In this document: in pieces, positions 1 to 64,000 of the stretch
Position numbering within the stretch: position 1 is the first letter of the stretch
How the letters are laid out: every line of letters begins with the position of its first letter
DNA from: Lachnospiraceae bacterium
GTDB lineage: Bacteria > Bacillota > Clostridia > Lachnospirales > Lachnospiraceae
DNA length: 64,000 nucleotides
Reading direction: 5' to 3'
Assembly (NCBI GenBank): GCA_017500935.1
Contig: JAFVXW010000085.1
Location: 124,001 to 188,000 of the forward strand
Position numbers and translations under genes: made by a program
Notes under the pieces: model-generated
What the model saw: only the letters and a program-made list of their open reading frames with translations
Database searches by the model: none
What the model was told of the DNA's origin: nothing

Positions 1-2554
1 CAACGCCGTTTTCAACAGCCCATGCTGCTTTTACCTTGCCTGCCTTGTGCAGTTCATAGAAGGTATTCCATACATTCTTGCTATCTTCTACATCTTTACC
101 TTCAAACAGGTATACGGGATGACCTGCTTCCTTAAATTCAGGAGAAAGTACTTCGTCTGCCTTTAAAGGAGCGATCGCAAAGGAGATCAGTGTAGGAGGT
201 ACGTCCATGTCAAGGAAGGTACCGTACATGGAGTCCTTGCCGCCGATTGCGGCTGCGCCAAGGTCAAGCTGTGCATCCATTGCACCAAGCAGTGCGGAGA
301 AGGGCTTGCCCCAACGGGTAGGCTCCTGACGGAGTCTTTCAAAGAATTCCTGGAAAGTCAGGTATGCTTTGGACTGATCTGCGCCCGCTGCAACCAGCTT
401 AGCCATGGAAGTAAATACTGCATTGTAAGCACCTGCGTAAGGATCTACACAGGTCTGTTCAGGATCAAAGCCCCATGCCATGACACTTGCCTGATCGGTA
501 ACCTGTCCGGGAAGAACAGGGAACATAGCTGCCATAGCCTGTGCGGGAGTACGCTGGGTCTTGCCGCCAAAAGGCATCAGAATGCTGCCTGCGCCGATGG
601 AACCGTCGAAACGTTCTGTCAGACCTCTGCGGGAAGCGGATTTTAAGCTGCCTGCGATGGTCTTTAAGTCAAGTGCCTTATCAGCTGCAAGTTCCTGTCT
701 GTCTTTTTCGGTTACTTCAACCTGTGCATGTTTTACAGCACCGTTGGTATTTAAGAATTCACGGCTTAAGTTAGCGATGGTAACACCGTTCCATTCCATA
801 ACCATACGTGCTTCTTCGGTAACAACTGCCACACGGTATGCTTCCAGGTTTTCAGCTTCTGCTGCTGCAATGAATTTATCCACATCTTCAGCAGCAACGA
901 CAACAGCCATACGCTCCTGGGATTCGGAGATTGCGATTTCAGTACCGTCAAGACCTTCGTATTTTTTACGAACTGCATCCAGATTGATCTTTAAGCCGTC
1001 TGCAAGTTCACCGATTGCCACGCTGACACCGCCTGCACCGAAGTCGTTACAGCGTTTGATCAGACGGGTTACTTCGCTGTTGCGGAACAGTCTCTGGATC
1101 TTACGTTCTTCGGGTGCATTACCCTTCTGAACTTCGGATGCCATAGTAGTCAGGGATTTTAAGTTGTGGCTCTTGGAAGAACCGGTTGCACCGCCGATAC
1201 CGTCACGGCCGGTACGACCGCCCAAAAGAACGATCACATCGCCCGGAAGAGGACATTCACGGCGTACATTGTATGCGGGAGCTGCAGCAACTACCGCACC
1301 GCATTCCATACGTTTTGCAATATAACCATCGTGATAGATTTCTGCTACATGGCCGGTTGCCAGACCGATCTGGTTACCATAGGAAGAATAGCCTGCAGCT
1401 GCAGTCTGTGCAATCTTACGCTGGGGAAGCTTGCCGGGAATGGTATCCTTGATCGCTACTCTGGGATCTCCGCCGCCGGTTACACGCATTGCCTGATGTA
1501 CATATGCACGGCCGGAAAGGGGATCTCGGATACAGCCGCCGATACAGGTAGCTGCGCCGCCGAAAGGCTCGATTTCGGTAGGATGGTTATGGGTTTCATT
1601 TTTGAACATTAACAGCCAGTCCTGTTCCTCGCCGTCTACCGTAGCGGTAACATGGATGGAACATGCGTTGATCTCTTCGCTCTCATCCAGTTCAGGAATC
1701 AGGCCGCGTTTCTTTAAGGTCTTAACACCGATGGTAGCAATATCCATCAGAGTCTGGGGACGCTTTGCTGCCTTTTCTTCGCCGTATACTTCCACACGTG
1801 CTGCCAGATAACGCTCATAAGCTGCTGCAACAGCAGGATCATGAATCTGTACATTGTCAATGTGGGTGGAGAAAGTGGTGTGACGGCAGTGGTCAGACCA
1901 GTAGGTATCTACAACACGGATCTCAGTGATGGTGGGATCGCGGTGTTCATCTTCTTTAAAATAAGTCTGTAAGAATTTCAGGTCATCCAGATCCATTGCC
2001 AGACCAAGGCGATCCAGAAGTTCGGTCAGAGCTGCTTCATCCATTCCGATAAAACCGGTAACGGTATCTACAGCAGTGGGAATCTCATATTCAACCTTTA
2101 AGGTCTCAACAGGCTCTAAAGATGCTTCTCTGGATTCAACGGGGTTAATTACATACTTTTTGATCTTTTCCAGATCTTCTGCGGAAATATCGCCTGCAAG
2201 CATATAAACCTTTGCGGTACGCACTGCAGGACGGTCGCCCTGAGTCATCAGCTGAATACACTGACTTGCAGAATCTGCACGCTGGTCAAACTGACCGGGA
2301 AGGGATTCCACTGCAAAAACAGTATATCCTTCAGCAGGACATTCAGTCATGGTATCGTCAACCTGGGGTTCGGAAAATACGGTTGCAACTGCACGCGCAA
2401 ACACATCGTCTTCCAGACCTTCCGCATCATAGCGGTTGATCAGACGTAAATCTGTCAGTGCGGAAATACCCAGCAGACTGCGCAGTTCTTTTAACAGACC
2501 GGCTGCTTCATGGCGCAGAGCGGGCTTCTTTTCAACATAAATTCTTTTTACCAT
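1..2554 (-). CDS. purL: Phosphoribosylformylglycinamidine synthase (partial, C-terminus beyond left edge)
   Basis: Catalyses the fourth step of de novo purine synthesis, FGAR + glutamine + ATP to FGAM. The visible 851 residues read without a stop from an ATG at 2554 that follows an AGAGGA Shine-Dalgarno. They contain the FGAM-synthase signature NETHNHPT near residue 318 and GGRTGRDGIGGATGSS near residue 445, then the second AIRS-like half with GGKDSMYGTF. This matches the large single-chain clostridial form (about 1,250 residues), so the missing third should hold the rest of the synthetase and the glutaminase domain. It lies 26 bases downstream of purM in the same orientation, so the two are almost surely co-transcribed. 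The identity is certain; the form of the C-terminus is inferred. Confidence 0.96.
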   Translation of the reverse strand, partial: MVKRIYVEKKPALRHEAAGLLKELRSLLGISALTDLRLINRYDAEGLEDDVFARAVATVFSEPQVDDTMTECPAEGYTVFAVESLPGQFDQRADSASQCIQLMTQGDRPAVRTAKVYMLAGDISAEDLEKIKKYVINPVESREASLEPVETLKVEYEIPTAVDTVTGFIGMDEAALTELLDRLGLAMDLDDLKFLQTYFKEDEHRDPTITEIRVVDTYWSDHCRHTTFSTHIDNVQIHDPAVAAAYERYLAARVEVYGEEKAAKRPQTLMDIATIGVKTLKKRGLIPELDESEEINACSIHVTATVDGEEQDWLLMFKNETHNHPTEIEPFGGAATCIGGCIRDPLSGRAYVHQAMRVTGGGDPRVAIKDTIPGKLPQRKIAQTAAAGYSSYGNQIGLATGHVAEIYHDGYIAKRMECGAVVAAAPAYNVRRECPLPGDVIVLLGGRTGRDGIGGATGSSKSHNLKSLTTMASEVQKGNAPEERKIQRLFRNSEVTRLIKRCNDFGAGGVSVAIGELADGLKINLDAVRKKYEGLDGTEIAISESQERMAVVVAAEDVDKFIAAAEAENLEAYRVAVVTEEARMVMEWNGVTIANLSREFLNTNGAVKHAQVEVTEKDRQELAADKALDLKTIAGSLKSASRRGLTERFDGSIGAGSILMPFGGKTQRTPAQAMAAMFPVLPGQVTDQASVMAWGFDPEQTCVDPYAGAYNAVFTSMAKLVAAGADQSKAYLTFQEFFERLRQEPTRWGKPFSALLGAMDAQLDLGAAAIGGKDSMYGTFLDMDVPPTLISFAIAPLKADEVLSPEFKEAGHPVYLFEGKDVEDSKNVWNTFYELHKAGKVKAAWAVENGV

Positions 2555-2580
2555 TGTTATCCTCTTTCGTCCGGTTTTTA

Positions 2581-3618
2581 TTATTCCAGAATGATACCTT
2601 CATTGCTGTCGATGATCTGGCCGATCACATATGCGTCAACGCCTTCTTTTGCAAGAGCTTCCACTGCAACATCCACAGTTTCTGCGCTTACGATCAGAGC
2701 CATACCAACGCCCATGTTGTAGGTATTGTACATATCTCTTTCAGGAATATTGCCTTCTTTCTGGAGAAGATTGAAAATAGGAAGAACCTTGATGGAAGCC
2801 TTGTCGATCTTCGCAGTCAGGCCTTCGGGGATACAGCGGGGAATATTCTCATAGAAACCGCCGCCGGTGATGTGGCTTACGCCATGTACTTCTGCTGCTT
2901 CAATAGCTGCCAGTACGGGTTTTACATAAATAACGGTAGGAGTTAAAAGTGCTTCGCCAAGGGTCTGGCCAAGTTCTTCATAATATTTGTTCAGATCGCA
3001 GTTTTCAACGTCGAAAACCTTGCGAACCAGAGAGTAGCCGTTGGAATGACAGCCGCTGGAAGGAAGTGCCAGCACTACGTCGCCTGCTTTCATCTGCTTC
3101 TGGTCAATAACCTTGGTCTTGTCCACGATACCAACTGCAAAACCAGCCAGATCGTAGTCATCAGCTGCCATGGTTCCGGGATGTTCTGCGGTTTCACCGC
3201 CAACCAGTGCACAGCCAGCCTGTACGCAGCCTTCTGCCACGCCGGAAACTAAGGTTGCAACCTTTTCAGGGTCATTTTTGCCGATTGCGATATAATCAAG
3301 GAAAGTGATGGGCTTTGCGCCGCAGCAAACGATATCGTTTACACACATAGCTACACAGTCGATACCAACCGTATCATGCTTGTCCATGATCTGTGCGATA
3401 CGCTGTTTGGTGCCGACACCGTCAGTGCCCATTACTAAAGTAGGCTCTTCCATACCTTTGATGTCAGGAGTAAAAAGGCCGCCAAAGCCGCCAATATCGG
3501 AAACAACGCCCGGGATCATCGTACGTGCAACGTGTTTTTTCATCAGGCGTACGCCTTCGTAACCAGCTTCAATATTTACGCCTGCTGCAGCGTATGAAGC
3601 GGAATGAGATTTTTCCAT
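2581..3618 (-). CDS. purM: Phosphoribosylformylglycinamidine cyclo-ligase (AIR synthetase)
   Basis: Converts FGAM to AIR, the step after PurL. The 345-residue product has the normal family length. It shows the N-terminal [12 protein letters not shown] segment, the MGTDGVGTK nucleotide loop, the [12 protein letters not shown] segment with the conserved Asp, the GGETAEHPG motif and [13 protein letters not shown]. The start at 3618 is preceded by an AAAGGAAAT ribosome-binding site. It sits between purC (101 bases upstream, with a hairpin in the gap) and purL (26 bases downstream). Nothing unusual is seen in the protein. Confidence 0.97.
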
Positions 3619-3672
3619 AAGTATTTCCTTTCCGGTACTGCCAGTTTAAGCAGTCCTGTGACATATTAACAC

Positions 3673-3708
3673 CAGAGGATTCACCGCATTACAGCAATGA
3701 ACCCTCTG
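3673..3708 (-). promoter_or_regulatory. Hairpin in the purC-purM gap
   Basis: An imperfect inverted repeat (CAGAGGATTC at 3673-3682 against GAACCCTCTG at 3699-3708, one mismatch, with a small inner CATT/AATG stem) fills most of the gap between purC and purM. There is no T-run behind it on the minus strand, so it is more likely an mRNA-processing or stabilising hairpin than a terminator. No protein or ligand can be assigned from sequence. Confidence 0.4.
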
Positions 3709-3719
3709 TACAGTTTCTA

Positions 3720-4400
3720 TTAAGCAAAAAACAGCTCGGACAGAGTCATGGGATCAATGTACTTGCCATCCTTATAAACACGCATGTTACCGGATGCGAT
3801 CTCATCGATCAGCATTACGTTGCCTTCTGCATCATAGCCATATTCAAATTTGATATCGTAAAGGATCAGGCCTTTTTCTTTCAGATCATCTGCTACGATC
3901 TGGGTGATCTTCTGGGTCATATCCTTCATATCGTCATACTGCTGCTCGGTCATTACACCAAGAACCACCAGGCCGTCTTTGGTAACCAGAGGATCGCCCA
4001 GGTCATCATTCTTGAAAGTGGTCTCAACATATGCGGGCAGGTCTGCGCCTTCTTCCACATACTGGCAGTAACGGCGGAAGAAACTTCCTACTGCTTTGTG
4101 TCTGCAGATTACTTCAAGACCCTTGCCAAACACCTTTGCAGGCTTTACTTCCATAGTAGTGTTTTCCAGATCAGCGCTTACATAGTGAGTTCTGATGCCT
4201 GCTGCATTGATCTTTTCAAAGAAATAAATAGACATGCGAAGGTTTACATCGCCGACACCGTCGATGGTCAGACCTACGGAATTCTCACCGGGATCGAACA
4301 CACCGTCTTTACCGGTGCAATCATCTTTGAACTTTAACAGATAATTGCCATTGTCGAGTGCGAAAACGTCTTTGGTTTTGCCAGTGTAAACATGCTGCAT
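3720..4400 (-). CDS. purC: SAICAR synthetase
   Basis: Phosphoribosylaminoimidazole-succinocarboxamide synthase joins CAIR and aspartate using ATP. The 226-residue product begins [13 protein letters not shown], the usual N-terminal ATP-binding segment, and carries [24 protein letters not shown] and [13 protein letters not shown] with [11 protein letters not shown] near the C-terminus, all PurC hallmarks. A longer start at 4415 is open, but the GGAGGA Shine-Dalgarno lies just inside that extension, 8 bases before the ATG at 4400, so 4400 is the true start. The gene follows gntR after 34 bases and precedes purM, so it heads the purine part of the operon. Confidence 0.96.
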
Positions 4401-4434
4401 TTTTTTGTCCTCCATTTTTTCATAAGAACTTTAT

Positions 4435-5154
4435 TTATAGTTTCTTTCTTAACACAGTTTGTAAAAACAGTGAATCCACGAAGTATTCTTTTGAATAAAA
4501 GATTGCTCTGCCTCCAATATCATAGTCAACTTCTTCAAGATTCAAAATGGGACTTCCTACAGGAATCTCCAACAGTCCGGCCAGCCGCTCATCAGCCACC
4601 ATCGCATGAATCTCAGTAAGATCCATATAAGATGATACTTCACAAAATCGGGGCAGAAAATCATAGATCGGATATCTAAGATCCGTTATCTCATACTTGT
4701 GTCTGACCAGTTGTTTTTCCAAAATATCCTCACAATAGATTGCGGGGTTACCGTCTGCTGTACATAATCGGCAGATCCTAAGGACCTGTGTTCCAACCGG
4801 AATCTGAAGCTTGCGTGCGGCAAGTTCATCCGCACTTTCTTCATAAACCTCCGACAACACAACTTCAGGCTCATATCCGTTTAATTTGATGATATCCAGA
4901 AACTCCACAAACAGATCCATACGATTTGCCACGTTCAGAACATGACGGTTGATCACTGTACCCACACCGTGACGCCTGGTAATGAATCCTTCCCGCTCCA
5001 GCTCCGGCAGGATATCCCTCAAATGAGTGCGGCTGATTCCCAGCATCTCGGCCAGGATATTCTCCCGGGGCAGCCGATCACACTCTGCAAAGATCCCACT
5101 CTTCATTTCATACAGAAGCTTTCCGCGGATTGAATCAGAATCTTCCATTTTCAT
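4435..5154 (-). CDS. GntR/HutC-family transcriptional regulator
   Basis: A 239-residue one-component regulator. Residues 1-70 form a winged helix-turn-helix (ENILAEMLGISRTHLRDILPELEREGFITRRHGVGT). Residues 90-235 resemble the UTRA ligand-binding domain, with the typical GxPxLxLEEVDYD and YSKEYF strands. It is immediately upstream of purC on the same strand (34-base gap), so it may be the first gene of the pur transcript. It is also divergent from the URO-D gene at 5600. A 25-base palindrome at 5171-5195, just before its start, is a likely autoregulatory operator. Whether it controls purine genes, the URO-D gene or both is open; the effector is not deducible. Start weakly supported (CGGAG, 5-base spacing). 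Confidence 0.85.
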   Translation of the reverse strand: MKMEDSDSIRGKLLYEMKSGIFAECDRLPRENILAEMLGISRTHLRDILPELEREGFITRRHGVGTVINRHVLNVANRMDLFVEFLDIIKLNGYEPEVVLSEVYEESADELAARKLQIPVGTQVLRICRLCTADGNPAIYCEDILEKQLVRHKYEITDLRYPIYDFLPRFCEVSSYMDLTEIHAMVADERLAGLLEIPVGSPILNLEEVDYDIGGRAIFYSKEYFVDSLFLQTVLRKKL

Positions 5155-5170
5155 ACTGTCTCCGTCTCAC

Positions 5171-5195
5171 CCCTAAAAGGTAATACCTTTCAGGG
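5171..5195. promoter_or_regulatory. Candidate GntR-type operator (palindrome)
   Basis: A perfect 15-base palindrome AAAGGTAATACCTTT (5176-5190) is extended outward by matching CCCT/AGGG ends to 25 bases with a single mismatched flank pair. It starts 17 bases upstream of the gntR start codon. HutC-subfamily repressors are known to bind GT-N-TA-N-AC type palindromes near their own genes, so this is the natural operator candidate. It lacks a T-run and is not a terminator. Confidence 0.6.
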
Positions 5196-5511
5196 ACTAC
5201 ATCATTATAAAAAAAAAAACAATGTTTTGCAACAGAAAATGCGCTGAAAAATGACTGCCATATGTTCAATATTTCATACAATATCACATTGACCTGATCA
5301 GCGTATCCTTTGACATTTCCCGCTAACTGCCAATTCTATTGTATCACATAATTGCTTGGCAGGACAATACAACTCCTGATTTATCTTTAATCGGTGTAAC
5401 TATTTTTTCTTCTATATACATATACCCGACTCCTTCCTTCCCAAATTTATGCTCAGATATCCTCCCCTGTCTTTGACTGTCAAAATCCCACATACTTCTG
5501 ACCAAATGCGC

Positions 5512-5540
5512 TTGCATCCTGTTTCTTCATTCCTTATACT
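5512..5540 (+). promoter_or_regulatory. Sigma-A-type promoter for URO-D gene 1
   Basis: TTGCAT (5512-5517), 17-base spacer, TATACT (5535-5540). The expected start of transcription near 5547 gives a short leader to the Shine-Dalgarno at 5584. The rest of the 445-base gntR/URO-D gap is AT-rich; apart from this and the 5171 palindrome I see no gene or RNA structure in it. Confidence 0.55.
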
Positions 5541-5599
5541 AATACTAATAAAAAAAAGAAATTCCGACAATCTTTTTTACCTTGGAAAGGAGAACAAAT

Positions 5600-6808
5600 A
5601 TGACTTCCAGAGAACGTGTGCAGGCAGTCCTTTCACATCAGATTCCTGACCGTATTCCCAATGGTCTCGGTGCTTGTGAAACTGCCGGTCTTCATATCGT
5701 TGCATATGACAATCTCCAAAAGATCCTGAATACTCCCTGGCAGCCGCCCCGCCTTGACACCTTTATGACCAATGCCGTTTTTGAGGACTCGGTGATCCGT
5801 GCCATGGACGGCGATATCATGCTGTTGGCTTCCGGCAACATGTGCCCCAGCCCTCTTCGCGGCAACAATATCGAACAATACTGGAAAGTGCAGAAGCTCT
5901 GGGGACGCACATTCAAGGTTCCTGTCTGTGAGGAATTCGAAGAACGTCCGGACGGCACTCTTGTCTGGAAAAACAGAGGCAATGCCATCTGCCCTGCCGG
6001 AACATACTTTTTTGATCCTGCAGAGCCTACCGATCTGCTCATTGATTTCGAGATTCCCGATCCGGACAAATTCCATCCCTGCGATACCTATTCTGACGAT
6101 TTTCTGCGCACATTGGAAGAAACAGCCCGCAAATTATATGAAGAAACCGATCTTTCCCTGTGTCTTGGTGAAAGCATTACCGATCTGCAGGTGGGTCCTG
6201 CCCCCGGTGTCGGCTCCATGATTCTGATGCTGGAAGCACCGGAAGTTTATCACGCATTCCTTCAAAAGTGTGTAGACGCTTCCTTAAAACAGATCAAACT
6301 GTTGGATCAGGCTGTTGGCAAATATGTGGACATCCTCTCCGTTGCCCACGATTTTGGAGATAACCGCGATGTAACGATCGGTCCTGACCTGTGGCGCAAA
6401 ATCTACAAGCCTTATTACAAACAATGGTTTGACGGTTGGAAATCTCTCACTGGCATGAAGATCAATCTGCATTCCTGCGGTGCCATTTCCAATATCATCG
6501 GAGACCTGATTGAATGCGGTGTCAAGATCCTCAATCCTGTGCAAACCTCCGCTGCCAATATGTCTATCGACTCTTTGAAACAGCGTTTCGGCAAAGATGT
6601 CATTTTCTGGGGCGGTGCCTATGATGCACAGCTGATCCCGGAACATGCCTCTTATGACGAGGTTTATCAGGCAGTTTACACGAACACAAAAAAACTTGGA
6701 GACGGCGGCAACTTTATCTTCTCCGGTGTCCATAACCTGCCTGCCACCATTCCCGAATCTCATTTAAAAGCTATGATCGATGCCTACAAAGCTGCCAGAT
6801 ACTATTGA
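5600..6808 (+). CDS. URO-D-family protein 1 (methyltransferase-like)
   Basis: A 402-residue member of the uroporphyrinogen decarboxylase superfamily, which also holds the cobalamin-dependent methyltransferases MtaA, MtbA and CmuA. It begins TSRERVQAVLSHQIPDRIP, the usual opening of these clostridial members, and carries LHSCG (His291, Cys293), matching the zinc-ligand segment of the methyltransferase group, followed by DLIECGVKILNPVQ and FWGGAYD. The ATG at 5600 is chosen because GGAAAGGAG ends 7 bases before it; the TTG at 5582 lies inside that site. No haem genes are near, so true URO decarboxylase activity is unlikely. It is divergent from gntR. A methyl-transfer role is inferred and the substrate is unknown. 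Confidence 0.85.
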   Translation: MTSRERVQAVLSHQIPDRIPNGLGACETAGLHIVAYDNLQKILNTPWQPPRLDTFMTNAVFEDSVIRAMDGDIMLLASGNMCPSPLRGNNIEQYWKVQKLWGRTFKVPVCEEFEERPDGTLVWKNRGNAICPAGTYFFDPAEPTDLLIDFEIPDPDKFHPCDTYSDDFLRTLEETARKLYEETDLSLCLGESITDLQVGPAPGVGSMILMLEAPEVYHAFLQKCVDASLKQIKLLDQAVGKYVDILSVAHDFGDNRDVTIGPDLWRKIYKPYYKQWFDGWKSLTGMKINLHSCGAISNIIGDLIECGVKILNPVQTSAANMSIDSLKQRFGKDVIFWGGAYDAQLIPEHASYDEVYQAVYTNTKKLGDGGNFIFSGVHNLPATIPESHLKAMIDAYKAARYY

Positions 6809-6831
6809 TCAAAGCATCCCCCAATACTGAT

Positions 6832-6878
6832 ACAAGCCGGACGATCCGTAGTTTCTCACGTTTTGTCCGGCTTGTTTT
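6832..6878 (+). terminator. Rho-independent terminator after URO-D gene 1
   Basis: An 11-bp stem (ACAAGCCGGAC / GTCCGGCTTGT) followed by TTTTA ends the plus-strand transcript 24 bases after the stop codon. Confidence 0.85.
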
Positions 6879-6948
6879 ATGATATCGGAATCACAGGCGT
6901 GCAGAGCTCTCTCAATCCGCCAGACATCTTTTGCCTCCGCATCATTTT

Positions 6949-8025
6949 TTATGCTCCAAAATGTTTGTCCATATAATCAATATACAGATTCCAGTCCTCA
7001 CGCCCCAGATAATGATCGCCGGTACGCACATGATACCCGATCATCCCTTCCTGATACTTGCATAAAGGCTGCGGAATCACATCTTCACAGACAAAACCTG
7101 TCAGTCCCAGTTTGCGGTATACCTCATCCGCAGCATAACAGGATAAAAATTCGGAAACAGGATCCGCCCACCAGTCAAGTTCTGCACTTGCAACATATAC
7201 ATGCCGGGGTGCACTTGCTGCCACCAGAAAATGCTGGTCAAAAGGCTGTTCGTCTTCTTTTCCGGCATATTTTTTATAATTGTCACAGAACCAGTGCGGG
7301 AACACGTTGGTAATCTTTTCGATCATCTCTCCTTTCTTACCGCGCAGGATTGCTGCACCGCTGCAGCCAGAATCGTTGGAAATGACCATTTTAAAGCGCT
7401 CATCCAGCATACCTGCCACCAAGGCTGTTTTTCCCAGTCTTGAGTGACCGATTACTGCTGCCCTGTCAGGATCCAGACACTCCAGAGTCAGCGCATAGTC
7501 CAGTGCTCTGGAAGCCGCCCATGCCCACATACGGATCTTGCCGGCATGATAAGGCTGCTTTTCCACGCCCTTGTATAAAATTTCAACCAAAGGATCGCTT
7601 TCCAGCTTACAGGTCTGTTCATCCATTGTCACATCATTATAACAAAAAGACACTACTGCATAACCGCGGTCGCAGATTTCCTCCACCGGAAGGTATCTGT
7701 CCGGCACCGCATCTCTGAAATTGATGTGTACAAAAAAGGGGACTTTTTCTTTCCTTTCAGGAATGGAGGTGTAAATCGGGAATGAAAAACTGTCCTCTCC
7801 AAAATGGGCTGTCAGGATTACTTTGCTGATCCTGGCACGTCCTGCGCAGAAAATATAGTCCTGCGGAATCACTTCCCAGCTTAAACTGTCATGCTCTTTG
7901 GGCATGAAACCGTATTCTTCCATACATAAAAGATCAATGATCTCTTTTCTTCGTTCCTCCCAGCTTTGCGCCTTTTCATCCCATATGGGCATCAGACCGC
8001 GTTCTTTTATCAGATTCTCAAGCAT
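6949..8025 (-). CDS. CE15-like glucuronoyl esterase / alpha-beta hydrolase
   Basis: A 358-residue alpha/beta hydrolase without a signal peptide, so intracellular. GHSRLGK (193-199, Ser195) is the nucleophile elbow typical of bacterial CE15 glucuronoyl esterases. NDSGCSGAA (217-225) holds the acidic position, and RTGDHYLGREDW has the catalytic His338 followed by the conserved acidic-Asp-Trp segment. CE15 enzymes cleave esters of (4-O-methyl) glucuronic acid linking xylan to lignin; a cytoplasmic member would act on small imported esters. GGAGG lies 7 bases before the ATG. It is convergent with URO-D gene 1. Acetyl-xylan-esterase-like activity is the alternative. Confidence 0.8.
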   Translation of the reverse strand: MLENLIKERGLMPIWDEKAQSWEERRKEIIDLLCMEEYGFMPKEHDSLSWEVIPQDYIFCAGRARISKVILTAHFGEDSFSFPIYTSIPERKEKVPFFVHINFRDAVPDRYLPVEEICDRGYAVVSFCYNDVTMDEQTCKLESDPLVEILYKGVEKQPYHAGKIRMWAWAASRALDYALTLECLDPDRAAVIGHSRLGKTALVAGMLDERFKMVISNDSGCSGAAILRGKKGEMIEKITNVFPHWFCDNYKKYAGKEDEQPFDQHFLVAASAPRHVYVASAELDWWADPVSEFLSCYAADEVYRKLGLTGFVCEDVIPQPLCKYQEGMIGYHVRTGDHYLGREDWNLYIDYMDKHFGA

Positions 8026-8140
8026 GTAAGTTCCTCCCTTTATCAGCAGAAAAGAGTGTCTGCGTTTTTCTTTATAATATTATCATATCAGATTTTTTCA
8101 CCGCTACAAGAGTTTCCTGTTTGCTTCTGAAAACTAAATC

Positions 8141-8178
8141 AGGCAGAACGGTGTCTGATAGTACACGGTTCTGCCTTT
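8141..8178. terminator. Bidirectional terminator hairpin
   Basis: A 9-bp stem AGGCAGAAC / GTTCTGCCT (8141-8149 / 8168-8176) with an inner GTGT/ACAC extension, followed by TTT on the plus strand and a GATTTAGTTTT tract on the minus strand. It separates the 33-residue gene at 8204 from the esterase start at 8025. Confidence 0.7.
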
Positions 8179-8203
8179 TACTTATTTTGCCGATTCATTT
8201 TGA

Positions 8204-8305
8204 TCATTTACCCGGTCTGGTCTTTCCACCGTTTTCAAACCACCAGCACCAGATACCTGCTGCCACAGCGATCACAATCAACACAATTGCTACCATATCC
8301 TGCAT
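8204..8305 (-). CDS. Small single-span membrane protein (33 aa)
   Basis: A very short open frame not obvious from length alone. The product starts MQDMVAIVLIVIAVAAG and continues IWCWWFENGGKTRPGK: one hydrophobic helix (about residues 4-20), an aromatic interface WCWWF, then a basic tail, so the N-terminus should be outside and the tail in the cytoplasm. Support comes from a full GGAGG with a 7-base spacer before the ATG and from the terminator just downstream at 8141-8178. Similar tiny membrane proteins are common in Lachnospiraceae, usually of unknown function. No function is proposed. Confidence 0.7.
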   Translation of the reverse strand: MQDMVAIVLIVIAVAAGIWCWWFENGGKTRPGK

Positions 8306-8407
8306 CTTTTTTCCTCCGTGATGTAAATTCCGTACTGTCATTTTACAACACTATAGCGTTACATTTTCGCTAAGACACAGGCTTGTGCAGCTTAATTTCC
8401 TTAACGT

Positions 8408-8623
8408 TTACCATTCCGTCTTTACATCTGATTCCAAAAGATTATATTTTTTTAAAAAGTCCTGTTTATCCCTGTCACTGCGGATCAGCATCACATCCCT
8501 AAACTGTCCGGTATGCACATTTTTAAATCCGGCAACCTTTTCTCCTGTACAGATACTGCTTCTGATCACAGCCTTTTCATTTTCCCTGTCAAAAACTTCC
8601 GTACGATTCTTTCTGCCAAACAT
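8408..8623 (-). CDS. Small conserved-looking hypothetical protein (71 aa)
   Basis: Begins MFGRKNRTEVFDREN and includes VIRSSICTGEKVAGFKN and a lysine/aspartate-rich C-terminal third. I recognise the SICTGEKVAGF style from short clostridial hypothetical proteins, but know no function. The ATG at 8623 is chosen because AAGGAG sits 7 bases upstream; an in-frame ATG at 8644 has no such site. No signal peptide or membrane segment is visible, so it should be cytoplasmic. It stands alone between the 33-residue gene and the T-box leader. Confidence 0.65.
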   Translation of the reverse strand: MFGRKNRTEVFDRENEKAVIRSSICTGEKVAGFKNVHTGQFRDVMLIRSDRDKQDFLKKYNLLESDVKTEW

Positions 8624-8781
8624 CGCTTTTCTCCTTGTAAACATTTGTTTTTCCTACATAAATATTTTACCACATCCGGATAAAAGCGTCAAAAATTCCC
8701 TGCCGGCATATTATAAATCAGAGATATTTTTCAAATACCGCTGTACATGAGAAGCCCCAAACAGCATCTGTACAAAAACTA

Positions 8782-8810
8782 TTGACAAATCTTGTTTTCA
8801 GGCGTAAAAT
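8782..8810 (+). promoter_or_regulatory. Promoter of the T-box/trpB transcript
   Basis: A consensus TTGACA (8782-8787), 17-base spacer and TAAAAT (8805-8810). Transcription would begin near 8817, just ahead of T-box stem I. Confidence 0.85.
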
Positions 8811-8819
8811 ACAGGAAAT

Positions 8820-9128
8820 TCAATCTACTAAACCGTTGAAGCGGAGATAACGGCAATGATGCCTTTACAGAGAGTCCGGGATGCTGAGAGCCGGATGAGA
8901 AACAAGTTGTCAAATGGACCGCGGAGGGTGCAGTCAAATGTGTTCGGATGGTACCGGCACAGAGTATTCTGCAACGTGCAGGCATACGTTAGTTGTCGGG
9001 GATATGCAGGTATCCTGCCAAAGCGCACAGGTTCATCCCTGTGAAATCAAGGTGGCACCGCGGATAATTACACGCATTGTATTTATTCGTCCTTGACAGA
9101 TTTCAGGATTTCTGTCAGGGGCTTTTTT
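8820..9128 (+). promoter_or_regulatory. T-box riboswitch, tryptophan-specific
   Basis: The conserved T-box sequence AAGGTGGCACCGCG (9049-9062) precedes a Rho-independent terminator. Stem I contains AGAGAG and GCTGAGAG elements and the candidate specifier TGG at 8915-8917 in the context CAAATGGACC, which matches tRNA-Trp and the trpB gene downstream. When tRNA-Trp is uncharged, its acceptor end should pair with the T-box bulge and favour the antiterminator, raising trpB expression. Specifier choice rests on position and on the downstream gene; class and structure are otherwise clear. Confidence 0.92.
9091..9128 (+). terminator. T-box leader terminator
   Basis: Stem CCTTGACAGA / TCTGTCAGGG with one G-U pair, followed by a run of six Ts. 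It overlaps the region downstream of the T-box motif and is the regulated attenuator of trpB. Confidence 0.9.
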
Positions 9129-9195
9129 ATTGTTCAAAGCCACCCCTGACAAAAAAGAAACACTTCTGTCTATTTTTATTTTGGAGGAATGAAAA

Positions 9196-10413
9196 ATGAA
9201 GTACAACGAATTCGAATTTGACAATTACATGAAAAAATACCCCGATGAAAACGGGTTTTACGGCCGTTTCGGCGGTTCCTATGTAACTCCCGAACTGCAG
9301 AATGCCATGAATGAGATCACACAGGCATATTTTACCATCTGCAAATCCAGCAAGTTCATCAGCGAACTTCGCCGCATCCGCAAAGATTTCCAGGGCAGAC
9401 CCACTCCCATTTCCCATCTGGAACGTCTGTCGGCAAAATACGGCAATGTACAGCTGTATGTAAAACGTGAAGACTTAAATCATTCCGGTGCACACAAATT
9501 AAACCATTGCATGGGTGAGGCACTGCTGGCAAAATACATGGGCAAGAAAAAAGTTATCGCAGAAACCGGTGCCGGTCAGCACGGTGTAGCGCTTGCTACC
9601 GCTGCTGCTTATTTTGGTCTGGAATGTGACATCTACATGGGTGCCGTTGACATCAAAAAGCAGGCTCCCAATGTAGCAAGAATGAAGATCCTTGGTGCAA
9701 GAGTCATCGAAGTCACCGAAGGTCTGCAGACCTTAAAGGAAGCGGTTGACGCTGCATTTGCCGCATACTGCCGCGAATACAAAGATGCGATCTACTGCAT
9801 CGGCTCTGTTCTCGGTCCCCATCCTTTCCCCATGATGGTACGTGATTTCCAGAGCGTTGTGGGTATCGAAGCAAGAGAACAGTTTGTGAATATGACCGGT
9901 GAGCTTCCTGATGCCGTTGTTGCCTGTGTAGGAGGCGGCTCCAATGCGATGGGTATTTTCTCCGGTTTCTTAAATGATCCTGTAGAGATCTACGGTGTAG
10001 AGCCTCTCGGCAAAGGCCCTAAGTTAGGCGATCATGCAGCAAGCTTAAAATACGGTACAGAAGGTATCATGCATGGCTTCAACAGTATTATGCTCATGGA
10101 TGAGAATGGCGAACCCGCTCCCGTATACTCTGTTGCAAGCGGTCTTGACTATCCTTCCTCCGGCCCCGAACATGCATTTTTACAGTCCATCGGACGCGTA
10201 AAATACGATGTGATCAACGACGAAGAAACCATTGACGCCTTCTTTGAGCTGTCCAGACTCGAAGGCATCATTCCCGCTATCGAAAGTTCTCACGCTGTTG
10301 CTTACGGCATCAAGCTGGCTCAGAAGATGGGCAAAGGTTCTGTCCTGATGTGTCTGTCCGGCAGAGGCGACAAGGATATGGACTATATCATTGAAAATTA
10401 CGGTATCAGATGA
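9196..10413 (+). CDS. trpB: Tryptophan synthase beta chain, orphan (no trpA)
   Basis: A PLP enzyme that condenses indole and L-serine to L-tryptophan. The 405 residues show [13 protein letters not shown] at the N-terminus, the PLP lysine in [10 protein letters not shown] (Lys101), the catalytic Glu123 in AETGAGQHG, and the phosphate-binding VGGGSNAMG loop. The usual HKINN is HKLNH here, so it is a somewhat diverged TrpB. GGAGG lies 8 bases before the ATG. No trpA or other trp gene is adjacent, and its own Trp T-box plus a strong terminator make it a single-gene unit. That suggests salvage of indole rather than full tryptophan synthesis, though a trp operon elsewhere is possible. Confidence 0.95.
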
Positions 10414-10442
10414 TTTCACCAAAACAGCAGATCCATATACAA

Positions 10443-10483
10443 AAACCCGGACAAATTTCCTTTAAGGAATCCTGTCCGGGTTT
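10443..10483 (+). terminator. Terminator after trpB
   Basis: An 11-bp stem AAACCCGGACA / TGTCCGGGTTT with an inner TTCC/GGAA extension. The A-run on one side and T-run on the other make it usable from both strands, so it may also serve the minus-strand gene ending at 10507. Confidence 0.9.
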
Positions 10484-10506
10484 CCTGTTTATATACTTCA
10501 AAAACC

Positions 10507-11124
10507 TCACTGTTTTTCGGGACGGATACGGATCGTTCGTATGCCGCTCCAGGCAAGATAAAATGCAACGATCGCAGAACCGATCCTGTCCAGCCAGAAC
10601 GAAATCTCCGAACCGGGCAGCATAGCCACCGAAAAAAGTGCCAGTGTCACACAGCCATCTACCAGTGTTTTGGCCCTGTAAAGAACTGCCTGTACTTTCA
10701 GAATGGCATTGGGCTCCTGCCGATGCAGACGAGTGTATTTTTTCCAGAAAAGTCCGTTTGCTATCACTCCCAAAACTGCTATCGTTAAGCCTGGAATCAC
10801 ATTTCCCTTGTCCTCATTATCAGACATAAATGCCAGCAAAAACATAATACTTCCGCCCAAACACATCATTGCTCCCACAAAGACATTGGCGATACGCTCC
10901 AGCCTCTGCTTTTTCTCCTGATCAAAGCTTTCCTTTTGATTTGTCAGCTGATAGACTGCAAATGCCGCAATGATCGCCAACAGTTCCGCACTGCGGCGCA
11001 CAAAATCTGCAATCTGCGTAGAACTTCTCCCTGTCATAAGCCCCATCCCAACGACCAAAGGTCCGGGGGCACTCATCAGTACCGACATCAAAAGTGTATT
11101 TCTTCCTGATTTATGCTTGCTCAT
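10507..11124 (-). CDS. CDF-like cation transporter membrane protein
   Basis: A 205-residue polytopic membrane protein with about five or six hydrophobic segments. Its opening (VLMSAPGPLVVGMGLMTG, then SAELLAIIAAFAVYQL) and closing (DRIGSAIVAFYLAWSGIRTI) resemble the membrane domain of cation diffusion facilitators. The cytoplasmic C-terminal domain of typical CDF proteins (about 300 residues) is absent, and the usual HxxxD metal pair of the fifth helix is not evident (RAKTLVDG instead), so metal transport is doubtful. The ATG at 11124 has a weak AAAGG upstream. The next minus-strand gene starts 39 bases upstream of it at its own 3' end, so they may be co-transcribed. Confidence 0.6.
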   Translation of the reverse strand: MSKHKSGRNTLLMSVLMSAPGPLVVGMGLMTGRSSTQIADFVRRSAELLAIIAAFAVYQLTNQKESFDQEKKQRLERIANVFVGAMMCLGGSIMFLLAFMSDNEDKGNVIPGLTIAVLGVIANGLFWKKYTRLHRQEPNAILKVQAVLYRAKTLVDGCVTLALFSVAMLPGSEISFWLDRIGSAIVAFYLAWSGIRTIRIRPEKQ

Positions 11125-11162
11125 CAATTATCATGCCTTTCATCTTTATGCTTTGTATGTGA

Positions 11163-11891
11163 TCATCCAACCTTTTCAAACAGCTCCACCAATGGCAAGA
11201 CCACCGACATGGCTGCCAACGGACAATTCACAGTATCCATCCCATCTAACGTTATCAGCTCTATAAATGCACTTACCAGCGCTGTCACCGCCGGAATCAC
11301 TACATATCCTGCCGGATGCAGACCGCCTCTGATCCCCAGAAGAACCGTCACACAGATCAGCGAACACAAAAACATAGCTGCACTGCCTTCCCAGCTTTTG
11401 GTATCATGTACTCTTTTCCAGTGAACCTTGTGCTTTCCCCATTTCTTGCCGACCAGTGCTGCAGCCGCATCTCCAAAGCCCCATGCATATACACATACAA
11501 GCACCAGCATTCTGTCTCCAAGCCATCCCCAACATACCGTTATGATAAGTGCGAACATAGAAAACACCAACAGCAGACTCTTCTTCAGTTCCCCATGCTT
11601 TCTTTCTGTTGTCAGCTCCGAAAATCCCCTGATGCCTTCACAGACAAACAAAATCGGCCAGACAACTGCTGCAAAGATCACCGCAGCTGCTGCCGCTGTT
11701 TTCCATTGAGAAAAACCATACACAAAAACAATCAGCGATCCCAGCAATATAAAATGCAGAATCTTTCTGAACAATTCATTGGGTATCTTTATCAGCAGAC
11801 GACAGGTAAGTGCTGCAGATGCACATATTACGAAATAGATAGCTATATAACTCAGTCCCTTAAGCATGTCTTGCGTAAAAATATGTTCCAT
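11163..11891 (-). CDS. Dolichol-kinase/CTP-transferase-like membrane protein
   Basis: A 242-residue integral membrane protein with about seven helices. The segment GFGDAAAALVGKKWGKHKV followed by KSWEGSAAMF matches the pattern shared by SEC59/VTE5-type polyprenol and phytol kinases and phosphatidate cytidylyltransferases, which use CTP to phosphorylate or activate a lipid. A later ITLDGMDTVNCPLAA segment fits the same group. The start at 11891 is fixed by GGAGG 7 bases upstream; the longer open frame to 11999 is only read-through into the repeats before it. The substrate is unknown (isoprenoid alcohol or phospholipid). The hairpin-forming repeats directly upstream could influence mRNA stability or translation. 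Confidence 0.75.
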   Translation of the reverse strand: MEHIFTQDMLKGLSYIAIYFVICASAALTCRLLIKIPNELFRKILHFILLGSLIVFVYGFSQWKTAAAAAVIFAAVVWPILFVCEGIRGFSELTTERKHGELKKSLLLVFSMFALIITVCWGWLGDRMLVLVCVYAWGFGDAAAALVGKKWGKHKVHWKRVHDTKSWEGSAAMFLCSLICVTVLLGIRGGLHPAGYVVIPAVTALVSAFIELITLDGMDTVNCPLAAMSVVLPLVELFEKVG

Positions 11892-11904
11892 TCGATTTCC
11901 TCCT

Positions 11905-12046
11905 GCTGTCTGGCTTCGCCTTTTTCGGGAAACCTCGCAAACGCTTTGCTTTTTGCGAGGTAGCGCTGTCTGGCTTCGCCTTCTCGGGAAACCTCGCAAA
12001 CGCTTTGCTTTTTGCGAGGTAGCGCTGTCTGGCTTCGCCAGACAGC
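11905..12046. repeat. Hairpin-forming ~60-bp tandem repeat, 2.4 copies
   Basis: Two nearly identical units (60 bases at 11905-11964; 59 bases at 11965-12023) and a partial third (12024-12046). Each unit starts GCTGTCTGGCTTCGCC and contains an inverted repeat CCTCGCAAA / TTTGCGAGG (11933-11960 and 11992-12019). The third copy closes as a perfect hairpin GCTGTCTGG-CTTCG-CCAGACAGC. On the minus strand the array runs up to the GGAGG of the kinase-like gene. It looks like an extragenic palindromic repeat element. Confidence 0.9.
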
Positions 12047-12135
12047 TTCATTATACCAAATGTGCTTCACAAATACGATATATTGCGATATTTCTGCAGC
12101 CATTTTCCATTGAGCAAGCAAATATTAGAGTTTTG

Positions 12136-12331
12136 CTTGATTTACATGCCACTTTTCTATTATAGACATATAAAAATGGTATTTTGTTTGCTCATACATG
12201 TCACACCAACCTGTTCCTACATGTAACTTTCCCATTATTTACTCTTTTACATGTCAGCACTGCTTATCCTGACATGTAAATTGAGTATTTCTCTACATTT
12301 TACATGTCAGCGCTAATTCCCCGACATGCAA
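12136..12331. repeat. Cluster of ACATGT-centred inverted repeats
   Basis: At least seven copies of an ACATG(T/C) core occur in this intergenic stretch. One pair is a perfect 12-base inverted repeat: TTTACATGTCAG (12246-12257) with CTGACATGTAAA (12269-12280). A second pair, TTTACATGTCAG (12299-12310) with CGACATGCAAA (12322-12332), is imperfect; single boxes lie near 12140, 12196 and 12218. No gene is seen in 12056-12470 apart from these boxes and the terminator at 12392. Confidence 0.75.
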
Positions 12332-12391
12332 ATCCACGATTTTCATATATTTGCTTGCCGCCACACCCACTATAAGATACCAAAACGAAAA

Positions 12392-12435
12392 AAACATGCT
12401 TATTTCAGACATATATATCCAAAATAAGCATGTTT
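12392..12435 (-). terminator. Terminator after URO-D gene 2
   Basis: A perfect 14-bp stem AAACATGCTTATTT / AAATAAGCATGTTT with T-rich sequence (TTTTTCGTTTT) following on the minus strand, 36 bases after the stop codon. Confidence 0.85.
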
Positions 12436-12470
12436 GATCAAAGACTGTTTCACCGCACAGGGAGATTCTC

Positions 12471-13709
12471 TCAACGGCTTACTTCTTCCATCGCGATCTC
12501 AGCCCATCTCCACAGACGTTCCGGATTGTGGCGGACGGTGCTGATATCCTTTAAGATAAATTCAAGGTTTACATTGTTCTGGCGTGCTGCAGTCAAAGTA
12601 CGGCGCAGGTCCTCACGCACTTCATTTTCATCAAACCACTCATAGCTTAATACTGCGGGAGTAGGCTTATTACTCATAACATAACGCTTGTTGTCCAGAT
12701 TTGCCGCAAAGTTCTCACGCACACTCCAGGGACTGCAGGAGATTTTGCGTACATTGGGAAGCTGTGCGATCTTGTCAAGACGGTCATCGAGTCTGTCGCA
12801 GCATCCGTAATAAATTGCGCCAAAGTGAGAGAATACGCGCTTCATGTAATCTACTTCAAATTCCTGGGTGATCGCAGGAGAACAGGAAGTAAACAGCTGT
12901 GCAAGGCCAAATGCCCATGCATTCTGAGACTGGGGATGTGCCTCTGCGCCTTCGCCGGGAAGATCATTGGTAAAGGTCTGGGAACAATGGCAAAGGTTGG
13001 AATAAATATCAAACAGGCCAAGCTTATTCATCTGCTCTACCTGACAGATCAGGCCCTGGGTCAGCTTTTCCATCAGGGTATGGATCATTTCAGGACGGTC
13101 GATCAGCTCAAAATAGCAGTTTTCCACGCCCATCCAGTAGGAAATAGTATCCCAGATGCCAAGGTGCATCGTCTGACCGGTCATTTTAAAGGGAATGATG
13201 CCGTCAAATACCTCTTTTGCAATGGCGATGATCTCTGCTTCTTTTGCTTCATCCAAAGAAATCTCGGGCATCTGGATTTTTTCGATATCATCATAATCTT
13301 CGATTACATTATTGATATGCTGGCTGAATACGTCGTTCATGCCTTCGGTTGCCAGACGATCCACCTGCTGTTCCAGTCCCCAGCCGGTGTTGATGATCGG
13401 TCTGGGCAGACAGATATAAGGATTTACCACCATATCCACACGCATATGGTTCCATTTGTAAATGGTCTGACGCATTTCATTTTCCACTCTGCGCCAGTAG
13501 GGATCTTCCACCTGACATTTTAAAAATCCGTCCACATCCATTTCACTCCACGGAATCTGATCGATCAGTACCATGGGACGATCCATGTGCAGACTGTTTA
13601 AATTGATCCACATTTTGCGGCGGGTTTCCTGTTCGGGCAAAGAAGCGATCTGGGCATACGCATGAGCCAGTGTTTTTAAAACTTCTTTTTCCTGCTGATT
13701 AAGCATCAT
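12471..13709 (-). CDS. URO-D-superfamily-like protein 2 (variant active site)
   Basis: A 412-residue protein resembling divergent members of the uroporphyrinogen decarboxylase/cobalamin methyltransferase fold seen in clostridia. The opening EVLKTLAHAYAQIASLPEQ and the sequence GQTMHLGIWDTISYWMG are family-like. The HxCG zinc segment of the other copies is replaced by YYGCCDRLDDRLD, with two adjacent cysteines; a separate LCHCSQTF lies mid-protein. The start at 13709 follows AGGAGG by 8 bases. It is divergent from the AraC regulator at 13924, which probably controls it, and ends in its own terminator, so it is a single-gene unit. Function is unknown; a demethylase/methyltransferase role is inferred from fold only. 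Confidence 0.7.
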   Translation of the reverse strand: MMLNQQEKEVLKTLAHAYAQIASLPEQETRRKMWINLNSLHMDRPMVLIDQIPWSEMDVDGFLKCQVEDPYWRRVENEMRQTIYKWNHMRVDMVVNPYICLPRPIINTGWGLEQQVDRLATEGMNDVFSQHINNVIEDYDDIEKIQMPEISLDEAKEAEIIAIAKEVFDGIIPFKMTGQTMHLGIWDTISYWMGVENCYFELIDRPEMIHTLMEKLTQGLICQVEQMNKLGLFDIYSNLCHCSQTFTNDLPGEGAEAHPQSQNAWAFGLAQLFTSCSPAITQEFEVDYMKRVFSHFGAIYYGCCDRLDDRLDKIAQLPNVRKISCSPWSVRENFAANLDNKRYVMSNKPTPAVLSYEWFDENEVREDLRRTLTAARQNNVNLEFILKDISTVRHNPERLWRWAEIAMEEVSR

Positions 13710-13849
13710 TTCCAATTCCTCCTGTAATATCCTGTAGCAGCTTTAAAGGTATGTAAAAAAGATACGGCATACCAGATTTTCCTATTTTATAGTCTATCCC
13801 TAAAAACAGACGATGTACACCTGTTATGTTGATATATTTTCCATAAAAA

Positions 13850-13878
13850 TTGACATTTCTGTCAGCATGTCCTATACT
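13850..13878 (+). promoter_or_regulatory. Promoter of araC-type gene
   Basis: TTGACA (13850-13855), 17-base spacer, TATACT (13873-13878); a close match to the sigma-A consensus, with the Shine-Dalgarno AAGGAG 30 bases further on. Confidence 0.8.
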
Positions 13879-13923
13879 GGGAGAAACTTCAAAAACCTAT
13901 CCGCCCAAAAAGGAGCTTTATTT

Positions 13924-14691
13924 ATGATTCTGATCGGTTACGGCCGCGGCCAGCAGCATTCAAACTGGAAAGTACGGGATTTTACGCCCCCCAGCTGGTG
14001 CCGAATTTATTACATTATTTCCGGCAAAGTCCAATATCAGTGCAACGGAACGATCCGGCACCTGAAACCGGGGAATTTCTATATTTTCCCTTCGTATGCC
14101 TCCTATACGATCGACCACGATCCCGCAGACCCGATCAACTGCCTGTGGCTGCATCTGGATCTTTTTCCGACTCTGGTACAGACCCTGATCGAGATCAGGC
14201 CGCAGGGTACGCTTTACTATCTGATCCAGGCCCTCCTGACCGAAATCCAGCCGGACACCGGCCATCTTCCCCAGAACAGTCTGCATACATCCGGAAGGCC
14301 CCTGATCATCAGCCTGTGCGAAGCCTTTTTATCCTATTGCGAAGACCGGAAATATCTAAATCCGCCGGATGAAAAAATTGCGCCCATCCTGCAGTACATC
14401 ATGGAACATTACGAAGAACCGCTTCCCATTCAGAATATCGGTCTGCGCTTTGGCTATTCCCAGGAGCATCTGATCCGCATCTTCAAAAAAAGGCTGGGCA
14501 TCACCCCGCATCAATATCTGATCGGATGCCGCATGAATCAGGCTCTGCTGCTGCTGCGCCACAATTACACGATCCATGAAATCGCCCTGCGCTGCGGCTA
14601 CCCTGACGGTAAGACCTTTTCCAACGCCTTCAGCAACCGATACGGATTTTCCCCCAGCAGTTTCCGGAAAATGCTGATCCGCCAGCCTTGA
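13924..14691 (+). CDS. AraC-family regulator divergent from URO-D gene 2
   Basis: A 255-residue regulator with an N-terminal cupin-like sensor (residues 1-140; YYIISGKVQYQCNG, LKPGNFYIFPS) and two C-terminal helix-turn-helix motifs (LRFGYSQEHLIRIFKKRLG and IALRCGYPDGKTFSNAFSNRYG). The start is 13924: AAAAGGAG sits 8 bases before it, while the frame extending up to 13813 contains the promoter itself. Divergence from the URO-D gene with a 214-base shared region suggests it senses a sugar-like or small aromatic ligand and controls that gene. Confidence 0.9.
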   Translation: MILIGYGRGQQHSNWKVRDFTPPSWCRIYYIISGKVQYQCNGTIRHLKPGNFYIFPSYASYTIDHDPADPINCLWLHLDLFPTLVQTLIEIRPQGTLYYLIQALLTEIQPDTGHLPQNSLHTSGRPLIISLCEAFLSYCEDRKYLNPPDEKIAPILQYIMEHYEEPLPIQNIGLRFGYSQEHLIRIFKKRLGITPHQYLIGCRMNQALLLLRHNYTIHEIALRCGYPDGKTFSNAFSNRYGFSPSSFRKMLIRQP

Positions 14692-14728
14692 ATTTCAACT
14701 GTAAAAATACTTTATTTTATTCAATAGA

Positions 14729-14764
14729 TATTTATTTGACTGATCACTGCGCCTATGTTATCTT
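14729..14764 (+). promoter_or_regulatory. Promoter of the amidohydrolase-pnuC operon (shared element, copy 1)
   Basis: TTGACT (14736-14741), 17-base spacer, TATCTT (14759-14764). The 13 bases TATTTATTTGACT and spacer elements TGCGC and ATG are repeated before the LuxR-type gene at 16540, so the two promoters likely share a regulator. Confidence 0.7.
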
Positions 14765-14819
14765 TTTGAATGGATAATACCGGTTTTTTAGATACAGACC
14801 GGAAAAGGAGGTTAAAACC

Positions 14820-15653
14820 ATGACAAACCAAAAGAAAATTGACTGCCACACACATATTGTGAATTGCGGCATTTACAATGAGTATTTTGACCCTCCTGAA
14901 GAAAAAGGCTATGCTCTGGTCATGGAATTTTTGCCGTATATGCAAAAACCGGAGATGCCTGACAAATCCTGGGAGCTGTGCGACGGCAATAAACAGCTGT
15001 TTTTATGCCCGTCTGTCGATATCCATCAGGATATCCCTGCCCAGCTGAGTGCCATCGAAGAAAAAATGGCCGCCCATCCGGGATGCCGCGTTGTTGGCTT
15101 AAAGATTTTTTTATCTTACCAGACCGGACGTGCCGACGACGACAGAATGCTGCCCATCTATGATTTTGCAGCCGTACATGGTCTGTCCGTCACCTTTCAT
15201 ACCGGTCTTCCTTCCTATCATCTTCCTTATGAAAATGATGTGGACGGTTCAAGGGTGGAATTTGTGGCGAATATAGCCAGAAAATATCCCCAGGTCAACT
15301 TTATCGCTGCTCACATGGGTGATCCCTGTTATAAAGAGAGCATCCAGGCCATGCATGGTCTGCCCAACATGTTCACCGATTTCTGCGGTGCCTTTGAACC
15401 CGGTACTGAAGTTGCAGCGGATGAAGAAGGAACCATCCAGCAATGGGCAGACGCCATCAGCCAGTACCCCGATGCATACAAACAGATTATTTACGGCACG
15501 GATTTTTGCCCGCCGATCCTATTGTCTGAACTTGACAAATACGATTACACGATTCAAAAAATCTTTCCGGAAAAGGTACATGAAGATATTTACTGGAATA
15601 ATCCTCTCCGTGCCTTTCCCAAAGTTGCAGAATACCTAAAAGAGAAAGGATGA
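14820..15653 (+). CDS. Amidohydrolase-2-family metal-dependent hydrolase
   Basis: A 277-residue TIM-barrel hydrolase of the amidohydrolase_2 type. Metal-site motifs in order: DCHTH (His10, His12), the GLKIF strand, FHTG, AAHMG, and YGTDFCPP near the C-terminus with the catalytic Asp. Relatives include 2-pyrone-dicarboxylate hydrolase and gamma-resorcylate/aminocarboxymuconate decarboxylases, which act on small carboxylated rings. AGGAGG lies 7 bases before the ATG. The pnuC gene follows after 7 bases, with its ribosome-binding site inside this gene's end, so they are translationally coupled. The pairing suggests processing of an imported vitamin-like or ring compound; the substrate is unknown. 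Confidence 0.8.
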   Translation: MTNQKKIDCHTHIVNCGIYNEYFDPPEEKGYALVMEFLPYMQKPEMPDKSWELCDGNKQLFLCPSVDIHQDIPAQLSAIEEKMAAHPGCRVVGLKIFLSYQTGRADDDRMLPIYDFAAVHGLSVTFHTGLPSYHLPYENDVDGSRVEFVANIARKYPQVNFIAAHMGDPCYKESIQAMHGLPNMFTDFCGAFEPGTEVAADEEGTIQQWADAISQYPDAYKQIIYGTDFCPPILLSELDKYDYTIQKIFPEKVHEDIYWNNPLRAFPKVAEYLKEKG

Positions 15654-15660
15654 CACTAAT

Positions 15661-16419
15661 ATGTCTCAAAAAATCAAATATCCCAGTCTTATCAAATTCT
15701 TTAAATCTTTCACCAAAGTGGAAGCCATTTACATGATCTTTGTTGTGGTGCTCGCCGTGGGAATGGCAATCTTTTTTCCTGATCTGATGCTTGAGAGCAC
15801 TGCCACCCCGCTTCTGCTTCTTTGCTCTGTATGCAATGTCATCGCCAACCCGCTGGTTGAAACCATGAATGCAAAGCAGTTCCGCGGCAACTTCATCATC
15901 GACATTTTCCTGATCGAGATCACCTACATCATTCTGTCCTTACACCTTGGCTGGTACACCCTGATGCTGTCCTGTATCTTCTTCTGGATCCCGATCGATA
16001 TCATCAGCTTTATCCAGTGGAGCAAACATATCGACAACGAAGATGACAACCTGACTGTTGTAAAACGTCTTGGCTGGAAAAAATCCATTCTGCTGCTGAT
16101 CGGCTGCGTGGTATTCTGTCTGATAATGGGAAGCATCATGTCCAACATGCCCGGTTCCCAGGATTCCTATCTGGAAGCATTTGCAACCGCTATGGGTATG
16201 GTAAACGGTACACTCCTGATGCTGCGTTACTCCGAACACTGGTATGCCTGGGTAATCACCACCATCCTGTATCTGGCAATGGATATTTCTGCAGGTGCTT
16301 ACGGACTTTTGATCGACGACATTGCAATGCTTGTGGTTACCTTCTACGGTATCTGGAAATGGTTTAAATACACCAGAGAACATAACACAGTTCAGAACAA
16401 GATCAACTTTAAGGTATAA
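15661..16419 (+). CDS. pnuC: PnuC-family nicotinamide riboside/vitamin transporter
   Basis: A 252-residue membrane protein with about seven to eight helices. The C-terminal half carries the PnuC pattern GMVNGTLLMLRYSEHWYAWV followed by AMDISAGAYG and a final YGIWKWFKY segment. PnuC proteins are ATP-independent facilitators for nicotinamide riboside (relatives carry thiamine, riboflavin or deoxynucleosides); intracellular modification traps the substrate. No nicotinamide-riboside kinase is adjacent; the partner here is an amidohydrolase, so the substrate may be another ring compound. It ends at a strong GC-rich terminator. Confidence 0.8.
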   Translation: MSQKIKYPSLIKFFKSFTKVEAIYMIFVVVLAVGMAIFFPDLMLESTATPLLLLCSVCNVIANPLVETMNAKQFRGNFIIDIFLIEITYIILSLHLGWYTLMLSCIFFWIPIDIISFIQWSKHIDNEDDNLTVVKRLGWKKSILLLIGCVVFCLIMGSIMSNMPGSQDSYLEAFATAMGMVNGTLLMLRYSEHWYAWVITTILYLAMDISAGAYGLLIDDIAMLVVTFYGIWKWFKYTREHNTVQNKINFKV

Positions 16420-16426
16420 TTACCAT

Positions 16427-16453
16427 CCCCCGGCCGCCGCCGGGGGATTTTCA
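16427..16453 (+). terminator. Terminator after pnuC
   Basis: An 8-bp GC stem CCCCCGGC / GCCGGGGG with a four-base loop, followed by ATTTTC. Confidence 0.85.
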
Positions 16454-16464
16454 TGTAATGGGTG

Positions 16465-16500
16465 TATTTATTTGACTAATCTGCGCTGTCATGGTATCTT
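16465..16500 (+). promoter_or_regulatory. Promoter of membrane LuxR-type gene (shared element, copy 2)
   Basis: TTGACT (16472-16477), 17-base spacer, TATCTT (16495-16500), with the 13-base identity TATTTATTTGACT to copy 1 at 14729 and similar TGCGC...ATG spacer elements. Confidence 0.7.
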
Positions 16501-16539
16501 ATAAGTCCAGATTACTTTCTTACCGGAGATTTTCATCAT

Positions 16540-17664
16540 ATGAGACAACACATCTTTATTTTGTTTGCCGCCATATTTTTTATCCCGTTTTTATCCGGAT
16601 GCAGTGCCATTGGAAGTAAATCTTCCAGTATGTCTGTTATCTATGGATTTACCTCGATATTTTCCTTTTTGATCCTGCTTGGCTACCGGTTTTTCAACCA
16701 GAACCGGCAGCTTTGGTTTTACATTCTGTTTTCCAGTGTTTTTGTTGTAAATACCGGATATTACTTTTTGTCTGCTGCCGACACGCTGCAGGCCGCACTG
16801 TGGGCAAACCGTATCTCCTATTTAGGATCGGTATTTCTGCCGCTTTCCATGCTGATGATCCTTTTTCATGTCATCAGGATCGACTGTCCCAAATGGATCA
16901 TGTTCCTGTTGATTTCGGTGGGTATCATCGTATTTCTGATTGCGGCCAGTCCCGGTTATCTTCCCATTTACTACAAAGAAGTTTCTCTGGAAATGATAGA
17001 CGGTGTTTCCGTATTAAACAAAGTCTACGGTCCCTGGCACAAACTGTACCTGTTCTATCTGCTCGGTTATGCCGGTGTCATGACAGCCGCTGTGATATAC
17101 ATGATACGGCGCAAAAAAATGGACTCTGCAATTCATGCAGCGGTTCTTGCCGTCGCAGTATTAGGCAATTTTGGCGTGTGGCTCACAGAACAGCTGATAT
17201 CCATCGACTTTGAGATTCTTTCCATTTCCTATATCATCAGCGAATTGTTTTTGCTTGGACTGCATCTGATTCTGACCGAACAGGAAAAACTGAAAAAAAG
17301 AATGGCCGCAGAGAAGCAGGCTTCACAGGCTGCCATTGAATCCGCACAGGCCGCTGCCCAGTCTGCAAAAGAAGCCATGCATGCCGCGCTGGCAGAAATA
17401 CAAAAATCAGAACAAACCGCTTCCTATCAAAAAGAACAGACTGAACTGTTTTTCGACGGTCTTAACCGCCTGACCCAGACAGAACATATTGTGTATAATC
17501 TGTATACAGACGGCAAACGCAGCAAAGAGATCATGGAGATCTTACAGATCAAGGAAAATACACTGAAATATCATAACAAGAATATCTACAGCAAACTTGG
17601 TGTTTCTTCCAGAAAGGAACTCCTTGAACTGGCAAACACACTCAAAAAAGGATCTGCAGACTAA
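16540..17664 (+). CDS. 7TM-sensor LuxR-type transcriptional regulator (membrane-bound)
   Basis: A 374-residue one-component regulator with an unusual layout. Residues 1-21 look like a lipoprotein signal peptide ending in LSGC (Cys21). Seven hydrophobic helices follow (about 32-245) in the style of the 7TM sensor of some histidine kinases. Then comes a long Ala/Gln/Glu coiled coil (about 248-300) and a LuxR-type helix-turn-helix (about 311-365) with IKENTLKYHNKNIYSKLG. No kinase or receiver domain is present, so the sensor probably acts on DNA directly from the membrane. The HTH is nearly identical to that of the gene at 30251. Its promoter matches that of the upstream amidohydrolase-pnuC operon, which is its likely target. 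GGAG sits 11 bases before the ATG. Confidence 0.82.
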   Translation: MRQHIFILFAAIFFIPFLSGCSAIGSKSSSMSVIYGFTSIFSFLILLGYRFFNQNRQLWFYILFSSVFVVNTGYYFLSAADTLQAALWANRISYLGSVFLPLSMLMILFHVIRIDCPKWIMFLLISVGIIVFLIAASPGYLPIYYKEVSLEMIDGVSVLNKVYGPWHKLYLFYLLGYAGVMTAAVIYMIRRKKMDSAIHAAVLAVAVLGNFGVWLTEQLISIDFEILSISYIISELFLLGLHLILTEQEKLKKRMAAEKQASQAAIESAQAAAQSAKEAMHAALAEIQKSEQTASYQKEQTELFFDGLNRLTQTEHIVYNLYTDGKRSKEIMEILQIKENTLKYHNKNIYSKLGVSSRKELLELANTLKKGSAD

Positions 17665-17676
17665 GCAGATCCTTTT
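17644..17676. terminator. Bidirectional terminator overlapping the LuxR stop codon
   Basis: A 12-bp stem AAAAGGATCTGC / GCAGATCCTTTT (17646-17657 / 17665-17676). The 5' arm encodes the last codons of the LuxR-type protein and the 3' arm starts right after its TAA. It can also end the minus-strand eight-gene operon, whose last stop is at 17717. Confidence 0.85.
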
Positions 17677-17716
17677 CATATTTGCGGCAAACATTGCCAT
17701 ACAGCAGTTACACTGC

Positions 17717-19453
17717 TTATTCAATTGCCCCGATCCGGACCGGCATTCCATCCTCTCCTGCACAATACCAGCTGCATGGAATCACCAGACTTTCATTTTC
17801 AAATTCCGGTTCTCCGTCATACATAAGTATTTTCTCCGGATTCAGGTTCCTTTTTTTGTGGAATGCATACGGAATCTGTCCCACAGTCTCAATTCCCTGC
17901 TCCGTGATTCTGTAAACCTTTACTGCAAAAGATATGTCTCCGGTCGGAACTTCCAGATAGATATAATACGCTCTATCCCTGCTGATCAGACGGCATTTGG
18001 GCTGATAGCCATAAAAATTCTCCGTATAAGTATTTCCGTTTACAGATACCGTCCATTCAATGTCTTCTGCATTCTCACAAGATCTTATCCAGTTCATATG
18101 AAAACTTCCAATATTTTCAAACCGGTAGACAGCACCGTACTCCAGATCCATGATCCAGTTTCCCGATGTGTTTTGATACTCCGGCTTTATAAGATCAGGA
18201 TATTGTGCATAAGGCAGCATAATATGCAGTCCACCTCTGTAACCGGCCAGCCATCGGTTCGCTGCAAAAAAATGAATGCCTTCATGTCCCAGCGCAAAAC
18301 AGAGGCTGACTTCTTCCTCTCTGACCGCTTCTTCTATCAGTTCATTCATGTTTTCATAAAACCCGATTTCCGGATATGCTTCCTGAAAGCTTTTTGCCAA
18401 CAACTCAGGCAATCTCTCTTTACTGCTGAAAATGTCATCATAGCCCAGCATTCTTCCGGTTTTCACATCATAATTGTGTGTTTCCCAAAATTCCTGCTCT
18501 TCCAGCCACCATTCATACCAGAAAATATGCTCATAAAAAGACAGTACTTTTTCATCACTGCGGGTCACACAGGCGTTTGTATAAGAATACAGTTCCTGCA
18601 CCTTTTCTTCGTCTGCTGTAAGCTGCTTTGCAGCGCTGCGCAGTGTATTATGAAGCTTTGACTCCTGATTCATGCGCACTGTGGTGTTATAGTCATCAAG
18701 TATCCCCTGCAAGGTCTCATATTCTTCCGGCAGATTTTCACCATCATCGGGAGAGCCCAGTGAAATCTCCGGATAAGTCACTGTCAGAAAACAGCCTTCC
18801 ACATTTTCCATCAGACTTTTTTCTTCTATCGTAACATCCAGAAATTCCGGTTCCCAATCCTCCTGCAATACTTCCTCCTGCTTAACAGACTCCGTATTTT
18901 CCCATTGTTTCCGGAACAATTCTTCTATCGCTTCCATTGCTGCAAGAGAAAGAAAGCCGTCTTCATTATCATATGCAGAAATAGTTTCTCCCGATGCATA
19001 GACCACGTCCAATTCCGCTCCGTACATATCAGGCAACCCCTTTACTTCCACATAATGACCGTTATTTTCTGCCAGGCTGTATTCTTTGACAATGGTCTGT
19101 AAGTGTTGCATAAAAGCTGCATCCGCCAAAAATTCTTCCTGTATCTCATCTCCATACCGGGACAGCATTCGATATTTTCCGGTCACCTGATCTTTACTTA
19201 AAACCGCCGAAAAACGATAGGAACCACACTCCAGCCCGGTATCCGTTTCTTCAAAAGGAACCGTAGAAAAAAAGCATTCAAAAGAAACCATTTCATCAGA
19301 AGTAATTGTTTTAGAAGCTTCATAATCGGTATTATCCCTGCGGTAACCATCTTCTTCTGCATCTTCTGTCTTTGGTGTACTGTGTTGTGTACATCCTGCC
19401 AATACCGCCATTATCAACAGCAGTAAGATACTGACCCAAACCATCTTTTTCAT
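17717..19453 (-). CDS. Lipoprotein with RsiV/DUF3298-like C-terminal region
   Basis: A 578-residue exported lipoprotein (VLAGC lipobox, Cys21) and last gene of the eight-gene operon. After an acidic linker and a 100-residue first domain comes a segment (about 290-420) with NYDVKTGRMLGYDDIF, LPELLAKSFQEAYP and EGIHFFAANRWLAGYRGG. The same pattern appears twice in the 895-residue lipoprotein of this operon, and it resembles the DUF3298 domain of the anti-sigma factor RsiV, whose extracellular part binds lysozyme. A beta-rich tail closes it. No transmembrane anti-sigma part is present, so it is not RsiV itself. A role in sensing or blocking an envelope-active ligand is inferred; nothing is known directly. 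Confidence 0.75.
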   Translation of the reverse strand: MKKMVWVSILLLLIMAVLAGCTQHSTPKTEDAEEDGYRRDNTDYEASKTITSDEMVSFECFFSTVPFEETDTGLECGSYRFSAVLSKDQVTGKYRMLSRYGDEIQEEFLADAAFMQHLQTIVKEYSLAENNGHYVEVKGLPDMYGAELDVVYASGETISAYDNEDGFLSLAAMEAIEELFRKQWENTESVKQEEVLQEDWEPEFLDVTIEEKSLMENVEGCFLTVTYPEISLGSPDDGENLPEEYETLQGILDDYNTTVRMNQESKLHNTLRSAAKQLTADEEKVQELYSYTNACVTRSDEKVLSFYEHIFWYEWWLEEQEFWETHNYDVKTGRMLGYDDIFSSKERLPELLAKSFQEAYPEIGFYENMNELIEEAVREEEVSLCFALGHEGIHFFAANRWLAGYRGGLHIMLPYAQYPDLIKPEYQNTSGNWIMDLEYGAVYRFENIGSFHMNWIRSCENAEDIEWTVSVNGNTYTENFYGYQPKCRLISRDRAYYIYLEVPTGDISFAVKVYRITEQGIETVGQIPYAFHKKRNLNPEKILMYDGEPEFENESLVIPCSWYCAGEDGMPVRIGAIE

Positions 19454-19490
19454 CCGGCCTTTCCCTTCTCCGATCTTTTACTTTTTTCCC

Positions 19491-20057
19491 CTACGCCCAA
19501 GGATCCGCAGCCTTGGGCACACGGATATCAACCAGCAAAAACTGGTCCCAGAGAAACCACTTGCCGTCGCCTCTTCGGCGAAGCACAATCTCGCGGGCAT
19601 TATCGGCACCGCCGCTGTTTACAAAAAGCTTTTTGTAACCTTCATTGGCATCGGAATAAGGCCCTGTGTAAAAGGTGACCGTAAAAGGCTCCTCCGGAGT
19701 ATAGTTATTATCAGGTACTGCCCCCTTAAAATAAGAGAACGGCACATAGGTCTTGTTATCCCTGAAACGGTCATTTAAAAAGGATATCTCATGATTGCTG
19801 AGCGGTCTGGGACCTCTCAGCCAGTTTAACATCTCTGTGCCGATCTGCTTGTCTGCTGCATAGGCACACAGCGCACACAATGCCAGTGCTGCTGTCTGGA
19901 AAGGAGTCTCCAGTGCAGCCTCCGGAAGTGCCTGCATCTGTGCAAGACTTTCAGGAAGAGCCTGAAAGGTAAAAGTTTCCCGCTGGCTGCCCAATGACTG
20001 CACCGCTTTGCCTGCTGCAGAAACTGCATTTTTCTTTAACTTATCAAAAATACTCAT
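19491..20057 (-). CDS. Uncharacterised cytoplasmic protein sharing a domain with the TPM lipoprotein
   Basis: A 188-residue protein without signal peptide. Residues 35-188 align closely with the last 170 residues of the lipoprotein at 24556: paired features are WLRGPRPLSNHE against VLRGPQPMSDTE, YVPFSYFKGAVPDNNY against YLPRAYFEGAEPENEY, GGADNAREIVLRRRGDG against KGADNPRRIVMRKKGDN, and the identical end AxDPW. The domain may be one of the Pfam DUFs of clostridia, but I do not assign a number. The second ATG (20057) is chosen: GGAGG is 7 bases upstream of it and only 1 base from the first. One cytoplasmic and one exported copy in the same operon is unusual. Confidence 0.75.
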   Translation of the reverse strand: MSIFDKLKKNAVSAAGKAVQSLGSQRETFTFQALPESLAQMQALPEAALETPFQTAALALCALCAYAADKQIGTEMLNWLRGPRPLSNHEISFLNDRFRDNKTYVPFSYFKGAVPDNNYTPEEPFTVTFYTGPYSDANEGYKKLFVNSGGADNAREIVLRRRGDGKWFLWDQFLLVDIRVPKAADPWA

Positions 20058-20072
20058 GTTCATTCCTCCAAC

Positions 20073-21698
20073 TCACTCAATTCCCTGCCACTGGGTAATA
20101 TTCCATGTTTCAGATCCGTCTTCATGAATATTAAAACTGATCTGAATATAATTGTCATCATCAGCAAGCCATTTGTAAATTGCGATATTTTCAAAAAGAC
20201 TATCTACGGCAAGACCATGTACTCCAAATCTGGCAGCAATCTCATCATAGGTTGTATCATAGGAAGTCTCTTTTTTGCACCAGGGCAGACACTCTTTTAA
20301 AACTGCCATAGGTACTTTACCGTCCGCACCTTCCTTATCCGCAGGATTCAGTGCTGCTGCGGTATTTCCACCGGCACCGGCATTGGCATTGGCGATGGCA
20401 TCTTCGATCACCTGTATCCCTTCTGTAAAGGAAGACAGCGGATGTTCATAACCAAGGTTCAGCAAAGAAAGGTAATAATTATCATAATAGAGAGGCATCA
20501 TATCTTTATACAGACATCCTGATGTATCTCCGTTTTTCACATCGTCCCACAACATCCCCCACGGGCGCAGATAAACATAATAGTCAAAGCTGTCATCCGG
20601 ATTTTCAGGTGATACATAATGGCCTGTAAATTCAAGCATATCCTCAAAATGGCTGACAGTAGAATCCGCCGGATCTATCACCCAGCCATCCTCACGTTCT
20701 TCCATCGTGTCGGCAGCCATTCCGTTATTCCATTTGCCTTCCGGGAAAAATACCACTCTGTCGCTGGCAAGACATCCTTTTTCTGACCATCCGGGTTCAT
20801 AGACAACTTCATAACCAATGATCAAAGGCGCATCTTTTGTGGTGCCGGTATCCCAAATTGTTACATGCCCTGTGTTGTCATTATAGACATCAATTTCTGC
20901 AAAAGTATCCCATACCAGATTCAGGTCACTGGGTTCCTTGTAGATACCAGTGCCGTTTTTGATAGCCCACCAGCCGTACCATTCCTTTTCCCACCAGTCA
21001 TAGGAGGCATCAGCCTCATCGGAATCTTCAAAAACAAATCCGCCTTCTCTTTCTTCCGGCGCAGGACGCGCTTCTCCCTGAGGCGTATAAATAACGGAAT
21101 TCAGGATTTCCTGTACTTCCTCCAGCTGATACAGCTCATATACATCGCGCCTGTTATCCCAATCCACATCCATGTGATTGCAGATACTTGCATAAACATA
21201 GACATCTTCGTATTCCAGATAATCCAGATAGATGCTGACATCAAAGCTGCTTTCAAAAAGTTGGGCTGCATAGCCTTCAAACCCGCCAAACTGCCGTTGT
21301 TCATAATGGGCTTCCTGCTTTGCATATTCCTGATTATCATCATATGTAGTGGAATCATAGGTCAGATAAATGGATATTTCATAGCCATCCTCTTTGTCTG
21401 CCAGCACACGGTAAGAATCACTGGATTCGTCCTCCACAGTGATGCCAGCCTTCTTCGGATATCCCATAGTTGCCTCCAGCATGATCCCTGCATCTTCCAT
21501 TTCAGTCTTAAGTGTGAAGGTTTCCATGCCTTTTGCAGGCTTTTGCGCCTTTTCTTCCTTGTCCGCTTTTTTTGTCTCTGTTTTTACTGTCTTTGCATCG
21601 GATGAACTGCCGCCGGGAGCCTGCGCCTCTTCCTTACCGCAGGCTGTCAAGGACAGAAGCATCACGCATACCAATATCCATGCCATTACTTTCTTCAT
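20073..21698 (-). CDS. Uncharacterised exported lipoprotein (541 aa)
   Basis: Signal peptide ending LTACG (lipobox, cysteine near residue 20), then a charged Lys/Glu/Ala linker (to about residue 58), then two globular parts. The first (about 60-210) is rich in acidic and tyrosine residues (YDSTTYDDNQEY; YLDYLEYEDVYVY). The second (about 225-450) contains WWEKEWYGWWAIKNGTG and beta-strand-rich sequence ending in YYDNYYLSLL. The last 75 residues form a small separate domain. No catalytic motif is recognised. The start is placed at the second ATG because GGAG lies 8 bases before it. It sits 47 bases downstream of the DUF4428 gene in the eight-gene operon. Confidence 0.7.
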   Translation of the reverse strand: MKKVMAWILVCVMLLSLTACGKEEAQAPGGSSSDAKTVKTETKKADKEEKAQKPAKGMETFTLKTEMEDAGIMLEATMGYPKKAGITVEDESSDSYRVLADKEDGYEISIYLTYDSTTYDDNQEYAKQEAHYEQRQFGGFEGYAAQLFESSFDVSIYLDYLEYEDVYVYASICNHMDVDWDNRRDVYELYQLEEVQEILNSVIYTPQGEARPAPEEREGGFVFEDSDEADASYDWWEKEWYGWWAIKNGTGIYKEPSDLNLVWDTFAEIDVYNDNTGHVTIWDTGTTKDAPLIIGYEVVYEPGWSEKGCLASDRVVFFPEGKWNNGMAADTMEEREDGWVIDPADSTVSHFEDMLEFTGHYVSPENPDDSFDYYVYLRPWGMLWDDVKNGDTSGCLYKDMMPLYYDNYYLSLLNLGYEHPLSSFTEGIQVIEDAIANANAGAGGNTAAALNPADKEGADGKVPMAVLKECLPWCKKETSYDTTYDEIAARFGVHGLAVDSLFENIAIYKWLADDDNYIQISFNIHEDGSETWNITQWQGIE

Positions 21699-21745
21699 GC
21701 CCATCTCTCCATTTCTGTTTCTGGATTTTGATCTCCGAACTGATA

Positions 21746-22609
21746 TTACTGAATTTTAGCCTCCGCTTCGTTGGCACGTCTTGTGTAAACAGCCAGACCG
21801 TTAGTCTGTGCATCATCTATCTTGTTCATGCCTTCTTTTAACTGGGCAATTTTTTCTTCTGTCAGGGATTCTTCCCCATTCTTTGCGGTCTTGACTGCTG
21901 TCACAAGCATACTTCCCATTGCTTTATAAGCCTCCCCCTGGCGTTTCTGCGCAGTGGTAGGTCCAAAGGAAAGCAGTCCCTTTTTATTATCATTTACACC
22001 GAAAATATGATCAAAATGGAACACAATATTATCCGCGTAATCAGGCTTATCTGTCTTTTTGCTCAGGCAGATCTTCATTTCATCCACAATATACGGATGC
22101 GGCATAGTGCCGGGCTTTAACTCGCTGGTTGTATCCATTTTACTGAGCATTTTGATCTTCACGCCGTATTCCTTAAATTCCTTGGGTTTTCCGGCTTCTG
22201 CAGGCTGCGTTTCTTCCAGATATTTTTCCCAGGATGCCACCTGGTCATAGCGGAACAGTTCCACCAGCTGATCCTTGTTTTCATGTCTGTCAAAGATCCG
22301 GAACATACCGCACTCATCATAAAATGCAATTGCCTGCTGATCAAACGCAGACGGAACGGTGTATACTTTGGTTTCGCTCACCACCTCTTTATACAGTCTG
22401 TCCTGACGTTTCATGTATTCAATATGCCCGGCCAGTTCTTCTTTGGTAAATCTGCTGACACGGATATATTTGGAGCAATTATACTTACATTTGTTGCAGA
22501 TAAATGCATCGTTTTTAATCTTATTGCGGCTCATCATGCCTACCTGCTCTCCGCAGAAATCACAGTTTTTCTTTCCAAAAATGTTCTTAAAAAAATCTCC
22601 CAGTCCCAT
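21746..22609 (-). CDS. DUF4428-type zinc-binding cytoplasmic protein
   Basis: A 287-residue protein. The N-terminus (NCDFCGEQVG..., then ICNKCKYNCSKY) is a four-cysteine zinc-binding module as in DUF4428 proteins. The middle (about 75-215) is a beta-rich domain with YDECGMFRIFDRHENKDQLVELFRY, and the C-terminus (about 215-287) is helical and charged. No signal peptide is present. AAGGAG lies 7 bases before the ATG. It lies in the middle of the envelope operon, with zinc-ribbon and TPM-domain genes just upstream. DUF4428 proteins have no established role; regulation or assembly of the exported partners is a guess. Confidence 0.75.
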   Translation of the reverse strand: MGLGDFFKNIFGKKNCDFCGEQVGMMSRNKIKNDAFICNKCKYNCSKYIRVSRFTKEELAGHIEYMKRQDRLYKEVVSETKVYTVPSAFDQQAIAFYDECGMFRIFDRHENKDQLVELFRYDQVASWEKYLEETQPAEAGKPKEFKEYGVKIKMLSKMDTTSELKPGTMPHPYIVDEMKICLSKKTDKPDYADNIVFHFDHIFGVNDNKKGLLSFGPTTAQKRQGEAYKAMGSMLVTAVKTAKNGEESLTEEKIAQLKEGMNKIDDAQTNGLAVYTRRANEAEAKIQ

Positions 22610-22666
22610 ACTTTTTCTCCTTTTGTGTTATTTTTTATATGTATTCCTTTTGAGATTCCTATCGGC

Positions 22667-23449
22667 TTAAAAACTGCCGCCCCTGCCTCCGTGTGTTCTT
22701 CCGGAAGAAGATGTATGTGTATCGGAATCTGACTTTGCCTTTTGTGTTTTTGTTACGGAACTATATAAAAAGACATCCCTGGATTGTCTGATATCCAGAC
22801 TTCCTTCTTTCACATAATCAGCAGCATATTCCTGCTTCACGGCAGTTTTCATTTTACTGAGTTTTTTCTTTGTCATACCGGCAGCTATGGTACACGGTGC
22901 AAATACAACTGCAGAAAGTATGATCACAATCATTGGTTTTGACCGCTGTTTTTCGTTGTAAGGATTACCGTTCTGCGCCATTTCAAGCAGCTCTTCTGCC
23001 CGCTGGGCATATGTCAGAAATGCATTGTAATAATCATCCTCTTCCAGATACGGCAGAATTTCCTTTTCCAGATAAGCAAGACCATTACTGTTGAAAGCCG
23101 TCAGACCATATCCGTGAGTGGTAAAATGATATTCTCTGGTATCTTCACAGATATACAAAAGCAGACCGTCCGCATTGGCTGTATTTCCGTATCCGCCATA
23201 GTCAAAAATATCATCCGCGGTACTTTGCGCATCATATCCCGACATTTCTTCTTCAGTGTAAATTGCCACGTCAAAATCATAGGTTTTTCTGATTTTTTCC
23301 AGTTTCTCCGCAATAACGTCTGATTCCTGAACCGTCAGATATCCCACACCGTCTGCTACCGATGTGTTTTTAAAAGCTGCACTGACAGGGAGAACTGTTG
23401 TAATACACAACAGACAGATTACCAAAAATGAGATTATCTTCTTCATCAT
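22667..23449 (-). CDS. TPM-domain (YgcG-like) exported membrane protein
   Basis: Signal peptide (1-26, ending VSAA), then a TPM domain (about 30-160; VAIYTEEEMSG, ADGLLLYICEDTREYHFTTHGYG), one membrane helix (about 172-195, IVIILSAVVFAPCTIAAG) and a cytoplasmic tail ending GGRGGSF. The low-complexity Gly/Ser end is typical of YgcG/TPM proteins, which occur in photosystem assembly factors and bacterial envelope proteins of unknown function. AGGAGG precedes two consecutive ATGs (23449 and 23446) and either could start. It overlaps neither neighbour (9-base gap to the zinc-ribbon gene) and is part of the eight-gene operon. Confidence 0.8.
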   Translation of the reverse strand: MMKKIISFLVICLLCITTVLPVSAAFKNTSVADGVGYLTVQESDVIAEKLEKIRKTYDFDVAIYTEEEMSGYDAQSTADDIFDYGGYGNTANADGLLLYICEDTREYHFTTHGYGLTAFNSNGLAYLEKEILPYLEEDDYYNAFLTYAQRAEELLEMAQNGNPYNEKQRSKPMIVIILSAVVFAPCTIAAGMTKKKLSKMKTAVKQEYAADYVKEGSLDIRQSRDVFLYSSVTKTQKAKSDSDTHTSSSGRTHGGRGGSF

Positions 23450-23458
23450 CCCCACCTC

Positions 23459-24544
23459 CTAAAAAAGCAGCAAATAAGCGATCAATGCCGCTATTGCATA
23501 ACCGATCGCAGCTGTTTTCATAAAATATTTACGTTGTTTTTGTTTATCAACCGGATATTCACCCACCACTTTACCGGTCTGGCCGTTAATGGCAAAATGA
23601 TAATTCTGATCCATATAACGGATATTTAACATCCACACCGGCAGCAGTGCATAACGGATCTTACCGTTGGAAAAACGGATGCTGGTATGATCCGGCATCA
23701 CACTGGCATAACCGCCTGTAGTGTCCGAAAACACCTGTATCGCCGATTTTTTTACGCGTTCATTAGCTCTCTCTATACTTTCTTCTGCCTTCACATCATA
23801 TTTGTCTGCCAGATATCCCGATAAATAAACGCCTGAAAATGTGACTGCATCTTCATATTGATACGGCTCCAATGCTTCCATGTAAGCATCATCTGCTTTT
23901 TTCGAGCCATCCACCGGAATATTGCCAAATCCCACCTTGCCGCTTCTAAACAGCTTATAATGATCGATTTTGGTATAATCATAATTGGCATCACTCCAGG
24001 ACGTGGATTTCTGCGCATCATATGTTATGGAAGCATCACAGTCACAGTCAAACATCCAGAACGGAACATAGATACCTGCCATCTCCTCGATCTTCTTTTT
24101 TTCCTGAAAAGCATCCGGCAAAAACGGTGCATTCTTCGCAGCATTCTCAAATGCTTCCATCGCAGCCTTTTTGTCAATCTTAAACGGTATGATGTAATCG
24201 GGTTTCAGACTTCCTTCAAACTGCTCCTTGACAATAGCTGCATTGCCGCAATAAGGACATACCGTAGATCCCAGTGTGTCATCTCCTGTAATTTCTGCGC
24301 CGCAGGAAGGACAGGTATAATCTGCCAGCTCCACTTCACCGGTATCCTCATAACTGCGCGGTTCATAACTGTCCCAGTCATATTTGGATATCTGTCCGGA
24401 CTGCGACTGCATATCTCCCATTTCCTCCATCGTTGACAACGGAATCGTTGTCCCGCAGGACTCACAGGCAAGCTCCTGACTTTCCGGGTCAAATATCAGC
24501 GGCGCACCGCAGCATAAACATTTATAATCCTGAATATTCTCCAT
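23459..24544 (-). CDS. Double zinc-ribbon membrane-anchored protein
   Basis: A 361-residue protein with two four-cysteine ribbons: CLCCGAPL...CESCG (residues 9-30) and CPSCGAE...CPYCG (about 78-100). A central 200-residue domain includes PFWMFDCDCDASITYDAQKS and a repeat-like beta region, and one C-terminal helix (KTAAIGYAIAALIAYLLLF) anchors it. Databases often mislabel such proteins as PriA or TFIIB-like on the ribbons alone; the tail anchor argues for a membrane role with ribbons in the cytoplasm. AAGGAG is 7 bases before the ATG and overlaps the upstream gene's end. Zinc-ribbon plus TPM gene pairs recur in Firmicutes; the function is not established. Confidence 0.78.
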   Translation of the reverse strand: MENIQDYKCLCCGAPLIFDPESQELACESCGTTIPLSTMEEMGDMQSQSGQISKYDWDSYEPRSYEDTGEVELADYTCPSCGAEITGDDTLGSTVCPYCGNAAIVKEQFEGSLKPDYIIPFKIDKKAAMEAFENAAKNAPFLPDAFQEKKKIEEMAGIYVPFWMFDCDCDASITYDAQKSTSWSDANYDYTKIDHYKLFRSGKVGFGNIPVDGSKKADDAYMEALEPYQYEDAVTFSGVYLSGYLADKYDVKAEESIERANERVKKSAIQVFSDTTGGYASVMPDHTSIRFSNGKIRYALLPVWMLNIRYMDQNYHFAINGQTGKVVGEYPVDKQKQRKYFMKTAAIGYAIAALIAYLLLF

Positions 24545-24555
24545 AAATTTACTCC

Positions 24556-25863
24556 TTATAACCAGGGATCTTCCGATGCCGGAAGCCTTATCCCCAAAAG
24601 CGCTCCATTATATTCCCAAAGATAACAGTTATCCCCTTTTTTTCTCATCACAATCCTGCGGGGATTATCGGCACCTTTTGTTCTCACGCTGACATAGGCA
24701 TATCCATCCGGAGGCGCTGCAGGGTCATCATAGATCACGATCGTCCACGGCATGTCAGGTTCATATTCATTTTCCGGCTCTGCCCCCTCAAAATAGGCAC
24801 GGGGCAAATAGAGTTTGTCGCTGAAGCGCTCCTCCATGAATGCTTTTTCTGTATCACTCATGGGCTGCGGTCCGCGCAGCACATCGATCATAGCATAACA
24901 ATCCTGCGCAGATTCCGGATACCGCACCAGAGCTGCATGGAAAAGCGCACATACCAGCCTTGCATCTTCCATTCCATAAAAATCTGTCAGACTCTGCATC
25001 TGCTGTGCATCTTTGGGAAGCTCATAAAAGGTAACTAAAATCCCATCCTCTCTTTCCTCGATCATCAGCGGTTTTCCCTGTATCACCGGATTCCAGATTG
25101 TTGACACGACACCGCCTGCCATTACAAATTCTTCCAGCCCCTTTGCCATATCCAAAGCGGCCCCCGCCAGCATCTTACGATCCTCTTCCAGGCTCTGTCC
25201 CCAGACTTCTTGTGTCAGCCAGGTCTCGGAATCCCGGCAGATATTCCAGCTTCCGTTCTGCGTCAGCTCCCAGCTGTCTCCGCCGGCATAAGGACAAAAA
25301 TCATCCAGCATAAATCCATTCTCATCTTCATGTACCAGAATGGTAAGAGATACGCCGTGTCGGCCTTCTGTACAGCCATATCCTTTTTCTTCATACAAAC
25401 TTTCCGCAGCTTCCCTTATATCCAGAGCACTGCCCAGATCCGTGATCACATCAATCCGCATATCGATACCATAAGAATCAATAATTCTGTGAAAGTTTTC
25501 CGATGCGATTTTTTCCAGTTCCGCCGATTTTAGCTGACCTGTTTCATCGGTGATATACAGATCCGTGAATACCGTATCCTCTGTCGGCTGCAAGGGTTCC
25601 TCCAGTTCCACAATCTCTTCTGCTTCCACGTTTTCTTCTGTTTCTTCAGCAGTCTCTTTAAGCTCAGCAGTCTCTTTAAGCTCTGCAGTTTCCTTAAGCG
25701 CAGCAGTTTCTTCTGCCGCAGGTATCTGTTTTGTTACGGGTACAAAAACCTCTTCTTTTTCTGGTATCTGTTCTTTTTGGGTACCGCATCCGGCAAAAAG
25801 TAATGCCCCCAAAATCAGCATACTGATCACGGCCGCCATCTGTCTTATATTTATTCTTTTCAT
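24556..25863 (-). CDS. Lipoprotein with TPM-like domain fused to the shared C-terminal domain
   Basis: A 435-residue exported lipoprotein (LLFAGC lipobox). After the signal comes an acidic stalk containing three six-residue repeats of the LKETAE type (18-base DNA repeats, about 25660-25705). A TPM-like domain follows (about 95-250; SYGIDMRIDVITDLGS, HGVSLTILVHEDENGFML), then a C-terminal domain (about 265-435) homologous to the protein at 19491, again ending EDPW. The start is set at 25863 (MKRINIRQ), where a normal signal peptide begins and GGGGTGA is 7 bases upstream; an ATG at 25881 is an alternative that would overlap the previous gene by a few codons. Function unknown. Confidence 0.75.
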   Translation of the reverse strand: MKRINIRQMAAVISMLILGALLFAGCGTQKEQIPEKEEVFVPVTKQIPAAEETAALKETAELKETAELKETAEETEENVEAEEIVELEEPLQPTEDTVFTDLYITDETGQLKSAELEKIASENFHRIIDSYGIDMRIDVITDLGSALDIREAAESLYEEKGYGCTEGRHGVSLTILVHEDENGFMLDDFCPYAGGDSWELTQNGSWNICRDSETWLTQEVWGQSLEEDRKMLAGAALDMAKGLEEFVMAGGVVSTIWNPVIQGKPLMIEEREDGILVTFYELPKDAQQMQSLTDFYGMEDARLVCALFHAALVRYPESAQDCYAMIDVLRGPQPMSDTEKAFMEERFSDKLYLPRAYFEGAEPENEYEPDMPWTIVIYDDPAAPPDGYAYVSVRTKGADNPRRIVMRKKGDNCYLWEYNGALLGIRLPASEDPWL

Positions 25864-25870
25864 TCTTGCT

Positions 25871-28558
25871 TCACCCCGCATATAAAATTCCCTCAAAGCA
25901 TTCCTCCTCCGCAATACCGTTTACCGTCCAAGGCCAGCCGGTTCTGTTGGTATTAAGCTTATAGACATTTCCATCATCCGCCTGCATTTCCATATAAGTT
26001 TCCCCGTCTGTACGCAGCATGGTAAAGGTACTTCCTGCCGGAATCTCCCTCCAGACTCCTTCCACAATATCAAAGCCTTCCAGAGGAATCAAAGACACCC
26101 ATTCCGGAGAATCCACGATCCAGAAAAAGTCTGTCTGCGGTTCCGGTATGCCTGTTGCGTGATCCGTTTCATAATATCTGACTGCCTGAAGCGTTCCCAG
26201 AAGATCCATACCGGTCATCATCATAAAACGGTCCGGTGTATTGAACACTTTCGTATAACGGGTTCCGTATTCTTCCAGACCTTCCACCCACTCATTCATA
26301 AACTGAATATTATACAGATCTGCAGCACAGAAAACATCTTCCCCGTTGAGATCATAAACATTGAGCATATGATAATCATTGTCTGTCACAGAAATCACAT
26401 ACAGATAATATTTTTCTGCTCCGGGTCTTCCCACACATACCAGATAAGGTTCAAAATCATAGGCATACACGATTTCTTCCGTAAAGGTTTCATCATTGAC
26501 CGTAACTGTCATCATTTTGTAGGAACCGTACATATCGTACTCATATGCTACCGTCAGGCTGTCTTTTTGCTGACTGCCGCCTTCCAGACAAAGATCCAGC
26601 GTCTTTTCCATGGGAATTGCCATGCTGTAACCGGCTGCCGGGATACAATTATAATATTCATTGAAAAGATCCGGCATTTCCTCAAATCCTATGGAGACTG
26701 TCAGCATACCGGCTGCATAAGATGCCACCTCATAAGGCGTAAAATAGAATGTGATCCCCTGGTATCCTAATGTCCAGGAATAGGACTCACTGTCATAGAC
26801 TTCAAAATGCGGTGCAGGATCACTGTTTATTTCATCCGGGTATTTTTCCATAAGTTTGTCAGCAAGCAGTCGGGGAAGCTGCGAAGTATCGGTAAGGACA
26901 TCCTCCAGTGTAAGCGCTTCGCCGGTATGCGGGTCTAAATTAACTCCGGAAGCCCAGTAAAAAGAATGAATATCACCGCCTGCCAAAATAGCCCTGTCAT
27001 CCAATGCGCTCAAAATCCTGTCATCTGCCCTCTGCACATAATATCTGGCCTGATTAAACAAGCCTTCCGCATCATCCATATTGTCCGGGATATCTGCCCT
27101 GGAATTGAGCAGATATTCCATATCCTCCTGTGCATATACGGCAGCATCCATCCGCATTTGATCCAATTTCTGCGCCAGACCGCTGTATTTTAACGCATCT
27201 TCTTCCCCCAGCTTAAAGCTCTGCCAGGAAACATAACAAACCCGGTTCTCTTCGTCCCACTCCTCAAGTTCATGTGTGGCAATACTGATCTCAAACGGAA
27301 CTGCATAAGGAAACACCATTTTCGTCTGTTCAGGCTCCGGCATACTACCGGTTACCAGTCTCTGATACAGACAGTTTTCAGGATCATAAAACATCTCATC
27401 TTCTTCATCCAGTTTAATGATCTGTCCGTCTTTTAACCAGAAATGCTGCAGAGACATGAGAGGGTTTTGCGCTTCGTCCTGTGCACAGAACAGATAAAGA
27501 TACTCAAATCCGTCTGCATCTGTCACATAATAAGGATAAATGCCGTAAGAATAATATTCTTCCTCTTCCAGACTGTCATTTGCGGTATATATGCCCACAC
27601 TGCTGTACCAGAGCTCTTCCTCCAGATAGTGACCGGATACAATCCATTCTTCTCCATCCTCAAAATAAGACGTATGCAAAGGCATCGCCGTGTAATAACT
27701 TTCGGGTACGGTCATATATTCTGATGCAAACAGTTCAGGATGTTCTGCAAAAGTTAAAGTTGCCATCTGATTTCCCAGACCTGCCGGTGCAATATCTCCC
27801 GGATTAAACCAGAATGTCACACCGTTATAATCCAGCGTCCAGTTCAGATCCTCTTCAGACCGTTGTGCAAAATAATCCTCCAGTGCGCTGTCATTGCTAA
27901 AATCACCTGTCCACATCTGGCTGGTCAGTTCTTCTTCCACCAGTTCCGGCACTTTTTCCATGTCAGCAATTACATCATGGATGTCAAGTTCCCTGCCGGT
28001 TTTTGTGTCATAATTGGTACCGTGAAACGCCCTGAACCGATACATCTGCGGAATGCTGGTCAATGAATCTGTCAAAACTGAAAATACATTGCTGTCAGCA
28101 CGGCGCACGTACTGCTGTGCTTCTGAAACATAGGTCTCAACTTCATCCGGGTTTTCTTCCCTGGCAGAACTGACAAAATTGTCAAATTCCTCTTCCAGTG
28201 CTTTTTTCTGCATTCCGGCAGTCTGTTCCAGAACTTCGGCCAGTTCCGGGTATTTAGCAGCAGACTCCTGTTCCAATGTCACCCAGCTGTTTTTTCCTCT
28301 TACCAGCAATACCGCAGCCTGCTCATCCCACTCATAACGGGTGGTGCTTTCCTTTTTCACCTGCAGAAGTTCTGTCTGAGAGGGTATTTTCTCCTGCCTC
28401 TCTACAGAATTTTCTTCTGCTTTGTCTGCTGTTTTCTGCTCTATGGGCATTGTCTTTTCAACCGCAGGCAATACCGCATCGATCTGTTCTTTTTCTTTGC
28501 AGGAGCATAAAGTGATCACCATACAGACTGCCCAAAATACTGTACAGATTTTTTTCAT
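25871..28558 (-). CDS. Large lipoprotein with two tandem RsiV/DUF3298-like halves
   Basis: An 895-residue lipoprotein (signal peptide with TLCSC lipobox), first gene of the eight-gene operon. It contains an internal duplication. The half at about 70-330 and the half at about 420-680 both carry a helical YV(R/Q)RAD...L(T/D)DS/R segment. Each then has a (Y/L)D..TG..L...DV segment, a LP.L...L stretch and a beta hairpin (WTLDYNGVTFWFNPGDIAPA against WTLGYQGITFYFTPYEVASY). The second beta segment is close to the DUF3298 domain of RsiV, known to bind lysozyme. A beta-rich C-terminal third follows. The start at 28558 follows GGGGAGG by 8 bases; the longer open frame to 28687 runs into the divergent promoter region. 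Confidence 0.78.
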   Translation of the reverse strand: MKKICTVFWAVCMVITLCSCKEKEQIDAVLPAVEKTMPIEQKTADKAEENSVERQEKIPSQTELLQVKKESTTRYEWDEQAAVLLVRGKNSWVTLEQESAAKYPELAEVLEQTAGMQKKALEEEFDNFVSSAREENPDEVETYVSEAQQYVRRADSNVFSVLTDSLTSIPQMYRFRAFHGTNYDTKTGRELDIHDVIADMEKVPELVEEELTSQMWTGDFSNDSALEDYFAQRSEEDLNWTLDYNGVTFWFNPGDIAPAGLGNQMATLTFAEHPELFASEYMTVPESYYTAMPLHTSYFEDGEEWIVSGHYLEEELWYSSVGIYTANDSLEEEEYYSYGIYPYYVTDADGFEYLYLFCAQDEAQNPLMSLQHFWLKDGQIIKLDEEDEMFYDPENCLYQRLVTGSMPEPEQTKMVFPYAVPFEISIATHELEEWDEENRVCYVSWQSFKLGEEDALKYSGLAQKLDQMRMDAAVYAQEDMEYLLNSRADIPDNMDDAEGLFNQARYYVQRADDRILSALDDRAILAGGDIHSFYWASGVNLDPHTGEALTLEDVLTDTSQLPRLLADKLMEKYPDEINSDPAPHFEVYDSESYSWTLGYQGITFYFTPYEVASYAAGMLTVSIGFEEMPDLFNEYYNCIPAAGYSMAIPMEKTLDLCLEGGSQQKDSLTVAYEYDMYGSYKMMTVTVNDETFTEEIVYAYDFEPYLVCVGRPGAEKYYLYVISVTDNDYHMLNVYDLNGEDVFCAADLYNIQFMNEWVEGLEEYGTRYTKVFNTPDRFMMMTGMDLLGTLQAVRYYETDHATGIPEPQTDFFWIVDSPEWVSLIPLEGFDIVEGVWREIPAGSTFTMLRTDGETYMEMQADDGNVYKLNTNRTGWPWTVNGIAEEECFEGILYAG

Positions 28559-28592
28559 ATCTGTTTCCTCCCCATACCTGGATTTCTGATTC

Positions 28593-28621
28593 TTGTTTAA
28601 ATCCCGATTCCATGGTATAAT
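28593..28621 (+). promoter_or_regulatory. Promoter of the solute-binding-protein/LuxR operon
   Basis: TTGTTT (28593-28598), 17-base spacer, TATAAT (28616-28621). Transcription from about 28628 gives a leader of roughly 255 bases before the start codon at 28884, which holds the structures listed next. Confidence 0.7.
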
Positions 28622-28631
28622 GCTCTCATTT

Positions 28632-28709
28632 AACAGGGGCGGTCTCTGCGTTTCGTTGGCGCGTCGGCAGAGCGCAATACCGGACAACCGGTATTAAAGG
28701 TACCCCTGT
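28632..28709 (+). ncRNA. Structured 5' leader element (three-way-junction-like), unknown class
   Basis: Three stems nest as a three-way junction. A closing stem ACAGGGG (28633-28639) pairs with CCCCTGT (28703-28709). Inside it lie CTCTGC (28644-28649) with GCAGAG (28667-28672), and AATACCGG (28676-28683) with CCGGTATT (28688-28695) over an ACAA loop. It lies just after the predicted transcription start. No T-run follows, and it does not match any riboswitch consensus I know. Confidence 0.5.
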
Positions 28710-28790
28710 CATTTTTCAATGACATCTGCAAACATATACCTTTCTTTGATTCCTGCAATTATAATTATAAATTGATCCTCCTGTTTTTCC

Positions 28791-28859
28791 CCCACCCATG
28801 CCCTGTAAAAGGGTGGGAAGCCCCACTTTTTATCCGGAAAGGGTGGTAAACAGGGTGGG
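28791..28859 (+). promoter_or_regulatory. Competing CCCACCC/GGGTGGG hairpins before the solute-binding-protein gene
   Basis: CCCACCC (28791-28797) can pair with GGGTGGG at 28811-28817 or at 28853-28859. A second C-tract (28821-28826) can pair with GGGTGG at 28841-28846. Mutually exclusive pairing this close to the start codon (28884) suggests a translational or stability control element. Confidence 0.45.
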
Positions 28860-28883
28860 AACTTCAATGAAGGGATGCCATCT

Positions 28884-30254
28884 ATGAAAAAAAACATATT
28901 ACTTCTGATTCTGCTTCTATTGTCTCTGTCTTTCTGCGGATGTTCCGCCAAGACAATGCCTGATACTACAGATCCGGTCACTCTGACCATGTGGCATGTA
29001 TATGGAAGTCAGACGCAGTCACCGCTCAATCTGCTGATCGATGACTTTAATCATACTGTCGGAAAAGAAAACGGTGTTATCATCAATGTGGTTTCTGTGA
29101 CAAGTTCTTCTGCGATCGACCAGGCACTTGCTGCATCCGCCAATCATGAACCCGGTGCCCAGGACCTTCCCGATCTTTTTACCGCCTATCCGCGCGTCGC
29201 TGAGATTGTGGGACGAAACAAGCTTCTTGACTGGCAGGAATATTTCTCCCAACAGGAGCTTGCCGTTTTTACCCCGGAATTTCTCAGGGAAGGGTATTTT
29301 AACGACAGGCTGTTAATGTTGCCGATTGCCAAATCCACAGAAGCTTTTTTCGTCAACCAGACACTGTTTGACCGTTTCAGTGCCCAGACCGATATCACCA
29401 AAGACTGTCTGACAACTTTTCAGGATATTTTTGATACCGCCTGCGCTTATTACGACTGGAGCGGCGGACAGTATTTTATGCAGCTGAATGATTATTATCA
29501 CTATGCTTATGCCGGTATGAAGGCAAAGGGCTTTGAATTCATTGAAAATGAACAGCTGCAGGTTCATCAAAAAGCCTTTGAACAGATCTGGAATCCGTTG
29601 GCCAAAGCGGCGATCTACGGCGGTATCTGTCTGGAAGACGGGTATGCCGCATCCCGCTGGAAAACCATGGAGATCGTTGCCAACACCGGTTCCACTGCAG
29701 ATATCCTCTATCAGCCCGAGGAAATGATCTATCCGGACAACTCCACGGAACCCATCACTGTACTGACCCTGCCCTATCCTGCTTTTGATCACGGAAACTG
29801 CTGCGCTGTCCACCGTGGCGGCGGTTTGTTTGCCATAAAAAGCGACGATGAAAGAAAAAACAACGCTGCCGCTATTTTTGCCGGCTGGATCACCCAAAAA
29901 GAACAAAATCTGGATTTTGTCACGCAGGCCGGCTATCTTCCGGTAACGGATGAAGCCTTTGATCTTCTCTTTGAAACCAGGGAAACGCTTCCTCTTTCCC
30001 GGCAGAATCTCTATGAGGCAGTGGATTTTATGCGCAAAGAATATCAGTTATGTGCTCTTCCACTGTACAAGGGTGCCTCTGATGTACAGGCCAAATTTGA
30101 ATCCAATGTCAAAGAGACCTTAAAATCAGCTCACAATCAATATCTGATGCGTATCCGGGCAGGTGAAAATCCCGAAAATGTACTGCATGAATTGATTGCT
30201 TCTTCTCTGGAAACCTTAAGATCCTATTATGAACAGGAAACAGACAGCAAATGA
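28884..30254 (+). CDS. Extracellular solute-binding lipoprotein coupled to a LuxR regulator
   Basis: A 456-residue family-1 type substrate-binding lipoprotein (signal peptide ending FCGC). It shows the usual opening strand TLTMWHVYG, then SPLNLLIDDFN, DLPDLFTAYPR, an MLPIAKSTEAFFVNQTLF hinge region and later ERKNNAAAIFAGWIT and GYLPVTDEAFD. Such proteins normally deliver sugars to ABC permeases, but none is adjacent: the next gene is a membrane-bound regulator whose ATG overlaps this stop codon (ATGA). The ATG at 28884 is chosen for the AAGGGA 8 bases upstream; the one at 28875 abuts that site. The context argues for a ligand-sensing rather than transport role. Confidence 0.85.
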   Translation: MKKNILLLILLLLSLSFCGCSAKTMPDTTDPVTLTMWHVYGSQTQSPLNLLIDDFNHTVGKENGVIINVVSVTSSSAIDQALAASANHEPGAQDLPDLFTAYPRVAEIVGRNKLLDWQEYFSQQELAVFTPEFLREGYFNDRLLMLPIAKSTEAFFVNQTLFDRFSAQTDITKDCLTTFQDIFDTACAYYDWSGGQYFMQLNDYYHYAYAGMKAKGFEFIENEQLQVHQKAFEQIWNPLAKAAIYGGICLEDGYAASRWKTMEIVANTGSTADILYQPEEMIYPDNSTEPITVLTLPYPAFDHGNCCAVHRGGGLFAIKSDDERKNNAAAIFAGWITQKEQNLDFVTQAGYLPVTDEAFDLLFETRETLPLSRQNLYEAVDFMRKEYQLCALPLYKGASDVQAKFESNVKETLKSAHNQYLMRIRAGENPENVLHELIASSLETLRSYYEQETDSK

Positions 30255-31915
30255 AAATAAAAGTTCCATCACATCTTCCTATAAAAAGCCTGCTTCAGCA
30301 GCTTGGTCCGGAAAATCTGTCCATGCGCAGACGACTGTTTCTCTATATTTTTTCTGCACTGTGCATGCTTTTTGCCCTGCTGCTTATGCTGTTCAATCTT
30401 TTTGGCATCTTAAACCCCATGCGCAAAAGTCTTCTGGATTCCATGGAATCCCAGCTGCTTGGCAGCGTTGCTTCGATCGAACACAGCTATGACAAGACTG
30501 CTGCTCATGCCATTTCCTTTGCGTCCCAGCTGGAACAGCAGATTCAGGATTACCTGACAGAAACAAATCTGACTTTTGATGACCTGCGGGATAATACCGA
30601 AGCCATCACAGCCCTCCAGACCCGGCTGTATAACACGGTTTACTTAAACATGCAGCTGGCCCCTTCCAGCGGTGCCTTTTACCTGCTAAACACCACCGTC
30701 AACAGTAACGTCCAAACGCCCCGGTACAATGGCATTTACTTAAAATACATCAATCTGTATTCCGAAAATACGGTCAATAACGACTTTTCCCTCTACAGAG
30801 GTTCCGTTGTAACAGGAAAAACAAACGGCATAACCTTCCACAGCGGATGGCAGAATGAAATGAAAACAGATTTTTTCACCACCTGTAATGCCACCTTCGA
30901 AAAAGGGGTATATTACGCTTTAAGTTCTGCTGTGCAGATTCCGGATACCTGGGAACGGGCGCGTTATCTGTATGTACCGCTGCATAATCTTAAAGGTGAG
31001 ATCATTGGTGTCTGCGGATACGAACTCAATGACCTGTACTTCCAGCTGACCCATTCTGTTGCTGATTCCCAGCCGGAGCATCTGATCTATGCCCTTTTGG
31101 ACAGTCATAATGAAGAATACACCGGTCAGTTCAGTTCCAGCATATACAGTATGTCCGGACCGGTTCAGCATTCTCTGAAACTCACCCCTCAAAAAGAGCT
31201 GACTTTATTTACTTTTGATGCTGATACATATGTTGGTCAAACCCGTACCATACAGCTTGGCAGCCGGGAATTTACCGTTGCTGTCATGATCACGCAGGCG
31301 TATTACGAAAACCATGTCCGGAAAGGTCAGCTGAATGCAGCAGTCGTGATTTTGATCGTTGCGCTGTTTTCCTTTGCCTACTGTGCTTTTATCACAAAAA
31401 AATATGTAACACCGATCCTTCAGAAAATCGAACTGATCAAATCCAGCGAAGAATACGGTGAGCAGATTAATATCCGAGAAATCGATGACCTGTTTGCCTA
31501 TCTGGAAGAAAAAGACACACAATATGAAGAGAAACTTCGCAAACTGGAACGGGCCAGACAGGATGCCGAGACAGAAACAAAGAAAGCCAGAGCTGCTTAC
31601 GAAAGCGCGATTGAAAAATACAATCTGGCGCACAGTCAGCTGCAGCATCTGGCCGCCGAACAGAAAAAAGAAATTGTTCTGGAAGAATATGAATATTTTG
31701 TCGCCAATTTAAAAACCCTTACCCCCACAGAATACAGAATTTACCAGCTGTATCTGGATGGCAAGGGCGGTCCGCAGATCGCGGCACTTCTGGACATTTC
31801 AGAAAACACTCTGAAATACCACAATAAGAATATATACAGTAAACTCGGAATTTCCTCCCGCAAACAGCTTCTTAGGTATGCTGCCTTAAAACAGCTGCAG
31901 GATGAAAAAAAATGA
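30251..31915 (+). CDS. Membrane-bound LuxR-type regulator with extracellular sensor domain
   Basis: A 554-residue protein. A short cytoplasmic N-terminus is followed by one membrane helix (29-53), a 300-residue extracellular domain in the position and style of a Cache sensor (60-355), and a second helix (361-382). Next come a coiled coil (about 415-475) and a LuxR-type helix-turn-helix (488-545) with ISENTLKYHNKNIYSKLG. The layout mirrors a chemoreceptor or kinase with the output replaced by a DNA-binding domain. Its start overlaps the solute-binding-protein stop by four bases, so the two are translationally coupled and probably form one receptor. The target is unknown; the divergent envelope operon and its own promoter are candidates. 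Confidence 0.85.
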   Translation: MKIKVPSHLPIKSLLQQLGPENLSMRRRLFLYIFSALCMLFALLLMLFNLFGILNPMRKSLLDSMESQLLGSVASIEHSYDKTAAHAISFASQLEQQIQDYLTETNLTFDDLRDNTEAITALQTRLYNTVYLNMQLAPSSGAFYLLNTTVNSNVQTPRYNGIYLKYINLYSENTVNNDFSLYRGSVVTGKTNGITFHSGWQNEMKTDFFTTCNATFEKGVYYALSSAVQIPDTWERARYLYVPLHNLKGEIIGVCGYELNDLYFQLTHSVADSQPEHLIYALLDSHNEEYTGQFSSSIYSMSGPVQHSLKLTPQKELTLFTFDADTYVGQTRTIQLGSREFTVAVMITQAYYENHVRKGQLNAAVVILIVALFSFAYCAFITKKYVTPILQKIELIKSSEEYGEQINIREIDDLFAYLEEKDTQYEEKLRKLERARQDAETETKKARAAYESAIEKYNLAHSQLQHLAAEQKKEIVLEEYEYFVANLKTLTPTEYRIYQLYLDGKGGPQIAALLDISENTLKYHNKNIYSKLGISSRKQLLRYAALKQLQDEKK

Positions 31916-31922
31916 AACCGGT

Positions 31923-32660
31923 TCACATCACAACAGCCAAAAGCAATGCCGCCAGGATCGCAGGCAGATAGTCCGCCACTTTGATCTTTGTGATGCCCAT
32001 CAGATTCAGACCGATCACCACAATGAGAAGAGAGCCCACGCAGTTCATTTCTGAGATCATATGTGTGGTCAGCAAAGGCTCTATCAGAGTTGCCGCCAGC
32101 ACAAGCCCTCCCTGAAATACCAATACAAAGGCTGCTGAAAGCAAAACTCCCATGCCAAAACTTACAGAAAGCGCCGTTGCCGATACAAAATCCAGCACAC
32201 CTTTGGTAAAATATAGGGTATTGTCACCGGAAACACCTGCATTGATTCCGCCCACAATGGTCATGGAACCCACGCAGAACAACAGACATGCACTGACAAA
32301 ACCTTCCGCGATCCTGCCCTTGGGGGCACCGCTGTCTGCCCCCTTATTGTCTGTAAACTTCTCTTCCACCAGATTTCCAAGCCTTACCAGTCTGCCATCA
32401 ATATCCAGAAGTGTTCCCACAAGCACACCAAGCGCAATGGCAATAATGGGCATCACCGGATTGGCCTGTGCATCCGATCCGGCACTAATGGCACCTGAAA
32501 TTCCAATATAGATCGTACAAAGTCCCAGACCGCACATCACGGCATCTGTCAGCCTTGCAGGCACATTCTTTTTAAAAGAAAGTCCCAGCAGGGAGCCGAT
32601 GATCACGGTCAGTGTATTGAATAAAACCCCTGCATAGGGAAACGTAAGTAAATTTTCCAT
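31923..32660 (-). CDS. DUF554-family membrane protein
   Basis: A 245-residue polytopic protein of about seven helices. GVLFNTLTVIIGSLLGL at the N-terminus, the ALGVLVGTLLDIDGRL segment, the FVSACLLFCVGSMTIVGGINAG segment and NCVGSLLIVVIGLNLMGI near the end are characteristic of DUF554 (YdfK-like) proteins. They are suspected transporters with no proven substrate. AGAGG lies 8 bases before the ATG. It is convergent with the LuxR-type gene with only 7 bases between stop codons and no terminator there, so the two transcripts may overlap. Confidence 0.88.
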   Translation of the reverse strand: MENLLTFPYAGVLFNTLTVIIGSLLGLSFKKNVPARLTDAVMCGLGLCTIYIGISGAISAGSDAQANPVMPIIAIALGVLVGTLLDIDGRLVRLGNLVEEKFTDNKGADSGAPKGRIAEGFVSACLLFCVGSMTIVGGINAGVSGDNTLYFTKGVLDFVSATALSVSFGMGVLLSAAFVLVFQGGLVLAATLIEPLLTTHMISEMNCVGSLLIVVIGLNLMGITKIKVADYLPAILAALLLAVVM

Positions 32661-32744
32661 TCTGTCATCCTCTTTGATTCTGTTAATTTCTATCAGGCAT
32701 TATACCTTCTATTCACATTATTTTCAATATCCCTCCGGCTCTGA

Positions 32745-32773
32745 TTGCTTTTATCCAGCCAGTATGCTAAAAT
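32745..32773 (+). promoter_or_regulatory. Promoter of xpt
   Basis: TTGCTT (32745-32750), 17-base spacer, TAAAAT (32768-32773). The leader is only about 40 bases, so the purine riboswitch often found before xpt in Bacilli is absent here. Confidence 0.65.
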
Positions 32774-32816
32774 TTTCATAATTCAACAAACCATCATACA
32801 AACGCGAGGTATCCCC

Positions 32817-33398
32817 ATGAATTTTCTGGAAGAAAGAATTGTAAAAGACGGTATTGTAAAACCCGGTAATGTCCTTAAGGTTGACAGCTTCTTAAACCAC
32901 CAGATGGACATTTCCCTCATGGAAGAGATCGGCCGTGAATTTAAGCGCCGTTTTGCAGATAAGCCTGTCACCAAGGTTCTGACCATCGAAGCATCCGGCA
33001 TTGGTATCGCCTGCTTTGTTGCCAAAGAATTCGGTGTTCCTCTGGTATTTGCCAAAAAATCCAAATCCATCAACATCGACGGCGAAATGTTTGTTGCAGA
33101 AGTGGAATCTTTCACCCACAAAAACAGAAATCAGGTTATCGTATCCAAAAGATTTCTCTCTCCCGAAGATCATCTACTGATCATCGACGATTTCCTTGCA
33201 AACGGCTGTGCGCTGCAGGGTCTGATCTCCATCGCTGAATCTGCCGGTGCCACCGTAGAAGGTCTTGGTATCGTCATTGAAAAAGGCTTCCAGATCGGCG
33301 GCCGCGTGATCCGCAATCTGGGTTATCAGCTGGAATCTTTAGCCATCATAGACGGCATGGATGCAGAAACCGGCACCATTACATTCCGGGAACAGTAA
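32817..33398 (+). CDS. xpt: Xanthine phosphoribosyltransferase
   Basis: Converts xanthine and PRPP to XMP in purine salvage. The 193 residues match the family's length and contain LTIEASGIGIACFVAK, the flexible KSINIDGEMFVAEVESFTH loop and the PRPP-binding IIDDFLANG. The ATG at 32817 follows GAGG by 7 bases. It is a stand-alone gene between its promoter and a strong terminator, about 28 kb from the purine biosynthesis genes in this window. Confidence 0.95.
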   Translation: MNFLEERIVKDGIVKPGNVLKVDSFLNHQMDISLMEEIGREFKRRFADKPVTKVLTIEASGIGIACFVAKEFGVPLVFAKKSKSINIDGEMFVAEVESFTHKNRNQVIVSKRFLSPEDHLLIIDDFLANGCALQGLISIAESAGATVEGLGIVIEKGFQIGGRVIRNLGYQLESLAIIDGMDAETGTITFREQ

Positions 33399-33406
33399 AA
33401 AAATGG

Positions 33407-33447
33407 CGTGTGCAAAAGATGCTCATTTTGCACACGTCTCTTTTTTT
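33407..33447 (+). terminator. Terminator after xpt
   Basis: A perfect 11-bp stem CGTGTGCAAAA / TTTTGCACACG followed by seven Ts, 8 bases after the stop codon. Confidence 0.92.
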
Positions 33448-33497
33448 GTCATTTTCAATTCTCAGGTAAAATAAGAATCTGTAAGCTGCACAGTAAA

Positions 33498-33537
33498 AGG
33501 CAGCGGCTGTAACCAAACGCAGCCGCTGCCTTCTTTT
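33498..33537. terminator. Bidirectional terminator before URO-D gene 3
   Basis: A 12-bp stem AGGCAGCGGCTG / CAGCCGCTGCCT with T-rich sequence on both outer sides. It mainly ends the minus-strand URO-D gene stopping at 33554 and is a second block behind xpt. Confidence 0.85.
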
Positions 33538-33553
33538 TGGCATTTTTTGATTT

Positions 33554-34636
33554 TTATTCGTATACGCCCAGCTTCTTTACTTCTTCCACAATCGCCTTCA
33601 TATTCTCAAGACTTACGGAATTGGGAATGGAATGGTCAGAAGAGAAAATGTAGCCGCCGTTTTTCTTCAGCACAGGGATCACCTTGCGCATTTCTTCGAT
33701 GATGGCTTCCTTATCATCCCAGAGCACCGCATTGACACCGCCGTGCAGAACCAGCTTATCGCCGTATTCTTCCTTTAATTTCAGAGGGTCCATACCGGCT
33801 TTTACTTCCAGCGGATTTAAGGCATCAATGCCGATATCGATCAGATCGTCGATACGGGTCATGATATTGCCGCAGGAATGCAGATGTGCCACGATTCCTC
33901 TCTCATGCGCCCAGTCGATCGCTCTTTTATGTACAGGCTTTAACAGTTCTCTGTAAAGTTCATTGGAAAAGAAAGTGGTGCCCTTATATCCCATATCATC
34001 CGGCCACTGAATGCAGTCAAAATGATATCCGGCATCCCAGATCTTGGTAAACTGTCTGATGCAGCAGTCCAGATAGGTATTGTACATATCTGCCACAAGC
34101 TCCGGTTCTTCATACATGGCGATCAGATGGTTTTCTGTTCCCATCATCCAGGAATGGGTTACGTCAAAGCCAAACCAGAAACCTGCCTGGATCCAGCGTC
34201 CTTCCTCTTTCCAGATGGGATAATTTTTCTTTAAATATTCCCAGTCGATTCTGTCCTCGGCATCTTCCAGCATACGGGCTTTACATTCTGCCCAGCTTTC
34301 CTCATCCACCACTTTAAAATCCAGAAACTCGGGAGTGGAATCTGCTTCCTTAAAATGACGCATGGTCACGCCCCATTTGCTGGTAGCCACATAACTGTCC
34401 TCATTTTCGGACAAAACCACTTCGGGATAACGGGGAGAAATGTCCACACCGATGGTTTCCACCTTATCCACACCAAAATAATCTCTCCAGTCCATGTCTG
34501 CGGGCATACCCTCTTTACGCCATCTTCTGACGGTTCCTTCCCAGGGGGAATCAATGATCGGGATTCTGTCCGCTTCCTGATGTGCATACATGCGCAGAAA
34601 ACGTTCTCTTGTAGTCATAGTCTCTTTTGTACTCAT
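33554..34636 (-). CDS. URO-D-family protein 3 (methyltransferase-like)
   Basis: A 360-residue member of the URO-D/cobalamin methyltransferase superfamily. TTRERFLRMYAHQEADRIPI opens the protein; AHLHSCGNI (His253, Cys255) is the zinc-ligand segment, followed by DLIDIGIDALNPLEV and VLHGGVN. The start at 34636 follows GGAGAG by 7 bases, preferred over two upstream ATGs. It is divergent from an AraC regulator (34791) with a 154-base shared region and is a single-gene unit by its terminator. As with the other copies, no corrinoid-protein gene is adjacent. Substrate unknown. Confidence 0.85.
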   Translation of the reverse strand: MSTKETMTTRERFLRMYAHQEADRIPIIDSPWEGTVRRWRKEGMPADMDWRDYFGVDKVETIGVDISPRYPEVVLSENEDSYVATSKWGVTMRHFKEADSTPEFLDFKVVDEESWAECKARMLEDAEDRIDWEYLKKNYPIWKEEGRWIQAGFWFGFDVTHSWMMGTENHLIAMYEEPELVADMYNTYLDCCIRQFTKIWDAGYHFDCIQWPDDMGYKGTTFFSNELYRELLKPVHKRAIDWAHERGIVAHLHSCGNIMTRIDDLIDIGIDALNPLEVKAGMDPLKLKEEYGDKLVLHGGVNAVLWDDKEAIIEEMRKVIPVLKKNGGYIFSSDHSIPNSVSLENMKAIVEEVKKLGVYE

Positions 34637-34790
34637 TTTCAGTCTCTCCATTCCTTTAATTATATTTTCATACTGCACTTATTATCTTGTTTCCAGTATA
34701 AGCAGATGATAAAATATTTGCAATACAAACCATATTTTACAAGAAATTCCTGTTATCTCATGATCATTTTTTGATATTAAGGAGAAGACC

Positions 34791-35654
34791 ATGTATTCCA
34801 TAAACGGTAATTTTGGAAAAGTCAGACATATTCCTTTGCCCCCCGGTCACCAATTTCTGTCTGTGCCCGAACTCCCTGTGCCTTTTCTGATTGCCAGCGG
34901 CGGCTGGCATCATTGCAATGACAAATATCATATTTTCAGATCGGCAGAAAAAGCAGAGCAGCATCTGCTTTTGTTTTCCGTCAGTGACGGCGGATGTATA
35001 AAGCTTGATGATGATACCGTTATCTCTTTGCCTGCCTCATCAGTTGCCTGGTTTGCGCCTGGGTGCAATCAATGCTATTATACTGCCAAAGGAGAAGAAT
35101 GGGAGTTTTACTGGCTTCATCTTCTTGATTCTGACGCTTTAAAGCTGCATGAAATTTTTCCTTCTTCCCATTATATTGCACTTACTCATACGGACAGCAT
35201 CTATCAGGAATTGGAAGCACTTTTGCGGAACAGACAAAAAAATCTCCGTGATTTTCAACTTGAAACATCACGAAGATTTTCTTCTCTTTATCATATGATG
35301 CTTAGATCCTGCAGTCATACTGCCAACTTAAAACACGGTGATCCCATCATTTCGGACATCATTCAGTCTATGGAAACAGATTTGACCAGGGACTGGAATC
35401 TGCCGCTGCTTTCCGCAAAATACTACATTTCTGTCCCGCAGCTGATCCGCCGTTTCAAGGCTGAAACCGGACTCACGCCCCATTCCTATCTGATCTGTCT
35501 GCGTCTGCAGTCTGCCGAAATGTATCTGCACTACACCGGCCTGACTATTGACCAGATCAGCCGCAAAACCGGTTTTGCAAGTACCAGCAACTTTATCATG
35601 CAGTTTGGACGCTATTATGGCTGCAGTCCCCAAAAGTACAGAGAAAGCCAGTAA
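34791..35654 (+). CDS. AraC-family regulator divergent from URO-D gene 3
   Basis: A 287-residue regulator with an N-terminal cupin-type sensor (about 1-150; FSVSDGGCIKL, SVAWFAPGCNQCYYTAKG, EWEFYWLHLL) and a C-terminal double helix-turn-helix (about 190-287; SAKYYISVPQLIRRFKAETG and ISRKTGFASTSNFIMQFGRYYG). AAGGAG lies 6 bases before the ATG. Likely control targets are the divergent URO-D gene and perhaps the URO-D pair just downstream on the minus strand. The ligand is not deducible. Confidence 0.9.
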   Translation: MYSINGNFGKVRHIPLPPGHQFLSVPELPVPFLIASGGWHHCNDKYHIFRSAEKAEQHLLLFSVSDGGCIKLDDDTVISLPASSVAWFAPGCNQCYYTAKGEEWEFYWLHLLDSDALKLHEIFPSSHYIALTHTDSIYQELEALLRNRQKNLRDFQLETSRRFSSLYHMMLRSCSHTANLKHGDPIISDIIQSMETDLTRDWNLPLLSAKYYISVPQLIRRFKAETGLTPHSYLICLRLQSAEMYLHYTGLTIDQISRKTGFASTSNFIMQFGRYYGCSPQKYRESQ

Positions 35655-35693
35655 TCACAGTTCCATCGCTTACCTGAATACTGTATCATATAT

Positions 35694-35717
35694 CGCCGGA
35701 ATATCCGGGCTTTTTTG
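35694..35717 (+). terminator. Terminator after the AraC gene
   Basis: Short GC stem (GCCGGA / TCCGGGC region over a three-base loop) followed by six Ts, about 40 bases after the stop codon. Confidence 0.75.
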
Positions 35718-35735
35718 ATCGCCCACCGTCTGCGT

Positions 35736-36845
35736 TTATCTCCACGCCAGCTTATCGGAATAATCCAGATAATACTTGATACTCTCACCGGGCACATTCC
35801 AGGGAATGTGATTGCCGATACACATAAAGTAACCGCCGCACATCTTGCCGGTTTCCACCATGCTCTCCACCATTTTCCGGATGTCATCTTTTGTGCCATA
35901 GGTCAGAATACGATTGTCCCCTTCTCCGGCAAGCATGATATCAGGATATTTTTTTGCCACCGCCTTAAAATCACAATAGGGTTCCGTGATCAGTCCTCTC
36001 ATACCGCAGGCATACAGATCATCCACATATACATCCGGTTTTCCGTCGGTGGTAAAATTGACAGTAATGCCATGATCGCGCATCATTCCCCAATACTCTT
36101 CGTATCTGGGGAAAATATATTTATTCATCCAGTCAGGAGGACAGACCGGACCGTTTGTCATCACGATATCATCATGACAGCCGCAGAAATTCACCGGGAG
36201 TTTGGTGAACGCAGTAAACACACGGCGGTTGATCTCTGCAAATTCTTTCATAACAGGCTCAAACTCATCTTCCAGACAGGTTGCCAGAAACATCTCCCAG
36301 CCAAAGGTCAACATCGGCCACATAAACATGGTATTGTAAAAACCGCAGCCCGCTGTAGAAAACTCAGGCGCTTTGTCGCCCCATTCCGCGGGATAGTTTT
36401 TGCGAAGTCTGTTATAAATAGCTTCCACACTGGAAAAATCCCAGTTTTCCACCACATGTTCCCATTCTCTGAAATCCGCATGCTGCAGGGGATGGAAATT
36501 AAAAACATCTTCTTCTGTCTTAAAATACTTCTCGCCGTGCTCAAAGGTCGCTGTTTCGCTGTCTCCCCAGCGCACTGTATGCCGCTGTGCGTTGGAACTT
36601 GCACCGTCAAGTCCCAGAGAGGGACGTTTCTTTGGTTCATTGGATTCGGGGATCGGCAGATTCAGCATGGGCCAAAGCTCTGCCAGTCTCTGGCGGCATT
36701 CTCTGGGCCGTTCATAATAATCAATACCGGTCAGATAGGTCTCTGCATCCGGATTAGACCAGTGTTCGATGTGCAGGATCTTTTTTCCGCCCTTGCCCAT
36801 CATTGCCATATAGCGTTCTTTTTCCTGAGGGGATACTGCCATCAT
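35736..36845 (-). CDS. URO-D-family protein 4 (HxCG motif lost)
   Basis: A 369-residue URO-D-like protein. It retains family features such as EKERYMAMMGKGGKKILHIEHW, a C-terminal CGGYFMCIGNHIPWNVP and the DDLYACGMRGL helix. At the place where copies 1, 3 and 5 have HSCG it has FTTDGKPD, so the His and Cys metal ligands are gone. It may use a different chemistry, or be a non-zinc partner of the co-transcribed copy 5 just upstream (38-base gap). The ATG at 36845 is chosen because GGAGG is 7 bases before it; the earlier ATG at 36850 is out of frame. Confidence 0.75.
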   Translation of the reverse strand: MMAVSPQEKERYMAMMGKGGKKILHIEHWSNPDAETYLTGIDYYERPRECRQRLAELWPMLNLPIPESNEPKKRPSLGLDGASSNAQRHTVRWGDSETATFEHGEKYFKTEEDVFNFHPLQHADFREWEHVVENWDFSSVEAIYNRLRKNYPAEWGDKAPEFSTAGCGFYNTMFMWPMLTFGWEMFLATCLEDEFEPVMKEFAEINRRVFTAFTKLPVNFCGCHDDIVMTNGPVCPPDWMNKYIFPRYEEYWGMMRDHGITVNFTTDGKPDVYVDDLYACGMRGLITEPYCDFKAVAKKYPDIMLAGEGDNRILTYGTKDDIRKMVESMVETGKMCGGYFMCIGNHIPWNVPGESIKYYLDYSDKLAWR

Positions 36846-36883
36846 GTCATTTCCTCCGTTTCTTTGACGCTCCAAAACTGCCC

Positions 36884-37897
36884 TTATGCGTATGCCCTGG
36901 CAGTCTCGATCAGCGCTTTTACATTTTCATACGGTACATCTGTCTGGATTTCCTGAGAGGAACAGGTAATATAACCGCCGTTTTGGCTCATCAGCTCGAT
37001 CACCCGTGCCGTTTCTTTGCGTACCTCTTCCGGCGTGCCGTTTGGAAGCACCTGCTGTGTGGAAATACCGCCCCAAAAGGTCATATGGTCTCCGTAGGTT
37101 TCTTTTAGGAAACGCAGATCCATACACTCAGGCTGCACAGGATTTAAGATATCCACACCAAGCTCCACCAGATCCGGCATTACCTGCAGAATCTGTCCGC
37201 AGGAATGTACCATAACCTTTTTGCCGAATTTTTTGATCAGCTCATACTGCACCTTTTCACCTGGCCGGATCATATCATGCCAGGTCTTTGGAGACATGAT
37301 CAGATCACGCTGGGTACCCCAGTCACTGCCAAGCAGAATCGCATCCAGGTGCTCACAGGCTGCAACCTTGGGCAGCATCTCCATATTCAGGGAAATGATA
37401 TAGTCAAGAAGCTTTTGTGCAAATTCCGGAAATGCCGCCAGATCCGCAAGGAAATTCTCAATTCCACGGGTAAAATAAGCCTTCTCCCAGTGGCTTCCCC
37501 AGATCAGAGAGGTATTGAAGGTCTGGTATTTTTCTGCGATATATCGGGTGTTCTCATAAAATGTCGCGATTTCTTCCTCGCTGTCAAAACGAATGATCCC
37601 GGGCATCACATCCGGTGCTTCATAAGGATCTGCGTAACAGGCGGGCAGATGCTCCATATCCCACCCCCACCAGGGCACTCCCACATCCGCCATAAAATTG
37701 CCGATGGAAAAGTCCACAGCCTGATTGAAAGTGATTTTTCCTTCCTTTAAATCATCCTGTACTTCGCGGTTATAAAAATCCTTCAAAAGCTGTTCGCCGT
37801 ATGCCTGATATCCTTCCACGGTCAACCGGATGCAAAAAGGAACCTTATCTGACTGCTGATGCTGCAGGGCACGCAGCACATACTCTTTTTTTGTCAT
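36884..37897 (-). CDS. URO-D-family protein 5 (methyltransferase-like)
   Basis: A 337-residue member of the URO-D/cobalamin methyltransferase group, opening TKKEYVLRALQHQQSDKVPF and carrying VMVHSCGQI (His231, Cys233), DLVELGVDILNPVQ and FWGGISTQ. These segments align well with copy 1. GGAGG is 9 bases before the ATG. It is the first gene of a two-gene operon with copy 4 and is divergent from the oxidoreductase at 37989, sharing a 91-base promoter region. The shared region suggests joint regulation with the oxidoreductase/glycosidase pair. Confidence 0.85.
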   Translation of the reverse strand: MTKKEYVLRALQHQQSDKVPFCIRLTVEGYQAYGEQLLKDFYNREVQDDLKEGKITFNQAVDFSIGNFMADVGVPWWGWDMEHLPACYADPYEAPDVMPGIIRFDSEEEIATFYENTRYIAEKYQTFNTSLIWGSHWEKAYFTRGIENFLADLAAFPEFAQKLLDYIISLNMEMLPKVAACEHLDAILLGSDWGTQRDLIMSPKTWHDMIRPGEKVQYELIKKFGKKVMVHSCGQILQVMPDLVELGVDILNPVQPECMDLRFLKETYGDHMTFWGGISTQQVLPNGTPEEVRKETARVIELMSQNGGYITCSSQEIQTDVPYENVKALIETARAYA

Positions 37898-37988
37898 GCC
37901 AAGTTTCCTCCCTTAAACTCTTTACAACCCTTTAAGTTTAATCTAACATGAAAGATAAGAAATAACAACGAAAATAAGGAGGGCTGCC

Positions 37989-39122
37989 ATGAAAAAACTG
38001 AATATTGCTCTGGTCGGACTAGGATTCGGGGGAAGTTTTCTACCTATTTATCTGGATCATCCGCAGGTGGATTTTGTGGGTATTTATGATCCCAACAAAG
38101 CGCTTTGCCGACAAGCCGCTGAAAAATATCCCTCTGTCCGTATCTATGAAACATTTGAAGATGTTCTTACAGATGACACGCTGGATGCGGTACATCTGGT
38201 CAGCCCCATTCCTGCACATGCTGACCAGACTGTCGCAGTTTTGGAAAGCGGCAAGCACTGTGCATGTACGGTTCCCATGGCCACTTCTCTGGAAGATATC
38301 GCGCGCATTACCAATGCCGTTCGTACCAGTGGAAAAAAATACATGATGATGGAAACCACGCTTTATACTTATCAGTTCTTTTATGTCAAACAGATGCAGA
38401 AAGAAGGGCGTCTGGGCAAAATCCAGTTTCTGCGCGGCAGTCATTATCAGGATATGGTCAACTGGCCGGATTACTGGCTTGGCCTTCCTCCCATGTGGTA
38501 CGGAACACACGCCATTGCGCCCATGACAGTTCTTTCGGGTTCCCGTATCCAGAGCGTACATTGCTTTGGTTCCGGTACTATGGATGAATCCCTGCACAAA
38601 CAGTACAACAACCCCTACCCCGTGGAATGTGCGATCTTTTCCTTTGAAAACGGTCTGAAAGCAGAAGCCACCCGCAGCCTGTTTGAAACAGCAAGGGTAT
38701 ATCAGGAAGGCCTGTTTGTATACGGCAGCAACGCCTGCTTTGAATGGGGATTTGCAGATAATGACAAGCCCTACGTGACCACCTCCTCTCCTGCAAAACC
38801 CGGCGAGCGCGGTTCGATTTCCCATGTGGAACAGATTGAACTTCCCAATTATCATCAGACTCTGCCGGAATCCATCCAGAAATACACGATCAACCCGCAG
38901 CATTTTGATCCCTTAAATCCTCAGGATTCCTTAAAAAAAGGCAGCGGCGGCGGCCATCACGGTTCTCACCCGCATCTTGTACACGAATTTGTCATGAGTA
39001 TTTTAGAGGACAGAAAGCCTGCCATCGATGAAGTTCTGGCCGCCAATATCACTGCTGCCGGTATCTGTGCCCATGAATCTGCCATGAGAAACGGCGAGGC
39101 AGTAACCATTCCGGTATTTTAA
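37989..39122 (+). CDS. Gfo/Idh/MocA-family oxidoreductase lacking the EKP lysine
   Basis: A 377-residue NAD(P)-dependent sugar oxidoreductase-like protein. The Rossmann fold (residues 1-125) has LVGLGFGGSF. The usual EKP motif, whose Lys is catalytic in most members, is replaced by CTVPMATS; other members with this CTVPMAT form exist, so it marks a subgroup rather than decay. The C-terminal domain has WYGTHAIAPM and a late GGGHHGSHPHLVHEF with several histidines. AAGGAGG is 8 bases before the ATG. It is co-directional with the glycosidase-like gene 44 bases downstream, which suggests 3-keto-sugar or similar glycoside chemistry (inference). Confidence 0.85.
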   Translation: MKKLNIALVGLGFGGSFLPIYLDHPQVDFVGIYDPNKALCRQAAEKYPSVRIYETFEDVLTDDTLDAVHLVSPIPAHADQTVAVLESGKHCACTVPMATSLEDIARITNAVRTSGKKYMMMETTLYTYQFFYVKQMQKEGRLGKIQFLRGSHYQDMVNWPDYWLGLPPMWYGTHAIAPMTVLSGSRIQSVHCFGSGTMDESLHKQYNNPYPVECAIFSFENGLKAEATRSLFETARVYQEGLFVYGSNACFEWGFADNDKPYVTTSSPAKPGERGSISHVEQIELPNYHQTLPESIQKYTINPQHFDPLNPQDSLKKGSGGGHHGSHPHLVHEFVMSILEDRKPAIDEVLAANITAAGICAHESAMRNGEAVTIPVF

Positions 39123-39166
39123 ACTATGTCTGCAAAGATACACAGACAATTACGAAAGGAAACACA

Positions 39167-41074
39167 ATGGAACATAAATTATATGCCCCGCTGATGCTGA
39201 ATACACTCAATCAGGATACGCGCAAAGAATACCTGCAAAAACTAAAAAAAGCCGGAACTGATTTTGTATTTATCGCTCCGGAACGCCGTTTTGGCGTTGA
39301 AAATGAAGCACAGATGGAAAATCTGGCGGAAAGCATTCGTTTTTTCACCCATAACGGATTTCCCTGCGGTGCCTGGATCAGCACGATCGGTCTGTGTCAG
39401 CGCCTTTCGGATCATAATCTGGCATTAACCCAAAATTTCAATCTGATCAAGGGAATGCTCAATGAGGGATATCCGGGTTCTGACCAGTTCTGTTTTCTCG
39501 GCGGCGGTCTGTTTGAACATGTTGCAAAAACGATTCGTCTGTGCATCAAGGCCGGTGCAAAGCTGATCATGTTAGATGACGATATGTGTCTGTCTCTGCG
39601 AGGATTGGGATGTGCCTGCGATGCTCATCTGGAGCTGTTTTATCAAAAATTCGGTTCCCGCCCGTGCCGGGAAGAAATCTATCGCAATGTGGTCAGCGGT
39701 TCTCCCAACAGATACCGTACCCTCTGGATGGAAACCATGGGCGAATCCCTCAAGGATTTCTGCTCCCGTCTGCGCGCAGAAGTAGACGCCATTGATCCTG
39801 CAATCCGCATGGGATTTTGTACCGGTTACACCTCATGGGATGAAGAAGGTGTCGATGCCCTGACTCTGGCAAAGATTCTTGCCGGAAACACCCGGCCATT
39901 CATGCGTCTGACCGGTGCACCTTACTGGATCTGGACAGATCGCTTCAAAGGCCAGAGTCTTGCCTCCATCATGGAATTTGTACGCGAACAGGCTGTCTGG
40001 TGTAAAAGCGAAGATATTGAACTGTTTGATGAAAATGACAGCTATCCCCGCCCCCGCTATATCATCCCTGCTTCCTACTGTGAGATTTATGACCAATGCC
40101 TGCGTTTTTCCAGTGATGTGGGCGCTTTCAAGTACATGTACGATTATACTTCCGGCCCCGATTATGAAAACGGTTATCTTCGCGCCCATCTGGCCAATAA
40201 ACCGCTGCGCGACTGGATCGACGCCAATACACTGGCAAATGATGAGGGAATTATCGTCATTGACAAAATGCGCAAACTGGCAGAAGTTACCCTCCCGCCA
40301 GACAGCGATCACTGGCATTACACCACCGAAGTATTTCATCACGGACAGCGTTTTATCAATAAAAATGCCATTCCGGTAAAATACACCGGAACCGATAATA
40401 CCTGCGTGGTATTCGGCGAATGTGCCCGTTTCGTTGATCCCGCTTGCTTCAAAAAAGGCATCATTCTGGATCTGCCTGCCGCTCTTATCCTGCAGAAACG
40501 CGGTTTCGATGTAGGTCTTTGTGACTATTCTCCCATGACCGCATGGTATGAAACCTATGGTCCGGGCGAAAAAGTGGCAGTTGGAGAAGTAATAGACTCC
40601 GGCATGATGTATCGCATCCGTACAAAGGAGAGTGCCCGCATACTCAGCGAATATATTTTCCAGGATGACAGCAAATCCCCCTCCTGCTATCGCTATGATA
40701 CTCCGGACGGTACAAAATATCTTATTTATGCCTTTGACGGAAACTCTGCTCCCACTATGGAGAGTCCCATCTACTGTTCCTATTACCGTCAGCGCCAGTT
40801 AGTAAACGCGATCCGCGAAATGGGCGGCAGTGTATCGGCTGTCACTTACGAAGCCCCCAATCTGTACACTGTTGTAAAATCAGATGAGACTTCGCTGACA
40901 GTCTGGATGGCCAATATCAATCCCGATGTCATATACACGCCTGTATTCGAACTTGAAAAAACATATAGCCGCTGCGATGTCATCGGCGGCAGCGCCCACC
41001 TGGAAGATGGAAAACTGATTTTTGATACCGATATCCCTGCCTTTTCCTGCGCAGGATTCAGGCTGTATCAATAA
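39167..41074 (+). CDS. Unassigned TIM-barrel glycosidase-like protein (635 aa)
   Basis: I do not recognise the family. The 635 residues carry no signal peptide. The N-terminal 330 residues look like an (alpha/beta)8 barrel: strands DFVFIAPE, FPCGAWIST, KLIMLDDDMCLS and IRMGFCTGYTSWDE, then ELFDENDSYPRPRY. Candidate catalytic acids are the Asp cluster in LDDDMCL and Glu/Asp in FDENDS. A middle segment (about 395-490) is Rossmann-like (VVFGECARFVDPACF, ILDLPAALILQKRGFDVGL), reminiscent of the glutaminase-like domain of GH42-type enzymes. The C-terminus is beta-rich. AAAGGA precedes the ATG. Following the oxidoreductase in one operon, a glycoside hydrolase role is inferred. Confidence 0.6.
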   Translation: MEHKLYAPLMLNTLNQDTRKEYLQKLKKAGTDFVFIAPERRFGVENEAQMENLAESIRFFTHNGFPCGAWISTIGLCQRLSDHNLALTQNFNLIKGMLNEGYPGSDQFCFLGGGLFEHVAKTIRLCIKAGAKLIMLDDDMCLSLRGLGCACDAHLELFYQKFGSRPCREEIYRNVVSGSPNRYRTLWMETMGESLKDFCSRLRAEVDAIDPAIRMGFCTGYTSWDEEGVDALTLAKILAGNTRPFMRLTGAPYWIWTDRFKGQSLASIMEFVREQAVWCKSEDIELFDENDSYPRPRYIIPASYCEIYDQCLRFSSDVGAFKYMYDYTSGPDYENGYLRAHLANKPLRDWIDANTLANDEGIIVIDKMRKLAEVTLPPDSDHWHYTTEVFHHGQRFINKNAIPVKYTGTDNTCVVFGECARFVDPACFKKGIILDLPAALILQKRGFDVGLCDYSPMTAWYETYGPGEKVAVGEVIDSGMMYRIRTKESARILSEYIFQDDSKSPSCYRYDTPDGTKYLIYAFDGNSAPTMESPIYCSYYRQRQLVNAIREMGGSVSAVTYEAPNLYTVVKSDETSLTVWMANINPDVIYTPVFELEKTYSRCDVIGGSAHLEDGKLIFDTDIPAFSCAGFRLYQ

Positions 41075-41120
41075 CCTCCCCGTTGTAAAGCAGCGGGATC
41101 AAGACAGATCACAAAAAAAT

Positions 41121-41152
41121 TACAGGGACAGCACACAAATGCTGTCCCTGTA
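41121..41152 (-). terminator. Terminator after the GH127 operon
   Basis: A perfect 13-bp stem TACAGGGACAGCA / TGCTGTCCCTGTA with seven Ts on the minus-strand side; it ends the five-gene minus operon and may also stop the convergent plus-strand pair. Confidence 0.88.
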
Positions 41153-41171
41153 TCAATTTCTCTGACATTTC

Positions 41172-42989
41172 TTATTTTTTCAGCAGCCAAACCTGCATTT
41201 CCGTGGTTTCTCTGTTTGCGTATGCAAAATAAGGAATCAGTTTGACAGAAATCTCCTCAAATTCCTCCTCTTCTGCCAACAGATACAACCGGTCAGATTC
41301 CACAGGACGATATCCCTTTGCCAGCACGGAAGGAACCAGAAACTCACATTCCCCCAGTTCAAATCCGGCTTTGGTATCCACGAAAATCCCCTTTACATCC
41401 GGCCCGTTGTCAAGACCTTCCGCGCAGTACACAATCGGTCCTCTCACGATCGCCACACGTCCTGCATCATCATGTACTCTGCGATTTGCCCGCATAGCTC
41501 TTACAGGCATTTCCAAAGTCAGAACAATTTCGGTTTCCCCATCCACTGCAAGATATGCATAACCGTCTTTTATCTCGTAATCACAATTTAAGGAGAAGTT
41601 TTGACACCAGCCCGGAATGCGCAGCGCGAGCTGCTTTTTATCAGTCACACACTTGATGCAGATTTCTCCGCACACAGGGTATTCGGTACACAGATTCAAT
41701 TTCGTATTTTCAAATGAAGCCTCTGCATTCATATACTGATGCACATAAACAGTATCTTCATCACTTGTAAACATCATGCCCGCAATGGAAGAAATAAAGC
41801 GAAGGATGTTGGGAGGACAGCAGGAACATTCAAACACTTCCACACGCTGGGTAATAGCGTAGTGCTGCTTTTGTGTGGTGGACACAAATACATCATTAAA
41901 TTCCGGATCGATTTCCAGCGGATTTTCATAAAAGAAACCTTTTCCATCCAGAGAAATGCCGGAAAGTGCGCCGTTATAGATCACCTTTTCCACAATATCC
42001 GCGTACTCTGCTTTTACAGACAGCTGCAGCATTCTCTGTGCAAACAATGCCAGTGCAATGGCCGCGCAGGTCTCTGTGTAAGAGGTTCTGTTGGGCAGAT
42101 GATAGTCAGCAGTAAACGCCTCGCCGATATGGGTGGAACCCAGACCGCCGGTAATATACATACGCTTGTTAACCGCATTGTCAAAACATCTTTCACAGGC
42201 TGCTTTCAATTCCTCATCACCGTATTCTGCCGCAATATCTGCTGCCGCTGCAAGCAGATACATGGCACGCACACAATGACCGTCCACGGTACTGCGATCT
42301 TTGATCAGCATTTCATCCTGATTGTAAAGCCAGGTCGCCCAGGGAATATAATCCTTTTCCTCATCATTTTTTCCGTGTTCATCAATGAAATACTTTGCCA
42401 GATCCATGTAGCGTTTCTCACCGGTAGCATTGGCAAGTTTGACCAGCGCCAGTTCCAGTTCAGGATGTCCGGGGGTGATAAAGGCGGCACTTTTTTCAAT
42501 TTTAAACACCTTTTCAATATAATCGGCATATTTGCACATCGCATCTAAAAACGCTCTTTTTCCGGTAGCTTCATAATATGCCACTGCCGCTTCCATCAGA
42601 TGACCTGCACAGTACAGCTCGTGACAGTCTCTTAACTGAAAACGCTTATCCTGTTCTGTCACCAGAAAATGACTGTTAAAATAACCGTTTTCATCACTGT
42701 TTCTGATGATGTCGCCGATAGCCTCTTCTATAAGTGCTTCCAATGTATCATTACGTTCATAGCCCAAAAGATATGCTGCTCCTTCGATCCACTTTGCCAC
42801 GTCGGAATCCCAGAAAATATGGGGCATATTGGGATCGCCCTCTTTCCACTGACATTTTAAGGCTTCAAAACGGTGGGTATCCTGAAATCTGTCATAAACG
42901 GCCATGGCCGTGATATTTTTGATCATATCCTGTTTTTCTTTCCAGAAACCGCCATTGACCTTTACATTTGCATAATTGACGCTTTTCAT
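41172..42989 (-). CDS. GH127 beta-L-arabinofuranosidase
   Basis: A 605-residue (alpha/alpha)6-barrel glycosidase of family GH127, which releases beta-L-arabinofuranose using a zinc-bound cysteine nucleophile. The zinc/catalytic set is intact: GEAFTADYHLPN (Glu290, general acid region), YTETC (Glu306, Cys308) and FECSCCPPN (Cys390, Cys391 nucleophile position). The opening VNGGFWKEK and SDVAKWIEGAAYLL are family-typical. No signal peptide is present, so it acts on imported oligosaccharides. It is the last gene of the operon MFS-GH29-like-GNAT-GH42-like-GH127, with 27 bases to the gene before it. Confidence 0.93.
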   Translation of the reverse strand: MKSVNYANVKVNGGFWKEKQDMIKNITAMAVYDRFQDTHRFEALKCQWKEGDPNMPHIFWDSDVAKWIEGAAYLLGYERNDTLEALIEEAIGDIIRNSDENGYFNSHFLVTEQDKRFQLRDCHELYCAGHLMEAAVAYYEATGKRAFLDAMCKYADYIEKVFKIEKSAAFITPGHPELELALVKLANATGEKRYMDLAKYFIDEHGKNDEEKDYIPWATWLYNQDEMLIKDRSTVDGHCVRAMYLLAAAADIAAEYGDEELKAACERCFDNAVNKRMYITGGLGSTHIGEAFTADYHLPNRTSYTETCAAIALALFAQRMLQLSVKAEYADIVEKVIYNGALSGISLDGKGFFYENPLEIDPEFNDVFVSTTQKQHYAITQRVEVFECSCCPPNILRFISSIAGMMFTSDEDTVYVHQYMNAEASFENTKLNLCTEYPVCGEICIKCVTDKKQLALRIPGWCQNFSLNCDYEIKDGYAYLAVDGETEIVLTLEMPVRAMRANRRVHDDAGRVAIVRGPIVYCAEGLDNGPDVKGIFVDTKAGFELGECEFLVPSVLAKGYRPVESDRLYLLAEEEEFEEISVKLIPYFAYANRETTEMQVWLLKK

Positions 42990-43016
42990 CTTCTGTGTTC
43001 TCCCTTCACTGATCCC

Positions 43017-44804
43017 TTATGATTGTTCAATCTTAAAAAGTTTCGTTTCATATTGCATGCATGAAAAAGTCAGTGTGTCTGTCACAAAAACACTGCCGTT
43101 TTCTGTATCTGTGCATGTTACCTTTTTCGGAAAACAGATCTGTTTTTCTCCCGCCGTCGCCGCATGCAGTGCTGCGTAACCATTGCCGATATAAAATACA
43201 TCATCGTCTGCCGTGTATACAAACACGCTGTTTTCCTGTAAAAATGCCCTGATCTCTGCAGCCGTAAAAGTCGGCTTCTCTGCTGTGACAGCCATGCAGC
43301 CAATGCCGCGCTGCATCAGTTCCTCCATTTTGCGTGCCGCAGCCTCACTGTCTGCAGGCATGGCAAAAATGACAGCCTTACAGGGGCTGTTCTTCCAGTC
43401 TATGACATCCAGATCCGGAAGCAGATATGTCTCATAAGGCACGCCGCACATTCCCAGCGTTTTTCTCAAATGATACGCCTTTCCGTGTGCCGCATGTGCG
43501 CGGCCGTTTTTTGCATACCATTCTTCCTCATAAACCAGCATAACCTCTGTCACAAAGTCAGCGGCCTGCCCTGTTTTTGTACCCTCATATAAAAGCCTCG
43601 ACTGCTCCATTTCCCGCATCAAACGCGCCGTCTGAAACCAGTGTCCGAACATATCAAACCACCACAGACCATTTTTGTAGGTCAGCTGTCTTGCCAGACT
43701 TTTTCTGACTGCCCACACAGAAAGCTCCTCTGTTGCAGGTCCTTCCCAAACCTTATCATTGTAATAATGAAGCGGATCACTGCCTTTTCTGCTCTCTTCC
43801 GGCGACCGGGTCAGGAAGGTTCTGATATCACATTCCATGAAAATCATTTTCCCGTGCAGCTTCACCGAATCTGCCGGCACCATATCCGGCCAGTCCACGC
43901 CCAGTGCCCGTCCGTCCATATAGGAATTGGGGGAGGAAATAAAATCAATATCCGGTGATTCCAGCAGCTTCCCAAGGGCATGTGTGCCCCACAGCGGATC
44001 TGGAACCTCGGCGGTATACCCGTAAAAGACACCTGCGATCTGCTGCCCCTTCACGGCCTCTTTGACCACCCGGCACAGATACATGACAGTTTCTGCCACT
44101 TCCTCGCTGGCAAAGCGCAGATACTCTGTAAGAAGTCCGTCTTCTATCCGAACGGCGGTTTTGATCACATCCAGAGACGGCAGCTTGGATACAGGCTCCA
44201 TTCCCGGATATTTTTTCTGCAGATACCTGTTAAAATAAGGCAGTGCGCCCTCATCATAAGAGCCATTTAAATCCAGATGAAACCACTCCTGCGTATTTCC
44301 TCCGCTGATCTGATATCCAAATATATGATCAGAAGCCCGAAACGTCTGAAAATGCCGGATCAGGGTTCTTAACATATCCGCAGCATCTTTCCTGAATGTA
44401 TCCGAATACAGTGATTCTCTCCTTTGGTCATGGGGAACCGGCACGGTTTCCGTCGGATTTTCTACAATCCACCACTGGGGCATGCAGACATAAATTCTGG
44501 GGAAAATATAGGCATTGGGGCAGGATTTTAATATTTTGTCTATCGCCTCATCCACCACAGAAAAATCTGCTTTCCCTTTTTCATCAAAAACACCGCCCAC
44601 ATAGGGCATAAATCCGCTGGCTGTATTGATAGGCTGGGATGCCAGGAATACCGATACCGAAAAGATCCTAAACCCTTTCTCTGCAAATGCCCTGTAATCG
44701 TTGCGCTCATCAAAATAGGTCATGTAGGCACATGCCGATAATGCTTCGTCTCCGATACACAGGATGGGATTGCCGTTTCTGACCTCTATTTTACTTGTTT
44801 TCAT
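43017..44804 (-). CDS. GH42-like clan-A glycosidase (family unassigned)
   Basis: A 595-residue intracellular protein with the layout of a GH42 beta-galactosidase. An (alpha/beta)8 barrel (about 1-400) has candidate acid/base and nucleophile positions in FGYQISGGNTQEWF and KMIFMECDIRTF. A Rossmann-like domain (about 430-530; YETYLLPDLDVIDW, KAVIFAMPADS) and a small C-terminal beta domain follow. Near the first motif the usual NE pair is replaced by GNTQEW, so activity or specificity may differ from known GH42 enzymes. GAGG sits 7 bases before the ATG. It is the fourth gene in the five-gene minus operon; substrate unknown, likely an arabinose- or galactose-containing glycoside. Confidence 0.65.
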   Translation of the reverse strand: MKTSKIEVRNGNPILCIGDEALSACAYMTYFDERNDYRAFAEKGFRIFSVSVFLASQPINTASGFMPYVGGVFDEKGKADFSVVDEAIDKILKSCPNAYIFPRIYVCMPQWWIVENPTETVPVPHDQRRESLYSDTFRKDAADMLRTLIRHFQTFRASDHIFGYQISGGNTQEWFHLDLNGSYDEGALPYFNRYLQKKYPGMEPVSKLPSLDVIKTAVRIEDGLLTEYLRFASEEVAETVMYLCRVVKEAVKGQQIAGVFYGYTAEVPDPLWGTHALGKLLESPDIDFISSPNSYMDGRALGVDWPDMVPADSVKLHGKMIFMECDIRTFLTRSPEESRKGSDPLHYYNDKVWEGPATEELSVWAVRKSLARQLTYKNGLWWFDMFGHWFQTARLMREMEQSRLLYEGTKTGQAADFVTEVMLVYEEEWYAKNGRAHAAHGKAYHLRKTLGMCGVPYETYLLPDLDVIDWKNSPCKAVIFAMPADSEAAARKMEELMQRGIGCMAVTAEKPTFTAAEIRAFLQENSVFVYTADDDVFYIGNGYAALHAATAGEKQICFPKKVTCTDTENGSVFVTDTLTFSCMQYETKLFKIEQS

Positions 44805-44831
44805 GGGAAGGCCTCTTTTTACTGAAACTCA

Positions 44832-45962
44832 CTAAAATGCATCGGGCTTATCAATAAAGAACGGCAGCGGCAGCCAGTTCTTAAATTCTGCAGGTGCGAT
44901 CAGCAGATTCTGCAGTCCAAAAAACAGCATTTCCGCTTCATTATGTGTAAATTTCAAGATTTCCTGATTCCGTTCATCTAATTTCTTTACTGATACATTT
45001 CCGTTATTTACGATGATATGAAAAGCTTCTTCTTCGATACACAAGGATACTTCTCCATCCTGCAGCGGACAGTATCTGTCTTTGAACTGCAGCAGAGTCT
45101 GCAGCACTTTTTCCCAGTTCAGAACACAGATCATCTCTCCCGGCACAACAGACATATGTTCACAAATGGAAGCCAGATAAGAAATACGCTCTTTTTCAAA
45201 AGGCCAAGCAGTCATATTTACTTCATTCACGCCTTTTTGTGCAAACCATGCTTTCAGCACGGCAGGAAGATCGCTCTCATCCTCCAGCACAACCTCGTCC
45301 GCATTTGCATATATGTAACCGATCATTCTGCCTTCTTTTTTGATCGCATAAAAGGAAGAAGCCCAGTTATGCATGATCGCAAGGAAATCTTCTTTGGGTC
45401 TGATGGCGTGAGCAGGCCGTTTTTCGTAAAGTGCCTTGGCAGCGGCGATTTCCTGCGCATCCGCATCTTCCACATTTTCAAACACAATATCCTGACATTC
45501 CACCTGCTTCATGCAGTGTCTGATGTTGGTCTTTGTGATCAGAAAACGGTAATTTACACCTGCACTCTCAAAGCCAAAATACCCATATCTCTGACGCTGA
45601 CCGCCCAGTACCATGACATCCACACCTTCATTTTGGGCATCCTCTTTTGCCATCTTCATAAGGGCTTTCATATACCCCTCTCCTCTGGCGTAAGGGTGCA
45701 CAGAAACATTTCCGATCATGCCGTACTTAAAAATCTCGCTGCCAACCTGCTCTTCCATGATAAGGTCGGTGATAACCGCTTTGATTTTCCCCTCTTCCAC
45801 TGCCGCATAATGTGTTCCGCGAAATTCTTCTTTTTCATCCGCATATACCTTGGGAATCAGCGTTTTAAAATCATGCGGGCAATGCGCATTGGAAAAAACA
45901 TAATTGATAAAATCAAGCACATCTGCTTTCTGGCTTTTATCAGTTCTGATAAATTCGGTCAT
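44832..45962 (-). CDS. GNAT acetyltransferase with Eis/SCP2-like C-terminus
   Basis: A 376-residue protein with an N-terminal GNAT domain (residues 1-145; acetyl-CoA loop YARGEGYMKAL, later YGYFGFESAG), a second GNAT-like half (about 150-270) and a C-terminal sterol-carrier-like domain (about 275-376). This is the three-part plan of Eis-type N-acetyltransferases, which modify amines including aminoglycosides in some bacteria. AGGAGG sits 7 bases before the ATG. Its place inside a glycosidase operon, between a GH29-like and a GH42-like gene, suggests an amino-sugar or other amine substrate rather than drug resistance; this is inference. Confidence 0.82.
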   Translation of the reverse strand: MTEFIRTDKSQKADVLDFINYVFSNAHCPHDFKTLIPKVYADEKEEFRGTHYAAVEEGKIKAVITDLIMEEQVGSEIFKYGMIGNVSVHPYARGEGYMKALMKMAKEDAQNEGVDVMVLGGQRQRYGYFGFESAGVNYRFLITKTNIRHCMKQVECQDIVFENVEDADAQEIAAAKALYEKRPAHAIRPKEDFLAIMHNWASSFYAIKKEGRMIGYIYANADEVVLEDESDLPAVLKAWFAQKGVNEVNMTAWPFEKERISYLASICEHMSVVPGEMICVLNWEKVLQTLLQFKDRYCPLQDGEVSLCIEEEAFHIIVNNGNVSVKKLDERNQEILKFTHNEAEMLFFGLQNLLIAPAEFKNWLPLPFFIDKPDAF

Positions 45963-45979
45963 TTTTCTTCCTCCTGCAT

Positions 45980-47050
45980 TTATTTTTCCAAAATACGGTA
46001 TTCATTTTCTCTCAGACAAACCAGATTCTTCAAAACTTCCATCTGTTCTTCATCGATCCGGCCGTCACGGTACATGCAAACATCCAGTGATACGACTCCT
46101 CCCAGATCATTTACCTGCTTTACATATTTCTGCAGATAAGAAGAAGAATATTTACACCCCAGAGCCCCCCATCCATTGTAAACCTCCACCGGATGCTTCG
46201 GAATTCCTAAAAAGGAAAGTATATGCGCTTGTGCTCCATCCAGGATCTGTCCCTGCGGATATGCATCCAGATGTACCACTTCCCCTGCCGTAAAATCACA
46301 GAATGGCGTGGAAGGGGGCATGGTATTATAAAAATCTGCAAAAATAACATTTCCGATTCCGGGAACTGCCACTTCTTTTTCTCTTCCATTGCACGCAAAG
46401 CATCCATAGTAGTTTGCCGAAAAGAGCGCATTGGGATTTCCTTTGCGGGCTGCATCTTTATACAGCTTTATCAGTTCCGGATCATCATATCCAATCGACG
46501 GGTATAAACCGTCCACCCACCAACCTTTGATCTTATCACCGTAACGAAGCGCATATTCTTCCATAACAGCTGCCCATTTTTCTGCAAATGCGGGCGTAAC
46601 ATGATCTCCGGCAGGAGTGATATCTGTTTCTTTCCCGTAAAGTCCTTTCATGGCATAGGGATCAAGATGAGGACCATCACCGGTATAATATAAAAACAGA
46701 GGGATATCATATTTATCCAGAGATCTGATAAGATCTGCGATCAGGTCGCGGCGGCTGGCTGCCTCTCCGGCAGAAAATCCAGCCAGCTGATCATATGTCT
46801 CATTCGGTGCACAAACATATCGGGTTCCCTGCATGACTGTAAAAATCAGATACCCTGCATTGATCTGCGCCAGCTGTTCTGCCAGAAGATCTGTATCCAG
46901 TTCTTCCACGCAGCTGTTCCAGTCTGTGCTTTGACCGGCAGTATTATGAATGTCTCCCGCCTTATTCTGAACAGACGCCAGATAATGAACAAAAACACCC
47001 CATTTACGTTCTTTAAACCAGTTCTGCTGTATTGTACCTTTTTGCTCCAT
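45980..47050 (-). CDS. GH29-like alpha-L-fucosidase-type protein
   Basis: A 356-residue catalytic-domain-only protein with GH29 features: WFKERKWGVFVHY near the N-terminus, AGYLIFTVMQGT, a PLFLYYTGDGP strand and KGWWVDG, whose Asp180 is in the position of the GH29 nucleophile. Typical GH29 enzymes have an extra C-terminal beta domain and are 430 residues or more, so this is a short, diverged member. The acid/base residue is not evident. AAGGAG lies 9 bases before the ATG. It is the second gene of the operon after the MFS carrier. Substrate could be an L-fucoside or a structurally similar sugar. Confidence 0.7.
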   Translation of the reverse strand: MEQKGTIQQNWFKERKWGVFVHYLASVQNKAGDIHNTAGQSTDWNSCVEELDTDLLAEQLAQINAGYLIFTVMQGTRYVCAPNETYDQLAGFSAGEAASRRDLIADLIRSLDKYDIPLFLYYTGDGPHLDPYAMKGLYGKETDITPAGDHVTPAFAEKWAAVMEEYALRYGDKIKGWWVDGLYPSIGYDDPELIKLYKDAARKGNPNALFSANYYGCFACNGREKEVAVPGIGNVIFADFYNTMPPSTPFCDFTAGEVVHLDAYPQGQILDGAQAHILSFLGIPKHPVEVYNGWGALGCKYSSSYLQKYVKQVNDLGGVVSLDVCMYRDGRIDEEQMEVLKNLVCLRENEYRILEK

Positions 47051-47081
47051 ACTGCATTTCTCCTTTTCATCTGTTCCCAGA

Positions 47082-48365
47082 TCACTGAATCATGACCTTC
47101 TGTTTTTCAATAACTTTCTTAATAAAAATGATCGCTATGAACACAAGTACAAAAGAAACCGCTGACAAAAGCTGCTGTGCGTAAATCTGCACTCCGAAAA
47201 TACGGTTGTCATTGGCCTGAATATATCCTAAGAGTTTACCCGCAAGAATAGATGCCCCAAAGCCGCAGATACCGCCGATACTGTTTTTGATCGCCATAGC
47301 CTGTGTGATATATCTGGAATCCACATAACTGTAAGTCATATTGTAGGAATTCTGATTGGTTCCGGCAAAACAGCAGCTGTACAGAATAGAATAGATCACA
47401 ACCAAAAACCAGGTTGATCTCGTTGTAAACATATTGATAAAGAACGCAGCGGCAGCCATATACAGCCCCAGCTTGAAGCCTTTTGCATAGGAATGTTTAT
47501 CGGAATATCTTCCCATGGGTTTGGAAATCAGCATTCTGGCAAAATTTGCTGCCATATTGATCACCTGTACGGAAAATACAGACATCATCAGATCATTGGT
47601 CTTAAAGGTTCCCATAAAACCAACTGTAAAATACATGGCCATATTCCACAGAATTGTTAAAATGACCAGATTCCGGAAATCTCTGTTGGCCATGATATCC
47701 TTAAGAACAACCGTAATCGGCAGATCTTCTGCTGCTTTATCACTTTCACGTTCTTTTCCAATGAGCAGATAACAGGAGATATTACAGATATTCAGGATAA
47801 GCAGGGAAGCTGCGATAAACAAAAAGGCACCGTTGAGATTGCCCAGACCTTCAAAACGGTCGATCACATAACCAATGACCGCCGTAAAGACCATGCCGGA
47901 AACCAGGGAGATCATCTCCTGGGTTGCTGAATAACTCGCCCTTTTGGTAGGATCCACAAAGGAATTGCCCCATTTATAACAGATGGAACTGATCAGGTAA
48001 TTTCCTGCATACGCACAAACCACACTGAGAATGACCAGAACCGTCTTAAGCTGTGCGCTTATCGGTATAAACGGAATCAGATACAGCAGCATGAAAAAGA
48101 AAATACCGATTGTATCTGAGAGTATCACCAGCTTTTTGGTACTGATCTCCAATCTGACAATAAAAATAGCCAGCAGCTGTATCACAAAGGACATGGAAAT
48201 AAAAGAAGAAATAATACCGATCAGCGAATCTTTGATACCAATGCTGCCCAAAAGTTTGGCAAGAAAGGCATCTGTGACCAGCAGGGTAACAAAATAATAA
48301 ACTGTACATTGGGTCATATACGCGGCCCGTGACCGCCTGTACTCCGGTGACTGAAAATCGTTCAT
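47082..48365 (-). CDS. MFS transporter, first gene of the GH29/GH127 operon
   Basis: A 427-residue major-facilitator protein with twelve predicted helices. The cytoplasmic loop after helix two (VRLEISTKKLVILSD), the GRYSDKHSYAKG segment in the second half and the central charged loop (ERESDKAAED) fit the family. The ATG at 48365 follows GAGGAGGGG; the GTG at 48380 overlaps this site. It leads a five-gene minus operon of glycosidases, so it most likely imports the oligosaccharide those enzymes cut. It is divergent from the GH172 gene at 48532 with a 166-base shared control region. Confidence 0.85.
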   Translation of the reverse strand: MNDFQSPEYRRSRAAYMTQCTVYYFVTLLVTDAFLAKLLGSIGIKDSLIGIISSFISMSFVIQLLAIFIVRLEISTKKLVILSDTIGIFFFMLLYLIPFIPISAQLKTVLVILSVVCAYAGNYLISSICYKWGNSFVDPTKRASYSATQEMISLVSGMVFTAVIGYVIDRFEGLGNLNGAFLFIAASLLILNICNISCYLLIGKERESDKAAEDLPITVVLKDIMANRDFRNLVILTILWNMAMYFTVGFMGTFKTNDLMMSVFSVQVINMAANFARMLISKPMGRYSDKHSYAKGFKLGLYMAAAAFFINMFTTRSTWFLVVIYSILYSCCFAGTNQNSYNMTYSYVDSRYITQAMAIKNSIGGICGFGASILAGKLLGYIQANDNRIFGVQIYAQQLLSAVSFVLVFIAIIFIKKVIEKQKVMIQ

Positions 48366-48531
48366 TTTTCCCCTCCTCACAGCATTTTTTCAAATACCGC
48401 TGCGAAATATTTTACTCTGTTAAAAAACATTGTTTTCCTGTATTATATTTGTTGTAAGGAATTAAATCAAATTAAATTTACACATAAAGAAGCTGAATGG
48501 GCGGCAAACATACGCAGAAAGGATGAATACT

Positions 48532-49596
48532 ATGCTCAACCAATTATCTATGTTAACCAATTATGAATCCAGATCCATTTCCGCAGAAAATGTCAACGGT
48601 GAAAAGGGAAAAGGCGGCATGGCACTGGAGAGCAAAGTGGATGGTCCTGCCAGACATCTGGGCCAGGGTTGGAAAGTTGCTCCTGCTTATCAGATCGAAC
48701 CGGGTGAGGTATTGGAAGTTGCCAATATCGACGGTCCCGGGGCAATCAGACATATCTGGATGACCGTGGGCAGCGACAGAAACCGTAAACTCATCCTGAG
48801 AATGTACTGGGAAGGAAGCGATACCCCGTCTGTGGAAGTTCCTCTTGGTGATTTCTTTGCATCTGCTCTTCACGGAAACTTCGCCCAGATTTCTTCCATT
48901 CCGGTTTGTGTAAATCCGAACAAGGGCTTCAACTGTTATTGGAACATGCCCTTTTACAAGCACTGCCGTATCACTGTAGAAAATATATATAAAGAGCCCA
49001 TTGTTTTATTTTATCAGGTGGATTATATTCTGGGTGATATTCCCAAAGGACAGGGATATTTCCATGCACAGTTCAGAAGAACCAATCCGGTTAAATTTCA
49101 AGATGTTTATACCATTCTGGACAATATAGAAGGTAAAGGCCAGTATGTGGGAACCTATATGTTATGGGGTACCAACAGCAACGGCTGGTGGGGTGAAGGT
49201 GAGATCAAATTCTATATGGACGGCGATAAAGAATTCCCTACGATCTGCGGAACAGGCACAGAAGATTATTTCTGCGGTGCTTGCTGTTTTGCCAAAGAAG
49301 GGGAATGGAAATACATGGAATATACCACGCCTTATGCCGGCATGCCCCAGGTGATCCGACCGGACGGAAGCATTTTCAGCGCAATGACACGTTTTTCCCT
49401 GTATCGCTGGCATATTACCGATCCGATTTATTTTCACAAAGATTTACGCATTACCATTCAGGCGCTTGGCTGGGATCATGATGGACGGTTCCGTCCTTTG
49501 ATGGATGACCTTTCTTCCGTTGCTTTCTGGTATCAGGACAGTATCTGCAAGACCTTCCCGAAACTTCCGTCAGAACTGGAACTGGAAATCTTCTGA
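48532..49596 (+). CDS. GH172 (DUF2961) glycosidase
   Basis: A 354-residue member of DUF2961, now glycoside hydrolase family GH172. Known members are difructose-dianhydride-forming/cleaving enzymes and exo-alpha-D-arabinofuranosidases, so furanosides are the usual substrates. GTGTEDYF (Glu244) and WWGEGEIKFYMDGD (Glu222/Glu224) correspond to the two catalytic glutamates. GPGAIRHIWMT and VPLGDFF in the first half are also family marks. No signal peptide. The second ATG (48532) is chosen since AAAGGA is 8 bases before it and abuts the first. It is divergent from the MFS operon and convergent with an AraC gene. Confidence 0.88.
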   Translation: MLNQLSMLTNYESRSISAENVNGEKGKGGMALESKVDGPARHLGQGWKVAPAYQIEPGEVLEVANIDGPGAIRHIWMTVGSDRNRKLILRMYWEGSDTPSVEVPLGDFFASALHGNFAQISSIPVCVNPNKGFNCYWNMPFYKHCRITVENIYKEPIVLFYQVDYILGDIPKGQGYFHAQFRRTNPVKFQDVYTILDNIEGKGQYVGTYMLWGTNSNGWWGEGEIKFYMDGDKEFPTICGTGTEDYFCGACCFAKEGEWKYMEYTTPYAGMPQVIRPDGSIFSAMTRFSLYRWHITDPIYFHKDLRITIQALGWDHDGRFRPLMDDLSSVAFWYQDSICKTFPKLPSELELEIF

Positions 49597-49615
49597 TAGC
49601 CTGAAAATAAATATC

Positions 49616-49660
49616 AAGGGACAGCCGGTTAATGCTGCACATTTCCGCCTGTCCCTTTTT
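49616..49660 (+). terminator. Terminator after GH172
   Basis: A 9-bp stem AAGGGACAG / CTGTCCCTT over a long loop, ending in five Ts, 20 bases after the stop codon. Confidence 0.75.
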
Positions 49661-49687
49661 ACATGTCAAAAGTCTTATTGCAACTGA

Positions 49688-50617
49688 TTAAATTTTTTCG
49701 TCCGGAAGCAGCGCCCTGCGATACTGCAGACGATACTGCAGCGGTGTAATCTCATCGTTTAGATGAAACTGCTTAACAAAATGAGATGCATTGCAAAAAC
49801 CGCATTTGGCTCCGATTTCTTCTATCGACATATTGGTAACTCTGAGAAGTTCCTTGGCACGATTGATCCGGACATGGTTAAGGCAGACTGAAAATGAAAT
49901 TCCGGTTTCGCTGGCAAACAGTCTGGAAAGATAGCTGGAATTAACGTGCAGCTCTTCGGCAATCTTACTCAGTTTCAACGGTTCAGAAAACCGTTCCTCT
50001 ATAATTTCAAGCGTTCGCTTTACATATTTATTTTCTGCATAAAGCGGCCTTTCCGAATCACTTTCAAGAATTATTCTTGAAAGAATCTGAGTCATCAGCA
50101 TAGATGCGTATATATCTCTCCGCTCATTCGATGGCTGACGATAAAGAAGCACCAGCTGCTCAAAAGTTTGTATCAGAGAGGGAAGCCAATTTATGACAAA
50201 TTCCCTGCATTTTTCATTATTCAGAATCATCTGACAATACTTCTCTGCCATAAATCCGCCAAACTGAATAAAATAACTTTCACTGCTTCCATTTTGTTCA
50301 ATGGTATATCCGCTGCGATTATCTACAATGCAAACCCCTTTTCGTCTCGGCAGGGATGGACTCCTATATTTTTTATCCGGAAAATTAAGTATGGTTAAAG
50401 CAGAATATTGCTTGGGATCGTCATTGGTAAATAAAAGGGCAAAGCTGTTTTCGGGCACTCTGTCGGTGTAACATCTGCCGTCCTGGAAAAAATGCCCCAA
50501 CTCCAGTATATAGAGTCCCAAAGACTCTGCCGATTCACTGGGATTGACAAACAGCCATTGAGACTTTGGATCAAATACTTCATAATTCCATGAATGTTTC
50601 GAAGAACCCGGCATCAT
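49688..50617 (-). CDS. AraC-family regulator of the arabinofuranoside locus
   Basis: A 309-residue regulator with an N-terminal sensor (about 1-195) and a C-terminal AraC DNA-binding domain (about 205-300; IAEELHVNSSYLSRLFASETG and IGAKCGFCNASHFVKQFHLNDE). AGGAGG precedes two consecutive ATGs (50617, 50614). It lies just after the terminator of the large minus operon (61.7-50.8 kb), with its own short promoter region, and next to GH172. It is the only regulator in this 40-64 kb part, so it probably controls one or more of these sugar operons in response to an imported sugar. Confidence 0.88.
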   Translation of the reverse strand: MMPGSSKHSWNYEVFDPKSQWLFVNPSESAESLGLYILELGHFFQDGRCYTDRVPENSFALLFTNDDPKQYSALTILNFPDKKYRSPSLPRRKGVCIVDNRSGYTIEQNGSSESYFIQFGGFMAEKYCQMILNNEKCREFVINWLPSLIQTFEQLVLLYRQPSNERRDIYASMLMTQILSRIILESDSERPLYAENKYVKRTLEIIEERFSEPLKLSKIAEELHVNSSYLSRLFASETGISFSVCLNHVRINRAKELLRVTNMSIEEIGAKCGFCNASHFVKQFHLNDEITPLQYRLQYRRALLPDEKI

Positions 50618-50725
50618 GACACCTCCTGTCTTTCATAATCAACACAAATACCCTGTAAACGATATTGTATTATTATAGCATTATTTGATTTGGAATCGCA
50701 ATAAAAACAATCTTCCACACAAAAA

Positions 50726-50748
50726 ACAGCACCGGAATCCGGTGCTGT
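50726..50748. terminator. Terminator of the isomerase-ABC-GH51 operon
   Basis: A perfect palindrome ACAGCACCGGA-A-TCCGGTGCTGT with a T-run on both strands (TTTTTTG on minus, TTTTT on plus), 18 bases after the stop at 50767. Confidence 0.88.
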
Positions 50749-50766
50749 CTTCTTTTTATCTAAGGC

Positions 50767-53625
50767 TTATTTATAAAATACGATCCATTTTTCCACAGTA
50801 TCTGCATCCACTGTAACCACGGTGCTGCCTTCTTCTGTTGCATAGGAATATTCCTTTTCCATATCCAGCACATGATTTTTGCACAATACACATTTCATAC
50901 CGGCAGCATCAAAAGGAAGCCGCATTTCGACAGCCTTGCTGCATTTTACCACATAAGCCTGCTGAATCTCTTCATCCAACACATTTTCAGGAAGTCTGCC
51001 CCATACAATATTAACAGGCTCCTTTGTCAGACAGTATTCCCTGCCGTCAATCCTGATCCCCTGGGTATTTCTTCCCACCAGGCCGCAAAGTCCTTCCTCA
51101 TCATTGTACATATAGGTAACAATGCCTTCACCGCGATAGGTTACCTTATGACCGGACAATTCTGCCTCGTCCAGACAGATACTATGGTCAGGCAATTCTA
51201 CGGACTGCATAAACTGATTGTCTATTTCTTCATCCCGATAAAACGTACGCCGCCATCCAAGTTCCCTGAAATTACGGAAATGATTGCAAAGGGTAACTGC
51301 ACCGTTGGGGAAACGATTGTAAAGATATCTGCTTTCCGCCGGTCTGGAAGAAATTTCGCAGCCTTTTTCTTCATAGGCTCCCAATGCACAAAGCACTGAG
51401 AACAATGTATGAATATCCTCCCCTGTAGAACCGGATTGATCATCCCGCACTCTGAATCCAAGATAAAGTGCCTTGCCGCCGCCGGGATACTGTTTCATTG
51501 TTCCGACTGTTTTACCGGCAAGTGAAGCAATCTGCATACCCTCTTTGGCACATACGGGATACACATGATCCGGGAAAAGATCTGTTAAAATCGGCATATC
51601 TTCTACATTTTCCAAACCGTCAAACCGAATCTGCATACCACCGGCTTTCAATCCGCGATTTTCAAATTCCAAATGTCCGACACCGAAGATCTGCTTCCAA
51701 AGTTCCAGCTCTCCGTTGCCCTGCTGCAATGCAGGCATGGAACACCAGATAACTTTACCGCCCGCCTCTGCGTAAGCCTTCAGCAGTTTTAATGCTTCTG
51801 CAGACATCAAGGGTGCAAACAATACAACAAGAGCCCGATACCCCCGGCCATTCACCTTCAAGATCTCTCCATCGGGCTTCCCGGCATATTCCAGCAATTT
51901 TTCTTCTGTTATGTAGTCCGTATACCCATACTGCACAGTCCAGTTGCCGAATCTTTCCTCAAGATAATTCAGATCCATGGGACAAACCGTCAAAACATCC
52001 GAAATTCTTGCGGAATATCCCTGTATCATATAGTGACCCCACTCATGACTTTTGCTGTAATATGCATAGTGCCCATAGGTTTGTCCGATTTCCATCTGAC
52101 GTTCTTTTATCTGATCCGGAGATCCCCAGATACAATAATATGCATAGCCAAACGGATTCAGTGCAGCAAGACCGGATGTATATGCTGCCCCATAATAGTT
52201 TCTGTCCAGATATCCGCCCTCCGGAATATCTGTTCCCACAGCCCAGAAATACTCATTCCACTTAAAATGATCATTGCAGGCCGAAATATTTTCCCTGTTT
52301 GCCGCAGACCAGACAAATTCCGGTGTATAGTCATACAGCGAATGCTCTTCTGCAAACGGATCCTCATAGTCGGATTCGCGATAAAATGCATCGCAGGTAG
52401 GAGACTCTTCCCACGTAGAATGACCGGTTGTTACGATATCATGCCCATACAATTCCTTTGCATAATCTCTTGCGGTCCGGCACAGATCCACCACCTGACG
52501 GTGAAGCAATTCAAAGTAATCTTTTCTGAATTTCCAGGTTCTTACAATATCTTCCCTGTTTTTTCCCATTACATGCTGTGCCGGAAGACGTCCTTCTCCA
52601 TCTCCCAGAAAATCGTGGTGCATATATGTAAAATATACCAGATATTTGGCAAAATCCTCATACTGCGCACCATATTTGGCAGCATACGTCCTGGCCATGG
52701 AATCCGTCATATATCTGGCTGTAACTTCTGTTTCTGCCCAGTGCTGGATTCTGTCCCAGTCAAACTGGATATGCATCTCGTCTGAGTAGATTCCGTCGTA
52801 AGTGATTCCTGCTTCTTTATGCAGATCAATGATGGATTTCATATAATCCAGGGCATCCTCTGCAAAATAATCGACCTCCAGTGTATCATAAATAACGACT
52901 GCCAAAAAACGATTTTTTCCGCAGGATGTCTTTCCGCTGATCCGGATATTACCATGTCCGTAACCTTCCTTTGATACATGGATACTTTCCTGATCCACCT
53001 GATATTCAACGGTATCAGAAATATCTACGATTTCGTTCTCATTGACATAGTAAAAGGCAGTATCTCCGATTCGCTCTTCTTCAAATGCAAATGCCTTTAC
53101 GGAATGAAGCTTCACCTTTGCCGGACCTTTGTTATTGGTCCACTGGGTCTGAAAATCCATGTCCGTCTGATAAGTGCCGTCTTCAAGGATCATTCCCTCC
53201 TGAAACTGCATGCACTGACCGGTCTTTTCATGGGTCTGTACATAGCCGCCTCCTATATCCAGAGGAGATACAATACTGGCACCCAGGTTCATTCCGTACT
53301 CTTTTGCAATATCATGAATGACCTTATATGCCTTTATCGTCATGGGTGAGTCCGGATAATTTTCTCTGCTGTCTCCGCCGAAGAAAAAGTCATAATAAAC
53401 ATCCAGCCGCTTGGCGCCATTAGCCTGCCCCTCTTTACAAATGTCAATAAAGGAAACTTTAGTGTCGTAGGTGGCATCTACCTCATAAGAAAAACCTTTT
53501 TCTTCATTTTCCATCAATGGCTGATTGGGATCCTCTATGATGCGCTCCAGCATATCCTCTCCCATTAGCGTCAGCATTGCAACAGGATCAAATATTCTAT
53601 GAATTTCTTCTTTCAAAATCTTCAT
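50767..53625 (-). CDS. Unassigned large glycosidase-like protein (952 aa)
   Basis: Family not recognised. A 952-residue intracellular protein. The first 600 residues look like a TIM-barrel catalytic region: KRLDVYYDFFFGGDSRENYP, MNLGASIVSPLDIGGGY, then the inserted beta region, then GITYDGIYSDEMHIQFDWDR with a likely catalytic Asp-Glu pair, and VTTGHSTWEESPTCD. A GH42-type Rossmann-like domain follows (about 600-760; RALVVLFAPLMSAEALKLLKAYAEAGGKVIW; KALYLGFRVRDDQ), then a beta-rich C-terminus (about 780-952). It is the last gene of the arabinofuranoside import operon, directly after GH51 (26 bases), so its substrate is likely a side-chain-bearing arabinoside. Nothing in the sequence tells the specificity. 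Confidence 0.6.
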   Translation of the reverse strand: MKILKEEIHRIFDPVAMLTLMGEDMLERIIEDPNQPLMENEEKGFSYEVDATYDTKVSFIDICKEGQANGAKRLDVYYDFFFGGDSRENYPDSPMTIKAYKVIHDIAKEYGMNLGASIVSPLDIGGGYVQTHEKTGQCMQFQEGMILEDGTYQTDMDFQTQWTNNKGPAKVKLHSVKAFAFEEERIGDTAFYYVNENEIVDISDTVEYQVDQESIHVSKEGYGHGNIRISGKTSCGKNRFLAVVIYDTLEVDYFAEDALDYMKSIIDLHKEAGITYDGIYSDEMHIQFDWDRIQHWAETEVTARYMTDSMARTYAAKYGAQYEDFAKYLVYFTYMHHDFLGDGEGRLPAQHVMGKNREDIVRTWKFRKDYFELLHRQVVDLCRTARDYAKELYGHDIVTTGHSTWEESPTCDAFYRESDYEDPFAEEHSLYDYTPEFVWSAANRENISACNDHFKWNEYFWAVGTDIPEGGYLDRNYYGAAYTSGLAALNPFGYAYYCIWGSPDQIKERQMEIGQTYGHYAYYSKSHEWGHYMIQGYSARISDVLTVCPMDLNYLEERFGNWTVQYGYTDYITEEKLLEYAGKPDGEILKVNGRGYRALVVLFAPLMSAEALKLLKAYAEAGGKVIWCSMPALQQGNGELELWKQIFGVGHLEFENRGLKAGGMQIRFDGLENVEDMPILTDLFPDHVYPVCAKEGMQIASLAGKTVGTMKQYPGGGKALYLGFRVRDDQSGSTGEDIHTLFSVLCALGAYEEKGCEISSRPAESRYLYNRFPNGAVTLCNHFRNFRELGWRRTFYRDEEIDNQFMQSVELPDHSICLDEAELSGHKVTYRGEGIVTYMYNDEEGLCGLVGRNTQGIRIDGREYCLTKEPVNIVWGRLPENVLDEEIQQAYVVKCSKAVEMRLPFDAAGMKCVLCKNHVLDMEKEYSYATEEGSTVVTVDADTVEKWIVFYK

Positions 53626-53651
53626 ACAAACACTGCCTCCCTTTACACTTC

Positions 53652-55547
53652 CTACTGTGCCTTACAAACGATCACCGCCAGCGAATAAGGCGGCATCTCC
53701 ATACCAAGCCCTTCTCCGTCGGATTCCATAGATATCGGTGTTGCCGCAACATAATCCGGATACAGCAAACTGTTTGTATCCTTTTCATTTCCGGAAGCCA
53801 GCAACAGCGCTTCTTCTTTTATCAATCTGTGCTCCGGCATTCTAAGTACAACCTCTGTACTTTCCGGGCCGAAATTTGCCATTTTTATAATGCATCTGTC
53901 ATTTTTTTCACCCGCTGTAACATACAGATTCGTCGCCGCACTTTCCTCTATCATACCATTGGTCTGATAAACCCGGTCTACCGTATATTCACAAAAGAGT
54001 CTCATCACCTCATAGGCCGGTATTCCGTACACATGTCTGCCATCAAAGTTAATCAGATTCACATCCCAGGCTTTGCCTTCCTCCCTGGCAAACAGGGGGG
54101 CGTAGGATGCCATACGCACCGTATTGCATAGATTTTCCAGACGGATCATAAATACTGCTTCCGAAATCGCGCTTAAAACATTTCCTTTTCCGATTTCATC
54201 TTTATTTTGAGAGCCGCCTGACCAGCATGCAAATTCTCCAATATATACCGGTATCGTTTCCTTTTCATACTGCCTAAAAATATCATGATCAGAAGGAAAC
54301 TGCTGCGGTCTGGGATAATAGTGATCATCCACCATTTCCAGCTTTGCTCCTGCAACCCGCTCATTTGCAATGAATGTTAACGCCGGATATTTTACCTTCA
54401 GGACCTCATAAAACTTCTTATATCGGTATGCGTAATCTTCTCCGTAATTTTCATTTCCTATTTCCACATACTTCAGGTTAAAAGGAGCCGGATGTCCATC
54501 TGCAGCTCTGAGTGCACCGTACTCTGTAGATACATCACCTATAATATACTCAATTGCATTTTCTGCATTTTTCAGCCAGTACTCCAGCGTTTCTTCTTTT
54601 GCCACTTCCCCTTTTCTGCTCTGACATGCCATACCGCAGTTCACAACATACATGATCTCTGTATCCAGATCCTCTGCCAACTGGCACATTTCCAAAATCC
54701 CCAGTCCGTCTGTAGTGCGATAATTCCACAAACTGTAATGTCCCGGACGATCTTCGGCCGGTCCTCTGGTCCGTTCCCAGTGAATGGCATTATCCAGTGT
54801 CATTCCTTCCACAACACATCCCCCGGGGAAACGCAAAAAGCCAGGATGCAGCGCCTTAAGCATCTCCACCAGATCTCTTCTGAAACCATAGGGACGCTCG
54901 TTGTATGTATCCTCCGGAAACAGTGTGACAAAATCCACGTAAAGAATCCCTGCTTCTTCCACTTCAATAAAGAAATGTGCCGTTTTGTTTTCTGCAGGAC
55001 ACTGCATCTGAAAGAACAGCTTTTCAAAACTTTTACCCACCTGCAGACTCTGACTGCACACAGCCACACCATTGGGATACATCAATCCCACTTTGACTGC
55101 AGAAATACCTTCACCGCGTACAATACAAAAACCATAATAAATTTGTTTTTTCAGGGGAATTCCCCAATATCCCTCATTGCATATTCTGACGCCTTTCGCA
55201 GCATTCACAACACTAAGGCGCAGCTGCTCTGCACATTTGGAATTGCGCGGTTTTTCCTCTGTAAGATCCATGCAAGCGATTGCCGACGAAGACTTTTTCA
55301 AATACCATCCGGGCAATAAATCAGTACGATCAAACGAAAGTTCAAATCCGTTTTTGGAAATAACTTTTCCATCCGCATAAATAAATCCTTCCGGTATCTT
55401 TATGTCGGCAAAATTGCGATTACGAATCAGCTCTGCATATAGTCCCCCGTCTCCGGCATGATTGATTTCTTCAAAAAAGAGTCCCCACATTCCCGGATTC
55501 ATTTTTCCGATCATATGCTTATCATCAATCATAATCTCTTTTTTCAT
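53652..55547 (-). CDS. GH51 alpha-L-arabinofuranosidase
   Basis: A 631-residue retaining arabinofuranosidase of family GH51. Marks include MWGLFFEEINHAGDGGLYAELI at the N-terminus, LRFPGGCVVEG, the acid/base glutamate in VEIGNENYG (Glu366) and the nucleophile in VYIGEFA (Glu438). A carbohydrate-binding-like insert occupies about residues 60-210 and a beta domain closes the protein. Lacking a signal peptide, it should remove alpha-L-arabinofuranose from imported arabinan or arabinoxylan oligosaccharides. GGAG lies 6 bases before the ATG, which is 16 bases after the permease stop. Operon order: isomerase-like, binding protein, two permeases, GH51, unassigned glycosidase. Confidence 0.95.
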   Translation of the reverse strand: MKKEIMIDDKHMIGKMNPGMWGLFFEEINHAGDGGLYAELIRNRNFADIKIPEGFIYADGKVISKNGFELSFDRTDLLPGWYLKKSSSAIACMDLTEEKPRNSKCAEQLRLSVVNAAKGVRICNEGYWGIPLKKQIYYGFCIVRGEGISAVKVGLMYPNGVAVCSQSLQVGKSFEKLFFQMQCPAENKTAHFFIEVEEAGILYVDFVTLFPEDTYNERPYGFRRDLVEMLKALHPGFLRFPGGCVVEGMTLDNAIHWERTRGPAEDRPGHYSLWNYRTTDGLGILEMCQLAEDLDTEIMYVVNCGMACQSRKGEVAKEETLEYWLKNAENAIEYIIGDVSTEYGALRAADGHPAPFNLKYVEIGNENYGEDYAYRYKKFYEVLKVKYPALTFIANERVAGAKLEMVDDHYYPRPQQFPSDHDIFRQYEKETIPVYIGEFACWSGGSQNKDEIGKGNVLSAISEAVFMIRLENLCNTVRMASYAPLFAREEGKAWDVNLINFDGRHVYGIPAYEVMRLFCEYTVDRVYQTNGMIEESAATNLYVTAGEKNDRCIIKMANFGPESTEVVLRMPEHRLIKEEALLLASGNEKDTNSLLYPDYVAATPISMESDGEGLGMEMPPYSLAVIVCKAQ

Positions 55548-55563
55548 AAATCACTCCATTATG

Positions 55564-56409
55564 TCAGCCTTTTATAGCTCCTGCGGTCAAACCTTCCATG
55601 TACAATCTTGATGTAAAGCAGAATAAAATCAGCAGCGGGATCGATGCAATAATATAACCTGCATATACAATACCCATACCGGATGAAGCATTTGTGGAAG
55701 TGAACACCTTAAGTACAACCGTTACCAGCTGCTTGTCGTTGGATTCAATAACCATCATGGGCCAAATGTAATCATTATAATAGTCCACTACCTTCATGAT
55801 CGCAACGGTAGAAAGGATCGGCTTAATCAAAGGTACTCCCACATAACGCAGCATGAGCAGATCTCCGCATCCCTCCATTTTAGCCGCCTCAAACAAATCT
55901 GACGGCAGTGCCTCAATGGCATTTCTGCAAAGAATGGTTCCCATAACGCTGCCTCCTGCAATCCACGGAAAGATTACTGCCCACCGGGTATTTAACATAC
56001 CATACTCAATGATCAGGTTATAATTTGCGGCCAGACTCAGGCTTCCGGGAACCATCATCAGTACCAGAATCGCCATATAAAGGAAATCCTTGCCAAGAAA
56101 CTTTTTTGTTCCGAAGACAAACCCTGACATTGTACTTATAACGAGCACCCCGATAACCGCCACAGCGATCATCATCAGTGTATTGAACATATTTCCCGAC
56201 AGATAGTCAAATCCCAGAATATAGTTACTCCAGATGATCTTCTTGGGCATACCAAAAAAATCATTATAGATTTCCCAATTGGTCTTGGTAGACAAAAAGA
56301 GCGTCAGCAGAATCGGTACAAAGGACAACAAAAGGAAGATGAGCAAAACGATTTCTATGATTGTCTGGAAACGAAATTCTCTTAATTTCTTTTTATTGAT
56401 CTTAATCAT
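55564..56409 (-). CDS. ABC sugar permease (MalG/AraQ-type)
   Basis: A 281-residue inner-membrane component of a carbohydrate ABC importer (CUT1 type) with six helices. The EAA loop LFEAAKMEGCGDLLMLRYVG is intact and the C-terminus ends GLTAGAIKG, the usual close of this family. The start lies one base after the stop of the propeller-permease, and its GGAGG is inside that gene's end, so the two permeases are translationally coupled. No ATPase gene is present in the operon; clostridial CUT1 systems commonly share an MsmK/MsmX-type ATPase encoded elsewhere. Confidence 0.93.
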   Translation of the reverse strand: MIKINKKKLREFRFQTIIEIVLLIFLLLSFVPILLTLFLSTKTNWEIYNDFFGMPKKIIWSNYILGFDYLSGNMFNTLMMIAVAVIGVLVISTMSGFVFGTKKFLGKDFLYMAILVLMMVPGSLSLAANYNLIIEYGMLNTRWAVIFPWIAGGSVMGTILCRNAIEALPSDLFEAAKMEGCGDLLMLRYVGVPLIKPILSTVAIMKVVDYYNDYIWPMMVIESNDKQLVTVVLKVFTSTNASSGMGIVYAGYIIASIPLLILFCFTSRLYMEGLTAGAIKG

Positions 56410-56410
56410 A

Positions 56411-58390
56411 TCAATACTCCTCCTTCTTGCTTATTTTATTGCCAATCAGCAGAATAGCCAATGTAAATACCAATAATACAACGCCCATAGCCGATGCATA
56501 TCCATATTTGCCGAACTGGGATACATTGAGATATAATTCCAATGCCGGTACATATGTAGATGTTCCGGGGCCGCCGCCGGTCATGATATAAATCGTACTG
56601 TAATCCTGTATGGAACTGATAAATGTCAGCATCACCATAAGGCTGATCTGCGGTTTGATCAACGGAAGCTGTATCTTCCACAATATCTGCCACTTATTTC
56701 CGCCGTCAATCAGGGCAGATTCGGTAATCCCTTCACCAATATTGCCTAAAGCACCATAATAAAGAAGCATGGGCAAAGCTCCCACAAACGGAAATCCTAC
56801 AAATATGATCGCCCACAAAGCAATCTTGGCATCTCCCAGCCATACACGCTGCAGATGCGCCAGATTTGCAGACTCCAGCAAATTGTTCAGCAGACCGATC
56901 GTAGGATCATAAATTCTCTGCCACATCATAACATTGACTACACCGGGAACCACAATCGGCAATACAAACAAAAAGCGGTGCAGATATTTTCTTTTGTCCC
57001 CTTTTATATTATATATCAGCCATGCGATCAGTATCGGAACCGTTAAAATCTTAAGCAGATTTGTAGCCAAAATGATCAGCAGATTTTTAATTCCGATAAA
57101 GAAATAACCATCCTTCAAAATAGCCGCAAAATTTTGTAATCCCACAAAATCCATATCTGCCAGTGTATAATTATCCTTCGACCAGTTTGTGAAGGCCCTG
57201 CTCAAACCTATATATATGCCGCGGTAAGAGAAGAAAAACAGATGGATAAAAAGGGGCGCCAAAAACAGATATGCCATGCGATCTTTCCACAGCCTGAGAA
57301 CAAGCTTCACAACTGCTTTTCTGAGTTTTTCAGTCCCGATCACCAGACAGATAACACCAACTGCTAAAAATACATAAACAGCAGCATTCAGTATTCCGCC
57401 GAATACCTTCATTGCCTCAATCTTTAAAATATTGTCCAGGGAAAGAGTATAAACCTCTTCGCCGAGAGATACAAAATAAATCACACCGTCAGCAGACGCC
57501 GTATCATGGACTCCAATCTCATAATCAGCCATATATATCTGCTGATCCTTCTCATCCATTACAAAAATATAACCCTGTTCAGAACCAACAAATATATTTT
57601 TACCTTCCAGATCCGTACCTACAGCTGAAATATCCGCTCGTATGCTGTTATCCGGAGTGCCTTTTCTGATACAGTTGAGCGCATCATCCAAAACATGATA
57701 AGTACCGCTTAAGTCAATTGCCAGACACTTATCCTGAACACGCTTCATCTGTACCACATCATATCCACATTTGTATTTATCAATAATGCTTCCATCCTCA
57801 GCCATCAGGCTTATCTCGCCTTTTTTATTAGCGACAAGAAGCGTTTTTCCATCTTCACAATATTCGATCTGACGAAGTGTTGTAGACTTGTACTGCGTAT
57901 TATACAGTTCCTCTCCCTCAGCTGAATAAACCAAAAGATTGGATTTGCTGTTGCCTGTATTCGTGATCACCGCGATCCTGGATTCATCCGCATTTACCGC
58001 AATACCTACAAGCATTCTCTTAACATTGATATCTGTCAGCAGACTTCCATCCTTCGTACTGTAGACATAAACATGCTGTCCTTCATTTCCCGCGTAAAGC
58101 TTGTCCATACCCGGACTTACAACCAACTTTCGATATGCACCGCCTGCTTCCGGCGCCTCCCACAATATTTCTTCATTCTGATATGCAGTCAGTCCACCCT
58201 CATGTGTTCCAACATAAATAATGTCATTTTCCGGATCATATGCCAGACTCTGGTTTCTTTCCCCGGTCAATATTTGAGTTTGCTCAACGACATCTGAATC
58301 ATCACTGCTGTAATTTTTTACATATATTGCCGCAATACCAAGAAGTAAACAAACCGCTGCGATAAATAACCAAACTTTGCTATTCTTCAT
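56411..58390 (-). CDS. ABC sugar permease fused to an extracellular beta-propeller
   Basis: A 659-residue fusion. Residues 7-24 are a membrane helix. Residues 35-325 form a series of short beta repeats of the PQQ/WD40 propeller kind (IIYVGTHEGGLTAY, KLYAGNEGQHVYVYSTKDG, LLVANKKGEISLMAEDG, NIFVGSEQGYIFVMDEKD). They should lie outside the membrane. A helix follows (about 328-352), a basic cytoplasmic linker, then a MalF/LacF-type permease (about 372-659) with six helices and the EAA loop ITESALIDGGNKWQILWKIQ. Ordinary CUT1 permeases have about 290-300 residues, so the propeller is an addition. AGAGGA is 7 bases before the ATG. The propeller may bind the substrate or the binding protein; this is inference. 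Confidence 0.88.
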   Translation of the reverse strand: MKNSKVWLFIAAVCLLLGIAAIYVKNYSSDDSDVVEQTQILTGERNQSLAYDPENDIIYVGTHEGGLTAYQNEEILWEAPEAGGAYRKLVVSPGMDKLYAGNEGQHVYVYSTKDGSLLTDINVKRMLVGIAVNADESRIAVITNTGNSKSNLLVYSAEGEELYNTQYKSTTLRQIEYCEDGKTLLVANKKGEISLMAEDGSIIDKYKCGYDVVQMKRVQDKCLAIDLSGTYHVLDDALNCIRKGTPDNSIRADISAVGTDLEGKNIFVGSEQGYIFVMDEKDQQIYMADYEIGVHDTASADGVIYFVSLGEEVYTLSLDNILKIEAMKVFGGILNAAVYVFLAVGVICLVIGTEKLRKAVVKLVLRLWKDRMAYLFLAPLFIHLFFFSYRGIYIGLSRAFTNWSKDNYTLADMDFVGLQNFAAILKDGYFFIGIKNLLIILATNLLKILTVPILIAWLIYNIKGDKRKYLHRFLFVLPIVVPGVVNVMMWQRIYDPTIGLLNNLLESANLAHLQRVWLGDAKIALWAIIFVGFPFVGALPMLLYYGALGNIGEGITESALIDGGNKWQILWKIQLPLIKPQISLMVMLTFISSIQDYSTIYIMTGGGPGTSTYVPALELYLNVSQFGKYGYASAMGVVLLVFTLAILLIGNKISKKEEY

Positions 58391-58433
58391 GCTGCTATCC
58401 TCTTACATCAAAACGGACTCCTTCTTTTTCAAA

Positions 58434-58464
58434 TGGGACATGGCCCCATTGTTACCATGTCCCA
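58434..58464 (-). promoter_or_regulatory. Hairpin between binding-protein and permease genes
   Basis: A 10-bp stem TGGGACATGG / CCATGTCCCA in the 101-base gap, without a proper T-run. Such hairpins often protect the 3' end of binding-protein mRNA or partly terminate, so that binding protein outnumbers permease. Confidence 0.6.
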
Positions 58465-58491
58465 TAATGTATGATCTGTTATATCATGATT

Positions 58492-60174
58492 TTAGAATCC
58501 TGCAGGTGCAGCCGCCGGATTTTCAGCATCTGCATCACTGATATTCAATATCTGCATCAAACCGGGGAGATATGTATCCATGTTTTCCTGTGCACGATCC
58601 AGGAACTCGTCTGTTTCAATCTCACCCATGAAATAGGAATATGTATTGTTATAAAATTCTCTTGCAGATTCCTCTACATAAGGAACACCGGTTGCGAATA
58701 CGTTTGCATAACCGTTTGCAACGCTGCCGAGGTATTCAACTTCTTCAAACGCTTTGGCGATCTCTTCCGGATAAACCACATCATGTACCAGTACAGGACC
58801 ATCAATAATACCGCCTGCACCCAGTAATGCTTCCAGATAAATGCTCATACCTTCCGCACTGGAGTAATACATCATGAAATCCATTACCAGATCATTGTGT
58901 TCCTGATCCTTTGACAATACAGTAAGGTTCTGTGTAGGACCTTCAATGGTTCTTGCTTCCGCTTCAAACGCATCACCAGTCATACTGGGCATAGAGAAGG
59001 TTCCCAGTGTAAAGATCTCGCCTGAAATCTCTTCTCCGTTTTCATTCACGTAACTGCCGGACTCCTTGAATTCTTCCATCATTCTCATGTAATCAATAAT
59101 GCCCCAGCCGCCATTGATCATCATAGCTGCTTTGCCCTGATAAAATACATTTGCCACGTTGTCAAATCCAGTTCCAAACATTGCTTCTCCACCAGCATAT
59201 CCGGGGAATACCTTTGCAAAGTTTGTCCACATAGCAGCGTTTTCTTCTGTATCCAGAGAGTAGGTTCCATCCTTGCAGGCTGCCACAACTCGAACAATAT
59301 TCTGTGTTACTTCACTTGTTGCATCATTCCAGGGATCGTTTACATCATAACTCCATGCGCCGTCAATATCGGGATCATAACAGTAATCGCCTTCCTGCGC
59401 TCTGTATACATTGATCAGAGAACGGGTGATCTGATCTGTATATACCTGTGTTAACCACTTAAATGTCATGGTTGTAAAGCTGAAATAATCACCATCGATC
59501 GTAATCGGCTGATATCCGGCTGCCTGCAGCTTTTCGCAGACTGCGATCAATTCGTCCCATGTTTCAGGAGGTTCTACACCCGCTTTTTCAAAGATTTCCA
59601 CATTGTACATCCACATAACCTGTGTGGAATTTAAAGACAATGTGTCCTGTTCTCCAGTCACCAATGAAGTACCAACAGCAGTGGCATCAAACTGATCTCT
59701 CCAGATGCCGCCGGAATACGGGCTTTCCAGATCCAGGTAATCTGCGTAATCCAACATATCCAATGCGCTGGCATTTCCAAGACCAAACTCAGCAATGTCA
59801 ACTGCAGGATCTGTTGAGTTTACAACAGTGGTAACCCAGTCGGCATAACTTTCTGAATCTTTCAGATCAATTACGATATCCACATCCGGATGCATTTCAC
59901 GATATGCTACACTTACAGCTTTCCAGCCTTCTTCCGCGCCGGCTCTTGCGGGAACACATACAGTGATCGTTCCGCTCAGTTCCTCTGCGACTTCCTCAAC
60001 GACTTCCTCAACTGTTTCCTCAACAGGTTCCTCTGCAGGTTTCTCTGCAACTTCACTCTGCTGCGGTTCCTGTGTACTGGTTTTTACCTCTTCGCCATCG
60101 TTACCGCATCCTGATAATAAGGAAAGTCCCATAGCAGCACAAAGCAGCATTGCCATTACCTTTTTTGTCTTCAT
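58492..60174 (-). CDS. ABC sugar-binding lipoprotein
   Basis: A 560-residue family-1 type solute-binding lipoprotein (lipobox LLSGC, Cys23). A long acidic stalk of Glu/Val repeats (about 36-66, EEPVEETVEEVVEEVAEE) is followed by the binding domain: GTITVCVPARAG, FGLGNASALDMLDYADYLDLE, then YNVEIFEKAGVEPPETWDELIAVCEKL and the GKAAMMINGGWGI segment typical of CUT1 binding proteins. GGAGG is 8 bases before the ATG. It belongs with the two permeases downstream and very probably binds an arabinose-containing oligosaccharide, judged by GH51 in the same operon. Confidence 0.93.
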   Translation of the reverse strand: MKTKKVMAMLLCAAMGLSLLSGCGNDGEEVKTSTQEPQQSEVAEKPAEEPVEETVEEVVEEVAEELSGTITVCVPARAGAEEGWKAVSVAYREMHPDVDIVIDLKDSESYADWVTTVVNSTDPAVDIAEFGLGNASALDMLDYADYLDLESPYSGGIWRDQFDATAVGTSLVTGEQDTLSLNSTQVMWMYNVEIFEKAGVEPPETWDELIAVCEKLQAAGYQPITIDGDYFSFTTMTFKWLTQVYTDQITRSLINVYRAQEGDYCYDPDIDGAWSYDVNDPWNDATSEVTQNIVRVVAACKDGTYSLDTEENAAMWTNFAKVFPGYAGGEAMFGTGFDNVANVFYQGKAAMMINGGWGIIDYMRMMEEFKESGSYVNENGEEISGEIFTLGTFSMPSMTGDAFEAEARTIEGPTQNLTVLSKDQEHNDLVMDFMMYYSSAEGMSIYLEALLGAGGIIDGPVLVHDVVYPEEIAKAFEEVEYLGSVANGYANVFATGVPYVEESAREFYNNTYSYFMGEIETDEFLDRAQENMDTYLPGLMQILNISDADAENPAAAPAGF

Positions 60175-60229
60175 CCTTATTTCCTCCCTTGAATATTTAT
60201 TTCAAATCCCTTTGGATCCAAAACCGTAC

Positions 60230-61675
60230 TTAACATATTTTTTCCACTGAAATTCCCATAAGCTTACCGAATTTCTCGACCATGGTTCCACAATGTCCAA
60301 CCGCCAAAGCAGCATGATGTGTCACTCCCGCTTCTACCCATTTGCAGATAAAGTCACGTATATCCATTCCAAAATCTGCACGGGTCATGGAATTTCCCTG
60401 CTTTGCAAGCCATCCGTCAACTGATTTTCCTTCTGCATAAACCAGTTTAAAGTTGCAACGTTCATCCTGCGTCAACGCAACCATAGAAATGGGGCCGAAT
60501 TTTAACGGAAATTCTACTGAAATGCCATGTCCTTTCTTTCCGTGCATAAATCCCAGACCTCGGATCATCGGCTTTCCTTCACTGATACGGATGTCATGAG
60601 GGCCATCATGTCCAACTGCAACATGGTTGTAATCAAAAGCCATGAAACAAAGTTCTGAAAAAGATCCGCCGCATCCTAATGCACTGGTAAGGTACATTGC
60701 AAGACAGGTCTTCATGTCAGCTTCACCTGCCATCGCAATTCCCTTTGTTGTCATAAGAGAATTACCAATGATCAGATTCGATGCCGTTCTTTCATATATA
60801 CTGTCGTTCTCTCCGCAATAATAATATACCAGACCGGAGAGATTATTATTTTCTACCAGCTTATCCAAACCTACCGCAACTCTTGCCGACCATCTTATAT
60901 CTTCCTCCTGGATCGGCACCGTCATACGTTCATAGCTTGGCGGCATCAATTCAAAATTGTTCTTTATTTCCTCTACCTTGGAAGCGATCTCTTCGTCCGT
61001 ACATTTTTCCACGTAGTCTACCAATTCGCACATTTCCACCATTTTCACATGCGAACCGACTACCTTGGTAATGGATGTAGGATCAAAATTCATGTCCAGC
61101 ATACCTTCATATGTATGTCCCATGAAACCGAATGCCACACCCTTAAATGCATGAACCGCATTGGCTGCTTTGGCCCATTCATGCAGATCATTACGAAACC
61201 GATCATCAATATGTATTCCAAAAACAAGACCGGCAGGCTTATGTCCTACTCTCATCAATGCATGATATGCTTCCGGAAATCCGCATGGACCGCCGACACC
61301 ATTGGCCTCATCTGCATTGATATCCCGTACGCCGGAGGTGTCCTTCCATCTCTGAGAACCTACCACGACCACCGGGCAGCCTGCTGCCAGAACACCCTGC
61401 ACCCATCGTCCCGATGCTGCATATGTAGTGATATGCAAAAACAGCAGATCTATGTTCTGTGCCTTGAACCGAAGACCAGCCTCGTAGGATGCTTCTCTGT
61501 TATCTACAAATTCAAATAACACCTCTACACCTGTTTCTGCAATGCAATCTGCAATCTCCCGCCCCATTACAGTCAGACTTTCTCGCATTCCCGGGAACTG
61601 ATTCCATTCCCAATATTCGCAATGTCCTACCGACATAACACCAATACGGGCCTTTTCGCTAATACTTGTCTTCAT
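60230..61675 (-). CDS. L-arabinose-isomerase-like protein
   Basis: A 481-residue protein of the arabinose/fucose isomerase fold, first gene of the operon. N-terminal IGVMSVGHCEYWEWNQFPGM and the sugar-isomerase middle domain lead to GIAMAGEADMKTCLAMYLTS (Glu318, a probable metal ligand as in AraA), SELCFMAFDYNHVAVGHDGPHD with further Asp/His ligands, and a late THHAALAVGHCGTMVEKFGKLMGI that parallels the end of AraA. It is too diverged to be called araA: the second metal-site glutamate is replaced by an Asp-containing segment. It may isomerise L-arabinose to L-ribulose or act on a related aldose. GAGG is 8 bases before the ATG. Confidence 0.75.
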   Translation of the reverse strand: MKTSISEKARIGVMSVGHCEYWEWNQFPGMRESLTVMGREIADCIAETGVEVLFEFVDNREASYEAGLRFKAQNIDLLFLHITTYAASGRWVQGVLAAGCPVVVVGSQRWKDTSGVRDINADEANGVGGPCGFPEAYHALMRVGHKPAGLVFGIHIDDRFRNDLHEWAKAANAVHAFKGVAFGFMGHTYEGMLDMNFDPTSITKVVGSHVKMVEMCELVDYVEKCTDEEIASKVEEIKNNFELMPPSYERMTVPIQEEDIRWSARVAVGLDKLVENNNLSGLVYYYCGENDSIYERTASNLIIGNSLMTTKGIAMAGEADMKTCLAMYLTSALGCGGSFSELCFMAFDYNHVAVGHDGPHDIRISEGKPMIRGLGFMHGKKGHGISVEFPLKFGPISMVALTQDERCNFKLVYAEGKSVDGWLAKQGNSMTRADFGMDIRDFICKWVEAGVTHHAALAVGHCGTMVEKFGKLMGISVEKIC

Positions 61676-61791
61676 ACTCTAATCCTCTCAGATGCATATC
61701 TTATACTTGAATTTTATTGAATAATTCCCTTTATGTCATTGCATCTGCGTGTAGAATAATAATATAATTTTTACTTTTTTCACAATTTATC

Positions 61792-61819
61792 TTTACATCA
61801 CACTTGTTTCTTATATAAT
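61792..61819 (+). promoter_or_regulatory. Promoter of the GH2 gene
   Basis: TTTACA (61792-61797), 16-base spacer, TATAAT (61814-61819), about 54 bases before the start codon at 61873. Confidence 0.6.
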
Positions 61820-61872
61820 TCTCTTTAGATACCATAATTGTCTGAATATTCGCGCATATGGGAGAACTTTTT

Positions 61873-63669
61873 ATGAAATGTTACCAAAAAGATTATCCAA
61901 GACCCCAATTTGTCCGCCGGAACTGGGAAAATTTAAACGGCCTGTGGGACTTTGCATTTGATGATTCCAATAAAGGAGAACAGGAAAAATGGTATAATAA
62001 TTTCTCAGGTTCTCTCAAAATACAAGTTCCCTTTACATACGAATCTGCTCTAAGCGGCATTCATGATAATACCCCGCATAACAATATCTGGTATCACAGA
62101 ATCTTTCATGTAAACGGTGCTCTTTTACAGGAAAACAATTATATTCTTCACTTTGAAGGCTGCGATTTTCATACAAAACTATGGATAAACGGAGAATATG
62201 CGGGCTGTCACAGCGGAGGTTATGCAAGATTTTCCTTTGATGTCACCAATCTGCTGAAAGACGGTGAGAATCATGTGACAGTAAAAGTTGAGGATTCCTT
62301 TGATCTCCAGATGCCGAGAGGAAAGCAGCGCTGGAAAGATGAAAACTACGGTGTATTTTACGTACAGACCACCGGAATCTGGAAAACCGTCTGGAGCGAA
62401 TATGTTCCCCAAATCTGCTTATCTGATATTAAGATGACACCCAATCTGCAGGATACCCGCCTGGAACTGGAAGCCTGCATACAGGCCCCTGCTGAAGCCT
62501 TTGACGGAAATCTGTTTCTGGAAACAACAATCTCCTTCAACGGCTATCCGGTCAGCAAAACCTGTATTGCACCTTTCGATAACATGAATCGAAATATTAA
62601 AATAGGGATTGATCTGCATTCCGAAGTTTCCAACACAGATGAACCCACTGTAAAGACCTGGTCACCGGAGCATCCGGATCTGTACGATATTGAATTCAGA
62701 ATCCTCAAAAACGGAGCCGTTCTCGATCAGGTAGGTTCTTATTTTGCCATGCGTGACATCCGCATCGAAGGTTGCCGGATTCTTCTCAACCGTTCTCCGC
62801 TGTACCAGAGACTGCTTCTGGATCAGGGATATTGGAAAGATTCTCTGCTTACACCGCCTTGCGAAGAAGCAATTTGGGAAGACATTGAAAAAATACTTGC
62901 CATGGGCTTTAACGGTGTGCGAAAGCATCAAAAAATTGAGGATGAGCGATTTTTGTATTGGTGCGATGTGAAAGGACTGCTTGTCTGGAGCGAAATGGCG
63001 GCCGCCTTCCTCTATTCGGACAGCGCACTGTCCGAATTTACCAGAGAATGGCTGGAAATTGTGAGACAAAATTATAATCATCCCTGTATCATTACCTGGA
63101 CTCCTTTCAATGAATCATGGGGTATTACCAATATCAAAAAACGCCGTGATCAGCAATGTTTTGTCAACGCAATCTACTATCTGACCAAAAGCATCGATCC
63201 TATTCGCCCTGTCATAACCAATGACGGCTGGGAGCATACCATTTCTGATATCATCACGATTCATGATTATGGTCAGGATGCCGATGCCTTAAAAAATCGG
63301 TGGTCTGAACACAAAAACGAGATCCTGAACGCTGACACTTCGCCTGATGTCCAGCGGGCCGCCTTCGCAGATGGTTTTTCTTATCAGGGCCAGCCTGTTA
63401 TCATCAGTGAATACGGAGGTATCGCCATCGATACAGGCGTTCCCGGTTGGGGAAACATGGTCAAAGAGGAAGAATTTGTGCAGCGATTCGAAAGTATTAC
63501 CACCGCAATCAGGCAAATCCCTTACGTCTGCGGTTATTGTTATACCCAGGTGACAGATGTTCAGCAGGAAATCAATGGCTTAATGGATATGGACCGTAAC
63601 TTCAAAGCTGATCCCGAAATTATCCGAAGAATCAATACACAGCCCGTTAATTCAGCAAATCAGGAGTGA
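61873..63669 (+). CDS. GH2 glycosidase (beta-galactosidase/glucuronidase type)
   Basis: A 598-residue family GH2 enzyme: sugar-binding jelly-roll (about 1-180; WENLNGLWDFAFD, YHRIFHV, LWINGEYAGCHSGGYARFSFDVT), immunoglobulin-like domain (about 181-295) and a TIM barrel with acid/base Glu414 in TPFNESWG and nucleophile Glu513 in IISEYGG. No signal peptide is seen, so it acts inside the cell. The start at 61873 follows GGAG by 8 bases; an ATG at 61858 lies before that site. It is divergent from the arabinose-isomerase-like operon. Specificity within GH2 (galactosidase, glucuronidase, arabinopyranosidase) cannot be read from the sequence. Confidence 0.9.
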   Translation: MKCYQKDYPRPQFVRRNWENLNGLWDFAFDDSNKGEQEKWYNNFSGSLKIQVPFTYESALSGIHDNTPHNNIWYHRIFHVNGALLQENNYILHFEGCDFHTKLWINGEYAGCHSGGYARFSFDVTNLLKDGENHVTVKVEDSFDLQMPRGKQRWKDENYGVFYVQTTGIWKTVWSEYVPQICLSDIKMTPNLQDTRLELEACIQAPAEAFDGNLFLETTISFNGYPVSKTCIAPFDNMNRNIKIGIDLHSEVSNTDEPTVKTWSPEHPDLYDIEFRILKNGAVLDQVGSYFAMRDIRIEGCRILLNRSPLYQRLLLDQGYWKDSLLTPPCEEAIWEDIEKILAMGFNGVRKHQKIEDERFLYWCDVKGLLVWSEMAAAFLYSDSALSEFTREWLEIVRQNYNHPCIITWTPFNESWGITNIKKRRDQQCFVNAIYYLTKSIDPIRPVITNDGWEHTISDIITIHDYGQDADALKNRWSEHKNEILNADTSPDVQRAAFADGFSYQGQPVIISEYGGIAIDTGVPGWGNMVKEEEFVQRFESITTAIRQIPYVCGYCYTQVTDVQQEINGLMDMDRNFKADPEIIRRINTQPVNSANQE

Positions 63670-63674
63670 TACCT

Positions 63675-64000
63675 ATGCAGATTACATATATCGGTCACAG
63701 CGGATTTCTGGTCGAAACTTCCGAATGTTATTATTTATTTGATTACTATCAAGGCACACTGCCGTCCCTTCAAACCGACAAACCTATCCTGGTCTTTTCC
63801 AGCCATGTCCATCAGGATCATTACAATCCTGCTGTTTTTAAACTTTTAAAATCCATGGGGATGGAACAGATCACTGCTGTCCTTTCCAAGGATATCCCCA
63901 AGAAAAATATCCTGCGGATACCGCGGACTTAACCTATATTCCGGTAACTTTTCATCATACCTATGAGCTCCCCTGCAGCACAACGCTGTACACCCTGCAT
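63675..64000 (+). pseudogene. MBL-fold metallohydrolase with a frameshift (partial, runs off right edge)
   Basis: Begins at 63675 (AGGAG 8 bases upstream, five bases after the GH2 stop) with QITYIGHSGFLVETSECYYLFDYYQG, then FSSHVHQDHYNP, the HxHxDH metal motif of metallo-beta-lactamase-fold hydrolases. The frame stops at 63932 after KDIPKKNILRIPRT. In the next frame the sequence from about 63907 continues as YPADTADLTYIPVTFHHTYE and stays open to the window edge, with the expected histidine segment. One missing A in the A-run at 63903-63907 explains the break. It could be a true mutation, a slippery expression signal or an assembly error. Confidence 0.75.

What the first reader, a model, noticed from the sequence alone, without database searches (positions are those of the whole stretch)
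17717..28558. Uncharacterised eight-gene envelope operon with RsiV-like lipoproteins, TPM proteins and zinc-binding partners
Eight minus-strand genes with gaps of 7-57 bases encode four lipoproteins, a TPM-domain membrane protein, a double zinc-ribbon tail-anchored protein, a DUF4428 protein and one small cytoplasmic protein. Seen: lipoboxes, cysteine motifs, tandem duplications, one bidirectional terminator. Known: the DUF3298 domain of RsiV binds lysozyme; TPM and DUF4428 have no settled role. Inferred: an envelope sensing/defence system, perhaps against host lysozyme or another muralytic protein, with exported binders and a cytoplasmic zinc-dependent arm.
Basis: partly seen in the sequence, partly recalled or inferred. 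Interest (0 to 1): 0.8.

Follow-up and report, generated by a model that had tools for sequence, protein, structure and literature searches.

The report
PspA-less envelope-stress operon with new partners
This eight-gene cluster of a gut bacterium is built on two membrane proteins of a kind that in Bacillus subtilis anchors the membrane-repair protein PspA, but here PspA is missing and surface lipoproteins and an unstudied protein family stand beside them, so it probably monitors or maintains the cell envelope in a way not yet tested.

Summary
The operon is real: eight minus-strand genes, gaps 7-57 bases. Its core pair C-D is a YdjG-YdjH pair (double zinc-ribbon tail-anchored protein plus TPM membrane protein), which in B. 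subtilis anchors PspA and the SPFH protein YdjI; relatives carry that order, PspA-C-D-SPFH. The window's pair falls in a lineage that mostly has SPFH upstream and no PspA. Around 80 loci found with DUF6935 alone, SPFH, DUF4428, C, D and DUF6935 all occur together in 18; 32 show none of the others. No PspA was found in this genome. Here SPFH is absent from the operon and four lipoproteins are present. A (twin DUF3298) and H (by predicted fold) have the RsiV fold but lack RsiV's lysozyme-contact loop, and the genome has a SigV-RsiV-like pair elsewhere: the envelope idea is good, the lysozyme idea weak. A divergent solute-binding-protein/membrane-LuxR pair is a candidate regulator (upstream of DUF6935 clusters in 11 of 80 loci, but apart from DUF6935 in 5 family genomes that have both). 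The full eight-gene order was found only here. Function is inferred; no paper on DUF6935 was found (one search). New variant of a known kind.

The parts
25871..28558 (-). A: 895-aa lipoprotein with two DUF3298 (RsiV-fold) modules
   Evidence: PF11738 E 7.6e-18, two stretches; lipobox seen in sequence
24556..25863 (-). B: lipoprotein, TPM-like region (about 105-250) fused to an exported DUF6935 domain
   Evidence: PF22043 E 1.2e-37; TPM 17.5 bits, below cut-off; in L114 one open frame matches both B 105-251 and D 90-241
23459..24544 (-). C: YdjG-type protein, two zinc ribbons and C-terminal TM
   Evidence: PF08271; 33% over 345 aa, E 1e-71, to the zinc-ribbon protein of a PspA-C-TPM-SPFH operon
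22667..23449 (-). D: YdjH-type protein: signal peptide, TPM domain, TM, tail ending GGRGGSF
   Evidence: PF04536 E 1.2e-21; 2kw7 E 5.9e-6; TPM protein of a PspA operon E 5e-10
21746..22609 (-). E: cytoplasmic protein with N-terminal DUF4428-type zinc finger
   Evidence: PF14471 25.3 bits, below cut-off; 41% to the Faecalibacterium homologues in SPFH-E-C-D-G operons
20073..21704 (-). F: lipoprotein with a tryptophan-rich central domain, no family
   Evidence: no Pfam match at E 1; relatives in 11 of 80 DUF6935 loci, 64% over residues 243-543 to L074
19491..20063 (-). G: DUF6935 protein without signal peptide, with a loose N-terminal amphipathic helix
   Evidence: PF22043 E 3.1e-57; model pLDDT 88; hydrophobic moment
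17717..19453 (-). H: lipoprotein, small N-terminal domain plus an RsiV-fold module (201-578)
   Evidence: fold match to DUF3298 structures and RsiV; two separate genes in L075
17648..17674 (.). bidirectional terminator-like stem after H
   Evidence: sequence; not listed by the scan
28875..30254 (+). divergent solute-binding lipoprotein (SBP), candidate sensor
   Evidence: PF13416 E 8.4e-17; upstream of G on the other strand in 11 of 80 loci
30251..31915 (+). R2: membrane protein with C-terminal LuxR HTH, candidate regulator
   Evidence: GerE E 2.5e-13; beside the SBP in 9 of 80 loci
28790..28861 (.). dyad CCCCACCC-13-GGGTGGGA and three direct copies of AAGGGTGGGAA type, candidate operator
   Evidence: same kind of element and spacing in L085

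Best explanation
A PspA-independent relative of the Bacillus PspA-YdjGHI envelope-stress system. SHOWN by sequence comparison: C and D are a YdjG-YdjH pair; the pair falls in a lineage that mostly has SPFH upstream and no PspA, often within an SPFH-DUF4428-C-D-DUF6935 operon; in the window SPFH is absent from the operon and four lipoproteins (two with RsiV-fold modules, one a TPM-like/DUF6935 fusion) are present; a solute-binding-protein/membrane-LuxR pair with repeats in its promoter lies divergently upstream. INFERRED: D (TPM outside, tail inside) and tail-anchored C form a membrane platform. E and G are cytoplasmic partners that dock on it, G perhaps also by an N-terminal amphipathic helix that binds membrane. 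A, B, F and H form the outer face and bind a wall- or envelope-derived ligand or D's TPM domain. The SBP-LuxR pair senses an external ligand and switches the operon. The output is maintenance or repair of the membrane and of wall-synthesis sites, as reported for YdjGH.
For: C to a PspA-operon zinc-ribbon protein E 1e-71, in a relative with the order PspA-ZnR-TPM-SPFH. Of 80 C hits in 98 genomes, 8 have PspA upstream and SPFH downstream, 31 SPFH upstream without PspA; the window's C lies in a 27-row clade (support 100/99), mostly of the second kind. No PspA in the own genome. Around 80 DUF6935 loci, C in 36, D in 34, E in 32, full SPFH in 27, all four in 18; D directly before G in 21. YdjG/YdjH loss in B. 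subtilis delocalises PspA and YdjI and deforms cells under alkali stress (PMC8581546, passages). SBP/LuxR upstream of G on the other strand in 11 of 80 loci.
Against: 32 of the 80 DUF6935 loci show none of the partners, so DUF6935 also works elsewhere. 38 of 80 C hits have neither PspA nor SPFH within 5 kb. The place of the window's C inside its clade is weak (83/71), and 5 of 29 SPFH-upstream rows fall outside the clade. Congeners lack DUF6935 (0 of 12) and live without this operon. The SBP-LuxR pair is in none of the 28 loci L016-L023 and L054-L073, eight of which hold DUF6935, and in 5 other family genomes with both the SBP and DUF6935 they lie apart. Amphipathic helices also occur in soluble proteins. 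No expression, interaction or phenotype data. B. subtilis YdjG and YdjH themselves were not compared.
Confidence: 0.58

Rival explanations
1. Lysozyme (or other muralytic enzyme) sensing and neutralising system: the RsiV-fold lipoproteins bind and inhibit lysozyme at the surface.
For: DUF3298 in A, RsiV fold in H; RsiV binds and inhibits lysozyme (PMC5014341, passages).
Against: The contact loop is not kept in A or H; no NCBIfam RsiV match; a SigV-like factor and RsiV-like protein exist elsewhere in the genome, both under the curated cut-offs; lipoproteins have no cytoplasmic anti-sigma part. Other surfaces of the fold could still bind a muralytic enzyme.
Confidence: 0.12
2. Assembly factor for secreted or membrane complexes: TPM, zinc-ribbon and DUF6935 proteins act as chaperones for exported proteins rather than in stress.
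For: TPM and band-7 domains are proposed to assist assembly of membrane-linked complexes (PMC11237479, section 19; PMC12419801, passages). Large exported or surface proteins neighbour G in L074, L089, L096, L108 and L112.
Against: No single conserved client gene; the reported YdjGH phenotype is one of envelope stress. The two readings can both be true.
Confidence: 0.2
3. Anti-phage or inter-bacterial conflict system.
For: DUF4428 occurs at the N-terminus of some SNIPE anti-phage nucleases (PMC13190303, passages).
Against: 0 of 8 proteins match PADLOC at E 0.01; no nuclease or toxin domain in the Pfam results.
Confidence: 0.04
4. A loose collection: genes that only share a promoter, with no joint function.
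For: The full order was found only here; F has one match better than 1e-30 among 396 other family genomes.
Against: E, F, H and B-like parts recur beside DUF6935 on its strand (32, 11, 9 and 8 of 80 loci); L074 keeps E-TPM-like-F-G-H.
Confidence: 0.06

Closest known systems
Bacillus subtilis pspA-ydjGHI system
   Same: A YdjG-type (double zinc ribbon, TM) and YdjH-type (TPM, TM, low-complexity tail) pair in that order; SPFH protein in most related operons of the window's lineage.
   Different: No PspA in operon or genome, no SPFH in the operon; DUF4428, DUF6935 and four lipoproteins instead; flanked by LuxR-type regulators rather than a known sigma-W promoter.
RsiV, lysozyme receptor and anti-sigma factor
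   Same: DUF3298 / RsiV fold in A (two modules) and H.
   Different: Lipoproteins without an anti-sigma domain; lysozyme-contact loop not kept.
SNIPE anti-phage nuclease homologues
   Same: DUF4428 at the N-terminus, as in some SNIPE homologues without TM (PMC13190303, passages).
   Different: E shows no nuclease domain in Pfam.

Membership tests
PspA-YdjGHI (Bacillus-type Psp) system | YdjG-type protein: two zinc ribbons, conserved domain, C-terminal TM | tested here: met
   through a homologue in a PspA operon; B. subtilis YdjG itself was not at hand
PspA-YdjGHI (Bacillus-type Psp) system | YdjH-type TPM membrane protein directly downstream of YdjG | tested here: met
PspA-YdjGHI (Bacillus-type Psp) system | PspA in the operon (or genome) | tested here: not met
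   no PF04012 match in G000, held at 95% completeness
PspA-YdjGHI (Bacillus-type Psp) system | SPFH protein YdjI in the operon | tested here: not met
   one PF13421 match in the genome, at C74:93616, beside another C copy about 30 kb before the window
PspA-YdjGHI (Bacillus-type Psp) system | role in envelope stress, interaction of the pair | not testable with these tools
   needs experiment
RsiV lysozyme receptor | DUF3298 / RsiV fold | tested here: met
   A: PF11738 7.6e-18; H: 5jen 1.4e-6 from a modest model
RsiV lysozyme receptor | cytoplasmic anti-sigma part and neighbouring SigV | tested here: not met
   A and H begin with lipoprotein signal peptides and match no RsiV model; the neighbours 16540-17664, 28875-30254 and 30251-31915 are LuxR-type or SBP
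RsiV lysozyme receptor | lysozyme-contact loop YEIAPGY (RsiV 255-261; the numbering is my inference from the residues listed in PMC5014341) | tested here: not met
   PGDIAPAG, PYEVASYA, NRWLAGYR; own RsiV-like protein keeps it
Known anti-phage systems (PADLOC) | match to a system protein | tested here: not met
   0 of 8 proteins at E 0.01

The most novel reading that the evidence does not exclude
In Clostridia without PspA, the YdjG-YdjH membrane platform works with a different peripheral effector, the DUF6935 protein, which docks by an amphipathic helix. Exported DUF6935 (on a TPM-like lipoprotein here, on an S-layer protein in L074) and RsiV-fold lipoproteins read envelope damage outside, and a solute-binding-protein/membrane-LuxR pair switches the operon: an envelope-stress response whose parts beyond YdjGH are unstudied.
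Probability: 0.28. Interest if true: 0.72.

Novelty: new variant of a known kind. Interest (0 to 1): 0.5.

Why it matters
TPM/YdjH and YdjG are known mainly as helpers of PspA. A clostridial lineage that keeps them, mostly with SPFH and without PspA beside it, shows that the platform has a life of its own, and names likely partners (DUF4428, DUF6935, RsiV-fold lipoproteins). That makes the open question of what TPM/YdjGH does by itself testable in cultured gut bacteria: Faecalibacterium (L122, L124, L127), Anaeromassilibacillus (L105, L111) and Massiliimalia (L088) records carry the five-gene operon.

Tried and rejected
Lysozyme receptor: not first choice, because the contact loop is missing and a SigV-RsiV-like pair exists elsewhere. 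Defence system: no PADLOC match. Phage origin: only weak PHROG matches, largely to zinc-ribbon or signal-peptide stretches. RNA element: no Rfam match in 15000-32000 at gathering scores. Foreign island by composition: G+C of the operon (0.44-0.46) is like its surroundings. Empty site in the genus: proteins 15661-16419 and 30251-31915 have no full-length match in the 12 congeners, so none could be read. DUF6935 fold: no match at E 0.001 (best 0.54), none by sequence (best 1.6). E against PDB sequences: zinc-ribbon-like or chance matches, best 0.0068. F in the family: besides its own genome one match better than 1e-30 among 396 and two more better than 1e-8; most weak ones cover the signal peptide. 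Count of the AAGGGTGGGAA element: three in the window with up to one mismatch, but 25 of 100 shuffles reach three, so only their clustering is notable. Literature on a membrane LuxR with a solute-binding partner: three unrelated papers. Not found in print by these searches only: DUF6935, DUF4428 with a role in such an operon, SPFH/TPM/zinc-ribbon operons without PspA (open-licence library only).

Full report
WHAT IS THERE. Eight genes, here A to H in order of transcription, lie on the minus strand between 28558 and 17717 with gaps of 7-57 bases. The genome is held as G000 (95% complete); the window is C74:124001-188000. One genome of its family, G029, has a C protein identical to that of L119, a record placed in Lachnospiraceae, so the host is taken as Lachnospiraceae. 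Pfam gives two DUF3298 stretches in A (E 7.6e-18), DUF6935 in B (1.2e-37) and G (3.1e-57), TPM in D (1.2e-21), a TFIIB-type zinc ribbon in C (3.1e-7), DUF4428 below cut-off in E (1.3e-5), nothing in F and nothing credible in H. A and H are related (E 4e-11); B's end and G are 40% identical.

THE CORE IS A YDJG-YDJH PAIR. In B. subtilis the operon encodes PspA, YdjG (two zinc ribbons, a YpeB/NTF2-like domain, TM), YdjH (TPM domain, membrane, low-complexity or coiled-coil part) and a band-7 (SPFH) protein with a C-terminal zinc ribbon (PMC11237479, section 19 read in full). YdjG and YdjH are needed for PspA and YdjI foci, interact with each other, and their loss deforms cells under alkali stress (PMC8581546, passages). 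The B. subtilis proteins were not at hand, so the link was tested through relatives. Locus L174 of a genome of the same family holds PspA (PF04012, 4.7e-36), a zinc-ribbon protein, a TPM protein (3.6e-16) and an SPFH-zinc-ribbon protein (1.8e-47) in that order. The window's C matches that zinc-ribbon protein over 345 residues at 33% identity, E 1e-71. D matches the TPM protein of another such operon (L177) at E 5e-10.

TWO LINEAGES. C has homologues in 59 of 98 genomes, own included. Of 80 hits classed by neighbours within 5 kb, 8 have PspA upstream and SPFH downstream, 31 have SPFH upstream and no PspA, 3 have SPFH downstream without PspA, 38 have neither. A tree of 44 C proteins puts the window's C in a clade of 27 (support 100/99) with 24 rows labelled SPFH-upstream and 2 with neither; the two PspA-linked rows used (of 8 known) fall outside, but so do 5 other SPFH-upstream rows, among them this genome's second C copy on a very long branch. 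The window's own place inside the clade is weakly supported (83/71). PspA is over cut-off in 33 of the 98 genomes, in 22 of them together with C, and was not found in the own genome. The genome's one SPFH gene of this type stands beside the second C copy, about 30 kb before the window.

DUF6935 IS THE TELLING PARTNER. A scan of one genome each of 84,980 species with four DUF6935 proteins gave 428 relatives, of which the best 80 were kept. Around these, chosen by G alone, tblastn finds C in 36, D in 34, E in 32, a full SPFH in 27, F in 11, H in 9 (in 7 of them only part of its N-terminal 183 residues) and the TPM-like part of B in 8; 18 loci have SPFH, E, C, D and G together, 48 have at least one partner, 32 none. 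Many contigs are cut short. C and D are on G's strand in all but one locus each. D is directly followed by G in 21 loci and C by D in 26 (gap under 1.2 kb). L074 (goat caecum) keeps E, the TPM-like part, F, G and H in order, with G 85% identical; L075 keeps F-G-H. In L074 a surface (SLH) protein with DUF6935 stands between F and G and the TPM-like part of B is a separate lipoprotein; in the window a TPM-like region and an exported DUF6935 are fused in B. That this region is a TPM relative rests on a match below cut-off, BLAST to D at E 0.010 and on L114, where one open frame matches both B 105-251 and D 90-241. In L075 the two halves of H are separate genes. Such fusions suggest, but do not prove, contact. 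PF22043 is in 8 of 98 genomes, and of the 13 of the genus only in the own one; a wider sample has it in 40 of 299 of the family. So the operon is accessory in its genus.

G ITSELF. The DUF6935 model is good (pLDDT 88, 54 sequences): an alpha/beta core and a helix 5-23 of low confidence. That segment is amphipathic: mean z of the hydrophobic moment 1.76 over 81 proteins, against -0.22 for one random internal stretch of each. No solved structure matches with confidence (best E 0.54; cystatin/NTF2-like entries recur among the weak hits). DUF6935 is in no paper of the 5.39 million searched.

THE LIPOPROTEINS. A profile of H, A and two relatives finds the DUF3298 structures 3s5t (2.1e-7) and 3cyg (0.0011) by sequence. 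A modest model of H 201-578 (pLDDT 66, five sequences) matches 3cyg 1.8e-8, 3s5t 2.7e-7, 4e72 9.8e-7 and RsiV-lysozyme 5jen 1.4e-6. RsiV contacts lysozyme with Y255, E256, G260, Y261 and others; S169, P259 and Y261 matter for binding (PMC5014341, passages). This genome has a SigV-like factor (NCBIfam 7.3e-50) followed by an RsiV-like protein (3.9e-52), both under the curated cut-offs, and that protein keeps YEIAPGY, which I read as RsiV 255-261. The modules of A and H read PGDIAPAG, PYEVASYA and NRWLAGYR. Lysozyme is therefore not the likely ligand, though other surfaces of the fold could bind it.

A CANDIDATE SWITCH. Divergent from the operon stand a solute-binding lipoprotein (28875-30254) and a protein with a LuxR HTH and hydrophobic segments (30251-31915). 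The SBP occurs upstream of G and on the opposite strand in 11 of 80 DUF6935 loci, with the LuxR protein in 9; among the 52 loci with at least 8 kb upstream it is 10 and 9. Bases up- and downstream of G were equal, and all 11 lie upstream. The same search found neither in 28 loci of relatives, but 8 of those 28 hold DUF6935 themselves, so this is only in part a control. L085 is closest (65% and 54% identity). Its promoter carries three AAGGGTGGG-type copies spaced 31 and 12 bases, the window's 30 and 12. A dyad like CCCCACCC-13-GGGTGGGA is the best one in the promoters of the window, L085, L108 and L112 (shuffles as good: 5, 2, 2 and 2 of 60); in L074 and L096 a like element is visible by eye (in L074 with matched changes on both arms) but another dyad scored better; L081 has a different one, L082, L090, L111 and L118 show nothing better than chance or another element, and L083 was not scored. 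Against a strict link: 43 of 299 family genomes have the SBP at E 1e-30, and in the 5 others that also have DUF6935 the two are on different contigs (4) or 21 kb apart. The pair is a plausible, unproven regulator.

MECHANISM PROPOSED. Shown: the parts, their order, their families. Inferred: D and C make a membrane platform; E and G dock inside; A, B, F and H work outside; the SBP-LuxR pair switches expression; the outcome is envelope maintenance as for YdjGH. DUF4428 was reported as an N-terminal domain of some SNIPE homologues that lack a TM segment, as are PH domains, which can bring such proteins to membranes (PMC13190303, passages); this fits E at a membrane platform. Others hold that TPM is unlikely to be a phosphatase and may help assemble membrane-linked complexes (PMC12419801, passages).

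VERDICT. Not a member of the PspA-YdjGHI system in the strict sense (PspA and SPFH tested, not met), but built on its anchor pair: a new variant of a known kind with several unstudied partners.

Noticed in passing
window 28790-28861; L074, L085, L096, L108, L112 upstream of the SBP gene: A G/C-rich dyad and direct repeats in the promoter of the SBP-LuxR pair; in L074 both arms have changed in a matched way, as for an operator that follows its protein.
   Followed up: partly
window 16540-17664; L078:8217-9182: A second membrane LuxR protein (HisKA_7TM plus GerE) converges on the operon; a 45% full-length relative stands divergent to a lone DUF6935 gene in L078. Its HTH is 47% identical to that of 30251-31915.
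   Followed up: partly
L012:284-1746 (G000:C63): A SigV-like sigma factor followed by an RsiV-like protein with the YEIAPGY loop in the same genome.
   Followed up: yes
L114:2743-3423: An AIM24 protein (E 5.1e-73) inside the SPFH-E-F-C-TPM-DUF6935 cluster of Anaerotignum lactatifermentans.
   Followed up: no
L089, L096, L108, L112 upstream of the H-like gene and G: Large repetitive exported proteins (942-995 aa) with a C-terminal hydrophobic segment directly upstream of the small H-like lipoprotein and G.
   Followed up: no
L130, L139, L141-L145, L149, L153: In these Lachnospiraceae loci G has none of the partners but follows a gene of 633-654 codons that in L141 begins like a sugar-binding regulator (the likeness is by eye).
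   Followed up: no
   Followed up: no
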